Positions 1 through 64,000 of a stretch of DNA of 64,000 nt are shown piece by piece. The translations under genes and the position numbers were made by a program. Source of the stretch: Cytophaga aurantiaca DSM 3654 (lineage in GTDB: Bacteria; Bacteroidota; Bacteroidia; Cytophagales; Cytophagaceae); NCBI RefSeq assembly GCF_000379725.1, contig NZ_KB903632.1:1-64000 (forward strand), read 5' to 3'. The notes beneath the pieces are model-generated. The model saw nothing but the letters and a program-made list of their open reading frames with translations, ran no database searches and was not told where the DNA came from. The number at the start of each line of letters is the position of its first letter. Positions within the stretch are counted from its first letter, which is position 1.

Positions 1-1
1 C

Positions 2-247
2 GTAAGAAAACGAACACATGTATCAAGAAAAGCAAATATGCGTATCAAATCAATATTACACATGGCAGCACTGGTTGCTATTCAATCAAATAAAGAAATT
101 ACAGAATTCTACGATCGTAAAATAAAACAAGGGAAAGCAAAAATGAATGTTATAAACGCTATTCGAAATAAATTAATACATCGTGTATTTGCATGCGTTA
201 GAGATAATAGAAAATATGAATATATTTATACCAATGCACTTGCATAA
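2..247 (+). CDS. IS110-family transposase, C-terminal fragment (runs off left edge)
   Basis: The reading frame is open to the left edge of the window, so only the last ~82 codons are visible. The text around residues IKSILHMAALVAIQ, followed by YDRKIKQGKAKM and NAIRNKLIHRVFACV, is the usual C-terminal end of IS110/IS116/IS902 transposases, in which a helix-hairpin-helix-containing DNA-binding region precedes a short basic tail. The internal ATG at 38 is not a real start. The stop at 245-247 is where such proteins normally end, so the visible part seems intact. Whether the element is complete depends on sequence to the left. Family call is confident; activity unknown. Confidence 0.85.
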   Translation, partial: VRKRTHVSRKANMRIKSILHMAALVAIQSNKEITEFYDRKIKQGKAKMNVINAIRNKLIHRVFACVRDNRKYEYIYTNALA

Positions 248-306
248 ACCATAGAAATCCACGGCGAAAATAGAAAGCATTCATACATATCCACGCCATA
301 ATAAAT

Positions 307-326
307 CCCATAGCTAAAGCTATGGG
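307..326. repeat. Perfect small palindrome (hairpin) between IS tail and lipoprotein gene
   Basis: A 9-bp arm (CCCATAGCT) is repeated inverted after two bases. It lies between the convergent ends of the transposase fragment and the lipoprotein gene. There is no T-tract on either side, so it is a hairpin rather than a clear terminator. Small hairpins of similar make-up occur at 9692-9738. Confidence 0.5.
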
Positions 327-355
327 CTATGCAGAAGGTTAATTTTGAGTTATTG

Positions 356-3178
356 TCAGGAAGGCTTCTGCAGTATCCGATCCAATACTGCTTTAGATGT
401 TTCTCCTGAAATGATCTTCAGTTTGAATGTGTATGTACCTTTCTTTTTTATTTCTGCAATATCCAGTTTGCGAAATTTTTCTTCTTCGAAAATAGCAATG
501 CGCTCATTTGGCAAAACAGCAAGCATCATATTGTTGTCTTCCGGTACAAATCTGAATTTATCTACTACACTGCTATAATATTTGATCACAACATTTCTAT
601 CCTTACCTGTGATCAGGAAAAAGGTAATGTTATTAAACTCCATTATGCTGGTATCTAATTCCATCGTAGCATTAACAAATAAGGCGTTGATATCTTTATA
701 AAAACGATCCCAGTTATAGATGCCAAAATTGTTGATGGCGAAACTGCGGACTAACTTTTCTTCTTCTTCAACGCGTTGGGCTTCATTTTTTTGTTTTTCT
801 TTAATCACCCTTTGTTTTTCTTCATTCTCCCGTTTACGTATCAAATCGTATTGGTTTTGATATTTGGTTAATAATTCAATTTGTTTTTGATCTACGTATG
901 CGTATGTATGAAATTCAATAGTATCTTTTTTAAAAGATATTCTATGCACGCCAGAAGGTAATTTCACCGAAGTTTTTTTCCAAAGAATGACGGGGGATTT
1001 ACCTGGATTTCCTCTTGACAAGACTACATCATCCGGTATTTCAATAACCTCACTGCCCAAATAACTTAACTTATAATCCATTACAAATTCCTGGTTGTAT
1101 GCGTACACTAAAGCTCCTGTTTTGAAATCCCAACATTCTGTTGGTCTTTGATTGCTATAACCATAAAAAAAGTTTTCTTTCCCAGGGCAGAATGCAGTCA
1201 TTTCTTTATTTGTACGAACGGTGTTTAACAGTTTGCCATTTTGCCCCCACAGCATTACGGTGCCGTCAACGGTCTGTGTTAAAATACTTTCATTGCTGCA
1301 AAAGTTTGCGCGCACTATCTCACTATCATACAATTTAAAATCAACAATTTTCTTTCCTGATTTATCAATCAAAAATAATTGCGTCGAATCGTCCTGAACG
1401 ATAATACGGTCTTCATTTTCCGAAAATTCGAAAAAGCACCATTTGGATTTCTTCAATGATAAAATAATATTTCCTTCAGTACTAAGCAACGTTCGTGATA
1501 CGTCAGTTGTATCCCTAAATATTTGAGGATAAATAAAGTTTCCTTTTTTTGAAAAAGAGAAATAGGTATGTTGATTCTCAGGCACCTTAATTTCCTTATA
1601 GGTATCTTTTTCCCAGTTCCAAAAAAACTCACTGTTGTCTTTTTTTAAAATAAGAATTGGATCTTGCGGACTGATTGTGAAAGTATATTTTTCAACTTTA
1701 AGTTTAGCTTTGAAAGTCTCGTTTTTATTCCAATCCCAAATCAACGCCTCGTTATTTTTAGTATAAATTACGATGGATTGGTTGTAGTTCGCAAAATGCC
1801 AATCCTGAATATCTCTTGCATCCATTGATGCTTGTTCTTTCCCATCCACATCAAACACAGTTAGTTTTTTTGAAGCTATCACTGCTATGTTTGATTGATC
1901 CGGAGACGTTTCCCAATGGCTATAAAAAACTCCCTCACTAGTGACATCGAAAGAAAAATTATGAAGCGTATTTCCTGTTAATGAATATATAGAAACAGGT
2001 CTAATTCCATAATCTTCAGGAATGCGTTCTCCAATTACTTTATTTCCGCTTTTGTCAAATGATGGATTGTTTAAAAAACCAAAATCTTTTATCAATGTTC
2101 CATTAAGAGCATAGAGTTTGCAATTGTATTTATTATCTGTCAGCAGAATGTGTGTATGTAACTTATTAACGGATAAATATTCCGCGTGTTTTGTACCTCT
2201 GTTCGTATATAATAATCTCGTTGCTCCTTTAAATCGTGCCTTTAGTTTACCATCCCACCCATAATAGGATAAATAGTCAGCACCATCTCCGGCAACAAAA
2301 CCCAAATTATCAGGTAATACTTCCAATTCTGCCCAATAGAAATTATTGTTAAACTTATGTAGTTGAACTTGTTTAATTTGCTCCGTATAGTATACAGGTT
2401 GCGATATACGAACACTAGACCATGTTGTGTTTTTAACATATGCATTCGACGGATCTGTTGGATCATCTGATTTATTCAAGCCTGCGTACTCCCACTTTAT
2501 GGTATCGATCGCTGCCGCTGCTGTATACTTTTTAGTATCGAAATGCGCCTGAAAATATTTTGCATTGGGATTCTTTTCCCTTGCCGGAGGATTTTTTACT
2601 GTATCTTCTGAAGCTGTGTAGAGCTTCTTCCATCGGTATTGCTTATCGGTAGCCGCAGTTGATTGTGTTTGTAAAAAGAGAGATGCTGTTTCAACCTTTT
2701 TGTTTCCGTCTTCTTCCAAATAATAAAAATCAAAATCACCCTCTACCTTTGAAGCCAGATTCACATTGATCTTTTTATCCTTCGCTATATTGATTTCTTC
2801 TCCATTTGCAGTTGCCGTAATTTCAAACATGCCTCCGCTTTCAAAAGGTTTTGCTTCACCATTTTCATCGTTACACATCATTGGTATACCACTGGCTAAA
2901 ATATCTGCAGCGGTATGAAATTCCCGATACGTCAATGCTACTTTTCCTTTTACCACATTTCCTTGCTTGTCTACAAATGCATTCTCCGGAATTTCAATAC
3001 TTGAACCACTGGATAACCGAAGTGTTTTGGGCTCTGACGCATCCAGTTCAAAGGTATCGTACTTGGGCGTAATGGATTTGAAAGGCGGTTCAATGGTATA
3101 AGCCGGACCATCTGAGTTACATGCGATGAAACATAAAAGAAGTCCACAAGCAAAAAGTAAACGGGGGATTGTATTCAT
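356..3178 (-). CDS. Large lipoprotein with WD40/propeller-like repeats
   Basis: A 940-residue protein with a lipoprotein signal: hydrophobic stretch to residue 19 followed by Cys20 (LLCFIAC-NSD). Residues ~45-130 contain a GSSIEIPENAFVDKQG segment seen at the start of many Bacteroidota cell-surface lipoproteins. Residues ~320-740 hold repeated short strands ending in Trp-Asp-type pairs (SHWETSPDQSNIAVIAS, IWDWNKNE, FWNWEKD, MLWGQNGK), consistent with a degenerate WD40-like propeller. Residues ~766-809 are a highly charged E/K/R coiled coil. The last ~130 residues are unrecognised. It stands alone on the minus strand with 100 bp to the next lipoprotein gene. Function unknown; an envelope scaffold or binding role is inference. 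Confidence 0.7.
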   Translation of the reverse strand: MNTIPRLLFACGLLLCFIACNSDGPAYTIEPPFKSITPKYDTFELDASEPKTLRLSSGSSIEIPENAFVDKQGNVVKGKVALTYREFHTAADILASGIPMMCNDENGEAKPFESGGMFEITATANGEEINIAKDKKINVNLASKVEGDFDFYYLEEDGNKKVETASLFLQTQSTAATDKQYRWKKLYTASEDTVKNPPAREKNPNAKYFQAHFDTKKYTAAAAIDTIKWEYAGLNKSDDPTDPSNAYVKNTTWSSVRISQPVYYTEQIKQVQLHKFNNNFYWAELEVLPDNLGFVAGDGADYLSYYGWDGKLKARFKGATRLLYTNRGTKHAEYLSVNKLHTHILLTDNKYNCKLYALNGTLIKDFGFLNNPSFDKSGNKVIGERIPEDYGIRPVSIYSLTGNTLHNFSFDVTSEGVFYSHWETSPDQSNIAVIASKKLTVFDVDGKEQASMDARDIQDWHFANYNQSIVIYTKNNEALIWDWNKNETFKAKLKVEKYTFTISPQDPILILKKDNSEFFWNWEKDTYKEIKVPENQHTYFSFSKKGNFIYPQIFRDTTDVSRTLLSTEGNIILSLKKSKWCFFEFSENEDRIIVQDDSTQLFLIDKSGKKIVDFKLYDSEIVRANFCSNESILTQTVDGTVMLWGQNGKLLNTVRTNKEMTAFCPGKENFFYGYSNQRPTECWDFKTGALVYAYNQEFVMDYKLSYLGSEVIEIPDDVVLSRGNPGKSPVILWKKTSVKLPSGVHRISFKKDTIEFHTYAYVDQKQIELLTKYQNQYDLIRKRENEEKQRVIKEKQKNEAQRVEEEEKLVRSFAINNFGIYNWDRFYKDINALFVNATMELDTSIMEFNNITFFLITGKDRNVVIKYYSSVVDKFRFVPEDNNMMLAVLPNERIAIFEEEKFRKLDIAEIKKKGTYTFKLKIISGETSKAVLDRILQKPS

Positions 3179-3223
3179 AAAAACAGTATCGATTATTTGG
3201 ATACGAAAGATAGTAAATAGTTG

Positions 3224-3272
3224 TCAGTAGACAGTGGTCAGTAAAACAGTGGTCAGTTATGATGAAGCCAAT
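3224..3272. repeat. Intergenic GTGGTCAGT-type short repeats, copy 1
   Basis: Contains three close variants of AGT(g/a)GTCAGT. The part at 3248-3272 is nearly identical to 4355-4379 (about three differences in 25-27 bases), in both cases just beyond the 3' end of or upstream of a minus-strand lipoprotein gene. A related inverse version is at 9803-9827. Looks like a dispersed short repeat; role unknown. Confidence 0.5.
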
Positions 3273-3278
3273 AAATTC

Positions 3279-4298
3279 TCAGCACCCACTCTCTTGCAGA
3301 GAAATCGTAATATATCGGGTTTCTATTAGCCTATCACCTGAAAACCGCTGTACTTTAAGATAAAAACTGCCAAGATCGTAACAGAAATAGCGGTTCTTAT
3401 GTACATATTCTGTATTGATCTCATACTCTCCCGGTATTGTCACAATGGTATCTTTCATGTGATGTTTTTTAGCCATTGCGTTTCTGTATAAATCTCCTTC
3501 GCCTTTAGTTAAATTACCATTGGATCTAGGTAGGAAAATACCACCCGTATCTGGCAGTACCTTGTATGGGGTAAGTTCAAACCATTGCATGATTTTATTG
3601 TCGGCATTTTCATGTGTGAGTTCTTTCACTTCATACAGAAGTTGTCCGTAAGCAAGGGAAACAACGAAGCGGTCGCTTTTATTTTTCGGAACACATTGAA
3701 TGCGTTTGATTACTTGATAACTTTTTAGCGTTTCATATAAAGAGATGGTATCCTCTTTAATAATCTGCGCCTGGCTTCCATCCACTCCATTCTGCTGATA
3801 AAAGCGGTTAGTGTTTGTATATTCCTCATCATAAATGAATCCGAAAAAAATCATTTTAAACTCCGGATAAAAAAGCGTTATGCCAACCGGATTTTCAGAA
3901 GAGGTGTATTCTTTGAAAACATAATAAATATAGATCTCTGAATTATTTCTAAAGCGTACCTTATACCATTCCTTGTGTTCTTCCAGTACATCCAGTTCCT
4001 GACCAAATGGAAGTATACTTTCCAGCTCGGTATTGTGATCCATCTGAGCATATACTGTTGTACCTTCTTTATTGGTTACATATACCACTTTGATGGCTTT
4101 CATGGTATCCTCGGGAATAATCGTTCGTGGGACATTTACAGCAGCGGCATCATCCATGCCTGGAATAGCAGGTGTGGAATCAGGCACTACTAAAACAGAA
4201 TCTGCAGCAGTCTGTTCGGATGTTGTTTTGTCTGCACAGCCATACAGTGCAACAAGAGATCCTATTAAAAGTACTCGAAAGAATATCATTCGGTTCAT
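3279..4298 (-). CDS. Lipoprotein with SH3-like domain
   Basis: Start placed at the second in-frame Met (4298) because it leaves a proper lipoprotein signal, MNRMIFFRVLLIGSLVALYG-C; the upstream Met would add ten residues before it. The product is then 339 residues. After a linker rich in Thr, Ser, Pro and Ala, residues ~75-125 (mature side) read as a bacterial SH3-like fold (VYVTNKEGTTVYAQM...GQELDVLEEHKEWYKVRF), usually a cell-wall or peptide-binding module. The remainder, ~200 residues, is unrecognised and probably beta-rich. The gene lies between two other envelope-protein genes on the same strand, each separated by about 80-100 bp, so co-transcription is uncertain. Function not assigned. 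Confidence 0.65.
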   Translation of the reverse strand: MNRMIFFRVLLIGSLVALYGCADKTTSEQTAADSVLVVPDSTPAIPGMDDAAAVNVPRTIIPEDTMKAIKVVYVTNKEGTTVYAQMDHNTELESILPFGQELDVLEEHKEWYKVRFRNNSEIYIYYVFKEYTSSENPVGITLFYPEFKMIFFGFIYDEEYTNTNRFYQQNGVDGSQAQIIKEDTISLYETLKSYQVIKRIQCVPKNKSDRFVVSLAYGQLLYEVKELTHENADNKIMQWFELTPYKVLPDTGGIFLPRSNGNLTKGEGDLYRNAMAKKHHMKDTIVTIPGEYEINTEYVHKNRYFCYDLGSFYLKVQRFSGDRLIETRYITISLQESGC

Positions 4299-4354
4299 GC
4301 AATAAAAAATGTAGAGGTTCTGTGTCAAGGTAATAAAGTTAGAGCAAATTTATT

Positions 4355-4379
4355 AGTGGTCAGTTATGATAAAGTCAAT
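4355..4379. repeat. Intergenic GTGGTCAGT-type repeat, copy 2
   Basis: Near copy of 3248-3272: both read AGTGGTCAGTTATGAT followed by a similar A-rich stretch. Located between the SH3-like lipoprotein and the leucine-rich-repeat gene. Confidence 0.5.
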
Positions 4380-4410
4380 GCATAGAACAAAAAGTACACT
4401 TCATCACTTA

Positions 4411-5844
4411 TCAATGAAGTCTCATCGAGCTATCTTCTTCCGTTTCAAAACGCACTTCACAGTTTTCAGGTAATAGCTTTTTAATTTCTACGACTCTTTC
4501 CACAGGTATTTTTGTTTCTCGTATTCCAAGCCATTTAAGATTTTCTAAATTTTTAATTGGATCAGGAATGGTTGAAATCGGATTGTTTGTCAATGATAGT
4601 TGCTCAAGATTTTTCAATTCAAATAACTCCAGAGGTAACTTCTCTATGTTATTATCCATTAAATAAAGAACGCTCAGGAATTCAAGTTGGCCAATGCAAT
4701 CCGGCAACGTAGTTATTTTATTATCCGACAAATCCAGTTTCTGAAGATTCGTTAAAATACAAATAAAACCCGGTAGCGTAGTTATTTTATTATTCGACAA
4801 ATCCAATTCCTGAAGATTTGTCAACTCACAAATGAAATCCGGTAGCGTAGTTATTTTATTTCTCGACAATTTTAATTCCTGAAGATTTGTCAAACCACAA
4901 ATAAAATCCGGGATTTTCTCAATGTTAGAATTTCGTATTTCCAATGATACAAGATTTGAAAGTCCTTTAATAAATGCTGGGAATTGAGATAGCGAATCGC
5001 TACCCAAACCAAGCCACATAAGGTTTTTTAGGTTGGATAATTCATCCGGAAAATGAGATATCTTATTCCCATTAAGAAAAAGATCATTCAGCAGAATTAA
5101 TTGCCCCATGGATGCAGGAATGCTTGTCAAGTCATTTCCAAAAGCATGAAGGTGTCTGAGTGATATTAGATTTCCAATTTCGGAAGGCAGTATTTTTATA
5201 TTGTTGCTTTGAATTTCAAGCGTTTCTAAATTACCCAGTAGGCCAATTGTTTCGGGTAAAGCCTTGAGTCCATTAAAAGGTATGCTTAATATTTTAAGGC
5301 TTTTCAATTCACCTATTTGATTCGGCAGATATTCAATCTGATTGCCTTGCAATGAAATTTCAATCAGGCTTTTCAATTTTCCTATTTCAGCAGGTAAAGA
5401 AGAAAGTTTGTTATCTCCGATCAATAAGGTTTCAAGATGGGATAATTCTCCAATTTCTTTCGGAAGGGCTGTTAATTCACAATGATGGATTGTAAAATAC
5501 TCAAGTCTCTTGCAATATTTTATACCAGCAGGAATCTTCGTGAATTCATTATCATTTAATATCAGTGTTCTTAGATTCGGAAGCTTAAAAATTTCATCGG
5601 GTAAGTTTTTCAGGAAGCATTCTGATAGCGATAAAAATTGTAAACTATCCAGTTTTCCAATTTGCTTTAGCTTGTTGAAATCAATTTCCTTAAGATAGAG
5701 TTGAAGATTGTATACTTTCTCTTTTGCGTTAAGCGCTTCGTCGAGGTCTGTATACACTTTCTTACCCGGCACATGTCTCCAGTCGTAACAATAGCCATTG
5801 ATCGATACTAAAAGCAGGACACCAATTATCAGTATGTGTTTCAT
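4411..5844 (-). CDS. Secreted leucine-rich-repeat protein
   Basis: A 477-residue protein starting with a signal peptide (MKHILIIGVLLLVSINGYC). From residue ~45 nearly to the end it is built of 23-residue leucine-rich repeats of the LxxLPxxIxxLxxLxxLxLxxNxI type, about 17 in all, capped by a short C-terminal VERVVEIKKLLPENC segment. No kinase, sortase or T9SS sorting domain is visible, so periplasmic or surface location follows from the signal peptide only. Three neighbouring repeats are nearly identical at DNA level (69-bp unit, about 4703-4910), a sign of recent unit duplication. LRR proteins bind other proteins; the partner here is not evident. Confidence 0.85.
   Translation of the reverse strand: MKHILIIGVLLLVSINGYCYDWRHVPGKKVYTDLDEALNAKEKVYNLQLYLKEIDFNKLKQIGKLDSLQFLSLSECFLKNLPDEIFKLPNLRTLILNDNEFTKIPAGIKYCKRLEYFTIHHCELTALPKEIGELSHLETLLIGDNKLSSLPAEIGKLKSLIEISLQGNQIEYLPNQIGELKSLKILSIPFNGLKALPETIGLLGNLETLEIQSNNIKILPSEIGNLISLRHLHAFGNDLTSIPASMGQLILLNDLFLNGNKISHFPDELSNLKNLMWLGLGSDSLSQFPAFIKGLSNLVSLEIRNSNIEKIPDFICGLTNLQELKLSRNKITTLPDFICELTNLQELDLSNNKITTLPGFICILTNLQKLDLSDNKITTLPDCIGQLEFLSVLYLMDNNIEKLPLELFELKNLEQLSLTNNPISTIPDPIKNLENLKWLGIRETKIPVERVVEIKKLLPENCEVRFETEEDSSMRLH
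4703..4910 (-). repeat. 69-bp tandem repeat inside the LRR gene
   Basis: The phrase GTAGTTATTTTATT recurs at about 4709, 4778 and 4847, exactly 69 bp apart (23 codons), with most of the intervening bases also conserved. Encodes the near-identical repeats with NKITTLPDFIC / NKITTLPGFIC. Confidence 0.75.
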
Positions 5845-6050
5845 TTTATGTTTCTTCTAATTTGCTGCAGGCTTACTTACGCGAATAATTATACGTTGGG
5901 GTGTAGTCAAAGACTACAGAAAGATCAGACACCAGTCCCGCTTCGCTCAGACTGGCGCCAGCAGTGCAGTATTTGTTTCATTTTTATTTTTCTGATTTTG
6001 CTGCAGAGAGTCGAGCGAATGTCTGCGGCAGTAGAAGACTATTGTTGAGT

Positions 6051-6719
6051 TTATTTATTACTGAAATCAAAATATAGATGTTTGGACCAGTTATCGACAC
6101 ACAATAATGCATGTTTTTCTGATTCAATTCTGTAGATCTCCTTATTTATCTTTTCTATATCTGCAGATGAATTTGAAGATTTAAATATGAAATTTAGAAA
6201 TCCTTTATTCTTCCCGGAAATTATTTTTTTCAAAGCGATGATTTCAGTATTCTTCAATTCGATCATTTTATAAAAATCTGAAATCATTTGATTGTAATTT
6301 AAAATCTCTTCGTATATCTTTTGATTTTGAATCTCAAAAGCTTCGTTGCCCATCATATATAATTCTCCGGCTTCCAAATAAGCAAACGCACCTGAATTTG
6401 ATTCATCATTTAAAAATATCTTTGTAGTTTCAATGAGTTTGTCCAAGTCCTGATGATCGTAATATCCACGTTGTTTTAAATCAATTAAAAAATCAAATAA
6501 TTTTTCCTTCCCCTTATAAAAATTCCCTATAATAGAAATTGGATGATCGTATTCCCATATTATGGATGGTGACAACTTCGATTCCTGACTCACTAATATT
6601 TTATGAATTAAAGGAATCTCATAATTATTTTCCGAGACGCCTTTAATACTATCTGAATCCTGTTTTTTCCTTAGGGTTCTATCAAAATTAATTGCATACA
6701 AATAACTTCTATTTGCCAT
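6051..6719 (-). CDS. Conserved-looking protein of unknown function, 222 aa
   Basis: Begins MANRSYLYAINFD, with no signal peptide or membrane segment, so it is probably cytoplasmic. The middle (residues ~125-180) is predicted to be helical with alternating charged and hydrophobic residues; a basic stretch (KKIISGKNKG) precedes a helix at the end. I do not recognise the family. It follows the PAS histidine kinase by 12 bp on the same strand and is probably co-transcribed with it, which is the only clue to its role. Confidence 0.6.
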   Translation of the reverse strand: MANRSYLYAINFDRTLRKKQDSDSIKGVSENNYEIPLIHKILVSQESKLSPSIIWEYDHPISIIGNFYKGKEKLFDFLIDLKQRGYYDHQDLDKLIETTKIFLNDESNSGAFAYLEAGELYMMGNEAFEIQNQKIYEEILNYNQMISDFYKMIELKNTEIIALKKIISGKNKGFLNFIFKSSNSSADIEKINKEIYRIESEKHALLCVDNWSKHLYFDFSNK

Positions 6720-6731
6720 ATTTTAAAAGGT

Positions 6732-8714
6732 TTATAACGGAAGGTATATATGAAAGCTTGTTCCCTTTCCAACTTCACTTTCGACATCGATGTAGCCGCG
6801 ATGATTCTCAACTACTTTTTTACAAACAGCCAGGCCAATACCCGTACCTATAAACTTAGGATCGGCGGTGCCACGCGTAAATATTGTAAAAACTTTTTCA
6901 AACAGATCTTTTGTAAACCCTATGCCGTTATCTTTAAAAATAAGATGCGCGTATTTACTTTCAGGATCAATTAACTCACTGCCGTTTTTTATATTTTTGC
7001 CATCTATTTCGGAACAGCTGATTGAAATAACAGGTATTGCTTCATTGAATTTTAACGCATTGCTCAACAGGTTTAAAAACAGCTGATAGAGTTGTGATGA
7101 AACGCCCTCTATTATTGGCAACGGAGACAGATGAATGACTGCATTCTTTTGTTTGATTATACATTCGCAGTCAGTAATAGCATTAGCAAGTATAACAGAC
7201 AGATCAACCGTTTCAAAGGTAAGCTGAGGTGATGAAAGGCGCGAATAATTGAGCAGCTCTTTTACCAAAGAAGACATGCGCTCCGAAGCGCTATTGATTT
7301 TAGAAATATATTTTTCAAGCAGCTCCTGATCGTTGATATTTTCCATGATCAGATCGCTAAAGATCCGGATCTTTCGCAATGGTTCCTGCAAGTCGTGACT
7401 GGCAACATACGCAAACTGTTCCAAATAACGATTGGAACGATTCAGGTTGAAGTTCGCATTGCGAAGATCAACCGTACGCTCATCTACGCGTTCTTCTAAT
7501 TCATTACTCAATTGTCTGTATTTTCTTTCTGATTCCTGCAATGATTGTTGAGCAGCAAGTTCCTGCCGCATATCCCTCATCACCGCACCAAACGCTAATA
7601 CTTCTCCTGTTACCGGATCATCGATGCGCACCGTATTGTTGTATACGGGAATGATCTCCCCTGTCTTTAAATGCCGGACATTCATTTGCCCTGACCATCT
7701 TCCAACAGTTTGCAAGGATGTAATTACCTCTGCAGCTACTTTTTCAAAATCCTCTTTTAAATGCAGCTCCGAGATAGGGGTTTGAAGAACCTGCTCCATG
7801 GTGTCAAACCCAAGCAGTTCCATGCCCGCCTTATTGATGTAGGAGTTAATGTTATTTGTTCCCAACAAAGACATCAGCTCAATGCTGTTGTCTACCAGTC
7901 GTAATAATTTCTCTTGCTCGGACTTGAGTTGATGTTCTTCTGTAACGTCCTGCACAGTTCCTACAAAACGATAAGGAACATCACCGTTAAAATATCCCTT
8001 GCCTTTGTTTCTAATCCAGCGAATCTTACCTTCTTCACTGCCCACTCTGTATTCCAATGTATAATCTGCCCGTTGCAGGGGATCCAGAGAAGCGCCTACA
8101 GCGACGGTCACTTTAGGATGATCCTTTTCGTTAATATATTTCCAAAAATCGAGTGGGGCTATGTGCTCATGCGGCGGCATGTTAAATAATTCGCGGCAAC
8201 GGGCATCCAGCTCAACCGTATTATCAAGCAGGTTGAAATCCCATGTACCATAAGATCCGGCATCCAATACAAGACTTTTTTTCTTTTCAGCTTCTTCCAG
8301 CTTTTTACGGGCTTCTACAGAATGCGTGATGTCGTTTGCCAGACACATGATGCCATTGATGCGACTCTGTTCGTCCCGCAATGCTTCGAATGTGAGGCTA
8401 TAGTAAAATGGAATTAACCATCCCTCAACAGGTAACTCTACAAATACCTCGTTAATGACAGCACGATTTCCCTGGTTGTAAACGTCATCAAAAATTTTTC
8501 TTAGCTCCTGTACATCTTCCCTTTTTAAAACGTCAAAGGCAGGCTTTTCAAGAACATCTTCCGCATTTAAATTCCAATAACGAAGCATGGCTTCATTCGC
8601 CAGTTCTATCATGTAATCCGAGCCGCGGTAAATAGCCATACCGATAGGCATTTGTGAAAGGATGTTGGATAGGTTAAGTTGAGAAGTGATTCGTAAATTG
8701 TCGGCCAAACTCAT
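6732..8714 (-). CDS. Multi-PAS sensor histidine kinase
   Basis: A 660-residue kinase without membrane segments, so probably a cytoplasmic sensor. It has three PAS/PAC units: residues ~20-130 (begins QMPIGMAIYRGSDYMIELAN), ~145-265 (ending YRFVGTVQDVTEEHQ) and ~270-390 (ending AFGAVMRDMRQ). A coiled coil follows, then a HisKA box with the phospho-acceptor His in FAYVASHDLQEPLRKIR. The HATPase_c domain has an N box (LLSNALKFNE), G1 (KDNGIGF) and G2 (GTGIGLAVCKKVVENHRG). There is no receiver domain and no response regulator next to it. The ligand sensed by the PAS domains cannot be read from the sequence. The small unknown gene directly downstream may be its partner. Confidence 0.92.
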   Translation of the reverse strand: MSLADNLRITSQLNLSNILSQMPIGMAIYRGSDYMIELANEAMLRYWNLNAEDVLEKPAFDVLKREDVQELRKIFDDVYNQGNRAVINEVFVELPVEGWLIPFYYSLTFEALRDEQSRINGIMCLANDITHSVEARKKLEEAEKKKSLVLDAGSYGTWDFNLLDNTVELDARCRELFNMPPHEHIAPLDFWKYINEKDHPKVTVAVGASLDPLQRADYTLEYRVGSEEGKIRWIRNKGKGYFNGDVPYRFVGTVQDVTEEHQLKSEQEKLLRLVDNSIELMSLLGTNNINSYINKAGMELLGFDTMEQVLQTPISELHLKEDFEKVAAEVITSLQTVGRWSGQMNVRHLKTGEIIPVYNNTVRIDDPVTGEVLAFGAVMRDMRQELAAQQSLQESERKYRQLSNELEERVDERTVDLRNANFNLNRSNRYLEQFAYVASHDLQEPLRKIRIFSDLIMENINDQELLEKYISKINSASERMSSLVKELLNYSRLSSPQLTFETVDLSVILANAITDCECIIKQKNAVIHLSPLPIIEGVSSQLYQLFLNLLSNALKFNEAIPVISISCSEIDGKNIKNGSELIDPESKYAHLIFKDNGIGFTKDLFEKVFTIFTRGTADPKFIGTGIGLAVCKKVVENHRGYIDVESEVGKGTSFHIYLPL

Positions 8715-8923
8715 AATTCTTTATTCAGACTAAATTTATGGAAAAGTTAAACCTGCATTAATCGGAGACTCATTGCTATTGAAAACACAATGAAAGAAAA
8801 CACTATTCAAGATATAAAATAGCATACATTTTACAAAAAAAAATGCTGAACGATCGCGACCGTTCCGTAAGTACGAAGAGGGCTATAAAGAATGTGAGTG
8901 GGGCTCAATAATTGATATATATT

Positions 8924-8960
8924 AAAACAAAAAAACCCTTCCGGTTTGGAAGGGTTTTAA
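8924..8960 (-). terminator. Rho-independent terminator after tRNA-Ser
   Basis: On the minus strand the stem AAACCCTTCC / GGAAGGGTTT is followed by a run of T residues, just downstream of the tRNA gene. Confidence 0.8.
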
Positions 8961-8964
8961 TACG

Positions 8965-9049
8965 TAGAGAGAGAGGGATTCGAACCCCCGGAACCTCGCA
9001 GTTCAACGGTTTTCAAGACCGCCGCATTCGACCGCTCTGCCATCTCTCT
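8965..9049 (-). tRNA. tRNA-Ser (anticodon UGA)
   Basis: Read on the minus strand: acceptor AGAGAGA pairs with TCTCTCT; T8-G9; D arm with GCAGAGCGG; anticodon loop CTTGAAA gives UGA; a long variable arm of the serine type; T arm GGGGGTTCGAATCCCTC. The length of about 85 nt fits tRNA-Ser. CCA is not encoded. The discriminator base appears to be A rather than the usual G of bacterial serine tRNAs; the exact 3' end is therefore slightly uncertain. Confidence 0.93.
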
Positions 9050-9340
9050 ATGCGGTCCAAAGACAATCGTGTTGTCTAATGAGGATGCAAAACTATGCAT
9101 TTTCTATTAATATACAAACATTGACTGCCAAATTCTTTTAAAAAAGTTTCCACAACTTCTTCGTTTGGATACAAGTCTAAGATAATGTTAGAGTTGTATC
9201 CAAACGAAGAAAACTCCAAATATCAAAAAAACAAATTCCAAAGAGGTTGCGAGGAAATACATTCCTGAGTGTCCGCCGCGGCGTAGGCTGAAAAAGCACA
9301 ACCCCGGCAACATTCAACAAAATTCTAATATCTTTAATTC

Positions 9341-9679
9341 ATGAAAAAAGACCATGAGTCCTTCTTTTCTTCCGTTTATCAGGTAGTGGAATTGATACCA
9401 GCCGGTCGGGTAACATCGTATGGTGCGATTGGTAAATACTTAGGCATGAAATCTTCTGCACGTATGGTGGGCTGGGCAATGAATGCTGCTCATGCGCATC
9501 TTCATGTACCAGCGCACCGCGTGGTTAATAGCTCGGGTTTGTTAACAGGCAAACATCATTTTGAAACACCTACTGCAATGGCAGAAGCATTGGAAAAAGA
9601 AGGTGTTAAAATAAAAGACGGAATCAAAGTAGTTAACTTTAATTCCGTCTTTTGGGATCCTGAAAAAGAGTTGCTGTGA
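9341..9679 (+). CDS. Alkyltransferase-like protein (ATL), MGMT fold without catalytic Cys
   Basis: A 112-residue protein matching the DNA-binding half of O6-alkylguanine-DNA alkyltransferase: VVELIPAGRVTSYGAIGKYLG is the helix-turn-helix with its Arg finger region, followed by the active-site motif. In true transferases this motif is PCHRV; here it reads PAHRVV, so the alkyl-accepting Cys is Ala. That defines the ATL family, which binds O6-alkylguanine lesions and hands them to nucleotide excision repair instead of repairing them directly. It stands alone between the tRNA and a convergent symporter gene. Family call is firm; the in vivo partner is inferred from known ATL biology. Confidence 0.9.
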   Translation: MKKDHESFFSSVYQVVELIPAGRVTSYGAIGKYLGMKSSARMVGWAMNAAHAHLHVPAHRVVNSSGLLTGKHHFETPTAMAEALEKEGVKIKDGIKVVNFNSVFWDPEKELL

Positions 9680-9691
9680 GAACTTATTTTT

Positions 9692-9738
9692 CTTGGGGCG
9701 ATGCCCCAAGCTATGTTATTTAAGGCTTTCAGCCTTAA
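9692..9738. repeat. Two adjacent perfect hairpins between convergent genes
   Basis: First stem CTTGGGGC-gat-GCCCCAAG (9692-9710), second TTAAGGCT-ttc-AGCCTTAA (9720-9738). They lie between the convergent ATL and symporter genes. No long T-tract follows either, so they could be weak terminators, or members of a dispersed hairpin family. Confidence 0.55.
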
Positions 9739-9802
9739 GATTCGACAATAAACAATTTGTAGTTATTTACTAATAGCCGCTATTTTACAACGGTGCGCAA
9801 CC

Positions 9803-9827
9803 TGACCACTCTTTACTGACCACTGGC
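9803..9827. repeat. Intergenic TGACCAC repeat, inverse version of the 3.2/4.3 kb copies
   Basis: TGACCACT and TGACCACTGGCCA occur twice in 25 bp immediately before the symporter stop codon and partly within it; they are the reverse complement of the AGTGGTCA units at 3.2 and 4.35 kb. Confidence 0.45.
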
Positions 9828-11279
9828 CAATCGTTCTGATTTCGACGAAATCAGATACATCCCCAGCGCAGTAATCGCTCCATTTATCATTAGGTCTTCA
9901 AATGCGGTTTGATAATGCAATACTTCTTTACAGAAGATCACCACTCTCCATGTTAAAAACGGCGATAAGATACAGATCAACGGCACCCATGCATCTTTCA
10001 CTTTTCTATTCTTGCTGATAATTCCAAAGGCAAACATACCCAACAATGGACCATACGTATAAGCTGCTGCTTTTAACACCGTTTTAATAACAGAAGTATC
10101 TTTATTAAATTCTTTAAATAGAATAATGATAACAAAAAAGAGTACTGAAAAACCTACGTGTACATAGGTGCGTGTACGGTTTTTATTTTTCACTTCGCCT
10201 TTATTGAAATTTAAAAAGTCTATACAGAACGCTGTTGTAAGTGCTGTCAATGCAGAGTCTGAGCTTGCATAAGAAGAGGCAGTAATTCCCAATAAGAAAA
10301 ATACACCTGCAATCACTCCTAAATATTTCAATGCTAAGATCGGATACAAATAATCCGTTTGTGCCGGTATAGTAAATCCTTCTTTTTCTGAATAGATATA
10401 CAGCAATGCACCCAGAGTTAAGAATAAAAAGTTTACGATCACCAGAATGATGGAGAACCAATACATGTTCTTTTGAGCTTCGCCTAAATTCTTACACGTT
10501 AAATTCTTTTGCATCAGATCCTGGTCTAAGCCCGTCAATACAATGGTAAAGAAGATCCCTGAAATAAATTGTTTCCAGAAATAATCTGACGCTTTGGCAT
10601 CTTCAAAATGAAAGATGGTAGAATATTTACTTGCATCTACTTCTTTTACCATGTCCACTACACCCCAGCCCAATTGATTTGAGATTACAGCAACACTAAT
10701 AATTACCGCACCTACAAGAAAGAAGGTCTGAAAGGTATCTGTCCAGATAATGGTCTTCACCCCTCCTTTGAATGTGTAGATCCAGATCAATAGAATGGTA
10801 ATGCCCACGGTGAACACAAACGAAACACCTAAGCTTTTAAACAGGAACGTATGTAAGACTTCGGCCGCGAGATAAAGTCGAAGCGATGAGCCAATAGTTC
10901 TGGATAATAAAAAGAACGCGGAGCCGGTTTTATAGGACCAAAAACCAAAGCGTTCTTCCAGAAATGTGTAAATGGAAACCATGTTGGATCTGTAGTAGAT
11001 CGGCATCAAAATCAATGCTACGATGAAATACCCGACCAGATTCCCTAAAATCAATTGAAAATAGGAAAAGCCTTCTAATCCAACCCTCCCCGGAACAGAA
11101 ATAAAAGTCACCCCGGATACCGAAGTGCCGATCATTCCAAAAGCGACCAAATACCAGGCAGATTGATTATTTCCAGTAAAAAAAGCGTCTGAATCGGCTT
11201 TTCTGGAAGTAAACCAGGCAATAAGTAACAATGCACCAAAATAGATGCTCAAAATGGAAATAATTAACCCGCTTGTCAT
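9813..11279 (-). CDS. Sodium:solute symporter (SSS family)
   Basis: A 488-residue integral inner-membrane protein with about 13 hydrophobic segments, matching the sodium:solute symporter fold. Typical features include an early GTSVSGVTFISVPG segment at residues ~50-65, a family signature region around the second and third helices, and the ASSYASSDSALTALTTAF segment at ~335-352, where the sodium-coordinating Ser/Thr residues of SSS proteins lie. Substrate specificity (sugar, sialic acid, proline and others) cannot be told from the sequence, and no catabolic genes adjoin it. It is divergent from clpS, which starts 74 bp away. Confidence 0.9.
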   Translation of the reverse strand: MTSGLIISILSIYFGALLLIAWFTSRKADSDAFFTGNNQSAWYLVAFGMIGTSVSGVTFISVPGRVGLEGFSYFQLILGNLVGYFIVALILMPIYYRSNMVSIYTFLEERFGFWSYKTGSAFFLLSRTIGSSLRLYLAAEVLHTFLFKSLGVSFVFTVGITILLIWIYTFKGGVKTIIWTDTFQTFFLVGAVIISVAVISNQLGWGVVDMVKEVDASKYSTIFHFEDAKASDYFWKQFISGIFFTIVLTGLDQDLMQKNLTCKNLGEAQKNMYWFSIILVIVNFLFLTLGALLYIYSEKEGFTIPAQTDYLYPILALKYLGVIAGVFFLLGITASSYASSDSALTALTTAFCIDFLNFNKGEVKNKNRTRTYVHVGFSVLFFVIIILFKEFNKDTSVIKTVLKAAAYTYGPLLGMFAFGIISKNRKVKDAWVPLICILSPFLTWRVVIFCKEVLHYQTAFEDLMINGAITALGMYLISSKSERLASGQ

Positions 11280-11322
11280 ATTAATTCTGTCTTAAAATCA
11301 GTCAAATTTGTCTTTTTTTTAT

Positions 11323-11330
11323 TAAATTTG
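11323..11330 (+). promoter_or_regulatory. Possible Bacteroidota -7 box upstream of clpS
   Basis: TAAATTTG matches the TAnnTTTG -7 consensus of Bacteroidota sigma-70 promoters, 23 bp before the clpS ATG. A TTTG lies upstream but only about 12 bp away, closer than the usual ~19 bp, so the -33 element is not convincing. Confidence 0.35.
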
Positions 11331-11353
11331 CTATACACCTTACCGAAAGAATT

Positions 11354-11653
11354 ATGAATCACTTTCTAAATCATTCGTTCCCATTTCAACATGAAGAAGA
11401 TGTTGCGTTAATGGAAGAAGTGCAAACTTCTGATATGAATGACCTTATTGTGTACAATGATGATGTAAATACATTTGAGCATGTTATCCAAATGTTGATG
11501 TCTGTTTGCGGACATTCACCGGAACAAGCGGAACAATGTACACTTCTTATTCATCACAAAGGTAAATGTACGGTAAAAATGGGATCGTTCAGTGAACTAA
11601 AGCCAATGCGTCAGGGATTATGTGACAAAGGTATTTCTGCTGAAATACGCTAG
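11354..11653 (+). CDS. clpS: ClpS adaptor protein of the Clp protease
   Basis: A 99-residue protein with the ClpS core: LIVYNDDVNTFEHVIQML, including the DDVNTF stretch that forms the N-degron pocket, then a helix and IHHKGKCTVKMGSF, which corresponds to the usual HxxGxAxV segment that contacts ClpA/ClpC. ClpS delivers substrates with bulky N-terminal residues to the Clp protease. The N-terminal extension (about 28 residues) is acidic, as in other ClpS proteins. It is followed 54 bp later by recR in the same direction. Confidence 0.9.
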   Translation: MNHFLNHSFPFQHEEDVALMEEVQTSDMNDLIVYNDDVNTFEHVIQMLMSVCGHSPEQAEQCTLLIHHKGKCTVKMGSFSELKPMRQGLCDKGISAEIR

Positions 11654-11707
11654 TAACAAACCATTCGCATTTGAATTTCTTTAGTTTACTTACCACAATC
11701 TTAACTT

Positions 11708-12325
11708 ATGAACTTTCCTTCTAAATTATTAGAAGATGCTGTACTTGAAGTAGCTAAACTTCCCGGAATCGGAAAAAAGACTGCTTTAAGATTGGTGCTT
11801 CATCTTTTAAAGAAAGAAAGTAAAGACTCTGAAAGTTTAGCGCATGCACTTTTAAATGCGCGCGAAAACATTCAATACTGCTCAAAATGCCACACTATTT
11901 CAGATAATGAAATTTGTGACATATGCACAAGCAATAGAAGAGACCAACGCATCGTTTGTGTTGTAGAAGATATCCGGGATGTATTGGCAATTGAAAATAC
12001 AAACCAATATTTTGGCGTTTACCACGTTTTAGGAGGAGTAATATCTCCGATGGAACGAATTGGGCCAGATCAGTTAAATATCAATTCTTTAATCGATCGT
12101 ATATTAACCAATACGGAAATTAAGGAGGTAATACTTGGACTCAGTCCAACAATGGAGGGTGATACAACTGCGTTCTTTATAACTAAGAAACTTAAGCCGC
12201 ATCCAATCAAGATCAGCACGATCGCTCGTGGGATACCTTTTGGTGGTGAACTTGAATACATGGATGAAGTAACTCTTGGTAGAAGTATTGCAACCCGAAC
12301 TTTATTTGAAAACAAAGAAGATTGA
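11708..12325 (+). CDS. recR: Recombination mediator protein RecR
   Basis: A 205-residue cytoplasmic protein of normal RecR length. It has an N-terminal helix-hairpin-helix ([17 protein letters not shown]), a four-Cys zinc finger ([17 protein letters not shown], residues ~57-73), and a Toprim domain starting [14 protein letters not shown] with [15 protein letters not shown]. RecR, with RecO and RecF, loads RecA on single-stranded gaps coated with SSB. Its stop overlaps the TTG start of the following glycosyltransferase (TTGA), so the two are likely co-translated. Confidence 0.96.
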
Positions 12326-14280
12326 AACAATTAAGTGTCATAATTGTAAATTATAATGTGTGTCATTTTTTGGAACAGGCACTCATTTCTGTATCTAAGG
12401 CAAGTTCAAACCTGGATATTGAAGTTTTTGTTGTTGATAATAATTCAGCTGATGGTTCAGTTGAAATGGTAAAAGCAAAGTTTCCTTCTGTAAAACTTAT
12501 CGTTAATGAATTGAATGTTGGCTTTTCAAAAGCAAATAATCAAGCGATTGCACAAGCTACAGGTGAATATATCTTATTATTAAATCCGGATACCGTAATT
12601 GAAGTTGATACCTTAGACAAATGTGTTGCGTTCATGGATGCACATCCTGAGGGCGGCGGATTAGGTGTTAAAATGATCGATGGCAAAGGGGATTTCCTTG
12701 CTGAATCGAAAAGAGGCTTCCCTACTCCATGGGTTGCGTTTTACAAGATCTTCGGTTTAGCTAAGCTGTTTCCTAAATCTAAAAAGTTTGGCCATTATCA
12801 TTTAGGCTACTTAGATAAAAATAAAACACACGAAGTAGAAGTACTTTCTGGTGCATTTATGGTTCTGAGAAAATCTGTTCTGGATACGATCGGCGTACTT
12901 GATGAAGATTACTTCATGTACGGTGAAGACATTGATCTGTCTTACCGCATCATAAAAAACGGGTACAAAAATTATTATTTCTCAGACACGCGTATTATCC
13001 ACTACAAAGGGGAAAGTACAAAAAAGACGAGTGTCAATTACGTGTTTATTTTTTACAAAGCGATGATTATTTTCGCTCAGAAACACTTTACAACAAACAA
13101 TACCGGCGCCTTCAAATTACTGATCCATCTTGCAATTTATTTCCGCGCTCTTATTGCACTTTCAAACCGTATCCTTGATAAAGTATTACCTATTGCATTT
13201 GACGCAGGGTTAATTCTCAGTTCTTTGATTGGCTTGTTTTATTTCAAGAATGAAACACAATTATTAAATGATTCATCGATAGAGATTGTCTACAAGCAGA
13301 TCATTCCGTTATTCACTTGTACATGGCTTCTTTCATTGCTGTTTAACGGCGCCTACAAAAGCAATGTAACAGCTGGCCGATTGATTCGCAGTTTCTTTTT
13401 CGGAACATTGATCATTGCATCCTTATCGTACTTCATTGATGAGTACAGATACTCTAAAAACTTTTTGATCGAAGGTTCTCTTTTATCTATGTTAATGGTA
13501 TTTGTATTCAGAGGTTTAATACACTGGATCAAAAACGGCAGATTTGAACTGGGTGAAAATAAAAATAAAAAGATCGTTATCGTCGGCTCTTATGCAGAGT
13601 GCGACCGGATCGATTCGTTGCTGCACGAATCTAATTATAAATTAAACATCCTTGGTTTTATCACAACAGGTAATAACGCAGATGTAAAAGGTAAATACTT
13701 AGGCTTCACAAAACAACTACATAATATTGTACGTCTTTACAAGGTAGATGAGATCATCTTCTGTTCGAAAGATCTGCCTGCAAACTCGATCATTGAGTGG
13801 ATGACGCAAATAGACAATACGCTTGTTGATTTTAAGATCGTTCCTGAAGAAAGTAACATCATCATCGGAAGCAATTCTAAAAACCGTCGTGGTGATTTTT
13901 ATACCCTGAACATTAATTTGAATATCATTGAGGAGAAAAACATCAAAGACAAACGCATCCTGGATGTTATCGTTAGCCTTATATTCTTGATATCCTATCC
14001 AGTGATTGTATGGTTGATCGACAAACCTAAAAACTTCTTTTACAATATCCGTCAGGTGTTAATCGGCCGCAAATCGTGGGTAGGGTTTACAAATGCAGGT
14101 CAAATTAATCTACCTAAAATTAAAACCGGAATTATAAATCCTACGTATTATCTGGAACGATCTGCTAAGATCCATGCATCTAATATTCAGGAACTGAATT
14201 TAGCGTATGCAAGAGATTACAGTTTGTATATGGATATAACCTTAATTGCTAAGTCTTTCAAATATCTGGGAGGCTTTTAA
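12322..14280 (+). CDS. GT2 glycosyltransferase fused to a membrane, nucleotide-binding-like tail
   Basis: 652 residues, starting at TTG that overlaps the recR stop. Residues 1-~230 are a GT-A family 2 glycosyltransferase of the rhamnosyltransferase type: [32 protein letters not shown] as the DxD-like metal site, and the [11 protein letters not shown] acceptor motif. Residues ~290-420 contain four or so membrane segments. Residues ~425-560 read as a Rossmann-type fold ([18 protein letters not shown], then [13 protein letters not shown]), resembling the CoA-binding-like domain of WbaP-type polyprenyl glycosylphosphotransferases; one more hydrophobic segment follows. The catalytic sugar-transferase end of WbaP enzymes is not recognisable. 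Likely acts on surface polysaccharide at the inner membrane. Confidence 0.82.
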
Positions 14281-14298
14281 ACCAGCCCAACATCTTAC

Positions 14299-14631
14299 AT
14301 GAGAATTATTACCTACATATTATTCTTTTTATTCTCACTTAGCATTGTAGGCAAGTCAAATCTCATCGCATTCATAAAAAAAATTAAAACTCCTGTTGAG
14401 CTTGCTTCTACTGAAGTAGATGACGAAGCAAAAAGTCTCGACGACGAAGAAGGTAAAGAACGTTCTGAAAAAGAAGAATCTAAACAAAAAGATTCATACT
14501 ATTTAAAAACTTCTTTTTATTACGGAATAGCTTTACAGTACAATTGCAATAAGCACACCTTAGATTTTTATGCACTTCTTTTCAAATCTCATTTTAAAGA
14601 AGTAGTAACACCGCCGCCTGAGTTGGTATAA
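14299..14631 (+). CDS. Small exported or membrane-anchored protein of unknown function
   Basis: 110 residues, with an N-terminal hydrophobic segment (MRIITYILFFLFSLSIVG) that may be a signal peptide or anchor. A strongly charged, acidic/basic middle (residues ~40-66, DDEEGKERSEKEES) and a short aromatic C-terminal part follow. It starts 18 bp after the glycosyltransferase stop and is probably in that operon. No family recognised. Confidence 0.55.
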   Translation: MRIITYILFFLFSLSIVGKSNLIAFIKKIKTPVELASTEVDDEAKSLDDEEGKERSEKEESKQKDSYYLKTSFYYGIALQYNCNKHTLDFYALLFKSHFKEVVTPPPELV

Positions 14632-14662
14632 CCCTATTTCAATCATTTCATTCTTGCATGTA

Positions 14663-14682
14663 ACGAACAAATCCCCGTGTTC
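14663..14682. terminator. Hairpin between the small exported protein and SulP gene
   Basis: CGAACA...TGTTCG forms a 6-bp stem around an 8-base loop, about 30 bp after the preceding stop. The following bases are only moderately T-rich, so termination is possible but not certain. Confidence 0.35.
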
Positions 14683-14720
14683 GATTATACGTGTATTCTA
14701 TTTACATTAAAATTTAAATT

Positions 14721-16274
14721 ATGTTATCAACCAAAGAGTCTTTAAAAGACATCCAGGCGGGTGTCGTAGTATTCCTTGTTGCAGTACCACTATGCCTTGG
14801 AATTGCTTTAGCTCAAAATGCACCTCCGTTTTCAGGTATCATCAGCGGCATTATCGGAGGCAGCATCGTAATGCTGATCAGTGGCGCGAAATATAGTATC
14901 AGCGGACCAACCGCAGGCATGACAGCCATTATGATCAGTTCAATAAAAGAATTGGGAAATTTTGAAATGGTACTTACTGCGATCTGTATTGCAGGACTGT
15001 TTCAGATCTTGTTTGGAATACTTAAAGTAGGTATCATCGGCTACTACTTCCCTTCTTCTGTGATCAAAGGTATGTTGTCTGCAATCGGTATCATCCTGAT
15101 CATAAAACAAATCCCTCACTTAATCGGATATGATGTTGACCCCGAAGGGAACATGTCCTTCTTTCAGGACGATGGCAAGAACAGCTTCTCTGAATTGATC
15201 CACATGGTCAATTATTTCACTCTCGGTCCAGCCATCATCAGCGCTATCTCTATTATTATCCTACTTTTCTGGAACAGTGATTATATAAAGCCCGGATCGC
15301 GACTATCATTTGTACCCAGCGCCTTAATTATTGTGGCTGCCGGCTTATTACTGAATAAATTATTTCAGCTTGTATTTCCTTCACTCTTAATTCATCAAAA
15401 TCACCTTGTATCTATTCCTACAATCAAATCTGCAAATGATCTGCTTGGCAGTTTGATCTTCCCTGATCTAAGTGCACTGAATAACATCCGCACGTACTCC
15501 ATCGGGTTTACTATTGCTATTGTTGTAAGTTTAGAATCCTTGCTAAGTATTGATGCTACGGATAAATTAAAAAAAGAAAGCACTCCTACTCCTACCAATA
15601 GAGAGTTGATCGCGCAGGGAGTTGGTAATCTTACTTGCGGACTGGTTGGCGGTGTACCAATCACGTCTGCAATTATCCGGAGTTCTGCCAACATCAACGC
15701 TGGCGCAACAAGTAAACTCTCTGGTTATATTCACGGAGCTCTTCTATTTGCCAGTATCTTATTGTTTCCGGATCTATTGACGAGCATTCCCAATGCATCG
15801 CTGGCCGTAATCTTATTATTTACGGGTTATAAATTAACACGGATCGGCTTATTCAAGTCTATGTATGCGATCGGACAAAAACAATTTGTACCATTCATTA
15901 CGACCATTGCTGTCATGCTTTTAACAAATATGCTGATCGGTATTATATGTGGACTTGCTGCAGCGTTGCTTTATATCATCCGCGACTTGATGAAAATTCC
16001 GGTAAAGAAATCTTCTACTGAAATAGAAGGAACAACGCACACCCTCATCACATTTCCGGAGAATGTGTCATTCATAAACAAAGGTGCCTTGCTGAAAATG
16101 CTAAACACCGTACCATACAATTCATCGTTGATCCTTGATGGAGTAAATATTAAATCGATTGATTACGATGTATTGGAAACCATCATGATCTACAAACAGG
16201 AAGCCGTTAAAAACGGAATAAAAATTCAACTAATAAATATTCAGGAGATCGACCTTCACATAATCAGAAAATAA
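14721..16274 (+). CDS. SulP-family anion transporter (probable bicarbonate uptake)
   Basis: 517 residues with about 11-12 membrane segments. The N-terminal AGVVVFLVAVPLCLGIALA and ISGPTAGMTAIMISSI segments are characteristic of SulP (SLC26) transporters, with the substrate-site region in the latter. From ~430 to the end a short STAS-like domain follows (THTLITFPENVSFINKGALL...SLILDGVNIKSIDYDVLE). SulP proteins carry sulfate, bicarbonate or other anions. The immediate downstream neighbour, 10 bp away, is a beta-carbonic anhydrase, which argues for bicarbonate; that is inference from the pair and is well known in bacterial SulP-CA pairs. Confidence 0.9.
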   Translation: MLSTKESLKDIQAGVVVFLVAVPLCLGIALAQNAPPFSGIISGIIGGSIVMLISGAKYSISGPTAGMTAIMISSIKELGNFEMVLTAICIAGLFQILFGILKVGIIGYYFPSSVIKGMLSAIGIILIIKQIPHLIGYDVDPEGNMSFFQDDGKNSFSELIHMVNYFTLGPAIISAISIIILLFWNSDYIKPGSRLSFVPSALIIVAAGLLLNKLFQLVFPSLLIHQNHLVSIPTIKSANDLLGSLIFPDLSALNNIRTYSIGFTIAIVVSLESLLSIDATDKLKKESTPTPTNRELIAQGVGNLTCGLVGGVPITSAIIRSSANINAGATSKLSGYIHGALLFASILLFPDLLTSIPNASLAVILLFTGYKLTRIGLFKSMYAIGQKQFVPFITTIAVMLLTNMLIGIICGLAAALLYIIRDLMKIPVKKSSTEIEGTTHTLITFPENVSFINKGALLKMLNTVPYNSSLILDGVNIKSIDYDVLETIMIYKQEAVKNGIKIQLINIQEIDLHIIRK

Positions 16275-16284
16275 TTATACCGCT

Positions 16285-16923
16285 ATGAAAGATAGTTATC
16301 AAACATTATTAAATAACAATAAAAGATGGGCTTTAGGTAAACTCCAGGATGATGCGGATTACTTCAAGCGCATGAAAATCTCTCAAACACCTGAGTACTT
16401 ATGGATCGGCTGTTCAGACAGCCGCGTTCCAGAAACAGAAGTAACAGGAACCAATCAGGGACAACTCTTTGTGCATAGAAACATTGCCAATATGGTTGTG
16501 CATACAGACTTAAATTTATTAAGTGTTGTTGAATATGCTGTTACAGTATTAAAAGTAAAACACATTATTGTGTGTGGCCACTACGGATGTGGAGGTGTTG
16601 CTGCTGCAATGAAAAATGATTCGTTTGGCTATGTCGACAATTGGCTTCGCAACATCAAAGAAGTATACAATAAAAATACGATAGAACTGCTTGCGATCGA
16701 AAATGAAGAAGAGCGTACCAACCGACTGGTTGAATTAAATGTAGTTGAACAAGTTCGCAATCTTGCTAAAACAAAACCTGTTCAACAAGCATGGCAGAAC
16801 AGAGAACTCGATATTCATGGCTGGGTTTACGGGCTGGATACTGGTATCATAAAAGACTTACATTCGTTGTACGATGAATCGGAAGATCTGGAGCATATCT
16901 TCAGGTATAAATTTAAGGAGTAG
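16285..16923 (+). CDS. Beta-class carbonic anhydrase
   Basis: 212 residues, catalysing CO2 + water to bicarbonate. Zinc ligands are visible: Cys43 with Asp45 and Arg47 in IGCSDSRVPE, then His99 and Cys102 in CGHYGCGG. Length and sequence fit beta-CAs of the bacterial Can type. Located directly after the SulP gene, so the two probably work together in transporting and interconverting inorganic carbon. Transcription ends at the strong hairpin at 16991-17020. Confidence 0.95.
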   Translation: MKDSYQTLLNNNKRWALGKLQDDADYFKRMKISQTPEYLWIGCSDSRVPETEVTGTNQGQLFVHRNIANMVVHTDLNLLSVVEYAVTVLKVKHIIVCGHYGCGGVAAAMKNDSFGYVDNWLRNIKEVYNKNTIELLAIENEEERTNRLVELNVVEQVRNLAKTKPVQQAWQNRELDIHGWVYGLDTGIIKDLHSLYDESEDLEHIFRYKFKE

Positions 16924-16928
16924 TTGCT

Positions 16929-17092
16929 AGTTACGAGGTACTAGTTACTAGTATAAAGTACGGAGTACAGAGTACTAAGACGAGGAAATAAAAAAGGAAA
17001 GAGATATCTCTTTCCTTTTTTTGTACTTAGTAATCTGTACTCCGTACTTTATACTCCTTTTATCGTCTGGCAACTAGTAACTAGCGCCTCGT
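16929..17092. repeat. Long imperfect inverted repeat enclosing a bidirectional terminator
   Basis: Left arm (16929-16982) and right arm (17021-17092) are near-perfect reverse complements: the inner part AGTATAAAGTACGGAGTACAGA matches with one mismatch over about 29 bp, and the outer AGTTACGAGG..TAGTTACTAGT with two mismatches over 24 bp. The centre is the terminator. The sequence is itself made of iterated TAGTTACTAG and AGTAC words. Confidence 0.8.
16991..17020. terminator. Perfect 30-bp palindrome, bidirectional terminator
   Basis: Five A, then GGAAAGAGAT, repeated exactly inverted, giving T-runs on both strands. Sits between the convergent carbonic anhydrase and porX genes. Confidence 0.88.
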
Positions 17093-17094
17093 AA

Positions 17095-18651
17095 CTACCT
17101 GTTCGGTTCCAACACGATAAATGGAATCAGCACTTCTTCCATTGAAATACCACCATGTTGGAAAGTATCTTTAAACATCTGAACAAACTTTTGATAGTTA
17201 TTTGGGTACACAAAGAATAATTCATCGCCGGCAAACACGTAGGCATCTGACATGTTTGTCTTTGGTAAAAAGATCTTCTCAGGCTTTTTAATTTCCATCA
17301 AATAGTTTGAAGCGTCAAAACCCAAATTTTTTCCAACTTTATAGCGCATGTTTGTATTGGTTGTTTTGTCGCCAATGATCTTATGTGCCTTACTTACCCG
17401 AATGGTTCCGTGATCTGTTGTAATCACCAGCTTGATCTTTTTATGACTTAAGATCTGAATCAGTTCCTGTAAAGGCGAATGCTTAAACCAGCTTGCGGTG
17501 ATAGATCTATAAGCTGATTCATCCGGAGCTAGTTCTTTCAACACTTCCATGTCCGAACGTGCATGCGAAAGCATATCGACAAAGTTATATACCACAACAT
17601 TCAATGGATTGTCCAGAATGTTTTTAATACCATCGCATAACGCTTTTCCTTGATTCAGATTCGTAACCTTCTGATAAGAGAATTTTATATCCAATCCGTT
17701 TTTCTTAAGTTGATCGCGCAGCAATTCTTCTTCCATATTATTTTTACCCAGCTCTTCTTCATCGCCGTTGTAAAAACCCGGATGTTTCTTTTCAATTTCT
17801 GAAGGCATCATGCCTGCAAAAAAAGCATTACGTGCATACATGGTTGTTGTAGGCAGGATCGAATAATACAACTCTTCTGTTGCAGTCTTATACGATTCAG
17901 CAATCAAGGGTTCTAATACTTTCCATTGATCGTAGCGTAAATTATCGATCAATAACACAAATACTTTTTCCTGTTTTACGATTGGCAGAATCTTTTTTCT
18001 GAAAACAGTATGTGAGAATACCGGTTTATTTTCAGAGGATTCATTGATCCAATCTTCATAGTTATTTTTTACCGTTTTAAAGAACTGCTGATTGCCTTCT
18101 GATTTCTGAGACAATAGAATTTCTTTTAAGCCTGCATCTCCTACTGCATCGATCTCGATTTCCCAACGCACTATCTTCTTGTACAACTCAACCCATTCGG
18201 TGTAATCTAATTTATCGCTGATGCTCATACTGATCGCAGCAAACTCCTGTCTGTATGAAGACGTGGTCTTATCACTTACCAGTTCTTTATTCTGCAGCAG
18301 TTTTTTGATCGACATCAAGATCTGATTGGGGTTGATCGGCTTGATCAGATAATCCGCAATCTTTGAACCGATCGCTTCTTCCATGATGTGCTCCTCTTCG
18401 TTCTTCGTGATCATGACAATAGGAACCAATGGGCGTACTTCTTTTATCTTAACCAGTGTTTCTAATCCACTCAGACCAGGCATATTCTCATCTAAAAAAA
18501 CAATATCGAACAGCTGCTTATTTGAAAGCTCCAATGCATCAAGTCCATTTGTCACAGTTGTTACTTCATATCCTTTGTTGTTTAAAAAAATAATGTGTGG
18601 TTTTAACAGATCAATTTCGTCATCTGCCCAAAGAATATGATATTTTTGCAT
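17095..18651 (-). CDS. porX: PorX: response regulator with PglZ phosphatase-like domain, T9SS regulator
   Basis: 518 residues. Residues 1-~120 are a receiver domain with Asp10/Asp11, phospho-acceptor Asp54 in VFLDENMPG and Lys104. A helical linker (to ~200) is followed by a PglZ domain of the alkaline-phosphatase superfamily, with metal and nucleophile motifs intact: LLIDNLRYDQW, the Thr-rich ILPTTTMYAR segment, FVDMLSHAR, TTDHGT and FQHGGISMEE. In Porphyromonas and Flavobacterium PorX is phosphorylated by PorY, controls T9SS genes with sigma factor SigP, and is a zinc-dependent oligonucleotide phosphodiesterase. That role fits the T9SS cargo seen here at 31-36 and 61-64 kb. The kinase PorY is not in the window. 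Confidence 0.93.
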   Translation of the reverse strand: MQKYHILWADDEIDLLKPHIIFLNNKGYEVTTVTNGLDALELSNKQLFDIVFLDENMPGLSGLETLVKIKEVRPLVPIVMITKNEEEHIMEEAIGSKIADYLIKPINPNQILMSIKKLLQNKELVSDKTTSSYRQEFAAISMSISDKLDYTEWVELYKKIVRWEIEIDAVGDAGLKEILLSQKSEGNQQFFKTVKNNYEDWINESSENKPVFSHTVFRKKILPIVKQEKVFVLLIDNLRYDQWKVLEPLIAESYKTATEELYYSILPTTTMYARNAFFAGMMPSEIEKKHPGFYNGDEEELGKNNMEEELLRDQLKKNGLDIKFSYQKVTNLNQGKALCDGIKNILDNPLNVVVYNFVDMLSHARSDMEVLKELAPDESAYRSITASWFKHSPLQELIQILSHKKIKLVITTDHGTIRVSKAHKIIGDKTTNTNMRYKVGKNLGFDASNYLMEIKKPEKIFLPKTNMSDAYVFAGDELFFVYPNNYQKFVQMFKDTFQHGGISMEEVLIPFIVLEPNR

Positions 18652-18742
18652 GAGTGTGTTTTCTAAATGAATGATTCAATATACAAACGTTTGGTTTTAA
18701 TATTCGGTATGTGGATAGAAAGTAAATTAAAGAGAAATTCTT

Positions 18743-18914
18743 TAATCCCGTAGGAATGAAATATCTGTAGCAAAATGTATATATGTATTAAAATCGTACG
18801 AGTCCCATCGGGACGATATACATAATCTTTATTAGTCGCTCCTCCCGGAGCTCCGCGCGTAATTTTAACTGACGGCTTACTTCTTACTACAGATATTTCA
18901 TCCCTACGGGATTA
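18743..18914. mobile_element. 172-bp MITE/REP-like element with 28-bp inverted ends
   Basis: The left end TAATCCCGTAGGAATGAAAT... (18743-18770) and the right end (18887-18914) are reverse complements over 28 bp with one mismatch. Inside are smaller hairpins such as TCCCATCGGGA near 18813 and CTCCCGGAG near 18842. No ORF. It fills most of the 370-bp gap between porX and the HD gene. The structure is that of a small non-autonomous mobile or REP-type repeat; no target duplication is obvious. Confidence 0.65.
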
Positions 18915-19024
18915 ATCCTTATTGTTACCTGTAGTTGTTGCCAAGTTCATATCTCTAAATAGAAACTTTTAATTCCTTTGAATCGTCAAAATAAAAGAAG
19001 TATTTTGAAGTATTAAATATCCAT

Positions 19025-20257
19025 ATGATCAATAAGAAGAAAGTAGTAAACGATCCTGTTTGGGGATTTATAAATATACCAACGGAATTGCTTTTTGAAG
19101 TAATACAACATCCTTACTTTCAACGGCTGAGAAGGATACGGCAGTTGGGTCTTACTGAAATGGTTTATCCCGGAGCCATTCATACTCGTTTTCATCATGC
19201 CTTAGGTGCCATGCACTTAATGACGGAAGCATTGAAATCGCTACAAAGTAAAGGGCATGCAATTTCTCCCGAAGAATTTGAAGGGGCGCAGCTTGCGATC
19301 CTGCTTCACGATATCGGACATGGACCATTGTCGCATGCATTAGAATATTCCTTGTTATCAAATATCAAACACGAAGAGCTTTCCAAATTCATTATGGAAA
19401 GTTTAAACAAAGAGTTTGATAATAAATTAAGTCTTGCAATCTCTATTTTTACCAATACCTATCATCGGACCTTTCTGCACCAGCTTGTTTCAAGTCAGCT
19501 AGACATGGACCGCATGGATTATTTAAGCAGAGACAGCTTTTTTACAGGAGTATCTGAAGGCACAATCGGTGCAGACCGTTTGATCAAAATGCTTGATCTG
19601 CATAATGACGAACTGATTGTTGAAGAAAAAGGCATTTATAGTATTGAGAATTTTTTAACGGCACGCAGGCTTATGTATTGGCAAGTTTATCTGCACAAAA
19701 CAACAGTGAGTGCAGAGAATATGATCGTTTCGATCATCAAAAGAGCCAAGCATTTGATCCGTAAAAATGAGTTATCATTTAAACCGCCCTATTTATCAGT
19801 CTTTCTTGAAACTGAGATCTCTTTTGAACAACTGATTGAAAAAGATGAGCTCTTGTCTGCTTTTTTAAAATTGGATGATATCGACCTATGGTATGCGATC
19901 AAACAGTGGTCTGAAGAGAACGATTACATTTTGGTAACCATCTGTAATATGCTCTTAAACAGGAAGCTATTTTCTGTTCAGATACAGCCGGATTCTTTTT
20001 CACCGATTCAAAAAGAGCAGTATAAAAAACAACTGCTTGATTCTATGCCAATTTCAGAAGAAGACCTGGAATACTTTCTGCTTCTAGGAACAATAAGCAA
20101 TGCGGCTTACCTTCCTGAAGATGCTCAAATTAAGGTAAAAATGAAGAATAAGGAGATTTTGGATGTAGCGTATGCTTCTGACTTACCCAACATTCAAGCT
20201 CTAAGCAAAATAGTAACTAAACATTATATTTGCTGTCCAAAAAATGTATATTTGTAA
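19025..20257 (+). CDS. HD-domain phosphohydrolase
   Basis: 410 residues, cytoplasmic. Residues ~50-150 carry an HD metal site: His in TRFHHALGAMHL, the HD pair in LLHDIGHGPLSHALE and a later Asp (QLDMDRMDYLSRDSFF). This arrangement is that of dGTPase/SAMHD1-like HD proteins of the YdhJ/YwfO type, which hydrolyse nucleotides. The substrate is not known from sequence. It starts an apparent operon with lpxD (36-bp gap) and is divergent from porX; a HD gene next to lpxD is commonly seen in Bacteroidota (general knowledge, not checked here). Confidence 0.88.
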   Translation: MINKKKVVNDPVWGFINIPTELLFEVIQHPYFQRLRRIRQLGLTEMVYPGAIHTRFHHALGAMHLMTEALKSLQSKGHAISPEEFEGAQLAILLHDIGHGPLSHALEYSLLSNIKHEELSKFIMESLNKEFDNKLSLAISIFTNTYHRTFLHQLVSSQLDMDRMDYLSRDSFFTGVSEGTIGADRLIKMLDLHNDELIVEEKGIYSIENFLTARRLMYWQVYLHKTTVSAENMIVSIIKRAKHLIRKNELSFKPPYLSVFLETEISFEQLIEKDELLSAFLKLDDIDLWYAIKQWSEENDYILVTICNMLLNRKLFSVQIQPDSFSPIQKEQYKKQLLDSMPISEEDLEYFLLLGTISNAAYLPEDAQIKVKMKNKEILDVAYASDLPNIQALSKIVTKHYICCPKNVYL

Positions 20258-20293
20258 GGAATAACTGTACATAAAATAGATAAAAACAGCCAA

Positions 20294-21343
20294 ATGGAGT
20301 TTACTTTAGAGGAAATAGCACACCTACTTGGAGGTGAAGTAAAGGGAGACGGTAAAGCTAAAGTCAATTCTATTGCGAAAATTGAAGAAGCAAATCCAGG
20401 AAGTATCTCATTTTTATCTAATCCCAAATACGAAAACTTTATATACTCTACACAGGCAAGCGCTGTGATTGTAAAGAAAGACTTTTTGCCTAAAACAGCT
20501 GTAACTACATCATTAATTCTAGTCGAAGACCCATATTCAAGCTTTACAACAATTTTAGAAGCGTATCAACAAGCGTTGCTTGCTTCTAAAAATGGCAAAG
20601 AAGAACCGAGTTTTATCGGAAACAAATCAACGATTGGTACCAACCATTATATTGGTGCATTCGCATACATTGGCAACAACTGCAAGATCGGAAATAATGT
20701 AAAAATCTATCCTCAGGTATACATTGGTGACAATGTTATAATTGGAGATAATACAACGCTTTATGCAGGTGTTAAAATATATACAAACTGTGAACTGGGA
20801 CACCACGTTACCATACAGTCTGGTGCTGTTATAGGCAGTGATGGTTTTGGATTTGCTCCACAGGCAGATGGTACATACAAAACAATTCCGCAGATCGGGA
20901 ACGTAATTATCGGCAACCACGTTGATGTAGGCGCAAACACAGTTATTGATTGTGCTACAATGGGCTCTACGATTATTTACGATGGCGTTAAAATCGACAA
21001 CCTGATTCAGATTGCACATAACGTTAAAGTAGGTAAAAATACGGTTATAGCTGCTCAGGCAGGTATTTCAGGATCAACAACCATTGGCGAAAACTGCATC
21101 ATTGCCGGACAGGTTGGCATTATCGGTCACATTAAAATTGCTAATAAAACTACCATTGCTGCGCAAGCAGGCATTGGTCGCACGATTTCAGAAGAAGGAA
21201 CTACCTTATTAGGCTCTCCTGCCATTGAAAAACTGGATTTCCTAAAATCCTTCTCGATTTATAGAAAACTTCCCACATTACAGAGACGAATTGAGGAATT
21301 GGAAGAAAAAATACTAAATTTGTCCGTTATTAAGGAATTGTAA
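20294..21343 (+). CDS. lpxD: UDP-3-O-acylglucosamine N-acyltransferase LpxD
   Basis: 349 residues. The N-terminal uridine-binding domain (residues 1-~100) contains KIEEANPGSISFLSNPKY, typical of LpxD. From ~105 to ~310 it is a left-handed beta-helix of hexapeptide repeats (IGNNCKIGNNVKIYPQVYIG, with IGSDGFGFAPQADG). The catalytic His is in the LIQIAHNVKVG segment. A short C-terminal helix (QRRIEELEEKI) is the trimer-forming tail. LpxD adds the N-linked hydroxyacyl chain in lipid A synthesis at the cytoplasmic face of the inner membrane. The start is supported by good agreement with family length. lpxC/fabZ begins 8 bp after the stop. Confidence 0.96.
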   Translation: MEFTLEEIAHLLGGEVKGDGKAKVNSIAKIEEANPGSISFLSNPKYENFIYSTQASAVIVKKDFLPKTAVTTSLILVEDPYSSFTTILEAYQQALLASKNGKEEPSFIGNKSTIGTNHYIGAFAYIGNNCKIGNNVKIYPQVYIGDNVIIGDNTTLYAGVKIYTNCELGHHVTIQSGAVIGSDGFGFAPQADGTYKTIPQIGNVIIGNHVDVGANTVIDCATMGSTIIYDGVKIDNLIQIAHNVKVGKNTVIAAQAGISGSTTIGENCIIAGQVGIIGHIKIANKTTIAAQAGIGRTISEEGTTLLGSPAIEKLDFLKSFSIYRKLPTLQRRIEELEEKILNLSVIKEL

Positions 21344-21351
21344 TCACTTAG

Positions 21352-22740
21352 ATGTATACGAAACAACACACTATTAAAGCGCCTGTTAAGGTATCAGGCG
21401 TAGGCTTACATACAGGCGCCCAAGTTAATCTTACTTTTGTCCCAGCTCCCATCAATCACGGAATTTTATTCAAGCGCGTTGATTTACCCGATCAACCTAC
21501 AGTAGAATGCGATGTTGATAATGTAGTAGACGTATCAAGAGGAACATCCATAGAAAAAAACGGCGCGCGTATCAATACCGTTGAACACGCTTTAGCAGCT
21601 TTAGTAGGATTACAGATCGACAATATACTTATTGAATTGGATGGCCCTGAAATCCCAATCATGGATGGAAGTTCGCTGCCGTTTATTGAAGCTATCAGTG
21701 CTATTGGATTAGAAGAACAAAATGCATTAAGAAACTTTTTTGAAGTACCGCACGGTATCTTCTTCCACGATGCAGAAAAAAATATTGAATTAGCAGCATT
21801 GCCATTAGATGACTATCGCGTTACAGTGATGGTTGATTACAACTCCCCTGTACTTGGCAGTCAGCATGCTACATTGAACAGCATTACACAGTTTGAAAAA
21901 GAGATTGCTTCTTGCCGCACCTTCTGCTTCTTGCATGAATTGGAAATGCTGCACAAACAAAATCTTATTAAAGGCGGTGATTTGAATAATGCTATCGTAG
22001 TTGTAGACAGAGTTGTAAACGACGATGAATTAGAAAGCCTTGCAAAATTATTTGGTAAAGATAAAGTTGAAGTTAAAAAAGAAGGTATTCTTAATAACAT
22101 CGACTTACGTTATAAAAACGAACCGGCAAGACATAAACTATTGGATGTTGTAGGTGACTTAGCATTAGTAGGCAGACCGATTAAAGCACAGATCATGGCG
22201 GCTCGCCCGGGTCATGCTTCAAACGTAGCCTTTGCTAAAAAAATCAAACGCGTAATGATGGACTCTCGTCAGAAAGCTCCGCATTATGATGTTACACAGC
22301 CTTCTGTATTGGATGTAAATCAGATCTACAAAATTCTTCCTCACAGATACCCATTCAAATTGGTTGATAAAATTGTACACCTTGACGAAAATATGATTAT
22401 TGGTGTTAAGAATGTTACAATCAATGAGCCTTTCTTTGAAGGTCACTTCCCTGGAAATCCTGTAATGCCTGGTGTATTGCAAATAGAAGCAATGGCTCAG
22501 ACGGGCGGTATCTTTGTATTGCAAACAGTACCGGATCCTGAAAATTACTGGACGTATTTCTTAAGTATTGAAAGCGCAAAATTCCGCCGTATGGTTGTTC
22601 CTGGCGACACATTAATTTTCAAATGTGAATTAACAGCACCTATAAAACGTGGAATAGCTAAAATGCAAGGCCAAGCTTATGTTGGTGGAAATTTAGTTTG
22701 TGAAGCAAGTTTAACAGCAAGCATTGTTAAAAAGAAATAA
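21352..22740 (+). CDS. lpxC-fabZ: Bifunctional LpxC deacetylase / FabZ dehydratase
   Basis: 462 residues made of two enzymes. Residues 1-~305 are LpxC (UDP-3-O-acyl-GlcNAc deacetylase, the committed step of lipid A): HTGAQVNLTF at the start, zinc-ligand His in NTVEHALAAL, and the His...Asp pair in ARHKLLDVVGDL. Residues ~315-462 are FabZ: LPHRYPFKLVDKI and the active-site HFPGNPVMPGVLQIEAMAQ with catalytic His and Glu. The fusion is known in Bacteroidota. FabZ supplies the unsaturated acyl-ACP step of fatty-acid elongation, so the fusion ties competing acyl-chain uses together. The stop is followed 2 bp later by lpxA. Confidence 0.97.
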   Translation: MYTKQHTIKAPVKVSGVGLHTGAQVNLTFVPAPINHGILFKRVDLPDQPTVECDVDNVVDVSRGTSIEKNGARINTVEHALAALVGLQIDNILIELDGPEIPIMDGSSLPFIEAISAIGLEEQNALRNFFEVPHGIFFHDAEKNIELAALPLDDYRVTVMVDYNSPVLGSQHATLNSITQFEKEIASCRTFCFLHELEMLHKQNLIKGGDLNNAIVVVDRVVNDDELESLAKLFGKDKVEVKKEGILNNIDLRYKNEPARHKLLDVVGDLALVGRPIKAQIMAARPGHASNVAFAKKIKRVMMDSRQKAPHYDVTQPSVLDVNQIYKILPHRYPFKLVDKIVHLDENMIIGVKNVTINEPFFEGHFPGNPVMPGVLQIEAMAQTGGIFVLQTVPDPENYWTYFLSIESAKFRRMVVPGDTLIFKCELTAPIKRGIAKMQGQAYVGGNLVCEASLTASIVKKK

Positions 22741-22742
22741 GC

Positions 22743-23522
22743 ATGAATCAACCATTAGCATATATACATCCGGAAGCTAAGATTGCACAGAATGTTGTGA
22801 TCGAACCTTTTACAACCATTCATAAGAATGTTGAAATTGGTGAGGGTACATGGATCGGTCCGAATGTAACCATCATGGAAGGTGCGCGCATTGGCAAAAA
22901 TTGTAAAATTTTCCCTGGTGCTTCTATTTCAACCCTACCTCAGGATTTGAAATTCGAAGGTGAAGAAACACTTACTATTATTGGCGACAATACGGTAATC
23001 AGAGAATGTGTTACGATCAGCCGCGGAACAAAAGATAAATTCAAAACAGTAGTTGGCAGCAACTGTCTGTTAATGGCATACGTGCACATTGCACACGATT
23101 GTATCGTTGGTGACAACTGTATTCTTGCAAACGCAGTACAGGTTGCCGGTCACGCGATCATCGATGATTATGCAATCATCAGTGGTGCAAGTGCGATTCA
23201 CCAGTTCTGTAAAATCGGAGCACACGTTATGGTATCAGGAGGTTCTCTTGTTCGTAAAGACGTTCCGCCATATACGAAAGCCGGTCGTGAGCCATTGAGC
23301 TACTGCGGTATCAACTCTGTAGGTTTAAGACGCCGTGGTTTTTCAAACGAAAAGATCAACGAAATTCAAGATATATATCGTGTAATTTATTTAAAAGGGT
23401 TTAACAACTCTCAGGCATTAAATCATCTTGAGGTAAACTTCTCTCCTTCTAAAGAATTAGATGAGATCATAAACTTCATGCGTAACTCTGACAGAGGTAT
23501 CATGAAAGGTATCGGCGACTAG
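22743..23522 (+). CDS. lpxA: UDP-GlcNAc O-acyltransferase LpxA
   Basis: 259 residues, the first enzyme of lipid A synthesis. A hexapeptide-repeat beta-helix runs from residue ~5 to ~185 (IHPEAKIAQNVVIEPFTTIH). The catalytic His lies in MAYVHIAHDCIVGDN and the acyl-chain-binding segment in HQFCKIGAHVMVSGGS. A C-terminal helical domain (RRRGFSNEKINEIQDIYRVIY) follows. Length agrees with the family. Its TAG stop overlaps the GTG start of the next gene. Confidence 0.97.
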   Translation: MNQPLAYIHPEAKIAQNVVIEPFTTIHKNVEIGEGTWIGPNVTIMEGARIGKNCKIFPGASISTLPQDLKFEGEETLTIIGDNTVIRECVTISRGTKDKFKTVVGSNCLLMAYVHIAHDCIVGDNCILANAVQVAGHAIIDDYAIISGASAIHQFCKIGAHVMVSGGSLVRKDVPPYTKAGREPLSYCGINSVGLRRRGFSNEKINEIQDIYRVIYLKGFNNSQALNHLEVNFSPSKELDEIINFMRNSDRGIMKGIGD

Positions 23523-24142
23523 TGAAAATAGTTGCAAGCAATATCGGCAAACGATACAACAGAGATTGGATATTCAAGAATGTTTCTGTTTCTGTTGAAA
23601 GCTGCTCAACGCTTGCAATTACGGGTTCTAACGGATCTGGAAAGTCTACTTTACTACAAGTATTAAGTTCATTAACCGTACCAAGCATTGGTACGGTTTC
23701 TTTTTTTTCAGGTATGGAGAAAGCAGATGATACTGAAACATACAAACTGATCTCTTACGTTTCCCCATATCAGGAGATCATAGAAGAAATGACTCTTGCG
23801 GAGATGCTGCAATTTCATCAGTCTTTCAAACAACTTTCCATAAAAGACAGTAAACCTTTTGCAGAATACTGCGGCATCAACAAAGGGCAGAATAAAGAGA
23901 TACGCCATTTTTCTTCGGGCATGAAGCAGCGTGTAAAGCTTGGACTGGCGTTGTTATCGGACACTCCTCTCCTTTTCTTAGATGAACCAACCAGCAATCT
24001 GGATGAGCAAGGAAGCAAGTGGTATTTAAGTGAAATCAACAAGTTGATCGGAAAGAAAACGATTGTTGTAGCGTCGAATATACCGGAGGAGTATGCGTTT
24101 GCTGGACAGATACTGAAAATTTCTGATTATCAATCAGCGTAA
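23522..24142 (+). CDS. ABC transporter ATP-binding subunit
   Basis: 206 residues, starting at GTG overlapping the lpxA stop (TAGTG), so translational coupling is likely. Contains Walker A (TGSNGSGKST), Q-loop region (YVSPYQEI), signature motif (HFSSGMKQR), Walker B (LLFLDEPTSNLD) and a short C-terminal segment, without the usual switch-His being obvious. No permease gene is beside it; partner membrane subunits must be elsewhere. Its place after the lpx genes suggests export of a lipid or envelope component, but that is only inference. Confidence 0.9.
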   Translation: MKIVASNIGKRYNRDWIFKNVSVSVESCSTLAITGSNGSGKSTLLQVLSSLTVPSIGTVSFFSGMEKADDTETYKLISYVSPYQEIIEEMTLAEMLQFHQSFKQLSIKDSKPFAEYCGINKGQNKEIRHFSSGMKQRVKLGLALLSDTPLLFLDEPTSNLDEQGSKWYLSEINKLIGKKTIVVASNIPEEYAFAGQILKISDYQSA

Positions 24143-24357
24143 TTTTCAAATTCCAAATAACAAAAAACTATAACCTGTCCCGCTTTTGGGTGGGATTCCA
24201 AACGGCTGCAAAAAGCTCAACTAGCAGATTTCTCTGCGGGAGTAATCAAGACATTTCAACTTTGAGGGTACAGGGCTGTCGGCCGTTGGCACAACAGCGG
24301 GTTGATTAGTGATTAGGTAAGAAATGTGATTGTCAATAGCGTTGAATAGTATTGCTA
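24143..24357. other. Gene-free stretch before the tandem array
   Basis: No ORF with recognisable content. It contains a mixed-composition part at about 24175-24300 that is more G+C rich than its surroundings. I see no tRNA, terminator or mobile-element ends, so it may be decayed sequence. Confidence 0.3.
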
Positions 24358-24364
24358 TACATAC

Positions 24365-24540
24365 TTCATACTTGCTTCATACATATCTCATACTTATGAC
24401 TGACTTATACCATACTATGTTCATGCATCCCTGATAGTATGTTCATACTATGTTCATACTATCCTCATACTACATTCATACTTAACGCATACTATCGGCA
24501 TACTTCCTTCATACTTAACTCATACTTAACTCATACTTCA
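24365..24540. repeat. 11-bp tandem array, 16 in-phase units around a CATAC core
   Basis: From 24365 to 24540 the sequence divides evenly into 16 units of 11 bp, most of form NNCATACTNNN. The last nine (24442-24540) all keep the exact phase and CATACT, for example TTCATACTATG, CTCATACTTAA. Four units in the middle (24398-24441) are degenerate but the phase is kept. It lies between the convergent ABC ATPase and oxidoreductase genes. The unit length is near one helical turn. It also gives apparent ORFs in several frames that I do not consider real. Confidence 0.85.
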
Positions 24541-24551
24541 GAGTACCTAAT

Positions 24552-25562
24552 TCATAATTCAATCACAATTTTTCCAATAGTCTTTCCGCTCTCTAACATA
24601 GCATGTGCCTGTTTGATATTTTCTACGGTGAAGCCTTTTAATACTTGCTTTAAGGTAGTTTTAATTTCTTTTTGATCGATCAGCTCTGCGATCTTTGTTA
24701 GAATTACATGCTGTTCAATCATATCTTCCGTATTGAACATGGAGCGTGTATACATCAGCTCCCATGAAAAGCTTACGCTTTTATTCTTCAACTTATTTAA
24801 TGCAACGGGAGTTGCAGAGCCTGTGATCGATGCGATATGTCCCTGAGGCTTTATAAGCTCTGCCATTGCATCCCAATAGGCATTCACATCCACGAAGTCC
24901 AGAATAAAATCAACCTGCTTAAACCCGATCTTTACCAGTTCATTTACAAGATCCTTGTGATCCACTACATGATCTGCACCAAGATCTTTACACCATTGTA
25001 TGGTTTCAGGTCTGGAAGCAGTGGCAATCACATGTAATCCGGCTACTTTTTTCGCCAATTGTATAGCTATGGAACCTACACCACCTGCACCGCCAATGAT
25101 GAGTATGCTTTTACCTTTATCTCTTTCACCTATACGGATACGGTCAAATACTATTTCCCAGGCCGTTAAAGCCGTTAAAGGCAAAGCTGCAGCTTCAGCA
25201 GTAGTAATGCTTTTAGGAGCTAGGCCAACAATACGTTCATCGATCAATTGATATTCGGCATTTGAACCCGGCTTTGTAAGATCCCCTGCATAAAATACTT
25301 TATCTCCTTTTTTGAATAGCGTCACTGCACTTCCAATTTCTTCGACAATACCAACAGCATCCCAACCAATCACCTTAGGAGTGGTTAGCTCTATTTCTTT
25401 TGCACTGTTTTGTCGTACTTTAAAATCAACCGGATTGACCGATATCGCTTCGATCTTCACCAATAGATTTCTTTCTGTTGCTACAGGTTTTTCAATTTCA
25501 AATAAGATAAAGCTATCCGCTTCTGTTATTGGTAATGAGCGTTTAAATCCAATTGCTTTCAT
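24552..25562 (-). CDS. Zinc-free MDR-type NADPH:quinone oxidoreductase
   Basis: 336 residues of the medium-chain dehydrogenase/reductase superfamily. The N-terminal GroES-like catalytic domain (VNPVDFKVRQNSA) precedes a Rossmann domain with ILIIGGAGGVGSIAIQLAKK and VIATASRPETIQWCKDLGADHVVDH. The Cys ligands of zinc-dependent alcohol dehydrogenases are missing, so it belongs to the zinc-independent quinone-reductase/crotonyl-type subgroup. The substrate cannot be predicted. The GDSL gene upstream ends 17 bp before it, so they probably form a two-gene operon. Confidence 0.9.
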   Translation of the reverse strand: MKAIGFKRSLPITEADSFILFEIEKPVATERNLLVKIEAISVNPVDFKVRQNSAKEIELTTPKVIGWDAVGIVEEIGSAVTLFKKGDKVFYAGDLTKPGSNAEYQLIDERIVGLAPKSITTAEAAALPLTALTAWEIVFDRIRIGERDKGKSILIIGGAGGVGSIAIQLAKKVAGLHVIATASRPETIQWCKDLGADHVVDHKDLVNELVKIGFKQVDFILDFVDVNAYWDAMAELIKPQGHIASITGSATPVALNKLKNKSVSFSWELMYTRSMFNTEDMIEQHVILTKIAELIDQKEIKTTLKQVLKGFTVENIKQAHAMLESGKTIGKIVIEL

Positions 25563-25579
25563 GGGTATTTTATAAAAAT

Positions 25580-26257
25580 TTATAATTTATCATTCATAAT
25601 TAGTTGAACCCATTCCTTGTACATCTTAGCAGAAGGATGCAAACCGTCTCCGGCAACAAGATCCGGCTCGCTCAAACCTCTTCTGGATATCGGAGTAATA
25701 TTGCAATACCTCAAGCCTAAGGAGTCTGACAAGTGTTTATTAGCCGCATTAAATAAATCAATTTGTTGTGATATTGCCATTTGATTACTTTTACCAAAAG
25801 GAGTGTAACCATAATCCGGAATGGACACAACAAAAACATTTTCCTTTTTACCTCCGGCAAATTGTATAGCACGTTCTGCAAGCTCTACAAATTCTTCTTT
25901 ATATTCTTCAATGCTTTTGCTTTGATATTGATTATTTACTCCGATCAAAAGAGAAACCAGATTGAATGTATCTTTTAAACCGGAAACCTCAATCGCCCTC
26001 TTTAAACTTGTGGTTGTCCAGCCCGTTTGGGCAATAATTTTATATGATGAAACCGCCTTCCCGTTTGATTTTAATGTATCAACTAATTGTCTCGGGAAAT
26101 TCTGATCCGCCGGAACGCTTTCTCCGATGGTGTAGGAATCACCTAATGCTAAATAGCGAATCGGTTCAACAGGTTTGATTTCACTGCTTTCATCTTTCAT
26201 TTTGCAAGATAAGGATAGTAGCAACAGAATTACAATATGTATCGTTTTTAAAATCAT
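25580..26257 (-). CDS. SGNH/GDSL hydrolase lipoprotein
   Basis: 225 residues. A short hydrophobic N-terminus ends at Cys18 (LLLLSLSCKMKD), suggesting lipidation. The SGNH blocks are all present: catalytic Ser in LALGDSYTIGE, Gly block in the IAQTGWTTTSL region, Asn in LLIGVNNQYQ, and Asp-His in GDGLHPSAKMYKEWV. These enzymes are esterases or deacetylases, here in the cell envelope. Substrate unknown. Divergent from the WG-repeat gene 41 bp away. Confidence 0.88.
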   Translation of the reverse strand: MILKTIHIVILLLLSLSCKMKDESSEIKPVEPIRYLALGDSYTIGESVPADQNFPRQLVDTLKSNGKAVSSYKIIAQTGWTTTSLKRAIEVSGLKDTFNLVSLLIGVNNQYQSKSIEEYKEEFVELAERAIQFAGGKKENVFVVSIPDYGYTPFGKSNQMAISQQIDLFNAANKHLSDSLGLRYCNITPISRRGLSEPDLVAGDGLHPSAKMYKEWVQLIMNDKL

Positions 26258-26298
26258 AAATCTAATGTATTTTTAGGCTCAGTTATTTCACTTTTAAG

Positions 26299-29025
26299 AT
26301 GAACTTCAAACGAATTGTATTTTTTATTTCTTTCGCTGTTTTGGTATGCTGTATTCATACAAAAGCTTATGCGCAATTACATCTTTTAAAAGATAACAAA
26401 ACCTGTTTATATGGATATACGAATGAAGCAGGAGAATGGATTGTGCCGGCACAATATGTATATGCGGAAGAATTCTCTGATAAAAACTATGCAGTCGTAG
26501 GAAACGGAGACAAAACTGGATTACTGGATACAACTGGCACATTTATCCTACCATTGATCTATGATCAGATTGTAGTTTATTATCGTGAAAATTATTATCT
26601 ATTAAAAAATGACAGCACCTATTCAATATTTGATGTTACAGATAAAAAAGTTCATTACAAGAATTTCCTGTACCCTATTACACAATATAAAAACAGTTAT
26701 GTTATTTTTCAAAAAGGAGCGTATTACGGATTAGCCTTCAATGAAAAAATTGTATTTGACAATGTATACCACATTAATAATAACGTATACACCCAGGTAG
26801 CAATCGTTCATCATGGGCCTTATAACAATGATTCTCTGCGCTTATACGATTTACAAAAAAATGCATTTATAAGCGAAGATTTCTATAACTGGATATCTCT
26901 GGAAGGCGAAAATCATTATTTAGTAAGAAAGCATGATCGCTATGGCATGATCGATAAAACCGGAAAAATTGCCATTCCTTTTTCATATTCTGCACTGTAT
27001 TCAAATTCATACAGTCATCCTATTCTTGTTATGCGTAATGTGAATAATAAAGGATACGATGTATATAGTCTCACTGGTAAAAAGTTAAACCGCAAACCAT
27101 ACCCGTATATAGATACAGTGCTTGTTGAAAAGAATCTATATATCATTTCTAAAAATAAAAAATTTGGAATATTAAAAGCAGATGGAACATTAGGATTACC
27201 ATGCATCTATGACAGTATTACACATTTAGAATGGAATAATATATATTTACTATATCAAGACAAAGGCATTCATGTATCAAGCAATGAAGGGGTAATTCTT
27301 AATAAAAAACAATATAAAAACATTTGTTTTCCCTCGAGTTTATTTAAACCCGATGAAGAGACCCCACATTCCGCCTATTACGAAGAGCAACTCCCCCTTA
27401 TTGTAAACATCTGGAATGACAGCTCAGTTAGTATTATAATTATAGATTCTTTAAAGGAGCATACAACGGGTGATGGGTATGAAATGGAAACAGATATACG
27501 GCTGTATGCAAATGAGAAATACGGATTTCTTTCAACAAGTCTCAACTATATTCTTCCTCCTGCTTACGATATGATCTTCCCATTTGAAACGGATCAATAC
27601 AGTACATCTATTCTGAATGAGGAGCGTTTTGGTATTATGTCTCGAAACGGAGAAGTGGTCATTGAACCGGAATATCTTTTTATTGAACAGAATCCATTTT
27701 CAGATTCTTCTTTCATTTTCATGTCTGAAGAAAATTTATTCGGAATAAAAAACAGTGAAGGTGATATACTTATACAGCCAGTATATACTGCACTTAGCGG
27801 GTACGACCCTGAACATGATTATTGCTGGGCACAGCACATCGATAGTACCGAGCTACGATTGATTGATCGTAACGAAGAATTAAAAAGTCTGTATGATTTT
27901 GCATATCCGGTTTCACTATCCTTAGAAAAAAACACCATTGTGCGTGTTCGGGTATCCGATGTGATTGAAGAAGTTTATAAAACAGGTGTACTCGACTGTA
28001 GCACCTTACTACCTGTAATACCTTTTGTGTATGAAAAGATCGCCGCACTTAACGACAGTATGTATTTATGTATGATGGAAGAAAATTATACAAATTCAAC
28101 GCATTTGGATTTATACATACATGATATGCGCATTGATTCTGTTACCGGAATCAGTATACTTCCAGAAAATATCATTGCAATTGAACGCAATTACAATTGG
28201 GGATATTTCAGAGATGGTGCATGGCTGATTCGTCCGACTAAAAAACCATTAGGTTATATATTAGATGAGCGATCAGTTATTCAGATGCAGTCCCAGACTT
28301 TCGCAGGCTTATCCTACGAAGATTTTGTAGACTATGAGATCACAATTGAATTTTACACTACAGCTACATCTAATCCATTAAGCCATTCACTCAACAATGA
28401 GATCTTGTGGTGGTATTGCAATGATCAGAAGCTTTCATTCAACAATATATATATGTATGAAGACACAGAAAATATTCCTGTGTTATATACAAATGATTAT
28501 GTAACTAATGTAATAGAGTCTAAAGACGATGAATATGAAGAATATTACTACGGAAACTCAAACATTAATACAAGTACAAGTGAAATTATTTACGCTGTAA
28601 TACATTCTGCTTCCTTCGCAGAAATCAGATTTAGAAGAGAGTATTGGAACAGATATGCTTCCGAGATTATACACGATAATAAACAATATACGATCACTAA
28701 TACAAATCAGTTAAAACAGCTTTCTCTGGCAGACATAACCAATCATCCACAATATAAAGCTTTACTAAGTGCGTTAATTAATATACATCTGGATTCATTG
28801 GAAGATATTCAATTGCCCTGCACAGACAGAGATAATATTATTGAATTGACTAAAGGATATCAATTTGAGAAAGAAGGCCTTCGTTTTTATTTTAAGGATG
28901 AGCGGTATGAGTATAATAATTTTGAAGAGCAAGAAATAGAGGCACTAATTCCATATTCTGAATTGATGATTTATTTCAAAAAATCTGTTTATATTTCATT
29001 ACTTTACCGTAACTCTATAAAGTAA
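26299..29025 (+). CDS. WG-repeat protein, exported
   Basis: 908 residues with a signal peptide (MNFKRIVFFISFAVLVCCIHTKAYA). Many WG-type repeats follow, of the form KxGxxDxxGxxxxPxxYDxI, for instance YGYTNEAGEWIVPAQY, TGLLDTTGTFILPLIYDQI, YGMIDKTGKIAIPFSY, FGIMSRNGEVVIEPEY. They extend over roughly residues 30-620. The last ~280 residues are different, with predicted mixed alpha/beta structure and no recognised domain. WG-repeat proteins are typical of Bacteroidota envelopes; their binding target is unknown. The stop codon overlaps the start of the next gene (TAATG), linking it to two small membrane proteins. Confidence 0.82.
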   Translation: MNFKRIVFFISFAVLVCCIHTKAYAQLHLLKDNKTCLYGYTNEAGEWIVPAQYVYAEEFSDKNYAVVGNGDKTGLLDTTGTFILPLIYDQIVVYYRENYYLLKNDSTYSIFDVTDKKVHYKNFLYPITQYKNSYVIFQKGAYYGLAFNEKIVFDNVYHINNNVYTQVAIVHHGPYNNDSLRLYDLQKNAFISEDFYNWISLEGENHYLVRKHDRYGMIDKTGKIAIPFSYSALYSNSYSHPILVMRNVNNKGYDVYSLTGKKLNRKPYPYIDTVLVEKNLYIISKNKKFGILKADGTLGLPCIYDSITHLEWNNIYLLYQDKGIHVSSNEGVILNKKQYKNICFPSSLFKPDEETPHSAYYEEQLPLIVNIWNDSSVSIIIIDSLKEHTTGDGYEMETDIRLYANEKYGFLSTSLNYILPPAYDMIFPFETDQYSTSILNEERFGIMSRNGEVVIEPEYLFIEQNPFSDSSFIFMSEENLFGIKNSEGDILIQPVYTALSGYDPEHDYCWAQHIDSTELRLIDRNEELKSLYDFAYPVSLSLEKNTIVRVRVSDVIEEVYKTGVLDCSTLLPVIPFVYEKIAALNDSMYLCMMEENYTNSTHLDLYIHDMRIDSVTGISILPENIIAIERNYNWGYFRDGAWLIRPTKKPLGYILDERSVIQMQSQTFAGLSYEDFVDYEITIEFYTTATSNPLSHSLNNEILWWYCNDQKLSFNNIYMYEDTENIPVLYTNDYVTNVIESKDDEYEEYYYGNSNINTSTSEIIYAVIHSASFAEIRFRREYWNRYASEIIHDNKQYTITNTNQLKQLSLADITNHPQYKALLSALINIHLDSLEDIQLPCTDRDNIIELTKGYQFEKEGLRFYFKDERYEYNNFEEQEIEALIPYSELMIYFKKSVYISLLYRNSIK

Positions 29026-29384
29026 TGAATTCAAAAAACCTTACAAAATTTTTCGTCTTTATATTAACCATATTCATTGCTGAAATTGTATCTACCGTAG
29101 CAAAGAATTACTTAAACATTCACACAGGTTACAGAGATCCCTACAAATTAACAGCTATTCAAATGGGTATTATTGTAGTGATTTATTATCCGATCTTTAC
29201 ATTGCTTAGCGGCCTATCAGAATTCATTTCAAAAAACTTTTTCAAGAAAACAAAAAGTGCAATCACCGGTGGTATCCCGGGATTGATTATCGCGTTTTTA
29301 ATCGGGCTTGTAATCTGCTATGGTATCTTTTTAAAATTATGGCACCACATAAATATTGTAGAGGTGTTGTGGAGGAAACTTTGA
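29025..29384 (+). CDS. Small membrane protein of unknown function (119 aa)
   Basis: The start overlaps the WG-repeat gene stop (TAATG). Three hydrophobic segments are visible: residues ~9-27, ~46-65 and ~85-108; the last contains a GIPGLIIAFLIGLVICYGIF stretch. No family recognised. Likely an inner-membrane partner of the preceding or following gene, by position only. Confidence 0.6.
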   Translation: MNSKNLTKFFVFILTIFIAEIVSTVAKNYLNIHTGYRDPYKLTAIQMGIIVVIYYPIFTLLSGLSEFISKNFFKKTKSAITGGIPGLIIAFLIGLVICYGIFLKLWHHINIVEVLWRKL

Positions 29385-29386
29385 TT

Positions 29387-30019
29387 ATGTTTTTACTTTA
29401 CTGGTTTGTCATATTATTCGTTTTCTTTGGACTAAGATATCTTATTCTAAAAAATCAGTGGTGCGCTGCAAATAAGGTTTCAAAGATACTTTTAATCATC
29501 CATCTTGTACCGCTGGTATTACTACTTATTTCCATAGTGCTTTATTTTTATGGCCTTTCCTTCAGAGGGTATGATTCCACTTCGATTATTTTTATTTGTA
29601 CAGTTGGAACGGGCATTCCATTTTATTTATTACGAAAAAAGGAATTCCTTAAGCCGGCATTAAATTACATACTTATTGGAATCTGCGCCTTTTCAGTACC
29701 GTCATTTGCAGCTTACACGTATCACACATTAACTACCTTCAAAGACGACATTTATTACGAAGATGATACATGCCGACTTCAACAAACATTTAATGGGATT
29801 ATGGCACCAAAAACATTTCCATCTTTATTTGTTAAAAAAGGAATGATCGAAAAAAGATATCAACCTGATGAAGGTGAAGAACCGATAAACAATGATCAAT
29901 CCATTCAATCCATTAAAATTATTAAAAACCATCCGGATTCCATCGAAATAATTGTTCAACATCCGGATATGTATGACAGGTCTAAAACTTCGTTGTATAG
30001 CATTCGAATGAAAGAATAG
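29387..30019 (+). CDS. Membrane protein of unknown function (210 aa)
   Basis: I place the start at ATG 29387 rather than the in-frame ATG at 29339, because 29387 begins with a hydrophobic segment (MFLLYWFVILFVFFG), has GTGGAGGAAAC about 8 bp upstream and avoids a 46-bp overlap. Four membrane segments occupy residues ~1-135, followed by a soluble C-terminal part of about 75 residues with YHTLTTFKDDIYYEDD and predicted beta strands. Family not recognised. Translationally close to the preceding gene; probably one three-gene unit with the WG-repeat protein. Confidence 0.6.
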   Translation: MFLLYWFVILFVFFGLRYLILKNQWCAANKVSKILLIIHLVPLVLLLISIVLYFYGLSFRGYDSTSIIFICTVGTGIPFYLLRKKEFLKPALNYILIGICAFSVPSFAAYTYHTLTTFKDDIYYEDDTCRLQQTFNGIMAPKTFPSLFVKKGMIEKRYQPDEGEEPINNDQSIQSIKIIKNHPDSIEIIVQHPDMYDRSKTSLYSIRMKE

Positions 30020-30047
30020 ACCAGATTAAAATATTTGTTCACGAGTA

Positions 30048-30073
30048 GGCACAAGCGAATGCTTGCGCCAGCG
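30048..30073. repeat. REP-like element, copy A
   Basis: GGCACAAGCGAATGCTTGCGCC, nearly the same as 30561-30585, including the following AGCG. Lies between convergent genes. Confidence 0.6.
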
Positions 30074-30075
30074 CA

Positions 30076-30486
30076 TTAACTAGGCAATTTTTCTTTAATA
30101 AGTCCATATACAAACGTGCCTGCTATTGCTGAAACAATCGCAACCAGCATTACCTCTACCCCATTCCCTACAAGAGCGAACAACGGTCCGGGACATGCGC
30201 CTGTCAATGCCCAGCCTAAGCCAAAGATAATTCCTCCAGGCAATAGACCTTTGTGATATTCTTTGCTGATCAAACGGATATCTTCTCCGCCAAAACTTTT
30301 CAAATTAAATTTCTTAATAAGAAAAACAGAGATAGCTCCGATAACAACAGCAGAACCTATAATACCAAACATGTGTATGCTTTGAAAGTGAAACATCTCC
30401 TGAATACGGAACCAGGAGATTACTTCTGCTTTGGTCAATACAATGCCAAAGTAGATACCGATGAGAAAGAATTTTATATACTTCAT
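30076..30486 (-). CDS. YeeE/YedE-type sulfur transporter, half protein (136 aa)
   Basis: 136 residues with three to four membrane segments. The GACPGP motif (GWALTGACPGPLFALVGNG) is the conserved Cys motif of the YeeE/YedE (thiosulfate, TsuA-like) family. The protein is about half the length of the single-chain family members, matching the small half (DUF6691-type). It is followed upstream by the larger half at 30595, transcribed in the same direction, 108 bp away. Together they would form a full transporter of a sulfur compound in the inner membrane. Substrate inferred from the family. Confidence 0.85.
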   Translation of the reverse strand: MKYIKFFLIGIYFGIVLTKAEVISWFRIQEMFHFQSIHMFGIIGSAVVIGAISVFLIKKFNLKSFGGEDIRLISKEYHKGLLPGGIIFGLGWALTGACPGPLFALVGNGVEVMLVAIVSAIAGTFVYGLIKEKLPS

Positions 30487-30520
30487 AGTTAGTTGCGAGT
30501 TGATTGTTTCTAGTTATCAG

Positions 30521-30585
30521 CTGGCGTAAGCATTTGCTTGTGCCTTTCAAATAATATAAAGCACAAGCAAATGCTTGCGCCAGCG
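30521..30585. repeat. REP-like inverted repeat between the two YeeE halves
   Basis: The left arm (GCTGGCGTAAGCATTTGCTTGTGC, 30521-30543) is matched by the inverted right arm (30561-30585) with one mismatch in about 24 bp. The same word appears a third time at 30048-30073. It may form a strong hairpin in the mRNA between the two halves. Confidence 0.7.
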
Positions 30586-30594
30586 TTCTCTATT

Positions 30595-31149
30595 TCACAT
30601 TGCTAGTACGTAAGGCAGGATCAGATACGTCATGAACAGTCCGCCGATGAAGAAGCCTACTACGGCGATCAATGAATTAACGCTTAGTAATGACAAGCCC
30701 ATGATCGCGTGACCGGATGTACAGCCATTTGCATAACGAGTACCGAAGCCTACTAAGAAACCACCAATGATAATCATGATGAACCCTCTCAGTGTAAATA
30801 ATCCTTCCCACGAGAAAATATCTGCCGGTGCCAATCCATCAAACTGATGAACGCCTTGCTGATTTAAGATCGCATAGGTATCGTCTCCCACACCAACGGT
30901 AGGATTCAAATAGGTATGTGCAACCCATGCACCCGCAACCGTACCAAGGATCAATACCAGATTCCAGATCTCTTTTTTCCAATCGTAATCAAAGAACTTA
31001 ATAGACTTGGGAGCAAACATTGCACAGATGTGCCTGAAGTTTGAAGACACTCCAAATTGTTTGTTTGTTATAAATAATAACAAGGGCACCATCAGTCCTA
31101 GTAAAGGACCCGAAATATACCAGGGCCAGGGTTGAGTTATAAATTCCAT
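30595..31149 (-). CDS. YeeE/YedE-type sulfur transporter, half protein (184 aa)
   Basis: 184 residues with about five membrane segments. Contains the second YeeE/YedE Cys motif, in YANGCTSGHAIMGLSLLS, and an N-terminal GPLLGLMVPLLLF segment. In single-chain homologues this motif and the GACPGP motif lie in one protein; here they are in two genes. Start at 31149 fits the family N-terminus. First gene of the pair on the minus strand. Confidence 0.87.
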   Translation of the reverse strand: MEFITQPWPWYISGPLLGLMVPLLLFITNKQFGVSSNFRHICAMFAPKSIKFFDYDWKKEIWNLVLILGTVAGAWVAHTYLNPTVGVGDDTYAILNQQGVHQFDGLAPADIFSWEGLFTLRGFIMIIIGGFLVGFGTRYANGCTSGHAIMGLSLLSVNSLIAVVGFFIGGLFMTYLILPYVLAM

Positions 31150-31344
31150 AATGATGTAATATGTTTTAAGAAAGCCACTTTAAGAACACAGGTACTTTTA
31201 CGAAAATATTCATTTACAGTGACAAGTTGTGTTTCGTGTAGGATTATTTACTGGTATGATTCCCTTTATATAGATTACAAATCCACTTCCTGTATTTTCA
31301 GTATATAACACCAAACAGATGTTATATAATTCCCAAAAATAAAA

Positions 31345-31374
31345 AATCCCAAGCCTCAATTGAAGCTTAGGATT
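31345..31374 (-). terminator. Terminator after the large T9SS gene
   Basis: On the minus strand AATCCTAAGC and GCTTGGGATT form a stem with two G-U pairs, followed by a T-rich run. It begins 27 bp after the stop of the 1530-aa gene and ends the six-gene unit. Confidence 0.75.
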
Positions 31375-31401
31375 TTCATACAATATACTTTTAAAATAAA
31401 C

Positions 31402-34400
31402 TTAATGCAACACTACAAACTTCTGTGTCTTGACACCATCGTTGCTATTGCTAATGCGTAAGGTGTAGAAACCATTTGCATAGCTTTGTGTATTGATTGT
31501 AAAGCCATCTGTACCATCCTTCAATGTACCTTGTCCTACTGTTCTGCCAAGCTCATCTACAATTACCCAATTGTATTCTCCTGAAAGTTTACCGTTTAAA
31601 ATAACCGTAGTAAGATCATTCGCCGGATTCGGATACAAGGTCACAGTTGAGCTTACTTCAGTAGGATCGAAGATTGGAGTCGTAACTGTTGAACCCAAAC
31701 CTTTATAAGCCACTTGATAAATTTCTTTTGTAACGTTGTCTTGTACGAAGGCGATCATGGCAAGTTTATTCGGATCATATATTCCCGCATTTGAATAGTC
31801 ACAATCAAAAGTAATCGTAGCGCTACTATTTTTCGCCCATGTAGTTGAAAAACCTGTACCTGCTGCATCCGGAAGAAATTTTGCATGTACCCATTGATAA
31901 TTGGTTTCTCCATTAATACCGGTTACATTACTAACATAACGTTCCAAAACAGATATGTATAATGTCACCGGATTTGAAACAGGAATATTTGCAGTAATAT
32001 TTACTGTTCCAGTGATTGTTGAAGAAGTAAATGTTGGGTCAATTTTAATCTTAAATCCAGGATCTTTTAAAATTGCTTTTATAATTGTTGTATCCTGTAA
32101 AACAGTTGCTGGATGCCCTACAGATTCTGAACCGTTCACAACTGCATAAGGAATAATTGACACCCCATTAAATAATGATCTTGCTCCTGGATCAGCCGTA
32201 TTACGATTATAGAAAGGATCAGGCAATGAGTAACCAACGTGATACTGCAGTCCAACAACATCTAATGGATACTGGTTTATTTTTGAATAAAACATTTCAT
32301 TTTCAACCTTTGTTACCGGATAAGCATTATTGGTAAATTGTTCTATTAATAACATTTTAGTTCTTTCGCCTATCCATATATTGTCAAATGCGAATCCATC
32401 TGAAACATTTTTAGTAGAACCAAAAGCTACCCTAAAACGAATATTTTTATTTGAAGCAATCTCATTGTCTAATGTATAACGCGCATTCTTAAAACCTACG
32501 CTATCCATGTAAGACCATCCATACTGACCGACACTCTGTTCACCTGGATTTCCTGCAATCCCGAAGTCATCATACCAGTTAATCCCTATTCCCTTTTCAT
32601 TTTTCCCTAATGTTTCCCAAACTTTACCATCGTATGAATATTGTAATGCTGCACCATTAAGTTTATCAAGAGTCGCATTCCAGATATCCAATGTAATCAT
32701 GGGACGCGTTAAACTATCCATACTAAAACACGGACTATAAACATAGGACTGCTCAAGTGGTTTATTAGAGCCCGTCAGGCCTGTCACCCAAAAATTATTT
32801 GCAGTTGTTTTAATTACTGATTTAGAAGGCTGTCCCCAAATCCATGTCGATACAGTATCAGCTACACTGCTTGAAACCCAGCCACCACCGTCTGCTTGAA
32901 AATCATTTACATAAGGTGTATTAGGACCCAGCACCTTTGCTGGAAGTATATAAACATTTTGAGAAAGTTTAGCTTTACATTTGTAATCAGACACTGCCTC
33001 TAAAGATACTTCGTAAATACCAGGTCCGCTGAATTGATGGTTTATATTTCCAAACAAAGGATCTGTAACAGTAGATCTGATAATATTTCCTGAAGACGTT
33101 CCATTTGAAAAGTCCCAGCGAATTGTATCAATGTTTCCAACTACAATACTGGATAAATTCTTGAACTGTGTATTTTGCTGATTACAGATTTCATCCCAAG
33201 TAAAGTTTATTTTTGGATATGAGCCTATTGTAATTATTTTCTTTTCTACATTTTGACATCCCTGACTTGTTATTGTTGTATAGTTTATACTATGGCTTCC
33301 TGCAGATAAATTTGTATCTAAATCTTTCTTTATGAAATTTTTAGAATCAATCTCCCAAATCCATTTATTAATTATACTTGAGGAAACACCTGAGCCTGAA
33401 TTAAAAGTAGTAAATGAGTCTCTAAAACGAATAATATCTTTTTCACAAACAGTAGACAAACTAAAGTCTGGTTCAGGCTTACCAAAAACAATTGTAGATA
33501 TCGTTGAATCTTCACTACAACCATTTAAATCCTTAAAAGTATAGGTGATAAAATGCTGTCCTACTCCTGCTAAATCCGGGATAAATTTTGAACCCGCAAT
33601 TGCACTTGAAATAGGATTACTTGAAAATCCTCCAGACAGCCCAGTAGAAGGAAGAGGAAAAGGGTTTAATTCAGCGATCGAATCTTTGTCGCAATACTTA
33701 GGTTTAAGTCCTGTAAAATATACTAATGGCAATGAATTTATAACAACAGTATCGATAATTGAATTGGTACATTGATTCGCATCTTCGTATGTATATTTTA
33801 GATAATATGTATCAGGATTTCCATTTGACGGTAAAAATTTCAATGGTGATTGTTGCAATGGATTTTTTATAATAGATGCTTGCACTTTTGCTGTTATAGA
33901 AACAGCCCCTCCACTTGGAGAACCATTTAAACTTACATCAGAACTACCAAAACAATACGCAGCACTAGTACTGTTATTTGTAAGACCGAACAAATGAACT
34001 TCTGGAAGTTTATTAACTGTTGTTTCAAATGTAAAGCTATTAATACAGCCTTGAGGAGACTGATAAGTATATGTAATTAGATATTTTTTCGAATCTAATT
34101 CAGTATCAGCAAGCTTAGATGGTTTAAATATCGGTTTATTAAGACTATTTGTATCAACAATATTATTGAAATAGCCTTTACCTCCAGCAGGTATTATATT
34201 CGCATTAACTACAATAGTTGCTGGAACTTCGGAGACACAATATGAAGATTTAACTCCTGAAAATCCAACATTTTTAGGAAGTGATAACACCAATGTTGAA
34301 TCAAGAACAGAAACTGTACAACCATAACTATCCGTATATGTTGCATTCATCTTAGCATACGTATTGTCTGGAATATTTTTCGATGAAAATTTATTATTCG

Positions 34401-35994
34401 ACACGCCATCACCAAAAAAACTAATACCACTTCCTGTACGATTTACAGAAGCAGACAATACAACTAAAGAATCTGACTTACAATATTGAGGAGCTAAATT
34501 ATTAATTTTAATGACTGGCTTATCGATTACATATACATATGAAATGGTTTTACCTTTAGTAGGATCAGTAAATACAATCATATAATATGTTCCCAAAACA
34601 GGAGCATTTGACGGCTTAAATGTACCAATTCCATTGTCATTAAACGGATCATAAATCATTAATGATGAATAATCCGCATTAGTAAAATATTCAACGCATG
34701 TATATTTGCCAATACCATTTGGTATTGACATAGTTACATCAGAAGATGTAGGACAATAATAGGTGCCTAATCCGTTTATTACTCCTCCACTTGGCTTAGA
34801 CACATTGATAGTTTTTGTTTTTGTTGCAATACAACCATTGGGAGCTTCTAATGTTCTTGTAATGGTTGATGTTCCTTCCCCAATTACATTTGGATAAAAT
34901 CGAGAAACGCCTAACGAGTTCGTTGAAACTCCATTTCCAGTTACAGTAATTATTCCACCATTAGTTGGATTTGATTGATCCCCTGTAATTAATATTGAAT
35001 CTTCTGTATTGAAATAACTTGCCTCACTAGGGCTAGTTATTGTAACGGATGGAGATTGCAATATTGTTGTTTGCTGAGTATACGAGCCTTGACAACCATT
35101 ATTTGTATAGGTATATGTTACAGATTTATTTGTTCCAACTCCAGCATTAGTTGGATTAAAAAAAGTTGTATTCACAATACCACTACCTGAAAATGTTCCT
35201 CCTGCTGGAAAGCCTGTTAATAAAATTTCCTGATCAGCGCTACAACAGGAGTTGGGCAAACCAAAAAAAGTAACTGACGGAATTGGTTTAACCAAAATAT
35301 GTACAGTATCTGATCCCGGACATCCATTATCTGTAGCAGCATAAGTAATTATATATGAACCTGCTCCTGCCTGACTTGGCTTAAATGTATTTCCTGTTAA
35401 TCCCGAAGATGCTGGAGAAACGGAATAAGAACCTCCATTCGGACTACCGTTTAAATTAATATCCGACCCATTTGAACAAACAATTTTAGCTGTAGCATTA
35501 AGATTTACATATGCGCCGGCACTTGTTACAACAGCATGCACTTTATTATCGCCAGAATTATTTCCAACTTGCATGGCATTACCACTACGAACTAAATTTT
35601 GTGAACCTGAGGGGCTATTTGCTCGTATTTGAATATTACTCAGTACAAATTTGTCTGTAGTTGCAGTAGCATTTATAAAATAAATAAGTGTAATTTTTGA
35701 TGCCGTAACCGTTAATGCAGAAAAAGTAATATCATTCCCGGTAGCAGTAACAGAGCCATTTCCAGGATTAAACTCAAAGTTGGATGGAGCATTGATTTCA
35801 TATGTTTGTACATTCCCTGAAATCGAAAATTCTGTTGCAGCAGATTCTGCAATCGTAATATTTCCAATTGTTGTATAAGTAGTTCCTACACATAAATTAA
35901 AACTCCCACCAGAAGTAACATTAACATTTGCAAGAGTATCCGTTACCAGAACGAATAAACAAGCAAGCACAATATATAGGCGTTTAGAAAACAT
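31402..35994 (-). CDS. Giant secreted protein with Omp28-like domain and T9SS type A sorting domain
   Basis: 1530 residues. A signal peptide (MFSKRLYIVLACLFVLVTDTLA) starts it. Residues ~30-870 contain repeated Ig/SprB-like units with Cys-containing strands of the type ...YCxxS..V.L.G.P.GG.FSG.G; residues ~880-1080 look like PKD domains; ~1085-1210 a beta-sandwich (choice-of-anchor-J-like, ending DGFAFDNIWIGERT). Residues ~1213-1400 (LLIEQFTNNAYPVTK) resemble Omp28-related proteins, with a thioredoxin-like start. The end (~1450-1530, YPNPANDLTTVIL... FVVLH) is a T9SS type A sorting domain. It is the last gene of the six-gene unit. Role as adhesin or surface receptor is inference. Confidence 0.85.
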   Translation of the reverse strand: MFSKRLYIVLACLFVLVTDTLANVNVTSGGSFNLCVGTTYTTIGNITIAESAATEFSISGNVQTYEINAPSNFEFNPGNGSVTATGNDITFSALTVTASKITLIYFINATATTDKFVLSNIQIRANSPSGSQNLVRSGNAMQVGNNSGDNKVHAVVTSAGAYVNLNATAKIVCSNGSDINLNGSPNGGSYSVSPASSGLTGNTFKPSQAGAGSYIITYAATDNGCPGSDTVHILVKPIPSVTFFGLPNSCCSADQEILLTGFPAGGTFSGSGIVNTTFFNPTNAGVGTNKSVTYTYTNNGCQGSYTQQTTILQSPSVTITSPSEASYFNTEDSILITGDQSNPTNGGIITVTGNGVSTNSLGVSRFYPNVIGEGTSTITRTLEAPNGCIATKTKTINVSKPSGGVINGLGTYYCPTSSDVTMSIPNGIGKYTCVEYFTNADYSSLMIYDPFNDNGIGTFKPSNAPVLGTYYMIVFTDPTKGKTISYVYVIDKPVIKINNLAPQYCKSDSLVVLSASVNRTGSGISFFGDGVSNNKFSSKNIPDNTYAKMNATYTDSYGCTVSVLDSTLVLSLPKNVGFSGVKSSYCVSEVPATIVVNANIIPAGGKGYFNNIVDTNSLNKPIFKPSKLADTELDSKKYLITYTYQSPQGCINSFTFETTVNKLPEVHLFGLTNNSTSAAYCFGSSDVSLNGSPSGGAVSITAKVQASIIKNPLQQSPLKFLPSNGNPDTYYLKYTYEDANQCTNSIIDTVVINSLPLVYFTGLKPKYCDKDSIAELNPFPLPSTGLSGGFSSNPISSAIAGSKFIPDLAGVGQHFITYTFKDLNGCSEDSTISTIVFGKPEPDFSLSTVCEKDIIRFRDSFTTFNSGSGVSSSIINKWIWEIDSKNFIKKDLDTNLSAGSHSINYTTITSQGCQNVEKKIITIGSYPKINFTWDEICNQQNTQFKNLSSIVVGNIDTIRWDFSNGTSSGNIIRSTVTDPLFGNINHQFSGPGIYEVSLEAVSDYKCKAKLSQNVYILPAKVLGPNTPYVNDFQADGGGWVSSSVADTVSTWIWGQPSKSVIKTTANNFWVTGLTGSNKPLEQSYVYSPCFSMDSLTRPMITLDIWNATLDKLNGAALQYSYDGKVWETLGKNEKGIGINWYDDFGIAGNPGEQSVGQYGWSYMDSVGFKNARYTLDNEIASNKNIRFRVAFGSTKNVSDGFAFDNIWIGERTKMLLIEQFTNNAYPVTKVENEMFYSKINQYPLDVVGLQYHVGYSLPDPFYNRNTADPGARSLFNGVSIIPYAVVNGSESVGHPATVLQDTTIIKAILKDPGFKIKIDPTFTSSTITGTVNITANIPVSNPVTLYISVLERYVSNVTGINGETNYQWVHAKFLPDAAGTGFSTTWAKNSSATITFDCDYSNAGIYDPNKLAMIAFVQDNVTKEIYQVAYKGLGSTVTTPIFDPTEVSSTVTLYPNPANDLTTVILNGKLSGEYNWVIVDELGRTVGQGTLKDGTDGFTINTQSYANGFYTLRISNSNDGVKTQKFVVLH

Positions 35995-36029
35995 AAGGTC
36001 TTAATATTTTTTATTACAATACATTTAAA

Positions 36030-37271
36030 TTATTTTAATTCTCCGTTTGATGTCAAATGAATTAAAGACATTACACTATTTGATCCTGTTGCATTACCAC
36101 CAAATTGTATAGTAGCAGATACGATAAAACTTCCATCAGCAGTTTGTTTTGCCGAAGCACCATAATCATTGCCGCTTCCTCCGAATTGCTTCGTCCAAAG
36201 AACATTTCCTTGTGAATCCGTGCGCATTACAAGCACATTACTCATACCATTGTCGGCGTCTATTGTTGAGCCTGTAATAATAAATCCACCATCTGCATTT
36301 AGACTAAAATCAGTAGCAATATCATTCCTTGCTGTACCAAATTCTTTATAATAATTTTTAGAAACTGAAGAAGTAGAAATATTTAGTTTCATAATATAAA
36401 TCTCAGAATTGGATGTACTGGTTGTATTCCCCAATACAAAAGCGCTCCCGGGTATTGATAAAATATCTACTGCATTTGCAATATTAGGCTCTACGATTGC
36501 ACCATTTTTATCATAACTTGAAGTAGCATCATACGCGCCATCAATTTTAAGTTTTCCTGTAGTAATAAGTATGTTAGATTGCGATGTAGAAGGTAAATAT
36601 GTTGATGCACTCGTAAGATAAACAGAATCTTTCAGTTGCTGAATTGCAGTCCCAACATTCATAGCGTTATCTACTCCAAAAATTGCTTCCCACTCTTTCG
36701 TAAAAACAGGATCTACTTTTACAAGATACACAGCCGATACTGCTTTTATTGTTTGAGTTGTCGATCCTATTACAATATATCCTTGATCATTTGTCAATAA
36801 TATTTTATTTCCTTTTTCTTTAAAATTTAAATTGCCGTATGTGAATTCCTGATATTGTGTACCATCACTATTCAACTTAACAATCCATACATCTGTACTA
36901 GAAGATGAAGCGCTTTCAGCTTTAGAACCAACAACCACATAACCACCATCAGTAGCAACCTCTATCCAATTCCCCTCATCATCACCTGCACCACCCAATA
37001 CTTTGTTCCATTCTTCGTTTCCGAATTTATCTGTCTTTATAACAAGGATCTGTTTACCGTCACCGTATGAATCCGTAGTACCTACCAAAACGTAACCGCC
37101 ATCGGGAGTCAAGGCTACGTTGCCTGCCTTTTGTGTGCCGCCTTTTCCGTAATATTTAATAAAACTATTTGCCTGTTCGGGTTGAATTTTCTCCTTACGG
37201 CAGCTACCCAACACCAGTGCTACAGATGTTAGTAAAAGAAAAATGGTATATGCCTGTTTCTTATTTTTCAT
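36030..37271 (-). CDS. Repeat lipoprotein, beta-propeller-like
   Basis: 413 residues with a lipoprotein signal ending LLTSVALVLGSCRKEK (Cys near residue 24). The mature part consists of about seven ~50-residue repeats of the type TxDGGYVLVGTTxSxGxGxxxxLVxKxDxxGxxxWxxxxG, as in TPDGGYVLVGTTDSYGDG and NADGGFIITGSTIDAD. These fold as beta propellers in related proteins. It overlaps the preceding outer-membrane gene by 11 bp, so the two are translationally coupled. Probably anchored in the outer membrane; its place between barrel and secreted giant suggests a surface complex. Confidence 0.83.
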   Translation of the reverse strand: MKNKKQAYTIFLLLTSVALVLGSCRKEKIQPEQANSFIKYYGKGGTQKAGNVALTPDGGYVLVGTTDSYGDGKQILVIKTDKFGNEEWNKVLGGAGDDEGNWIEVATDGGYVVVGSKAESASSSSTDVWIVKLNSDGTQYQEFTYGNLNFKEKGNKILLTNDQGYIVIGSTTQTIKAVSAVYLVKVDPVFTKEWEAIFGVDNAMNVGTAIQQLKDSVYLTSASTYLPSTSQSNILITTGKLKIDGAYDATSSYDKNGAIVEPNIANAVDILSIPGSAFVLGNTTSTSNSEIYIMKLNISTSSVSKNYYKEFGTARNDIATDFSLNADGGFIITGSTIDADNGMSNVLVMRTDSQGNVLWTKQFGGSGNDYGASAKQTADGSFIVSATIQFGGNATGSNSVMSLIHLTSNGELK

Positions 37272-38346
37272 GAGTAGGTAATTTTTTAGGCTTGTAGAAT
37301 GATTTGTAATATCCTACAGAAAACATCAGTGAATTCAGTGTGAAGTTATTGTCTATGTATCCGTACTTATAGACCAGATCTGAATTGCTATATTTATTAT
37401 CTGGATTAGAAATATTATTCAACCCATACATATATTTCACATCAAGTACCAAATAGCCGTAGCCGGCTTTGTAACGAATCCCGCCACCACCTACTAAGGA
37501 GTAGTTAAACATGTTGCGCAGGTCGTGTGTATTCACATCCGGACCGATCGCCTGATTGGATTGCGTATTGACATCTTTACGGGTAATGTTGGCTTTTGAA
37601 TTCAGCATCATAGAAACTGCTGCCCCGCCCTGCAGGTAATAGCGCAGCTTCTGCTGCCCCATGGTATACTTCAGCACAACCGGCAGTTCAAGCCACAACT
37701 GAGTTTCCTTTGACACCAGCTCTGTATATTCAAGCAGTGTATTTTTATACTGATACTTTTTAAAGGAAAGTAATAAATCCGTACCTAAGGTGAATTTTTT
37801 ATTCAGATAGATATCTGCATTAAAACCAAATTGCAGGTTCAACAATCCTTTATACTCTCCGGTATTTTCGCCTGTATTGTATACACCATACGGCACAAAG
37901 GAATTGGGTCTGGTGACATTCATTCCCACTTTAAAACCCAATGCATAAATAGGTTTCGTACGATACGAATTAAATAGATTAATAAATTCAGATGGATCAG
38001 TCACCGGATTTACCTGATACTCCGGATCTGTTTTTATCAATTCCAGGAAATACCTATTGGCTTCCTCATCTCTGCCATCAAATAACTTGGAAAGAATAAT
38101 TAACCTGTATGCCTGCAGCTTTTCAAACTTACTGAACCCGTCTTTCTGAATACACGGGAGCAACATTCCTTCAATCGCATCAATGCGGCCAGCTTCATAG
38201 GTTTTCTCAGAATCTCTCAACAACTGTACGCAACGGTTTTCAATTATTGAATCTTTACTTTTATTCTGTGCAAGTATTGTTCCTGAAATCAGGAACAATA
38301 CCATGCAACATAAAAATGTACCAAACGGAGTGAATCTCTTTTTCAT
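37261..38346 (-). CDS. Outer-membrane beta-barrel protein with helical N-terminal region
   Basis: 361 residues with a signal peptide (MKKRFTPFGTFLCCMVLFLISGTILA). Residues ~30-130 are helical (CVQLLRDSEKTYEAGRIDAIEG), like a short TPR-type segment that ends YQVNPVTDPSEFINLFNSYRT. Residues ~135-361 are a PorT-type eight-stranded barrel with alternating residues (LGFKVGMNVTRPNSF, LNLQFGFNADIYLNKKF, GYYKSFYKP). This architecture, helical periplasmic part plus OM barrel, would connect periplasm and surface. It follows the STAND gene by 12 bp on the same strand, and it overlaps the downstream lipoprotein gene. Confidence 0.8.
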   Translation of the reverse strand: MKKRFTPFGTFLCCMVLFLISGTILAQNKSKDSIIENRCVQLLRDSEKTYEAGRIDAIEGMLLPCIQKDGFSKFEKLQAYRLIILSKLFDGRDEEANRYFLELIKTDPEYQVNPVTDPSEFINLFNSYRTKPIYALGFKVGMNVTRPNSFVPYGVYNTGENTGEYKGLLNLQFGFNADIYLNKKFTLGTDLLLSFKKYQYKNTLLEYTELVSKETQLWLELPVVLKYTMGQQKLRYYLQGGAAVSMMLNSKANITRKDVNTQSNQAIGPDVNTHDLRNMFNYSLVGGGGIRYKAGYGYLVLDVKYMYGLNNISNPDNKYSNSDLVYKYGYIDNNFTLNSLMFSVGYYKSFYKPKKLPTHEK

Positions 38347-38358
38347 CTTCCTCTCTCC

Positions 38359-41300
38359 TTAATATATTTTTTCCATATTACTTTCCTGACTTGGCAATTC
38401 CGGACACGTTAGCTCGTATGGAACACCTTCTTTTGCTACATATCGTTTCCACTCTGCTCCTGTCATGTTGCGTTTCAATAAACCACACATTTGCTCCGCC
38501 ATAACCTTACTGCTTGTTGGCCATACACGAATGAGGTTATCACCGCAGCCTGCAATAAGTTTATCGCCATCCGGACTGAAACACATAGACCATACCCAGT
38601 TGCTGTGATCTTTTAATACCAACGGCTGTTCGCTCAACTCCGAAAGATCCCACACACGTATGGTTCCATCAAAACTAGCAGATGCTAATTTAGAATCGTC
38701 TTTACTGAATTGCATTTCATTCACACGTGCTTTGTGCCCAGGTAATGCTACAACCAAACGTTTGCCTTCAACATCCATAATTTTAATCACACCTAAATTA
38801 TTAGCGATGGCTAAGAATTCTCCGTCGTGACTATATACCAAACTGTACACTGCACTTGTACTTTTATCAATGGAATAGGATTTGAATTCATTGTACAAGG
38901 ATACAATTGTAGTTTCGCCAAGATCATTTGACACAGCAACAATACGTCCCTTCGGATGTACTGAAACTGCTTTAATGTTTGATTTGTCGCGGTATACAGT
39001 CGTTGATTTCCCTGTAGCAAGATCCCATAGGATCACTGTACTATCCGCACTTGCTGAAACCAGTGCAGTACCATCTGAAGTAAAGCCGGTAAAGAATACA
39101 TTCTTTTTATGTCCGCCGAGTATCACAGGCTGTGCTTCGGGTTTTGACGGATTAATAATACGAACATTTGTTGTTGCTCCGCCCAATGCGAGATATTGAT
39201 TGCTTGGACTGATTGACAATCCAGCAAATGAGAAGGTGTTGTAATAAACGAGCGTTGGTTTCGGATTCATACTTCCAACGTCCCACTTAAAGATTTTCCC
39301 GTCGGAACCAGCTGTATAAATTGTTTTTCCATCTTCAGAATAGACAACGGATTTCACTGCATCTTTGTGACCATGCAATGCATTGTATTCAGAAGGTTTT
39401 AAATCTTTCAATGCATAATACAATCCGTCATAGATCTCGTGCTGATTCACATTTCCGCCATTCTTATCATAAAATCCGAAGGCCTGAAATGCCAGCAATC
39501 CCTTACGCATCGAATCATCTTCGATCTGTACCGAACGCACAGCCATAGATTGCGCAATAGACAATAAACGCAATTTATCCGCCCGTTCTTTTTCGGCATT
39601 TGCAGTACGCTCGTTGGCGATTGCCAGCTCGCTCTGCATCTCAGCAATTTTCTGCTGCTTGGTTGCTTCTGCAGCAAACTTTACTGCAATATTCCGTTGC
39701 TTCTGTGCTTCATCGAAGTTTTTCTCAGCTATATCCTGCTGATGTTTTGCTTCATCCGCAGCAATAACGGCTAATTCTTTCTGACGTTCTGCTTCTTTTG
39801 TTTGCTCTACAGCTATCACTTGTTGCGATTTGGCAAAAGCTTCATTCTGTTCCGCTTTTGCTTTTTGCAACAACGCTTCAGCTCGCTGCTGATCTGCTTC
39901 AACCATTTTTAATATAGAGAACACCAATGATCCTAAGGCCATGATGGTAAAGATGCCCAAAACCAATGCTACAGTACGCGCACGTTTCAACGCTTGCTTC
40001 TGTGCAAGTTCTTTTAAGCGTTGTTCTTCTTCATGTGCTTCATTACTGGTATCCAAAAACACCATTGCACGTTCAAAGGCAGAATCATAACGCTGTGCCC
40101 AAACTAAGGTCGGTTGATTTTTCTGTTTCCAGTTTAAAGCCAATTGCAGATCGGGTGGCCTCCATAAACCTGCTTTACCTATCTGGTAACTGGATGCTGC
40201 ATCCGATAAACGTATGTACATCTGTGCAGACTCACCTTCTTCTTCTACCCATTTTTTTAAACGGGTCCAGATGCGCATCAAACTCTCGTGTGAGATATCT
40301 ATGATACTGTCTGAATCAAGAGCGATATGCACAGGCGGCATTAATAACGAACGGCCTTCTATTCTGAAGTGATCGACTATGAGAGCCATATCGTCTTCAC
40401 TGCAGCCAGCTACTTTTGCTATTGTTGACAGTTTGGTAGGTCTGCGGATACCTGCCGAATCAGAACCTTTCTCTGTTAAGGTTTTAAATAATATTTCACA
40501 ATAGAATTTCTGCTGTTCGGTAAGTTCATCGTACGCTTCATCGGCGTGCTGAGACAAGGCACCGGACATTGAGCCAATGGCTTCGTAATGTCTTAGATCT
40601 AAAACTTCATTGGGTTCGTGATTCTCTGCCCAGAACGTCCAGGTACGCATCAAGGCGTGCTGTATGATCGGCAGCTGATCGGGATTGTCTCCTAGATCAT
40701 TTAACAACTGCTGAACCAAACGCGAAGATATTTCTGCGCCACCCACCGCAACTGGCCCTTCGATTGCCAAACGTTTCTGTTCGCGCACCATTTGCGGAAT
40801 CAGATAGTGACTCTCATTGATGTATTTAGTAAGCTCAGGGAACTGTGCGCAATCGCCAATAAAGTCGGAGCGCATGGTAAGCACTACATAGATATTTGAC
40901 TTTAGATCTTTCACCGCTTCCATCAATAAATTGATGTAGGCTAATGATTCATTGGCTGAATTTGTGTCTTCGCTTCTTTTAAAACGAAACAGTTCTTCAA
41001 ACTGATCGGCTACAATTAATATATTGTGCCCGTTATCCAGATGCAATTGTTTTACCGCCTCTATTAAACCCAGCGATGAACTTTTAAGTAACGTTGAAGT
41101 AATTGTCTTCTTTAATTGCTTGTCGTCATTGTCTGCAACCAGATAACTTCCATCTTTTTGAAGCAAGGCTTCTGAAAGATTATCGATCGGACTACCTCCC
41201 GGACGTGTTGTAATTACATGCCAGTTCGGGCCAATGTGTGATAAGAAACCACCGTATAAAATCGGGATAACTCCGCAAAACATAAACGAAGATTTACCAC

Positions 41301-41493
41301 TGCCTGACGCACCGATAATCCCAACAAATTTATTTTTTGAAAGTTTATCTAAGACTTCATCGCTTTGGCCTTCTCTGCCAAAGAATAAATGACTTTCATC
41401 TACGTGAAAAGCACGCAACCCTGGAAATGGATTTTGCTTTGCACGCGTGAGTCCAATGTGTTCTTGATCGATAAGATGTAGAAAATCGCTCAT
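38359..41493 (-). CDS. STAND-type NTPase with membrane segment and WD40 repeats
   Basis: 1044 residues. Starts with the NPFPGLRAF and LFFGRE motifs of novel STAND NTPases; Walker A GASGSGKSS (residues 61-69), Walker B ILIVADQFEELF (158-169), arginine-rich sensor region MRSDFIGDC. A helical domain follows to ~505. A membrane segment (~507-530, VALVLGIFTIMALGSLVF) precedes a long coiled coil (~531-660, repeated AEAxKQQxIAExQ). WD40 repeats occupy ~700-1020 (KSVVYSEDGKTIYTAGSDGKIFKWD, ASADSTVILWD, ASFDGTIRVWD). STAND proteins are signal-responsive ATP switches. The TIR-like gene is 4 bp upstream. This places sensor and switch together; the ligand is unknown. Confidence 0.9.
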   Translation of the reverse strand: MSDFLHLIDQEHIGLTRAKQNPFPGLRAFHVDESHLFFGREGQSDEVLDKLSKNKFVGIIGASGSGKSSFMFCGVIPILYGGFLSHIGPNWHVITTRPGGSPIDNLSEALLQKDGSYLVADNDDKQLKKTITSTLLKSSSLGLIEAVKQLHLDNGHNILIVADQFEELFRFKRSEDTNSANESLAYINLLMEAVKDLKSNIYVVLTMRSDFIGDCAQFPELTKYINESHYLIPQMVREQKRLAIEGPVAVGGAEISSRLVQQLLNDLGDNPDQLPIIQHALMRTWTFWAENHEPNEVLDLRHYEAIGSMSGALSQHADEAYDELTEQQKFYCEILFKTLTEKGSDSAGIRRPTKLSTIAKVAGCSEDDMALIVDHFRIEGRSLLMPPVHIALDSDSIIDISHESLMRIWTRLKKWVEEEGESAQMYIRLSDAASSYQIGKAGLWRPPDLQLALNWKQKNQPTLVWAQRYDSAFERAMVFLDTSNEAHEEEQRLKELAQKQALKRARTVALVLGIFTIMALGSLVFSILKMVEADQQRAEALLQKAKAEQNEAFAKSQQVIAVEQTKEAERQKELAVIAADEAKHQQDIAEKNFDEAQKQRNIAVKFAAEATKQQKIAEMQSELAIANERTANAEKERADKLRLLSIAQSMAVRSVQIEDDSMRKGLLAFQAFGFYDKNGGNVNQHEIYDGLYYALKDLKPSEYNALHGHKDAVKSVVYSEDGKTIYTAGSDGKIFKWDVGSMNPKPTLVYYNTFSFAGLSISPSNQYLALGGATTNVRIINPSKPEAQPVILGGHKKNVFFTGFTSDGTALVSASADSTVILWDLATGKSTTVYRDKSNIKAVSVHPKGRIVAVSNDLGETTIVSLYNEFKSYSIDKSTSAVYSLVYSHDGEFLAIANNLGVIKIMDVEGKRLVVALPGHKARVNEMQFSKDDSKLASASFDGTIRVWDLSELSEQPLVLKDHSNWVWSMCFSPDGDKLIAGCGDNLIRVWPTSSKVMAEQMCGLLKRNMTGAEWKRYVAKEGVPYELTCPELPSQESNMEKIY

Positions 41494-41497
41494 ACTC

Positions 41498-43003
41498 TTA
41501 TACCGTTATTTGTTTCAGAAATGGGTGAATAATCTCTTTCTCAAAACTTCCTGATGTACCACGAATAATTGAGAAATTATATTGATTGTAATATCCTGTA
41601 TCGATTGGTTTATCTGTAGTCAAATAAATTGCCTTACCAATCATATTTTTCTTTCTTCCGAATCCAGGCGCCTTCAATATATCCAGCACCTTACTTTTTA
41701 GCCATTGTTCAGAAACCTGATCGCAAAAAACCAGACACGAATCACAGGCATTTAAATTATTGCGATGTCTTGAACGAACCTCCATAATGTCTCCTTCAAA
41801 CATTGGAAGCAATACATCAAAGCCGTTTTGTTTTAGATGATTTACAATTGGCTGGCATTTATTCATATCAATGGCATCTACAATCACATAGATATTTTTA
41901 CCTGTATTCGATGACAATTCTGCATCCGGTATAAAATAACTGTGTCCCTTTTCATCTTTGATCGAAGCAAGTTCTCGCTTGATCAACGATTTAAATTCTT
42001 CTATCGGAATTTTTAATACCTCTGCACCATTCATAGATTCTGTGCTGCTTACAAATGATTCCATCAACAGTTGCTGCTTATCGTCCGCGAAATTTATTTC
42101 CTGCGGAATCCATATCAATCTTCTGAATGGCGCACTGCCTTTCTTATTATTGCTGTAGTCAACTGCAATATGATTTTGAAGTTTCATTAACCGAACCTCT
42201 TCCCGTTGATCGTATTCCTCATCAATAAAAGAAGCGCCCATCAAATGAATGGATAGTTTACATTTATCCAGATCGGCTTTAATAGCATCGATGGTTTCAG
42301 GTGCATCTAAAGAAAGTACTTTATCCGGCAATACATGGTATCCATGTCTTTCCAATTCGCGACGAATGATATTTTTCTGTATCAATAGATCATTGCCTGT
42401 TTCTGCCAGATATACACATTCATCCGGCATGGCATCTACAGTCTTATGTTTATTCTCACTACCGATCGCTTGAGGTTGATTGTAGTAAATAACCTTATAT
42501 ATATCATACGCCAAATCTACGAGGCGCATCCAGTATGTCTTCTCTGCATCCTGTCCGAAAAAGGCATTAAACTCTTTCATCAATCCGGTAAAGGGATCGT
42601 ACATGAATAAATCATAGCTCACCATTTCACGCAACAGCGGATGATATTTTTCAGGTTCTACAAAAGATTTAGATGCCTTAAACATTCTAAGCTTACCGTC
42701 GATGCGCATATTCATCGGATTATTCATCAACTGACGTAAATATTCTGCTTCTTTGATGAACTCTCCTGAAACAATGTATTCCGGAGAAACCAGGTAAATT
42801 ACCACACAGGCTTTTTCAAAAGGATTAAAACCTGGTTCCGTCACTTCTTGACTTGTTATAATCTTAGGATGATGCTGAAGCAGTTGAGATATTAATGTGT
42901 CCAGGAATTTTTTAAAATTATCTACCCAGCCAGCATCATAGCCTGAAAGCTTTTCATTATCCTTTTCAGTATAACTTAAAAATATGTCGTATTCAAAAGC
43001 CAT
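41498..43003 (-). CDS. Protein with three tandem TIR-like domains
   Basis: 501 residues with no signal peptide. Domain 1 (~1-150) opens EYDIFLSYTEKD, the hallmark of TIR domains; the segment LVSPEYIVSGEFIKEAEYL matches the region of the catalytic Glu, here about Glu85. Domain 2 (~188-360) begins CVYLAETGNDLLIQKNIIRREL and has KCKLSIHLMGASF, like TIR/DUF4062-type domains next to STAND proteins. Domain 3 (~366-500) begins NIYVIVDAID and has CDSCLVFCDQVSEQWLKSK. Domain boundaries are my estimates. TIR domains act as NADases, cyclic-ADP-ribose synthases or protein adaptors. Only domain 1 looks able to be catalytic. Transcribed between the cNMP-binding membrane protein and the STAND NTPase. Confidence 0.82.
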   Translation of the reverse strand: MAFEYDIFLSYTEKDNEKLSGYDAGWVDNFKKFLDTLISQLLQHHPKIITSQEVTEPGFNPFEKACVVIYLVSPEYIVSGEFIKEAEYLRQLMNNPMNMRIDGKLRMFKASKSFVEPEKYHPLLREMVSYDLFMYDPFTGLMKEFNAFFGQDAEKTYWMRLVDLAYDIYKVIYYNQPQAIGSENKHKTVDAMPDECVYLAETGNDLLIQKNIIRRELERHGYHVLPDKVLSLDAPETIDAIKADLDKCKLSIHLMGASFIDEEYDQREEVRLMKLQNHIAVDYSNNKKGSAPFRRLIWIPQEINFADDKQQLLMESFVSSTESMNGAEVLKIPIEEFKSLIKRELASIKDEKGHSYFIPDAELSSNTGKNIYVIVDAIDMNKCQPIVNHLKQNGFDVLLPMFEGDIMEVRSRHRNNLNACDSCLVFCDQVSEQWLKSKVLDILKAPGFGRKKNMIGKAIYLTTDKPIDTGYYNQYNFSIIRGTSGSFEKEIIHPFLKQITV

Positions 43004-43016
43004 TTCGTTTTTTGCT

Positions 43017-46000
43017 TTATTTAACTACTAGTTCGTTTTTATTATATGCTTCTTCCAGCTCCTTGTTCAATGCAGGAATTACTGCGCGAGACAATACATA
43101 ATAACTGGAAACAATGTCGAAGAAACGATCTTTATCAATTTTAAATAAGATCGTATCTACAGCTGCTGCAACAGTAAAATTCATTACATCTGTATCCAGA
43201 ATTAATTCATCTCCCAATAAATATTTTGATCCATATTCGCCTTCAACAGTACCATCGGCATTAAAGAGTGATATCATTCCTGAATAAACTATAACCACAG
43301 GATGTGAGCCATTTAAACTATTCTGAAATAAGACTTCTCCTGCTTTAAGATTTACTTCTTCAATATGGTCTGCCATAATTGCCAGCAATCCACCGGAAAT
43401 ATTTGAAAATACAGGTATTGATTTCAAGAAGATAATTTTCGAAAACAGAAGCGATTTCCATTGAGTAGCTTTAGTAGAAAAAATCAATGCATCCAGTTCT
43501 TTTCTATGTCTCTCTGAAATTCGCAGACTAAGTGTTTGATACGTTACAGGAGCAATGGTATAAATAACATGTGCGGTAATTTCACGAATTAATTTATCCG
43601 GATTGAACAAATTTGCTACCAGCGTATCCGTTACTTTTATATCCTTCAAGGATAGTAACTTATTGATGGCACAGGCTTTTGTCCATCGGTTAATTTCATT
43701 GTAATCTTTATTGATCAGATGAAACAAAATTGTTTTTTCATCATATGATTCCCTTGGAAAATGCACCTGCAATTTTTCAATTTTCTCGGTTAAAGAGATC
43801 TGATCTAAAAGAGGAACCAACATTGGTTTTAACTCATCATCAATAAATACATCCAGCAATTCAATCGCATACAGAACCCCTTCAACCGTTCGGCTCTTAA
43901 TATTTTCTTCTACTAATTTCACTGAAGCCTGATGATATATGAGAGACAATAACATGAAAATATTTTCATCGTTCTCTTCTATCTCTTCTAATAAAGCCTG
44001 ATATAAAGGTGTTGGGTTTGTATGTTCCTTGATCTCATCTAAGGCTGCAATCTTCCATGCACATAAAGCAATTTCCTGCATCAGCAATTGTTTGATCTTA
44101 CTTGCACGTTCTCCTTTCGCAATGTATGCCAGATTCCTTAGAGCAAGTAACGCTTCTGAAACAACTTTACGATCCGGATAATTGATCTTATTCCACAATA
44201 CTTCAATGGCTTTATCTCCACCGATTTTAGAATACACCTGAATGATTCGTATTTTAGTTTGAAGATTCTGACCTGTTTTGTAAAATGCCAGGTCGAGTGT
44301 AGGTATCACTTTCTCTCCAATATATTGCAGACCTGAAGATGCTACATTCGCAAAACTCGGCAGAGATAAATTCTCTATCAGCAACATCCAATACTGTGTG
44401 AGTTTAATCGTACCTGCAGTCAACAAGGCTGACTTACGAACACGTGGATTTGATTCACGAAGTAAATCAAAAAGCTGACGTGCCATTTCTTCATTAAAAT
44501 TATTTCGGATCAGCTTTACAGCTAATTCTTTATCAACCGGATTTTTAGAGCGCGATAGTTTTACAATATTATCAGAAGAAGAAACCATTTTTTCAACTTC
44601 ATTCAAATTGGCTAAAGCATGCTCTGCCAAAGCTTTTGTTTCAATGGAGGTATCTGCTCTACCTATAATACCTTTTAAATTATCTGTTGCTGAAAGCAAC
44701 TTTATATCTTCAATCTTTTTAAATACATAGTTTCGTACACGCACAGATGGATGATTGGTATATGAATACACTGTTTTTTCCAGCAGTGCGGGATCCAATC
44801 GCTCTGTCATTTTAAGCGTATTGATAATACGTGTTGCATTATCCGTTTTCATCTCCTGTAACAGAATTGCTTGTACAGATTTATCGTTGCTATCATCTAA
44901 CAGATCTAAGTCGCCTCGTTGTGTAGTAAGCGTATCCTGAAGAGTTGAACGGTATTCAGTATACAGTTTAATGATCACATAGGCATAGATGCATGTCGCA
45001 ATAATGAGGGCAACACTAAAATAGATCAACTGAAACGACAGTACTCCAAACAGAATAAGGAAGCCTGCGGCAACTACTACAGCAAACTGCCGGAATACAC
45101 CTTCTACTTTAGTCTGAACATCGTGTCGGATTTTTGAATTGATGGGTAAGAAAAAGTTTTTATAAATGGGTTCTTCAAAAGATTCGATACAGGTTTGCAA
45201 AAAAATCTTACTCAAACAAACGAAAATGAAGAAGAGAATAAATGTTTCATTGATACCAAGCAAGGCATCATACTTCGTATCGCCAAAAAAACCGCCAACC
45301 AAAGCCGTGAGAATAGAAAAAACTCCGAGCAATACCGGTAAAATAAATAAAGACAATTTAACACCTATTGTGCTAATGATGCGATCTGCGCCTACCAATT
45401 GAAAGATCATATTGAACAGTGTCAATACTGTTCCATAACCCGCAAGAAAGTTCGCTAAATCAATATCATTTATATATACACGTCCGTCTTCGCTCACTTC
45501 CCTATAGGCTTCCAAACCTGCAGAAAAAAAAGAGAATTCCATAAACTGTAAAATGATAACCGACACCAAAGATAACTGAGCCAGTAAACGGATATACTTA
45601 TTATTAAACAACTGCTTGATATCCGGAGATGCTTCCAGTTCTGCTTTTTTATTTATAGTAACAAGCTTTTCGTTTGAATGCTGACTAATGAAAAGCTGAT
45701 ACAATAAAAATGATAGAACCATTGCCCCTACACTAAAATAGAAGTAATCCACAACAGGTACATCCGATGGAATAAGGAATACAACGAAAAAGGCAATAAC
45801 CGTTGCAAACATTTGTCCCTGATCTACTGTACCCGTTAATCGCTTTTCATTTCGTAAGTTGAATGAGCGTCCGATAATGCCGTAAAAACAGAGTAAGGTT
45901 AAGGCGTTAATACTTCCCAAACTGGCAAATACCAGATAACGCAACTTATGTATTTCTGGAAAAGTTTGTAGTAAATACGTAAAAACAACGATGGTGATTA

Positions 46001-46286
46001 ATACTAATATTAATGTAATTCGTGCTAATCGCGAGAACGGAATTCGTTTTTGAAAGTATGCAAAGATCAATGTTGAAAAAACTCCTAATAAACCGGAAAA
46101 TAAAAAGGCCTCAGAGATCCTCTTTTGATCGTAAACCTCAAGAAACATGGTACTGGATCCAATGTCATAGGTTACGATACTTATCCCCAAAAAAAATGAA
46201 AAAGACAATAATAACAGCACAGGTTTTAATTCTCCCGGCTCTATATCTAGAAGCTTGTTTAAATACTTTTTAAAAAACTTTTTCAT
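43017..46286 (-). CDS. NTT/MFS-like membrane protein with HEAT repeats and cyclic-nucleotide-binding domain
   Basis: 1089 residues. Residues ~18-460 contain about 12 membrane helices resembling ATP/ADP-translocase (NTT/TLC) or MFS proteins (VLLLLSFSFFLGISIVTYDI). Residues ~475-900 are helical HEAT-like repeats (NPRVRKSALLTAGTIKL, HPSVRVRNYVFKKI, DRKVVSEALLALRNLA). The C-terminal ~960-1075 is a cNMP-binding beta-roll: FSNISGGLLAIMADHIEEVNLKAGEVLFQ and GSKYLLGDELILD, though the phosphate-binding cassette is divergent. Homologues of this fusion exist in free-living Bacteroidota. Whether it transports nucleotides or works as a membrane receptor is unknown. It is the first gene of the six-gene unit, with 13 bp to the TIR gene. 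Confidence 0.83.
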   Translation of the reverse strand: MKKFFKKYLNKLLDIEPGELKPVLLLLSFSFFLGISIVTYDIGSSTMFLEVYDQKRISEAFLFSGLLGVFSTLIFAYFQKRIPFSRLARITLILVLITIVVFTYLLQTFPEIHKLRYLVFASLGSINALTLLCFYGIIGRSFNLRNEKRLTGTVDQGQMFATVIAFFVVFLIPSDVPVVDYFYFSVGAMVLSFLLYQLFISQHSNEKLVTINKKAELEASPDIKQLFNNKYIRLLAQLSLVSVIILQFMEFSFFSAGLEAYREVSEDGRVYINDIDLANFLAGYGTVLTLFNMIFQLVGADRIISTIGVKLSLFILPVLLGVFSILTALVGGFFGDTKYDALLGINETFILFFIFVCLSKIFLQTCIESFEEPIYKNFFLPINSKIRHDVQTKVEGVFRQFAVVVAAGFLILFGVLSFQLIYFSVALIIATCIYAYVIIKLYTEYRSTLQDTLTTQRGDLDLLDDSNDKSVQAILLQEMKTDNATRIINTLKMTERLDPALLEKTVYSYTNHPSVRVRNYVFKKIEDIKLLSATDNLKGIIGRADTSIETKALAEHALANLNEVEKMVSSSDNIVKLSRSKNPVDKELAVKLIRNNFNEEMARQLFDLLRESNPRVRKSALLTAGTIKLTQYWMLLIENLSLPSFANVASSGLQYIGEKVIPTLDLAFYKTGQNLQTKIRIIQVYSKIGGDKAIEVLWNKINYPDRKVVSEALLALRNLAYIAKGERASKIKQLLMQEIALCAWKIAALDEIKEHTNPTPLYQALLEEIEENDENIFMLLSLIYHQASVKLVEENIKSRTVEGVLYAIELLDVFIDDELKPMLVPLLDQISLTEKIEKLQVHFPRESYDEKTILFHLINKDYNEINRWTKACAINKLLSLKDIKVTDTLVANLFNPDKLIREITAHVIYTIAPVTYQTLSLRISERHRKELDALIFSTKATQWKSLLFSKIIFLKSIPVFSNISGGLLAIMADHIEEVNLKAGEVLFQNSLNGSHPVVIVYSGMISLFNADGTVEGEYGSKYLLGDELILDTDVMNFTVAAAVDTILFKIDKDRFFDIVSSYYVLSRAVIPALNKELEEAYNKNELVVK

Positions 46287-46530
46287 CCTTATTTAAGCAC
46301 ATTATTTCTGCAACATAATAATACAATTTTATGTGCTTTTATATAAGTTTTCGTTAAAATTTAACATTAAATTCTTGGAATAAGTAAATTTAATCGCCTA
46401 AAAATAAAACTAATCCTATCCATATAACTTAATACCATTACAGCAATGTAAGACACCTCATCTTAAATAAATACAAAAAAATAAATGCAGGTAACCTGTA
46501 AAAAATGAATACATATCCACAGAAACCAAA
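46287..46530 (-). promoter_or_regulatory. Upstream region of the six-gene unit, with inverted repeat
   Basis: A gene-free A+T-rich stretch. It holds an 8-bp inverted repeat AAGCACAT (46295-46302) / ATGTGCTT (46331-46338), within the predicted 5' leader of the NTT-HEAT gene. No exact TAnnTTTG box could be identified on the minus strand; a start site probably lies within 46340-46440. Confidence 0.35.
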
Positions 46531-46563
46531 AAAAGAGTGTCGCTAATTGGGCAACACTCTTTT
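46531..46563 (-). terminator. Terminator after gcvP
   Basis: Stem AAAAGAGTGT / ACACTCTTTT with a 13-base loop; a run of seven T follows on the minus strand. It starts about 33 bp downstream of the gcvP stop. Confidence 0.8.
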
Positions 46564-46595
46564 TCAATATTATAAATTATAACTGTATTCTTAAC

Positions 46596-49496
46596 TTAAT
46601 TCGCCATTTCAGCTTCTGCAAACTCTTCAGTTGGTATACAGCTGCAGAATAAGTTACGATCTCCATAAGCACTATCAATTCTGCTAACTGAAGGCCAGAA
46701 TTTCGTTGTCTTCAAATAAGGCAGCGGATATGCGGCTTTTTGTCTTGAGTACGAACGTGTCCATGCATCTGCTGTAATAACACTTGCTGTATGCGGTGCA
46801 TGTTTCAATACGTTATCCAATTTATCTGCTTTGCCGTTTTCTATTTCTGCTATTTCAGCACGGATCGAGATCATTGCATCGCAAAAACGATCCAACTCAT
46901 GCATCGATTCACTTTCCGTAGGTTCGATCATTAAGGTTCCTGCAACGGGGAATGAAACGGTTGGTGCATGGAAACCATAATCCATCAAACGTTTCGCAAT
47001 GTCTTCTACTTCAATTCCGATCGTAGTTTTAAATGCTCTGCAATCCAAAATAAATTCGTGCGCGCAATGACCATTTGTACCTGTATATAAGATCGGATAG
47101 TGCTTCTCTAACCGGGCTTTGATATAATTTGCATTTAGAATGGCATTTTTTGTTGCATTCGTCAAACCTTCTGAACCCATCATTGCAATGTATGCATACG
47201 ATATCGGAAGAATGCTTGCACTTCCCCATGGCGCAGCAGAAACAGCATGAATAGCTTTTGCACCACCTGTTTTAACAACAGCATGCCCCGGAAGGAAAGG
47301 TTTTAAATGTGCTGCAACACCAATCGGACCAACACCCGGACCGCCACCACCGTGAGGGATACAGAATGTTTTATGCAAATTCAGATGGCATACATCCGCA
47401 CCGATACTGCCCGGAGAAGTTAAACCTACCTGCGCATTCATATTGGCACCATCCATGTATACTTGTCCGCCGTGCTTATGAATCGTTTCGCAGATCTCAA
47501 TGATCGTTTCTTCAAACACACCATGTGTAGATGGATACGTAACCATCAGACAGGATAGATTTTTACTATGTTGTTCTGCTTTCGCTTTTAAATCTGCTAC
47601 ATCAATATTACCTGCATCATCACACTTCACAAGTACAACCTGCATCGCAGCCATTACAGCACTTGCCGGATTGGTACCGTGTGCAGAAGTCGGGATCAAT
47701 GCAATGTTACGGTGTGTATCGCCTCTGCTTTCGTGGTATGCACGAATCACTAATAAACCTGCATACTCCCCTTGCGCGCCGGAGTTCGGCTGAACAGAAA
47801 CACCTGCAAAACCCGTAATTTCAGATAACCAGGATTCAATGTTATCAAATAAACGATGATACCCTTTCACCTGCTCTGCCGGAACAAATGGATGTATCTG
47901 TCCTACTTCCGGCCAGGTAACCGGAATCATCTCCGTTGTGGCATTCAACTTCATGGTACAAGAACCCAATGAAATCATTGAATGTGTAAGCGATAGATCT
48001 TTATTTTCTAATTGTTTTAAATAACGTAACATCTCATGTTCCGTATGGTATGTATTAAATACCGCGTGTGTCATGAATGATGATGTACGAGCTAATTCTT
48101 TAGGAAGAGATGCTTCAACTTGTAAATATTTAGCAACAAGATCAGTTGAAGAAACTGTTTTACCGGACACTTCTACAAATACTTCTACAAGATTTTTCAG
48201 ATCCGCTACAGTTACAGATTCATCCAGTGCGATAATAACTTCTTCGCCTTCGTAACGCAGATTGATCTGACGTTTTTCTGCCGCTACTTTTATTACTGAA
48301 CCTTTGGTATGTACATTCAATGATAGCGTATCAAAATATGCCGCATTCAATTGTTCAAAACCTAATTCTTTTAAGATCGAAGTTAATGCAGTTGCAAAGC
48401 CATGTACGCGCGACGCAATCTGTTTCAAACCTTGTGGACCATGATACACAGCATACGATGCCGCGATCACTGATAATAATACCTGAGCGGTACAAATGTT
48501 TGAAGTCGCTTTCTCTCTGCGTATGTGTTGTTCGCGTGTCTGTAACGACATACGATATGCTTTTTTACCTTCGGCATCGATGGATACACCAATGATACGT
48601 CCCGGCAATTGACGTTTGTATTCTTCTTTCGTTGCAAAGAACCCTGCATGCGGACCGCCAAAGCCCATAGGCACACCAAAACGTTGTGAAGAACCAAACA
48701 CAACATCCGCGCCCATTTCACCCGGGGATTTAATAAGTGTTAAACTTAATAAGTCTGAACCGAATGCTACCAATGCATCGCCTGCATGAATCTTAGAGAT
48801 CAAGCTTGTATAATCTGCAACTTGTCCATCGCAATCCGGTGATTGAAGCAATGCACCGAAAATGTCGTTGCGTGTATAATCTACTGTTGTTGGATCAACA
48901 ATTTCCAACTTAATACCAAGTGGTTCTGAACGTGTTTTCAATACATCCAGTGTCTGAGGAAATGTGAATGGAGATACAACAAATGTCTGTGCATCTTTCT
49001 TCGCACCTTTACGCAAGCTATGGATCAAGGTCATTGCCTCTGCTGCTGCTGTTGCTTCGTCCAATAAAGACGCATTCGCGATCTCCATACCTGTAAGATC
49101 ACATACCATTGTCTGGTAATTGATCAAGGCTTCCAAACGGCCTTGTGCGATCTCAGCCTGATAGGGTGTATACGCAGTGTACCAACCCGGATTTTCTAAT
49201 ATATTTCTTAAAATAACCGTTGGCGTGAGCGTATTGTAATAGCCCAAACCAATATATGTTTTGTAAATCTGATTTTGAGAAACTATTTTTTTGAATTCTA
49301 CTAAAAACTCTTCTTCACTTAAAGGCTTAGGTAATTGCAAAGGCTTCGCAAGACGAATATTTGCAGGCACGGTTTCATTAATCAATTGGTCTAATGAACC
49401 GACACCGATTGCTGTCAGCATAGCTTCTTTTTCTGAAGCGGATGTACCAATATGTCTTTCCTGGAAGGTACCTCTTTGGGTCAAATCTATTTTCAT
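46596..49496 (-). CDS. gcvP: Glycine dehydrogenase (decarboxylating), P-protein
   Basis: 966 residues, full length for a single-chain P-protein of the glycine cleavage system. Begins with [17 protein letters not shown], the typical start. The N-terminal half (to ~470) and C-terminal half are the two related aminotransferase-fold domains. The pyridoxal-phosphate Lys is in [21 protein letters not shown]... (about residue 707), and [17 protein letters not shown] marks the second half. It decarboxylates glycine and passes the aminomethyl group to GcvH lipoate; GcvT and GcvH are not here. Transcribed alone, with a terminator behind it, and divergent from the M28 peptidase gene. Confidence 0.97.
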
Positions 49497-49556
49497 AACA
49501 GTAGAACTACTAAATACTAAGGATTGTTCCGAATGAAAATATCATCCGAAGCATCA

Positions 49557-49564
49557 CAAATTTA
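49557..49564 (-). promoter_or_regulatory. Possible -7 box of the gcvP promoter
   Basis: On the minus strand TAAATTTG matches TAnnTTTG, about 60 bp upstream of the gcvP ATG. The spacing to the nearest TTG is about 14 bp, shorter than usual. There is no visible glycine riboswitch in this 150-bp interval. Confidence 0.35.
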
Positions 49565-49645
49565 CAAAATTGCCTGCTCAATGGGGGCTTTTGCCAAGTA
49601 CCTGTGGATAAATAATATTCCCTTAAAATTTAGTAGATTTACAGT

Positions 49646-51238
49646 ATGAATATCCCGATGAAAAATATAACCTATTGTATCGCATCTGTTGCTACTTGCT
49701 TGCTGTTGATCAATGCAAGGCCGGTACCAAACGAAGCCGAAATCAAAGCCTCTGCAATCCAATCCATTACAGCTAAAGATTTATCAGAATACCTGCACAT
49801 AGTGGCTTCTGACAGCATGGAAGGACGAGCTACAGGTGAACGTGGACAAAAGAAAACTGCTACATATCTCGCTACTAAATTCAAGGAATTCGGACTGTTG
49901 CCGGCTGTGACTACCGCTACGGGCAAAAGCTATTTCCAGGAGTTCACACTGATCGAAAAAAAGTGGGGCGATGTGTACATGAAAGTAGACAAACAAAACA
50001 AAGTATTCTTAAAAGACTTCTATGCATACGGAGATGTTTGTCTGCCGGAAGAGACCTCTATGAAGATCGTATGTGCGGGCTACGGCATTGAATCTCCACG
50101 ATACAATGATTATTCATCTATCAATGTAAAAGACAAAGGAGTAATCATCTTTACGGGTGAGCCATTCAAAGATTCTTTGTCCTTAGTAACCGGCACGAAA
50201 AAAATATCAAGCTGGGCAAACGACTGGCGTGCAAAGTCAGAGCTTGCCTATAAAAAAGGTGCGAAAGCTGTATTTATCATTGTTGGAAATTCCGATAAAG
50301 ATTTTGAAGCTCGATTGAATGCACTTAAAGACCACTTGAATGCGCCGACCATGGCTTTTTCTCACAAGAAAAAAGCGAGTGCATTCTTTGTTCCCATCAG
50401 CCTTGCGGCTCAAATGTTGAAGACAACGCCAGAGGCAATAGCTGAATACAAAAAAAGTTTAAACCAACCGGTAGTTGCTACATACTCGTTCAAATCTGCT
50501 AAAGTTCTTGCAAAAGCTGGTGTAACAGAACGACCTGTAAACACGGAAAATGTATTGGGCATCATTGAAGGATCGAAATATCCGGAAGAAATTGTTGTAT
50601 TGACTGCACATTACGATCACCTGGGAATTGAGAATGGTAAGATCTACTATGGCGCAGACGACGATGGCTCGGGCACAGTGGCATTACTTGAACTTGCACA
50701 AGCCTTTTCGCAAGCGAAAAAAGACGGTTTCGGACCGGCGCGTACGATCCTGTTCATGCCTGTAACGGGTGAAGAGCGTGGTTTAATGGGTTCTGAATAT
50801 TATACAGACAAGCCTGTATTCCCATTAAAAAATACCGTTGTAGATCTAAACATTGATATGATCGGTCGCGTGGATGCTGCGCATGTGAATAACGAAGAAT
50901 ATGTGTATATTATTGGTAGCAATCGTCTGTCTACTGAATTACACACCATCAGCGAGAATGCGAATAAAGCGTCTGCAAATATTCAACTGGATTACACATA
51001 CAATTCATTTGATGATCCGAACCGCTTTTATTATCGCTCAGACCATTATAACTTTGCAAAGAATAACATCCCTGTGATCTTCTATTTCTCAGGTGTTCAC
51101 GAAGATTATCACAAGCCTACCGACACTGTTGATAAAATTCGATTTGAAAAAATGGCAAAAATCACTCAATTAGTATTTGCTACGGCATGGGAAGTTGCCA
51201 ACATGGATCATCGTCTGGTGGTTGATGTCACTGAATAG
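49646..51238 (+). CDS. M28-family zinc aminopeptidase, exported
   Basis: 530 residues with a signal peptide (ISYC-type core ITYCIASVATCLLLINA); a second Met at residue 5 is an alternative start. Residues ~130-290 include a PA-type insert (GEPFKDSLSL..., AVFIIVGNS). The peptidase domain has the di-zinc ligands: His in LTAHYDHLGI (about residue 321), Asp in GADDDGSGTVALLELAQ, the EE pair in PVTGEERGLMGSEY, Asp in LNIDMIGR and His in YRSDHYNF. All are intact. No T9SS sorting domain, so periplasmic. It probably cleaves N-terminal residues from peptides. Ends in front of strong hairpins. Confidence 0.93.
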   Translation: MNIPMKNITYCIASVATCLLLINARPVPNEAEIKASAIQSITAKDLSEYLHIVASDSMEGRATGERGQKKTATYLATKFKEFGLLPAVTTATGKSYFQEFTLIEKKWGDVYMKVDKQNKVFLKDFYAYGDVCLPEETSMKIVCAGYGIESPRYNDYSSINVKDKGVIIFTGEPFKDSLSLVTGTKKISSWANDWRAKSELAYKKGAKAVFIIVGNSDKDFEARLNALKDHLNAPTMAFSHKKKASAFFVPISLAAQMLKTTPEAIAEYKKSLNQPVVATYSFKSAKVLAKAGVTERPVNTENVLGIIEGSKYPEEIVVLTAHYDHLGIENGKIYYGADDDGSGTVALLELAQAFSQAKKDGFGPARTILFMPVTGEERGLMGSEYYTDKPVFPLKNTVVDLNIDMIGRVDAAHVNNEEYVYIIGSNRLSTELHTISENANKASANIQLDYTYNSFDDPNRFYYRSDHYNFAKNNIPVIFYFSGVHEDYHKPTDTVDKIRFEKMAKITQLVFATAWEVANMDHRLVVDVTE

Positions 51239-51254
51239 GTTGAATTAGTTGATG

Positions 51255-51331
51255 ATTGGTCGGACCACAAAAAAAGTGGTCTGACCAATGTACGCAAGTG
51301 GTCAGACGGCTTTTTTGCCGTCCGACCACTT
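51255..51331 (+). terminator. Two tandem strong hairpins between M28 and lutB-like genes
   Basis: First stem 51255-51268 / 51276-51289 (ATTGGTCGGACCAC with one G-U pair, seven-A loop). Second stem 51296-51310 / 51317-51331 (AAGTGGTCAGACGGC, with one mismatch or wobble, six-T loop). The two arms share the GTGGTC(a/g)GAC word. They could end the M28 transcript, or act as a leader structure for the next gene, whose ATG is 24 bp after them. Confidence 0.65.
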
Positions 51332-51354
51332 CACAAACTGCATTGATAAAATAT

Positions 51355-52734
51355 ATGAAAAACTCTGAATCATTCTTACTGGATGCCGATTCAAAAACAT
51401 TTGATCCGGAACACCGTCGTAAAATCAATTTTAATATTGGTCGTTACAACGATGCGGTAGCAAAAGGTTTCAGCCAATTCAGTAATCACGAATTAGGCAG
51501 ACAACGTGCTTCGTATATAAAGACACAGGTAATTGAAAATCTTGATAAATATCTGATCGAGTTTGAAGCCAATTTTACACGTAATGGCGGTAAAGTAATC
51601 TGGGCGCAGGATGCAGCAGAAGCATTATCTGAAATTCATAAAATCTTAAAAGAAAAGAAAACACGCAGCGTTGTTAAATCCAAAACAATGACTACGGAAG
51701 AAATTCACTTTAACTCTTATCTTGAAAAGAACGGAATTCAATCTATTGAAACCGATCTTGGAGAATATATTGTACAATTGGCCGGACAAAGACCCTACCA
51801 CATTGTTACGCCTGCTATGCACATGTCCAGACATGATATCTCTAAATTGTTTGAAGAGAAATTAGGTATTCCCTATACAGAAGATGCGCAGGAACTAACA
51901 CTTACAGCCCGCAGAATTTTACGTGAAAAATATTTAGAAGCTGAAGTTGGTGTGTCGGGAGCAAATTTCTTAATCGCAGATGTAGGTGGCATTGCTGTTA
52001 CTGAAAACGAAGGAAACGCGCGCTTATCAACTACATTCCCAAAAACACATATTGCTATTGTTGGTATTGAAAAATTAATACCTTCTCTTTCCGACTTAGG
52101 TTTGTTTTGGCCAATGCTGGCACAAAGCGGAACCGGGCAACAGGTTACAGTGTACAACACGGTATTAACTGGCCCTTGCAAACAAGGTGAAAGCGATGGA
52201 CCGGAAGAAATGTATGTAGTGTTGCTTGATAATGGAAGAACAAATTTAATGATGGATGCAGAGAAACGTCAGGCATTAAATTGTATCCGTTGCGGAGCTT
52301 GTTTAAATATCTGTCCGGTATACCGAAACATTGGTGGTCACACCTATGCAAGTACCTACAGCGGACCAATAGGCTCTGTAATCACACCGCATCTCGACGG
52401 CATGGAAAAGTTTAAACACTTAAGCTTTGCAAGTTCGTTATGTGGCGCATGTACGAGTGTGTGTCCGGTGAAGATCGACTTACATAATCTTTTGCTTTTA
52501 AACAGAAATCAAAGTGTGAATGAAGGCTTAGCAGCAAAATCAGAACGCTTTGGATTTAAGCTTTGGATGAAAGCGATGAAAAACAGAAAACTATTGAACC
52601 TTCCGGGTGCAGGCTTAAAGAACTTTATGGTGAGTTTTATTTTCAAAAACTCCTGGAGCAAACGCAGAGAAGATATTCATGTAGCACCGAAGTCTTTCCA
52701 ACAATTATGGAAAGAAAGGAAAGGGAATTCATAA
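51355..52734 (+). CDS. LutB-like iron-sulfur protein (LUD domain)
   Basis: 459 residues, start taken at ATG 51355; the upstream in-frame ATG at 51256 lies inside the hairpins and would encode an unlikely Cys/Gln-rich tail. Residues ~60-290 form a LUD domain (SKTMTTEEIHFNSYLEKNG, SGANFLIADVGGIAVTENEG). Two [4Fe-4S] sites follow: CIRCGACLNICPVYRNIGG and SLCGACTSVCPVKIDL. LutB acts with LutA and LutC in L-lactate oxidation; those genes are not adjacent, so the pathway role here is inferred from the family. A methyltransferase follows 24 bp later. Confidence 0.88.
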   Translation: MKNSESFLLDADSKTFDPEHRRKINFNIGRYNDAVAKGFSQFSNHELGRQRASYIKTQVIENLDKYLIEFEANFTRNGGKVIWAQDAAEALSEIHKILKEKKTRSVVKSKTMTTEEIHFNSYLEKNGIQSIETDLGEYIVQLAGQRPYHIVTPAMHMSRHDISKLFEEKLGIPYTEDAQELTLTARRILREKYLEAEVGVSGANFLIADVGGIAVTENEGNARLSTTFPKTHIAIVGIEKLIPSLSDLGLFWPMLAQSGTGQQVTVYNTVLTGPCKQGESDGPEEMYVVLLDNGRTNLMMDAEKRQALNCIRCGACLNICPVYRNIGGHTYASTYSGPIGSVITPHLDGMEKFKHLSFASSLCGACTSVCPVKIDLHNLLLLNRNQSVNEGLAAKSERFGFKLWMKAMKNRKLLNLPGAGLKNFMVSFIFKNSWSKRREDIHVAPKSFQQLWKERKGNS

Positions 52735-52758
52735 TTATAAATTATTCATAATTTTTAC

Positions 52759-53460
52759 GTGGCTACATACAACGAACGTTTATTCGACGGAAAATCTTTC
52801 AGAAGCAAATTACATTATGCCCGTTATGAATGGGTGAATGCATGGATCAATAAATGGAAGCTTGAACCGTACAGTATGCTGGAGCTTGGATGCTACGATG
52901 GAAAAACCATTGACTTCCTTTCCAATAAACCTACTATATACGCCGGGTACGACGCCAATTGGGAAGGTGGTCTGGACATTGCAAAAACAAAATGGAAAGA
53001 TCAGACAGCGTATTCGTTTCATACCTGCGAAAAACCAAATGACTTCAGTAATGACCATTTGTTGTACGATATAGGTGTTTGCTTAGAAACCCTTGAACAT
53101 ATTCCCGCTGTTGATCTGGAAGCGTATATCAAATTACTAAGTATCAAAACAACGAAGTATTGTTTGATCAGCGTACCGAATGAAAAAGGTCCGGTGTTAT
53201 TTTTCAAACACATTATAAAAAGTCTTACTCAGAGCAAAGGACAAACTGAATCGTACACGATAAAAGAATTGCTTTATGGTTCGATTGGAAGAGTGGATAA
53301 AGTTGAACGTATTGACTGTGGCCATAAAGGCTTTGATTACGATGCGTTGGAAAAAATCCTTGCGAAGTATTTCATTGTTCTGAAAAAAGAATCAATCCCC
53401 TATTCTGCCATTCCGCATGCATTAGGTTTTAATATTGGTTTTGTTCTTAAGAAGAAATAA
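52759..53460 (+). CDS. SAM-dependent methyltransferase (class I)
   Basis: 233 residues with GTG start at 52759. Motif I is SMLELGCYDGKTIDFL, with an acidic residue at the end of strand two (YAGYDANWEGGLDIA). CLETLEHI is a typical motif near the active site of these enzymes (post-motif II). The second half is less typical, ending HALGFNIGFVLKKK. Substrate unknown: lipopolysaccharide or polysaccharide related and small-molecule methyltransferases share this profile. Probably co-transcribed with the preceding iron-sulfur gene. Confidence 0.83.
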   Translation: MATYNERLFDGKSFRSKLHYARYEWVNAWINKWKLEPYSMLELGCYDGKTIDFLSNKPTIYAGYDANWEGGLDIAKTKWKDQTAYSFHTCEKPNDFSNDHLLYDIGVCLETLEHIPAVDLEAYIKLLSIKTTKYCLISVPNEKGPVLFFKHIIKSLTQSKGQTESYTIKELLYGSIGRVDKVERIDCGHKGFDYDALEKILAKYFIVLKKESIPYSAIPHALGFNIGFVLKKK

Positions 53461-53505
53461 TACTAACCATTTTTTTATTATATTGAATCAATAAATTTTT
53501 CAAAA

Positions 53506-53634
53506 ATGGAAGATCAAAAGTCAGCAAACACAACCAAAGCACTGAATATCTACGAACAACGCTTTGAAAAATTAATGATGTTGATTCGAATAGATAAAAC
53601 GCTGAAAAAAGCGGTTATCAAGCATAAAAAATAG
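53506..53634 (+). CDS. Small 42-aa ORF before the nucleotidyltransferase
   Basis: ATG at 53506 to TAG at 53632-53634, 42 residues: MEDQKSANTTKALNIYEQRF followed by a basic helix (LMMLIRIDKTLKKAVIKHKK). The composition is amphipathic helical. It ends 8 bp before the nucleotidyltransferase start, and codon usage resembles the neighbours. It may be an antitoxin-like partner; that is inferred from position only. Confidence 0.45.
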   Translation: MEDQKSANTTKALNIYEQRFEKLMMLIRIDKTLKKAVIKHKK

Positions 53635-53642
53635 CCCTTACG

Positions 53643-54122
53643 ATGGACATTTTAGATGAAGGCATATTAAACCTATGGAAAAATCTTCATGAGTTCAATG
53701 TGAAATATATTATGGTTGGAGGATTTGCAACCAACTTGCATGGATTCTCCAGAACAACTGCAGATTGCGATATCTGGATCGAAGATTCACTTACCAACAG
53801 AAAAAATCTTCGGTTGGCATTAGAAAAAAATGAAGGTATCTCTTTTGAATCAATCGAACGAATGCAATTTATTCCCGGCTGGTCATCTATTCAATTACAT
53901 TCAGGTTTATCATTAGATATTATGACATTTTTAAAAGGATTCCCTCAAACTTCTTTTGAAGAATGTTTCTCTCAGGCATCTATAGCTGAAATATACGGTT
54001 TGTCGTTACCTTTTTTACATATCAATAATCTCATTGAAGCAAAAAAACAATCTGCCAGACCCAAGGATTTAATTGACATTATTGAATTAGAACGAATCAA
54101 GAGAGAGAGAGAGAACGAATAA
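53643..54122 (+). CDS. Nucleotidyltransferase of the MNT/AbiEii type
   Basis: 159 residues. The motif MVGGFATNLHGFSRTTADCD followed by IWI is the Pol-beta-fold G[G/S]...DxD active site; the third acidic residue is in LSLDIMTFLKG. The C-terminal part is short and helical (LIEAKKQSARPKDLIDIIELERI), typical of MNT/DUF6036-like proteins. Such proteins are common in toxin-antitoxin and abortive-infection systems, often paired with a small partner gene, here possibly the 42-aa ORF. Could also be a house-keeping nucleotidyltransferase. Confidence 0.75.
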   Translation: MDILDEGILNLWKNLHEFNVKYIMVGGFATNLHGFSRTTADCDIWIEDSLTNRKNLRLALEKNEGISFESIERMQFIPGWSSIQLHSGLSLDIMTFLKGFPQTSFEECFSQASIAEIYGLSLPFLHINNLIEAKKQSARPKDLIDIIELERIKRERENE

Positions 54123-54235
54123 AGAGTATTGTGCTTTTTTATTCTACAATAAATTTCAATACATCCAGTTACTTTTCATCCTTCAATTTGTACTATATGT
54201 GTGATTTTATGACACGTTACGAATTGAGGATTTAA

Positions 54236-54688
54236 ATGAACAAGCAATTATCTACAGCATTTTTAATCATTTTCAGCATACTTGTGCTGGCGCTGAAAGA
54301 TTCTGCATCGTTTGTTCACGCCATCCTGCATTATATTCCCAACAATCCCTGGCATCAGCACGATGAAATCAGCAAACATCATCACCTTCGGATAAATCCA
54401 TTAGAGATCCATAAATATTTTCAAAACAAACATTCGCATCAACACAACGAGCATACGCATGCACATGATGTAATGGATCATATCCATCACGATGAACACC
54501 AAAGTAATAGTTCCTCTCCTTCAGAAAAAATAAATCTTGAACTCAAAGTCGATTATTACTTTCAATCACTGGCCAATTTTCATCTTTCCCAATCTATAGC
54601 TCTTTCCAAATTGAATCATTTTTCAATCTATCTCCAATTCATTCACAATAGAGACGCAAAGCCGCCTTATCAGCCTCCGCAAGTTTAG
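54236..54688 (+). CDS. Histidine-rich exported protein
   Basis: 150 residues with an N-terminal hydrophobic segment (MNKQLSTAFLIIFSILVLAL). Residues ~38-100 are very rich in His: HQHDEISKHHHLRI, HSHQHNEHTHAHDVMDHIHH. That pattern suggests binding of Zn, Cu, Ni or another metal in the periplasm. No recognised family. It is followed, after a perfect dyad at 54725-54751, by a TonB-dependent receptor on the same strand, consistent with a metal-uptake role; the metal cannot be assigned. Confidence 0.65.
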   Translation: MNKQLSTAFLIIFSILVLALKDSASFVHAILHYIPNNPWHQHDEISKHHHLRINPLEIHKYFQNKHSHQHNEHTHAHDVMDHIHHDEHQSNSSSPSEKINLELKVDYYFQSLANFHLSQSIALSKLNHFSIYLQFIHNRDAKPPYQPPQV

Positions 54689-54724
54689 TTATTTACCAGT
54701 TTACTAATTCCTCTTTCTATTGAA

Positions 54725-54751
54725 AGTGAATAGATATACTATCTATTCACT
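54725..54751. promoter_or_regulatory. Perfect 12-bp dyad between His-rich protein and TonB receptor
   Basis: AGTGAATAGATA-tac-TATCTATTCACT: a 12-bp arm repeated exactly inverted around a 3-base centre, 36 bp before the receptor ATG. No T-run follows, so an operator for a dimeric regulator (a metal-responsive repressor, for example) is at least as likely as a terminator. Confidence 0.55.
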
Positions 54752-54787
54752 CGAGGATTCTATGTATTATAACTAAACAATCGCGAT

Positions 54788-57040
54788 ATGAAATATTTTA
54801 TGATCGTGTTATTCCATGTTGTATACTCACAGGTATGTGCTCAGGAAGCACGTATTAAAGGTACAGTTGTGCAGGCAGAAAATCACATACCTATACTGTA
54901 TGCCTATGTACAGTTGGTCAATGCAAACAATCAGATTTCCTACACGGATGTTGAAGGCAGATTTGAATTTAATGCATTACCTGCAGGCACATATTATTTA
55001 AGCATTCATTCACTTGGACATGAATCGATAAGGGATACACTTCAGTTAAAAACATCTGAAACGCTTTTCGTTACATACGAACTACAGGAAAGTATCATAG
55101 AGATTCCGGAGATTGAAATAACAGCACGAAATGAAGTAGCCTTTACAACAATCAATTCCATCGACTTCAAACTTCGCCCTATCAATACCACACAGGATCT
55201 GCTGCGCATGGTACCCGGCTTATTTATCGCACAACATGCAGGTGGCGGTAAAGCAGAACAATTATTCCTCCGTGGCTTTGATGTAGACCACGGAACAGAT
55301 GTTGCCATTTCAGTAGACAATATGCCTGTCAATATGGTTTCGCATGCTCACGGACAAGGGTATGCAGATCTGCACTTTGTAATTCCTGAGACGGTCGACA
55401 ACATTCAATTTAACAAAGGATGTTTTCAGGCAAATACGGGCGACTTCAATACAGCAGGAGCTGTTAAATTTCAAACAAAAAATTTCATTCCAGAAAACAA
55501 AGTAAAGATCGAGGCTGGCAGATTCAATACTTACAGAGCATTACTCTTACTAAACCTGTTTCCTGCAAAAGACAGCGTCGAACGCAAACATAGTTTGTAT
55601 GTAGCCTCAGAAGCCTTTTATTCAAAAGGTTTTTTTGAAAATCCTCAGCACTTTAATCGCTTCAATGTATTTGTAAAGTATCATGGTATCCTGTCCCGAA
55701 ACACTTTCTTAACGGCAAGTCTATCTACATTTGGCAGCAGATGGGATGCATCCGGACAGATTCCGCAGCGCGCAGTAAATGATGGAAGCATTGGTTGGTT
55801 TGGATCGATCGACAACTCCGAAGGTGGAAACACAAGCCGTTCCAATGCCAATATTCAATTAACAACAGAAGCCGGTACTCTGGGAACATGGATCAATCAA
55901 GTCTTCTGGAGCAATTACGCATTCAGTCTATTTTCGAATTTTACTTTTTATAAAGAAGATCCTACACACGGAGATGCAATTCATCAATACGAAAATAGAA
56001 ATATGTTTGGCTATACGACTTCTTTAAAAAGAGATTACATGGCAGCAGGCATAACCGTAAAGACAAACATTGGCGGTGGTTACCGAGGCGATGTCATAGA
56101 CAATATTGGGCTTGCGCATGTTGAAAGAAGAGTCTTTTTAAATGATGTCAAAAAAGGTTCTATTCATGAAAATAATCTGAATGGATTTATGGATGCGAGC
56201 TTATTGCTATCTGCACGACTTACATTCAACGCAGGACTGCGCTATGATTATTTTTTATTTTCTTACAAAAGCAGTATCGAAGATTCTACTTCAGCAAGTC
56301 GTGGCCAGGGTGTTCTTAGTCCCAAAGCCAATATTTACTATAAACTTACGCATGCAGTACAGCTCTATCTAAGCGGCGGATATGGCTTCCATTCAAACGA
56401 TGCACGTGTGTCTGTTTATAAAACAAATCAATCGAGTTTGCCAAGAGCGAAATCGGCAGACCTAGGAACCAATTTAAAAGTGGGCAATAAATTATTTGTT
56501 AATATGGCTTTGTGGTATATGTATTTAGAATCTGAATATGTATATGTTGGCGACGATGGTTTGTTAGAGCTCAGTGGCAGTACAAGACGTTATGGAATTG
56601 ACATGAGTTTCAGGTATCAAATTCTGAAATGGTTATTTGCCGACATGGATCTGAATCTTGCAAAACCCCGGTACATTGATTTACCTAAAGGTGAAAACTA
56701 TGTACCGCTGGCTCCACCGATAACAAGCACGGGAGGATTATCTGTAAAGCAAAACAACTGGAGTGCGAGTTTGCGCTATCGTTTCTTAGGGAAACGTGCA
56801 GCTGTTGAAGACAACAGCATCATTGCTTCAGGTTATTTCATTATGGATGCAGTTGCAAATTATCAATGGAGAATGTTTCAATTTGGAATAACTGCAGAAA
56901 ATATATTCAATCAAAAATGGAGAGAAGCGCAATTTGCAACCGAGTCTCAATTAAAAAATGAAACGGTGCCAGTAACCGAAATTCATTTTACTCCCGGCAC
57001 ACCGTTTTATATAAAAGGAACTATTGCGGTTTGTTTCTAA
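54788..57040 (+). CDS. TonB-dependent receptor, possibly for metal uptake
   Basis: 750 residues with a signal peptide (MKYFMIVLFHVVYSQVCA). Residues ~20-105 are the carboxypeptidase-like domain common to Bacteroidota receptors (IKGTVVQAENHIPILYAYV). The plug follows at ~115-230 (DLLRMVPGLFIAQHAGGGKAEQ), including VSHAHGQGYADLHFV, a His-containing segment. The rest is a 22-strand barrel ending NETVPVTEIHFTPGTPFYIKG... with a terminal aromatic residue. The His-rich neighbour suggests a metal or metallophore substrate; no partner SusD is present. Ends in a perfect 19-bp terminator stem. Confidence 0.9.
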   Translation: MKYFMIVLFHVVYSQVCAQEARIKGTVVQAENHIPILYAYVQLVNANNQISYTDVEGRFEFNALPAGTYYLSIHSLGHESIRDTLQLKTSETLFVTYELQESIIEIPEIEITARNEVAFTTINSIDFKLRPINTTQDLLRMVPGLFIAQHAGGGKAEQLFLRGFDVDHGTDVAISVDNMPVNMVSHAHGQGYADLHFVIPETVDNIQFNKGCFQANTGDFNTAGAVKFQTKNFIPENKVKIEAGRFNTYRALLLLNLFPAKDSVERKHSLYVASEAFYSKGFFENPQHFNRFNVFVKYHGILSRNTFLTASLSTFGSRWDASGQIPQRAVNDGSIGWFGSIDNSEGGNTSRSNANIQLTTEAGTLGTWINQVFWSNYAFSLFSNFTFYKEDPTHGDAIHQYENRNMFGYTTSLKRDYMAAGITVKTNIGGGYRGDVIDNIGLAHVERRVFLNDVKKGSIHENNLNGFMDASLLLSARLTFNAGLRYDYFLFSYKSSIEDSTSASRGQGVLSPKANIYYKLTHAVQLYLSGGYGFHSNDARVSVYKTNQSSLPRAKSADLGTNLKVGNKLFVNMALWYMYLESEYVYVGDDGLLELSGSTRRYGIDMSFRYQILKWLFADMDLNLAKPRYIDLPKGENYVPLAPPITSTGGLSVKQNNWSASLRYRFLGKRAAVEDNSIIASGYFIMDAVANYQWRMFQFGITAENIFNQKWREAQFATESQLKNETVPVTEIHFTPGTPFYIKGTIAVCF

Positions 57041-57083
57041 AAGCAGAAGGCTATTCAATATACCTGAATAGCCTTCTGCTTTT
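57039..57083. terminator. Bidirectional terminator with 19-bp perfect stem
   Basis: AAAAGCAGAAGGCTATTCA (57039-57057) is repeated exactly inverted at 57065-57083, with T-runs on both strands. It lies between the convergent receptor and M48 peptidase genes. Confidence 0.92.
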
Positions 57084-57101
57084 ATTTTAATTCAGCGAAT
57101 C

Positions 57102-58199
57102 TTATTGAAACGACAATCTTGATTTGATTTTATCCCAAGTCTCTCCTAAGTCCTGTCGATCCTGATAATTCTTTTGTTTTGCAGATGCTTCTTTCGCTTT
57201 CGCAATCCGATCTTCTGTTAAGGGGTGTGTACTTATCAGTTCAATAGCTCCGATTCCATCGTCGCTTTCTTTTTGCAAGGTTTCAAATAAATAGATAAAA
57301 CCTCTTTGATCGATCTTATTATCATACAACACTTTCAATCCTTCTGTATCAGCTTCTTCTTCCAGGCTTCTTGAATAGGTAAGTGAATTGAACATATCTG
57401 CATTACTTACAATTACAGATGTGATACCATTTACATCACTTGTAATGATGGATAAGAATAAATAGCTCGACAAACTTTTAGCGATTGCTTTGATAGAGTG
57501 ACGATGGTTCACATGGGATACTTCATGCGCCAGCAAGGCTGCGAGTTCTTCTTTGTGCTGCATCTTACTAAGAATACCTTCAAACACTACAATATGTCCA
57601 CCAGGCAATGCGAATGCATTTACAGTAGCATCTTTCACAACATGAATCTGAATCGGATATTCGGTATTGAAATTTATTTTTTCGGCATATTCATTTACCA
57701 GTACAGTCTCAAAACTATCTATTTCCAATTTTTCAGCCATCTGTTCGAAAACGTATTCCCCTAATTCTTCATCGTAACTTGCAGGCATATTTTGAACAAC
57801 CTGAACGGCCAGAAAAGGAATAAAATACAAATAAGAACAAACCACAAACGCAGCAACTGTTGCAATGACAATGCTTATCCGTTTCCAATTCATGGTTTCA
57901 ATAAACATATCTGTTTTATCAAACTCCACTGTCGGATAATGGGCACGAATTTTAACGTTCAGAATATCATTTGAATACTCAATGGATTGATGTGGAAATT
58001 CTCCATACTTGAATAACGTTACACCTGCCAATACCCGAGCGGGGTGTATCTGATCAAGTTTCCAGATAACCTCTACAGTTTCTGCTGTGAAATAATCGGT
58101 ATACGTCAACGTCCATCTATCAGCATAAAAACGTAAGGTCGCCTTATTAGCAATGGAATTCTTGCCCGAATAATAAATTACTGCAAATCCGTCTGTCAT
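57102..58199 (-). CDS. M48-family zinc metalloprotease, membrane-bound
   Basis: 365 residues. The N-terminal ~105 residues are a soluble beta-rich part (MTDGFAVIYYSGKNSIANK); one membrane segment follows (~108-130, ISIVIATVAAFVVCSYLYFI). The peptidase domain has HExxH in LLAHEVSHVNHRHS and the third zinc ligand Glu in EEEADTEGLKVLYD. These are intact, so it is probably active in the periplasm-facing side or cytoplasm depending on topology. M48 proteases handle misfolded envelope proteins. It follows the DUF898 membrane protein by 5 bp on the same strand and is probably co-expressed. Confidence 0.9.
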   Translation of the reverse strand: MTDGFAVIYYSGKNSIANKATLRFYADRWTLTYTDYFTAETVEVIWKLDQIHPARVLAGVTLFKYGEFPHQSIEYSNDILNVKIRAHYPTVEFDKTDMFIETMNWKRISIVIATVAAFVVCSYLYFIPFLAVQVVQNMPASYDEELGEYVFEQMAEKLEIDSFETVLVNEYAEKINFNTEYPIQIHVVKDATVNAFALPGGHIVVFEGILSKMQHKEELAALLAHEVSHVNHRHSIKAIAKSLSSYLFLSIITSDVNGITSVIVSNADMFNSLTYSRSLEEEADTEGLKVLYDNKIDQRGFIYLFETLQKESDDGIGAIELISTHPLTEDRIAKAKEASAKQKNYQDRQDLGETWDKIKSRLSFQ

Positions 58200-58204
58200 A
58201 CTTA

Positions 58205-59158
58205 CTAGAAAATATTAAGGTCTAATGCATCTGATAAATCTTCTCCTGTTGCATCTTTATAATCTGCTTCAGTCTGTGTGATCGCATTCATATCAATCTC
58301 ATTACTGAAATGCATATTCGACAGTTCAAAAGTCATATCTCTGATTAAAACAAATACCATCCCTAAGCCTAATGTGAAAATAAGTATTAAAAAATCACCA
58401 AGAATCAATGCAAAATAGCTTCCACCGTCCATTGTCGATTTCACCGGATATTCTACTCCATTTTGCACAACACTTGTATTTCTAATCTTGAAATTTTTAA
58501 GTGATATCAAAAACCAAGGCATATAAATATAAAATGTTATTATAGTTAAAAACATTCCCAACCAATACTTGCCTAATAGAGGTAATCCTCTACCTGAAAA
58601 TTTAAATTCGAGTGTTCCGAATCGAATATTGGACAATACATATTTGCGCATGTTAACAAGCAACCATGGAATATAGAAACCTATAGTTAAAATTGAGAAT
58701 AGAATACCTAGTAAATAAATTTTATACAATTTGCTTAAACTACCTCTGTAGCCCATATGAATTCCTCTCCAGGAAGTACGAGACAAGCGATAACGCAATA
58801 CACCATGAATAGCCAAGGGGATTAATGCCAGTACAACTAAATACAATACCCCTGTAGCTATTAAGACCATCTTAGGCTCACCCATCCATGTAAAGACCTT
58901 AACTGATCCGAAAAGAACCAGGAATAAAATAAATACTTTAATATAAGCTCTGAACATCTCTTTTCCGGTACCATGAAATATAAAGCGGCTGCCATGAAAT
59001 TCTGTTTCAGAATACATGTACTGTAACATCTTCGCTTTAGCCCATGGGTAATACAATCCTAAGGTTATGATTGTAAAAAAGAAATTCACAAGCATGATCA
59101 CAAATAACTTCGATGGCTGTGCAGTGAATGTTAAATTCGAATAATTTTTCAAATTCAT
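58205..59158 (-). CDS. DUF898 (YjgN-like) membrane protein
   Basis: 317 residues with about six to seven membrane segments. The start LKNYSNLTFTAQPSKLFVIMLVNFFFTIITLGLYYPWAKAKM and repeated FTGxGxxLxxxYxxGxxLxxxTxGxYxPW-type units (YKIYLLGILFSILTIGFYIPW, LLGKYWLGMFLTIITFYIYMPW) identify DUF898. The function of the family is unknown. It is immediately upstream of the M48 gene, an association also seen elsewhere; an envelope-maintenance role is inference. Confidence 0.85.
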   Translation of the reverse strand: MNLKNYSNLTFTAQPSKLFVIMLVNFFFTIITLGLYYPWAKAKMLQYMYSETEFHGSRFIFHGTGKEMFRAYIKVFILFLVLFGSVKVFTWMGEPKMVLIATGVLYLVVLALIPLAIHGVLRYRLSRTSWRGIHMGYRGSLSKLYKIYLLGILFSILTIGFYIPWLLVNMRKYVLSNIRFGTLEFKFSGRGLPLLGKYWLGMFLTIITFYIYMPWFLISLKNFKIRNTSVVQNGVEYPVKSTMDGGSYFALILGDFLILIFTLGLGMVFVLIRDMTFELSNMHFSNEIDMNAITQTEADYKDATGEDLSDALDLNIF

Positions 59159-59318
59159 TTTATTTTAGGAGTTAAAAAGTTAATCTTTCAATTTAATTAA
59201 TAATTTGAAAGATTTTCATTACTCTGAAGCATTAAATTATCAACTACCTACTAGTAGCTAGTTTAAACAAATAAATCCCCTATTTTTACAGCTAAGACCG
59301 TCAAACGCTGCCTTTTAA

Positions 59319-59939
59319 ATGCCTATCGAAACAATTTCTACAAACCGCTACTTTATCATCAATAAACCTTTTGATATGGTATCGCAATTTGTCAGTACGG
59401 ATCAGGTTCGTTTACTGGGCGATCTGGATTTCGACTTCCCCGAAGGCACGCATGCGGTTGGGAGATTAGACAATGAATCGGAAGGATTACTAATTTTAAC
59501 GACCAATAAAAAAGTAACACGACTTTTATTTCAGGGAGAAAAAAAACATACCCGCACCTATTTGGTTCTGGTAAAAAATATTGTCTCAGAAGCGACGGTA
59601 AAACAGCTTCAAACAGGAATTTCAATCCGGGTAAAAGGCGGCGAACAATATATCTCTTCTCCCTGCCAAGCATCTATTGTTTCTGATGCTAAAGCAATTT
59701 ACCCATACGCATCTGATACACGCGAAGCCTATCCGCATACGTGGCTTTTACTCACACTCACAGAAGGTAAATTTCATCAGGTGCGCAAAATGGTATTGGC
59801 AGTAAATCACCGGTGTCTTAGACTCATTCGGGTATCGATTGAGAATATTGTATTGGGTGATTTAAAACCGGGTGTGGTAAAGGAATTTGAGGAAGAGGAG
59901 TTTTTCAGGTTGCTGGATATAGATCCTTCCAATAAATAA
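59319..59939 (+). CDS. Pseudouridine synthase, RluE/RsuA type
   Basis: 206 residues, without an S4 domain. The catalytic Asp is in AVGRLDNESEGLLILTTN, and the typical GKFHQVRKMVLAVNHRC motif lies near the end. Length and missing S4 fit RluE, which modifies 23S rRNA, though RsuA-like substrates cannot be excluded. Convergent with the PorP/SprF gene, with a 28-bp gap. No regulatory element evident. Confidence 0.9.
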   Translation: MPIETISTNRYFIINKPFDMVSQFVSTDQVRLLGDLDFDFPEGTHAVGRLDNESEGLLILTTNKKVTRLLFQGEKKHTRTYLVLVKNIVSEATVKQLQTGISIRVKGGEQYISSPCQASIVSDAKAIYPYASDTREAYPHTWLLLTLTEGKFHQVRKMVLAVNHRCLRLIRVSIENIVLGDLKPGVVKEFEEEEFFRLLDIDPSNK

Positions 59940-59967
59940 TGTATTAAATCATTTTATATTTTACCTT

Positions 59968-61011
59968 TTAAAAAACAGGGCATTTTAAACGCTTCTGAAT
60001 TTTCTTTTTTTCCTTCGTTTTAAACTCATAAGACAATGTTAATTCATGAGAGCCGCCTGTTCTTCCATTCGTAAGCTTCGAAAGCGTGTAGTCATAACTA
60101 TATCCCATGTGAAAACCTTTATGAATAAAACCTACTAAAAACACCAACGCATCGTGATTCGTTTTTTCTCCCGGATATAATTTAATCGGAATACCTCTAT
60201 ACCAGAAACCAACAACCAATTGATTGTATTGCCCATACAGCCCTATATCTAACTGATCAGATTTCCCCTGCATTTTATACATAAAAGTTGGTGTGATACT
60301 TTTTTCTTCATCCGGATTCACATGTTTTTTTCTCCATTCCGGAGTAAAAGAAAATGTATAACCACCGAATAAACTTGCTTTAATAGGAAGTCTGCTTTCT
60401 CCTCTTATAAAAGTCTGGTTGGGACGTGTTAAATGATTCACGGAAATGCCAATCCAAAATTTTTCAGAATACAATAATCCTCCTGCTGAAACATCTGCAT
60501 ACGATACGGTTGTCGTATTGGGAAATTCATTTGTAGCGCCGCCTTTAAAACCATCGTCATTGTATTGCGAACCAAACGTCAATCTATTAAAGTCAATGCT
60601 TCTATTCACATAAGACAATTGAAGTGCGGGACGAAAAACAAGCTTCTTATTCAGATCGGCCTGAAATGCGTAGACCATTCCAATATCTGTAGACTTTAGT
60701 TTTGATGCAACAGATAAATCGGACGAAGCAATCACACCTACGCCACTTTTATATCTGGTAAAATAATGATCTGCAGAAATGGTATTCGAAATATACGATG
60801 CTTCCAGGCCAGGCCACTGATACCGTGTAGCAAAAATAGCACGACTATTCTCTTCTACTCCGGCAAAAGCAGGGCTCAGATATAGGGCATTAGCATAATA
60901 CTGTGAATATTGCGGATCCTGTGCCTGTACAGAAATTACAGAACAAACCAGGACTGCACTATACAGCATGATGTGTGCGTATGCCTGGCATATTTTTTTC
61001 AGTATATGCAT
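59968..61011 (-). CDS. PorP/SprF-family outer-membrane protein
   Basis: 347 residues with a signal peptide ending around VSVQAQDPQYSQYYANALYLSP; this start after the signal is the hallmark of the PorP/SprF family, as is FAGVEENSRAIFATRYQWP. The rest is a beta barrel (SYIENRSIDFNRLTFGSQY-like strands, HMGYSYDYTLSKLTNGRTGGSHELTLSYEF at the end). In gliding Bacteroidota these proteins attach type B T9SS cargo to the cell surface. It is translationally coupled (TAATG) to the upstream gene, a type B protein, which strongly suggests they are cognate partners. Confidence 0.93.
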   Translation of the reverse strand: MHILKKICQAYAHIMLYSAVLVCSVISVQAQDPQYSQYYANALYLSPAFAGVEENSRAIFATRYQWPGLEASYISNTISADHYFTRYKSGVGVIASSDLSVASKLKSTDIGMVYAFQADLNKKLVFRPALQLSYVNRSIDFNRLTFGSQYNDDGFKGGATNEFPNTTTVSYADVSAGGLLYSEKFWIGISVNHLTRPNQTFIRGESRLPIKASLFGGYTFSFTPEWRKKHVNPDEEKSITPTFMYKMQGKSDQLDIGLYGQYNQLVVGFWYRGIPIKLYPGEKTNHDALVFLVGFIHKGFHMGYSYDYTLSKLTNGRTGGSHELTLSYEFKTKEKKKIQKRLKCPVF

Positions 61012-64000
61012 TATCGTACCAATGTTATACTACCTTTCATGACCTGATCTTTCTGTGTAACATCATAAATGCTTTTATAATGAATAATCCATGGGTAGCT
61101 ACCAATCGGCATTTGCTCACCTCGATACATACCATCCCAACGTTTTTCTCTTTCGGTTGATATGAAAATAATTTCACCCCAACGGTTAAAGATCGTAATA
61201 TTAAAGTCTGTAAAATTCTTTCCGAATATTTCAAGATCATCGTGTGTTCCGTCTCCATTCGGAGAGAAAGCACTAGGTACATACAATGCTGCTTCGCAGA
61301 AGTTCTTCACTTCAACCTGTCCGGTAACAGAGCATTGAAAGGCATCCCAGACAGTTACCTGATACGTACCTTCCTGAGAGATCTGAATTTGCTGTGACGT
61401 TTGTCCGGATGGAGTCCAAAGGAAAGTATTGCCATAGTTTGATCCGATAATCATCGGTCCTTCATCAAAGCAGTGCGTTATAGAATTGTTTGAAAAAATA
61501 GATTGTGTCGGTAGCGGCCGAACCGCCACATTCATTGATGCAGTTGTGCTACAGGAATGAACGTCTGTAACTTTTACCGTATAGGTCGTTGTATGTGCAG
61601 GCTGAACCTGGATTGTCTGCTGCTGCATTCCACCAGGCATCCATTGATAAGATATCCCCCCGGTTGCTGAAAGTGTTGCAGCACCCGCTGCACAAATAGT
61701 TGTGTCTTGTCCGACATTAACTATTGGCAATGGATAAATCGCTATTATATTTAAAGTGTCAGAAGCTACACAGCCATTGCCATCTGCAACACGAACCCAA
61801 TAAGATCCTGTAAGATTTGCGGTAAATGTTTTTGTAGTTGCAGACGGACTCGTACCATTCCATGTATACGAAACAAAACCATTACCTGCGTTTAATACCA
61901 AACTCTGTCCCACACACAGCGAAGTATCTGCACCAAGATAGATGTTTGGCAATGGTTTAACTGTAAGATGTAATGTAACAATACTGTCGCATGCTAATGT
62001 TGCTAAGGTATCGTAATATGTACCTGTTTGATTATACACATGCAAACCGATAGCGTATGTTTGATTCATACAAATAACGCGATTGATTGTATTCCTTTTG
62101 TATGGGAGAACTGTCAGATTCAGAATTACAGTACTATCGCAGGTAGCAGTTGGTATTATGGTACGATATATTCCCGTTTGATTGTATGAATGTCCGGCAA
62201 CCGTAGTACTCTGCCCTTCGCAGATTGTTTGTAGAAGAGAATCTTTTTTAGCAGACAACACCGTAAGGTTCAATATAACAATACTGTCACAACCTGTAGT
62301 AGAAAGTGTATCTCTGAATATTCCTGTAGTTTTATATGATTTTGTTCCGATCACAAATACATTTCCTGCACAAACGGTTCGAACAAGCGAATCTTTTTTA
62401 TACGGCAATACTTTAAGATCCAACACGATTATACTATCGCAGCCACTGGATGCTATCAGTGTATCTGAATATATACCGGTTTGATAATAGATCTTATTTG
62501 CAGAAGCTTTACCTACACCTGCACACACGATAGCTCTAGTCGTATCTGCAATGCCATTTACTTTTAGATCTGTAATAATTAAATCATAACAGCCACCTGC
62601 ATTCTGTACGGAATCTTTATAGATACCGGGCAGTGAATATTGATTTGTACCTACTGTTACGAGATCCCCTTTACAAATAGTAATATGACTCGTGTCTGAT
62701 TTCTGCGGCAATATCAGAATAGACGTATGCACAATACTGTCACATCCCAATGTATTTGTCAGCGTATCGGTATATATACCAGGCAGAGTATACACATGTG
62801 AGCCTACTGTTATGTGTGTCGTACCGCAAAACGGAATGATCTGTCGCGACTCATCTTTCAAACCAACATGATACGTAGAACGAAATGTATCTGTACAACC
62901 ATTGATGGTCACTTTTTTAGTAATGATGTATGTTCCGGTATCGGCAGGGCTTAACGCAGGAATGACTAATGAATCACCAACATAAATAGTACCATCAGGT
63001 CGCTTCCATTCATAAGAAAAAAATGTTGAACTTACACCTTTAAGCACAATTCTGCTTCCTGTACACGATGCTCCTTTTTTTATAACAGGAGGAAACTTTG
63101 CTGAATCAACTGTGATCTGTCGGAGATTGCTATTATTACATGCATCCTTTATCCGAATGCTGTATGTTCCATAAGAAGGCAACTGAAAGACATTGCTGCT
63201 CTGCCATGGAAACGTTTGCGGACCTGAAACAATTTCGTATTGATAAGGTGGTACACCTCTTGTACTGTCAACATTCAGCTGTACATAACTACTGCCATTA
63301 CAAAAAACAGTTGTATTGGATTTAAATACATTGCTGCTGTAAGGAAAAATAGTGATGGTATCCTGAACATGCCAGCAATCCTGGTTGCCATCTGTAGCTG
63401 TACCGTCATACACACCACCGCCCATAGGATCATAGCCATAATAGATTTGCAGCATGTATTTACCTGGCTGCAATGAAGGAATAGAATCTACTTCATTATA
63501 TCCTCTTCTATAATAGATCAACGCACCGGTTGTTAGATTAGTAACATACGTACCGATTGTCATAGAACTTCTGGGATCTATATACAACATATTATCACCC
63601 AAACAACCGTTCTTTACCTTATAAGAATAATTAAAATCTGCTATTGAAGAAGGAAATACAACCAGATTTCCAAACACTTCATTCCCACAGGTATCCCATG
63701 CTCTATAGGCATAAGTTCCCTCAGCAAGGTTTTTAAGAGAAAGCCCATTAAACGAATTTGGTGTAAATGTTTTTGGATAAGTGATTACATCACTGAACTC
63801 GTATTTTGGTTTGGTACTTTTTACAGATGAAGGTCCGGATAACAAAGTAATTTTAACCGAAGACGTAAAATTATAAATATTGAAATAACCTACAGCAGTT
63901 GAATCCATGCAACCTACACCGGAAGATGTTTCAACTCTGGGGGCAGCAATTACCGGCCATAAAATTGTTTTATCATATACCGTTCCGCAACCATCAGTCA
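61011..64000 (-). CDS. Large T9SS type B (CHU_C) surface protein, 5' end beyond window
   Basis: At least 995 residues; the frame stays open to the right edge, so the ATG at 63908 is internal. The C-terminus (~61020-61300, YVPSAFSPNGDGTHDDLEIF... GSITLVR) is the type B sorting domain, first named for Cytophaga hutchinsonii. Coordinates ~61950-62850 encode six ~50-residue repeats of the form CxGxxxxxGxxxYxxTGIYxDTLxxxxGCDSIVxLxLxVLP. Two Ig-like units with TLSATGGISYQWMPG follow toward the end. The six repeats, each with two Cys, would be rigid stalk modules. The protein is secreted and held by PorP/SprF; its binding target is unknown. Confidence 0.9.
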   Translation of the reverse strand, partial: TDGCGTVYDKTILWPVIAAPRVETSSGVGCMDSTAVGYFNIYNFTSSVKITLLSGPSSVKSTKPKYEFSDVITYPKTFTPNSFNGLSLKNLAEGTYAYRAWDTCGNEVFGNLVVFPSSIADFNYSYKVKNGCLGDNMLYIDPRSSMTIGTYVTNLTTGALIYYRRGYNEVDSIPSLQPGKYMLQIYYGYDPMGGGVYDGTATDGNQDCWHVQDTITIFPYSSNVFKSNTTVFCNGSSYVQLNVDSTRGVPPYQYEIVSGPQTFPWQSSNVFQLPSYGTYSIRIKDACNNSNLRQITVDSAKFPPVIKKGASCTGSRIVLKGVSSTFFSYEWKRPDGTIYVGDSLVIPALSPADTGTYIITKKVTINGCTDTFRSTYHVGLKDESRQIIPFCGTTHITVGSHVYTLPGIYTDTLTNTLGCDSIVHTSILILPQKSDTSHITICKGDLVTVGTNQYSLPGIYKDSVQNAGGCYDLIITDLKVNGIADTTRAIVCAGVGKASANKIYYQTGIYSDTLIASSGCDSIIVLDLKVLPYKKDSLVRTVCAGNVFVIGTKSYKTTGIFRDTLSTTGCDSIVILNLTVLSAKKDSLLQTICEGQSTTVAGHSYNQTGIYRTIIPTATCDSTVILNLTVLPYKRNTINRVICMNQTYAIGLHVYNQTGTYYDTLATLACDSIVTLHLTVKPLPNIYLGADTSLCVGQSLVLNAGNGFVSYTWNGTSPSATTKTFTANLTGSYWVRVADGNGCVASDTLNIIAIYPLPIVNVGQDTTICAAGAATLSATGGISYQWMPGGMQQQTIQVQPAHTTTYTVKVTDVHSCSTTASMNVAVRPLPTQSIFSNNSITHCFDEGPMIIGSNYGNTFLWTPSGQTSQQIQISQEGTYQVTVWDAFQCSVTGQVEVKNFCEAALYVPSAFSPNGDGTHDDLEIFGKNFTDFNITIFNRWGEIIFISTEREKRWDGMYRGEQMPIGSYPWIIHYKSIYDVTQKDQVMKGSITLVR

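What the first reader, a model, noticed from the sequence alone, without database searches (positions are those of the whole stretch)
31402..46286. Six-gene unit linking cyclic-nucleotide, TIR and STAND proteins to an outer-membrane and T9SS-secreted surface complex
Gene order on the minus strand: NTT-HEAT-cNMP membrane protein, triple TIR-like protein, membrane STAND NTPase with WD40, OM barrel, repeat lipoprotein, giant T9SS protein. Gaps are 13, 4, 12, -11 and 35 bp, so a single transcript is likely. TIR and STAND proteins are known from conflict and NTP-dependent signalling systems. Adding an OM barrel, a lipoprotein and a secreted Omp28-like protein is unusual and suggests signalling between cytoplasm and cell surface. 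This is the best candidate here for an undescribed system.
Basis: partly seen in the sequence, partly recalled or inferred. Interest (0 to 1): 0.85.

Follow-up and report, generated by a model that had tools for sequence, protein, structure and literature searches.

The report
Envelope-spanning STAND signalling operon
Six neighbouring genes, kept in much the same order across many families of one bacterial order, appear to build a chain of proteins from the cell surface through both membranes to a molecular switch inside the cell; a sister version sits beside genes of bacterial contractile injection machines.

Summary
The six-gene unit is real, at the stated coordinates and gaps, flanked by strong terminator-like stems, and far from chance: in 43 order-wide loci holding B, C follows in 38, D in 36, E in 29 and a large ORF in 21. 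Corrections: B has three TIR-fold domains, but the expected catalytic Glu is rare in the family (9 and 15 of 115 in the two domains checked; the window's own domain 1 does have Glu there). A is NTT-HEAT-cNMP, yet a phosphate-cassette pattern matches 0 of 94 homologues. C has a mid-protein TM helix with positive-inside charge in 106 of 106 homologues, putting the STAND NTPase inside and the WD40 in the periplasm. D is modelled as a TPR domain plus a small OmpA/OmpW-like barrel. F keeps its C-terminal third and T9SS tail in most homologues. New: one clade of C (support 100) holds every copy found within 20 kb of contractile injection genes, in one genome as a single co-directional gene run; the window's copy lies outside it and its genome has no such system. 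Best reading (0.5): a trans-envelope STAND relay. Nothing was tested by experiment; eight answered paper searches found no description.

The parts
43017..46286 (-). Gene A, 1089 aa: NTT/TLC-like membrane domain (11 TM helices predicted here, 12 the commonest count in homologues) - HEAT repeats - cNMP-binding fold without the usual cassette motif
41498..43003 (-). Gene B, 501 aa: three TIR-like domains (1-176, 195-352, 367-501), no TM; catalytic-Glu position not kept in the family, but Glu85 is present in this protein
38359..41493 (-). Gene C, 1044 aa: cytoplasmic nSTAND1 NTPase - TM (510-528) - long helical linker - WD40 propeller predicted in the periplasm
37261..38346 (-). Gene D, 361 aa: signal peptide-like N-terminus, TPR-like helices (27-126), OmpA/OmpW-like outer-membrane barrel (eight strands by my reading)
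36030..37271 (-). Gene E, 413 aa: lipoprotein (LGSC lipobox) with delta-60/SBBP-propeller-like repeats; overlaps D by 11 bp
31402..35994 (-). Gene F, 1530 aa: signal peptide-like N-terminus, variable repeats with PKD, conserved C-terminal third (weakly Omp28-like) and type A T9SS sorting tail
31342..31377 (-). terminator-like stem-loop (16 pairs) just after F
46529..46565 (-). terminator-like stem-loop (15 pairs) between the upstream gene (46596-49496, gcvP by my reading of the ORF) and A

Best explanation
A trans-envelope signal relay built on a STAND switch. F (T9SS-displayed) and E (probably surface-exposed lipoprotein) face the outside and sense or bind something. D, a small closed barrel, carries the signal through the outer membrane to its periplasmic TPR domain. 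The periplasmic WD40 propeller of C, on a linker long enough to cross the periplasm, reads D (or a part of E or F) and passes the change through its TM helix to the cytoplasmic STAND NTPase, which switches nucleotide state and oligomerises. B, three TIR-like domains, is mainly a cytoplasmic scaffold that the switch assembles; A, an NTT-type membrane protein with HEAT and a degenerate cNMP fold, is the membrane-bound output or modulator. Shown by computation: gene order, domains, topology prediction, folds, weak conservation of catalytic motifs, T9SS tail. Inferred: direction of the signal, C-D contact, surface exposure, oligomerisation, roles of A and B.
For: Conserved order with short gaps (order set B-C 38 of 43; named set A-B-C-D-E-large ORF 51 of 75, 15 of the other 24 cut by contig or locus ends). 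C: mid-protein TM in 106 of 106 with more Lys/Arg on its N side (the only TM in 101); Walker A 98 and Walker B 103 of 106; linker median 147 residues, median 1 Gly/Pro in the first 140. D model pLDDT 91, TPR plus barrel. Large ORFs after E: of 29 complete ones examined (from 31 chosen loci), 28 end in a T9SS-like tail by eye, 10 of 10 scanned hit Por_Secre_tail. Outside the order C lies near D on the same strand in 13 of 20 fetched loci (my reading of the listing). A HAMP-SpoIIE phosphatase gene lies between A and B in L044, ORFs of similar size in L051, L054, L069. The same A-B-C-D set beside contractile injection genes shows that the outer partner can vary.
Against: No contact between C and D was modelled or measured. 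The linker was judged from sequence only. No transcription factor or clear enzyme output is encoded. B is not detected in some A-C-D-E-giant sets (L185-L188, L200; four of these genomes have a full set elsewhere), A is not adjacent in 10 of 43 loci, E is missing in others, and D-E arrays without C exist (7 of 20 loci). The set is patchy: B in 37 of 148 order genomes and not found in a congener 99% complete.
Confidence: 0.5

Rival explanations
1. A structural docking or anchoring complex: A-B-C-D tie a surface device (T9SS giant, or a contractile injection machine) to the inner membrane and cytoplasm, with the STAND NTPase controlling assembly or firing rather than sensing.
For: One clade of the set lies beside contractile injection genes; predicted parts span both membranes.
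Against: 23 of 37 genomes with B, the window's included, have no CIS_tube or sheath match; D looks like a small barrel, no channel. I did not search the clusters for other membrane-complex genes.
Confidence: 0.2
2. Biogenesis module: D and E (with C as an energy source) help export, anchor or assemble the giant F on the surface, like SprF/PorP-type partners of giant T9SS adhesins (recalled).
For: E-giant adjacency and T9SS-like tail in 28 of 29 complete large ORFs examined.
Against: C-D sets exist without a giant next to them; type A tails normally need no dedicated barrel (recalled); does not explain A and B.
Confidence: 0.15
3. Anti-phage or other conflict system in which STAND senses infection and TIR/NTT proteins harm the cell. 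Raised from 0.10 to 0.12 on recheck because the window's own B has Glu at the domain-1 catalytic position.
For: STAND, TIR and nucleotide-signalling domains are typical of conflict systems (passages of PMC7159879, and PMC10907252); Glu85 in the window's B.
Against: Glu at the expected position in 9 of 115 (domain 1) and 15 of 115 (domain 2) B homologues, cassette pattern in 0 of 94 A homologues; PADLOC gave only weak matches (SIR2 0.019, mad3 0.0014, mad8 0.0028); flanks collinear with G062.
Confidence: 0.12

Closest known systems
STAND NTPases with WD40 sensors (APAF-1 type; nSTAND1 conflict proteins)
   Same: nSTAND1 domain 3e-94 and WD40 propeller in one protein
   Different: a TM helix between the two in 106 of 106 homologues, so the sensor is predicted periplasmic; an outer-membrane protein gene is usually next to it
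TIR-domain NADases and adaptors
   Same: TIR-like fold three times; domain 1 is closest to TLR/MyD88 TIRs
   Different: catalytic-Glu position not kept in the family for the two domains checked; domain 2 is closest to CMP N-glycosidases
NTT ATP/ADP translocases with HEAT extension
   Same: profile match to solved ADP,ATP carriers, HEAT_2 in 24 of 25 members
   Different: fused to a cNMP fold without the cassette pattern; part of a signalling-like operon
PG1058 (T9SS component; domain make-up TPR, WD40, OmpA-like recalled)
   Same: periplasmic TPR and WD40 parts tied to the outer membrane (only search listings and the start of the abstract seen)
   Different: one protein there; here split between an inner-membrane STAND protein and an OM barrel
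CisA, membrane protein needed for firing of the Streptomyces contractile system (PMC12237407, abstract read)
   Same: membrane partner of a contractile system, if the CIS-linked sister sets work likewise
   Different: no sequence comparison made; two-membrane architecture; the window's genome has no CIS match
Algoriphagus AlgoCIS cluster (PMC8894135, passages)
   Same: contractile system in a Cytophagales member
   Different: the passages seen name no A-D-like genes among its 18 ORFs; its sequence was not searched

Membership tests
STAND NTPase (nSTAND1) | nSTAND1 domain over the Pfam cut-off | tested here: met
   317.2 bits, cut-off 27.1
STAND NTPase (nSTAND1) | Walker A and Walker B motifs | tested here: met
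   98 and 103 of 106 homologues by regular expression
TIR NADase | TIR fold | tested here: met
   TIR structures at Z up to 12.9 (segment 1), 11.5 (segment 2, after CMP N-glycosidases at 12.7) and 12.7 (segment 3)
TIR NADase | catalytic Glu kept | tested here: inconclusive
   Glu in 9 of 115 (domain 1) and 15 of 115 (domain 2), but the window's own domain 1 has Glu85; position taken from a recalled S-x-x-C-x-x-E motif, no structure overlay; domain 3 not tested
cNMP-binding domain | fold/sequence family | tested here: met
   17 of 25 members at E <= 0.01 (window member 0.1 bit under the cut-off); PKG matches
cNMP-binding domain | phosphate-binding cassette G-E-x-A...R-x-A | tested here: not met
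   0 of 94 homologues by a pattern from recall, no positive control run
NTT ATP/ADP translocase | TLC-type transporter domain | tested here: met
   profile to 9j3n E 3.8e-21; TLC in 2 of 25 single members, not the window's
NTT ATP/ADP translocase | nucleotide transport | not testable with these tools
   needs an uptake assay
T9SS type A cargo | C-terminal sorting domain | tested here: met
   TIGR04183 39.2 bits, cut-off 23
Contractile injection system component | CIS structural genes in the genome | tested here: not met
   window genome 0 matches to CIS_tube and sheath; met for the sister clade
Known anti-phage defence system | match to PADLOC models | tested here: not met
   only SIR2 0.019, mad3 0.0014, mad8 0.0028, short stretches

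The most novel reading that the evidence does not exclude
A family of outer-membrane-coupled STAND receptors, wide in the class, with a TPR-barrel protein (D) and a periplasmic-WD40 STAND protein (C) as the core, has been plugged into two different surface machines: T9SS-displayed giant proteins (this window) and contractile injection systems (sister clade), where it would be the missing docking or trigger complex.
Probability: 0.3. Interest if true: 0.9.

Novelty: new variant of a known kind. Interest (0 to 1): 0.74.

Why it matters
STAND switches are known as cytoplasmic alarms of immunity and cell death. Here the sensor half is predicted to sit between the membranes beside an outer-membrane protein, in an operon conserved over many families and found again beside contractile injection genes. 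If right, it gives these bacteria an outside-to-inside relay that is neither TonB/ECF-sigma nor two-component, and a testable candidate for what tells a contractile injection system when to dock, fire or be released.

Tried and rejected
Defence-system reading: PADLOC gave only weak matches. Foldseek with the whole B model put long, poorly superposed Rossmann matches on top; VIA-align resolved the domains. Phylum search with the B profile: 15 of 395 genomes, four in the order; the others are mostly partial matches, with one near full length (G242, 3-482 of 486, beside a C-like gene). Dependence on contractile systems: no association at genome level (14 of 37 genomes with B against 29 of 111 without, Fisher p 0.21); only local linkage. 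The binomial value 6e-8 is not used: it takes 5 linked genera of 14, but 14 is a count of genomes and one of the five genera (G141) has no B match. CIS linkage and T9SS giants do not exclude each other: L195 and L049 carry E and a giant-type gene too. Papers by C. hutchinsonii locus-tag prefixes: none. Promoter scan uninformative (60 against 58.7 in shuffles). In one search the domain-1 lookup printed the wrong columns; redone. In one search the printed label -20..60 is wrong: the code counted -60..60.

Rows dropped: L091, L096, L111, L116, L138 were left out of the named set as the same contigs as order-set loci (equal contig lengths). L070 was left out of the tree, L045 fell out because its C is split. 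The tree used no loci. CIS coordinates and genome lists were typed; not every sheath hit was entered, so the distances are upper bounds, and a dummy entry makes the flag for G127 meaningless.

Full report
What is there. The six minus-strand ORFs are exactly as described. The two longest terminator-like stems of the stretch lie on the minus strand just before A and just after F, and D and E overlap by 11 bp, so one transcript is the natural reading, though not measured. Downstream DNA matches the congener G062 in collinear blocks of 72-84% identity. The G062 contig of 4,433,218 bp has, from recall, the length of the Cytophaga hutchinsonii ATCC 33406 chromosome; the window would then be a Cytophaga species of the order Cytophagales. 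That naming rests on recall.

How conserved. B was found in 37 of 148 genomes of the order, in 12 of its numbered families. All 43 matching places other than the window's were fetched. C follows B in 38 of 43, D in 36, E in 29, and a further ORF of 900 aa or more in 21, one of which (L033) is a kinase-like protein; A is directly upstream in 27 and one gene away in 5. A scan of named genomes gave 158 relatives, of which the best 80 were kept: records mostly labelled Cytophagales, Cyclobacteriaceae, Flammeovirgaceae or Bacteroidetes, with isolates of Fulvivirga, Marinoscillum, Ekhidna, Chryseotalea and others (one MAG is labelled Chitinophaga, one Bacteroides). After leaving out five duplicates, 51 of 75 show A-B-C-D-E-large ORF and 15 of the other 24 are cut by contig or locus ends. 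In this set the large ORFs are mostly cut by the locus end, so their tails were not seen, and the set leans to close relatives by construction. Median gaps there are 22, 4, 3, -1 and 30 bp.

The proteins. A: NTT-like (profile to ADP,ATP carriers 3.8e-21), HEAT_2 in 24 of 25 and cNMP in 17 of 25 members, but a phosphate-cassette pattern in 0 of 94 homologues (pattern from recall, no positive control). B: three TIR-like domains; the position expected for the catalytic Glu holds Glu in 9 of 115 (domain 1) and, allowing two neighbouring positions, 15 of 115 (domain 2) homologues. Against my reading, the window's own domain 1 is among the nine (Glu85), domain 3 was not tested, and the position rests on a recalled motif. 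C: a TM helix between residues 400 and 700 with more Lys/Arg on its N-terminal side in 106 of 106 homologues, the only predicted TM in 101: NTPase inside, WD40 in the periplasm, after a helical stretch of median 147 residues, about 22 nm as one straight helix (arithmetic). D: model with pLDDT 91, TPR-like helices 27-126 and a barrel like OmpA/OmpW (Z 16-17; TPR Z 9.8, under the 13 that the tool advises for helical repeats). E: lipobox in 65 of 91 homologues by a simple pattern; counting Cys as +1, acidic residues at +4 and +5 in 42% and 46%, background 12%, like the surface-export signal of Bacteroidota lipoproteins (recalled). F: N-terminal repeats vary, the C-terminal third matches 27 of 30 large ORFs, and of 29 complete ones 28 end in a T9SS-like tail by eye (from 31 loci that I chose); 10 of 10 scanned hit Por_Secre_tail and 6 of 10 a sub-threshold Omp28. 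The exception, in G048, is kinase-like by its sequence.

A sister version beside contractile injection systems. Searching D more widely brought sets next to sheath, tube, CIS_tube, gp25, Baseplate_J, injector OB/hub (VgrG-like), PAAR and Pvc16 genes. C lies at most 2-19 kb from a sheath or CIS_tube gene in eight genomes: G004, G056, G130, G089, G142, G047, G102, G141, five genera of four families. In G056 the order A, B, C, D, E, an M23/LysM peptidase, a 947-aa ORF without family match, sheath, tube, a tail-tube-like ORF, CIS_tube runs on one strand with mostly small gaps, the largest about 180 bp. In a quick tree of 52 C proteins these eight, with L073, L064 and L198, form one clade with SH-aLRT 100, among copies linked to T9SS giants; the root is only a midpoint, so the direction of the switch is inferred, and the pairing of L195 with L198 joins two long branches. 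Of the three others, L064 ends inside D at a contig end while the rest of a D and the contractile genes lie at the start of another contig of the same genome, which fits linkage; L073 is cut by its contig end about 1 kb after D; L198 has its contractile genes on another contig. L195 and L049 of this clade also carry E and a giant-type gene, so the two associations can coexist. In family f18, D and an A homologue sit near contractile genes without C (L189, Pfam-checked; L190 and L191 by the same layout). The window genome has neither sheath nor CIS_tube, and across the order the unit and contractile systems are not associated. The window's C lies outside the CIS clade.

Wider family. D with its TPR domain occurs in 21 genomes outside the order (of 375 class genomes searched). 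In 20 loci fetched from 18 of them C lies near D on the same strand in 13, and tandem D and E copies are common. C-D, often with E, looks like the old core; A, B and F were added or lost (inference).

Mechanism. The anatomy gives a chain from surface (F, E) through the outer membrane (D) and periplasm (WD40 of C) to a cytoplasmic NTPase and TIR-like protein, plus a membrane protein A. I hold a signal relay most likely (0.5), docking/anchoring 0.2, biogenesis of F 0.15, conflict 0.12 (raised from 0.10 on recheck because of Glu85). Every step of direction and contact is inference.

What is known. Eight answered searches of open papers found no description. Seen: passages of PMC7159879, PMC8894135, PMC10907252, PMC8213781, PMC8831229; abstract of PMC12237407. 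Most subscription papers and all bioRxiv preprints are outside this library, so the absence is of this library only.

Noticed in passing
L065:2314-19888 (G056): A-B-C-D-E set followed on the same strand by an M23/LysM peptidase, a 947-aa ORF without family match, sheath, tube and CIS_tube genes.
   Followed up: yes
L044:3436-5388; ORFs of similar size in L051, L054, L069: A HAMP-SpoIIE phosphatase gene sits between A and B (Pfam run on L044 only).
   Followed up: partly
L206-L209, L211, L212: B-like TIR protein followed by two nSTAND-WD40-like proteins of about 1350 aa each and a 267-278-aa ORF, in two families (f19, f43): another recurrent arrangement.
   Followed up: no
L245, L246, L252, L254: Tandem D genes with 3-6 E-type ORFs in other families of the class, as if surface sensors were multiplied.
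   Followed up: no
L195:8979-9584 and L193:11068-11676: M23-type peptidase gene between C and D (L195), and an ORF of like size near D in L193 (not scanned): possible wall-remodelling partner.
   Followed up: partly
L087, L112, L113, L118, L142, L147: A second, shorter D-like ORF (269-287 aa) shortly upstream of A in Marinoscillum/Ekhidna and related records.
   Followed up: no
L220: C followed by an 891-aa protein with a D-type N-terminus, then an A homologue and a 1237-aa Y_Y_Y/HATPase protein.
   Followed up: partly
window 30076-31149: Two small membrane proteins (136 and 184 aa) follow the unit; same-sized ORFs follow it in G062.
   Followed up: no
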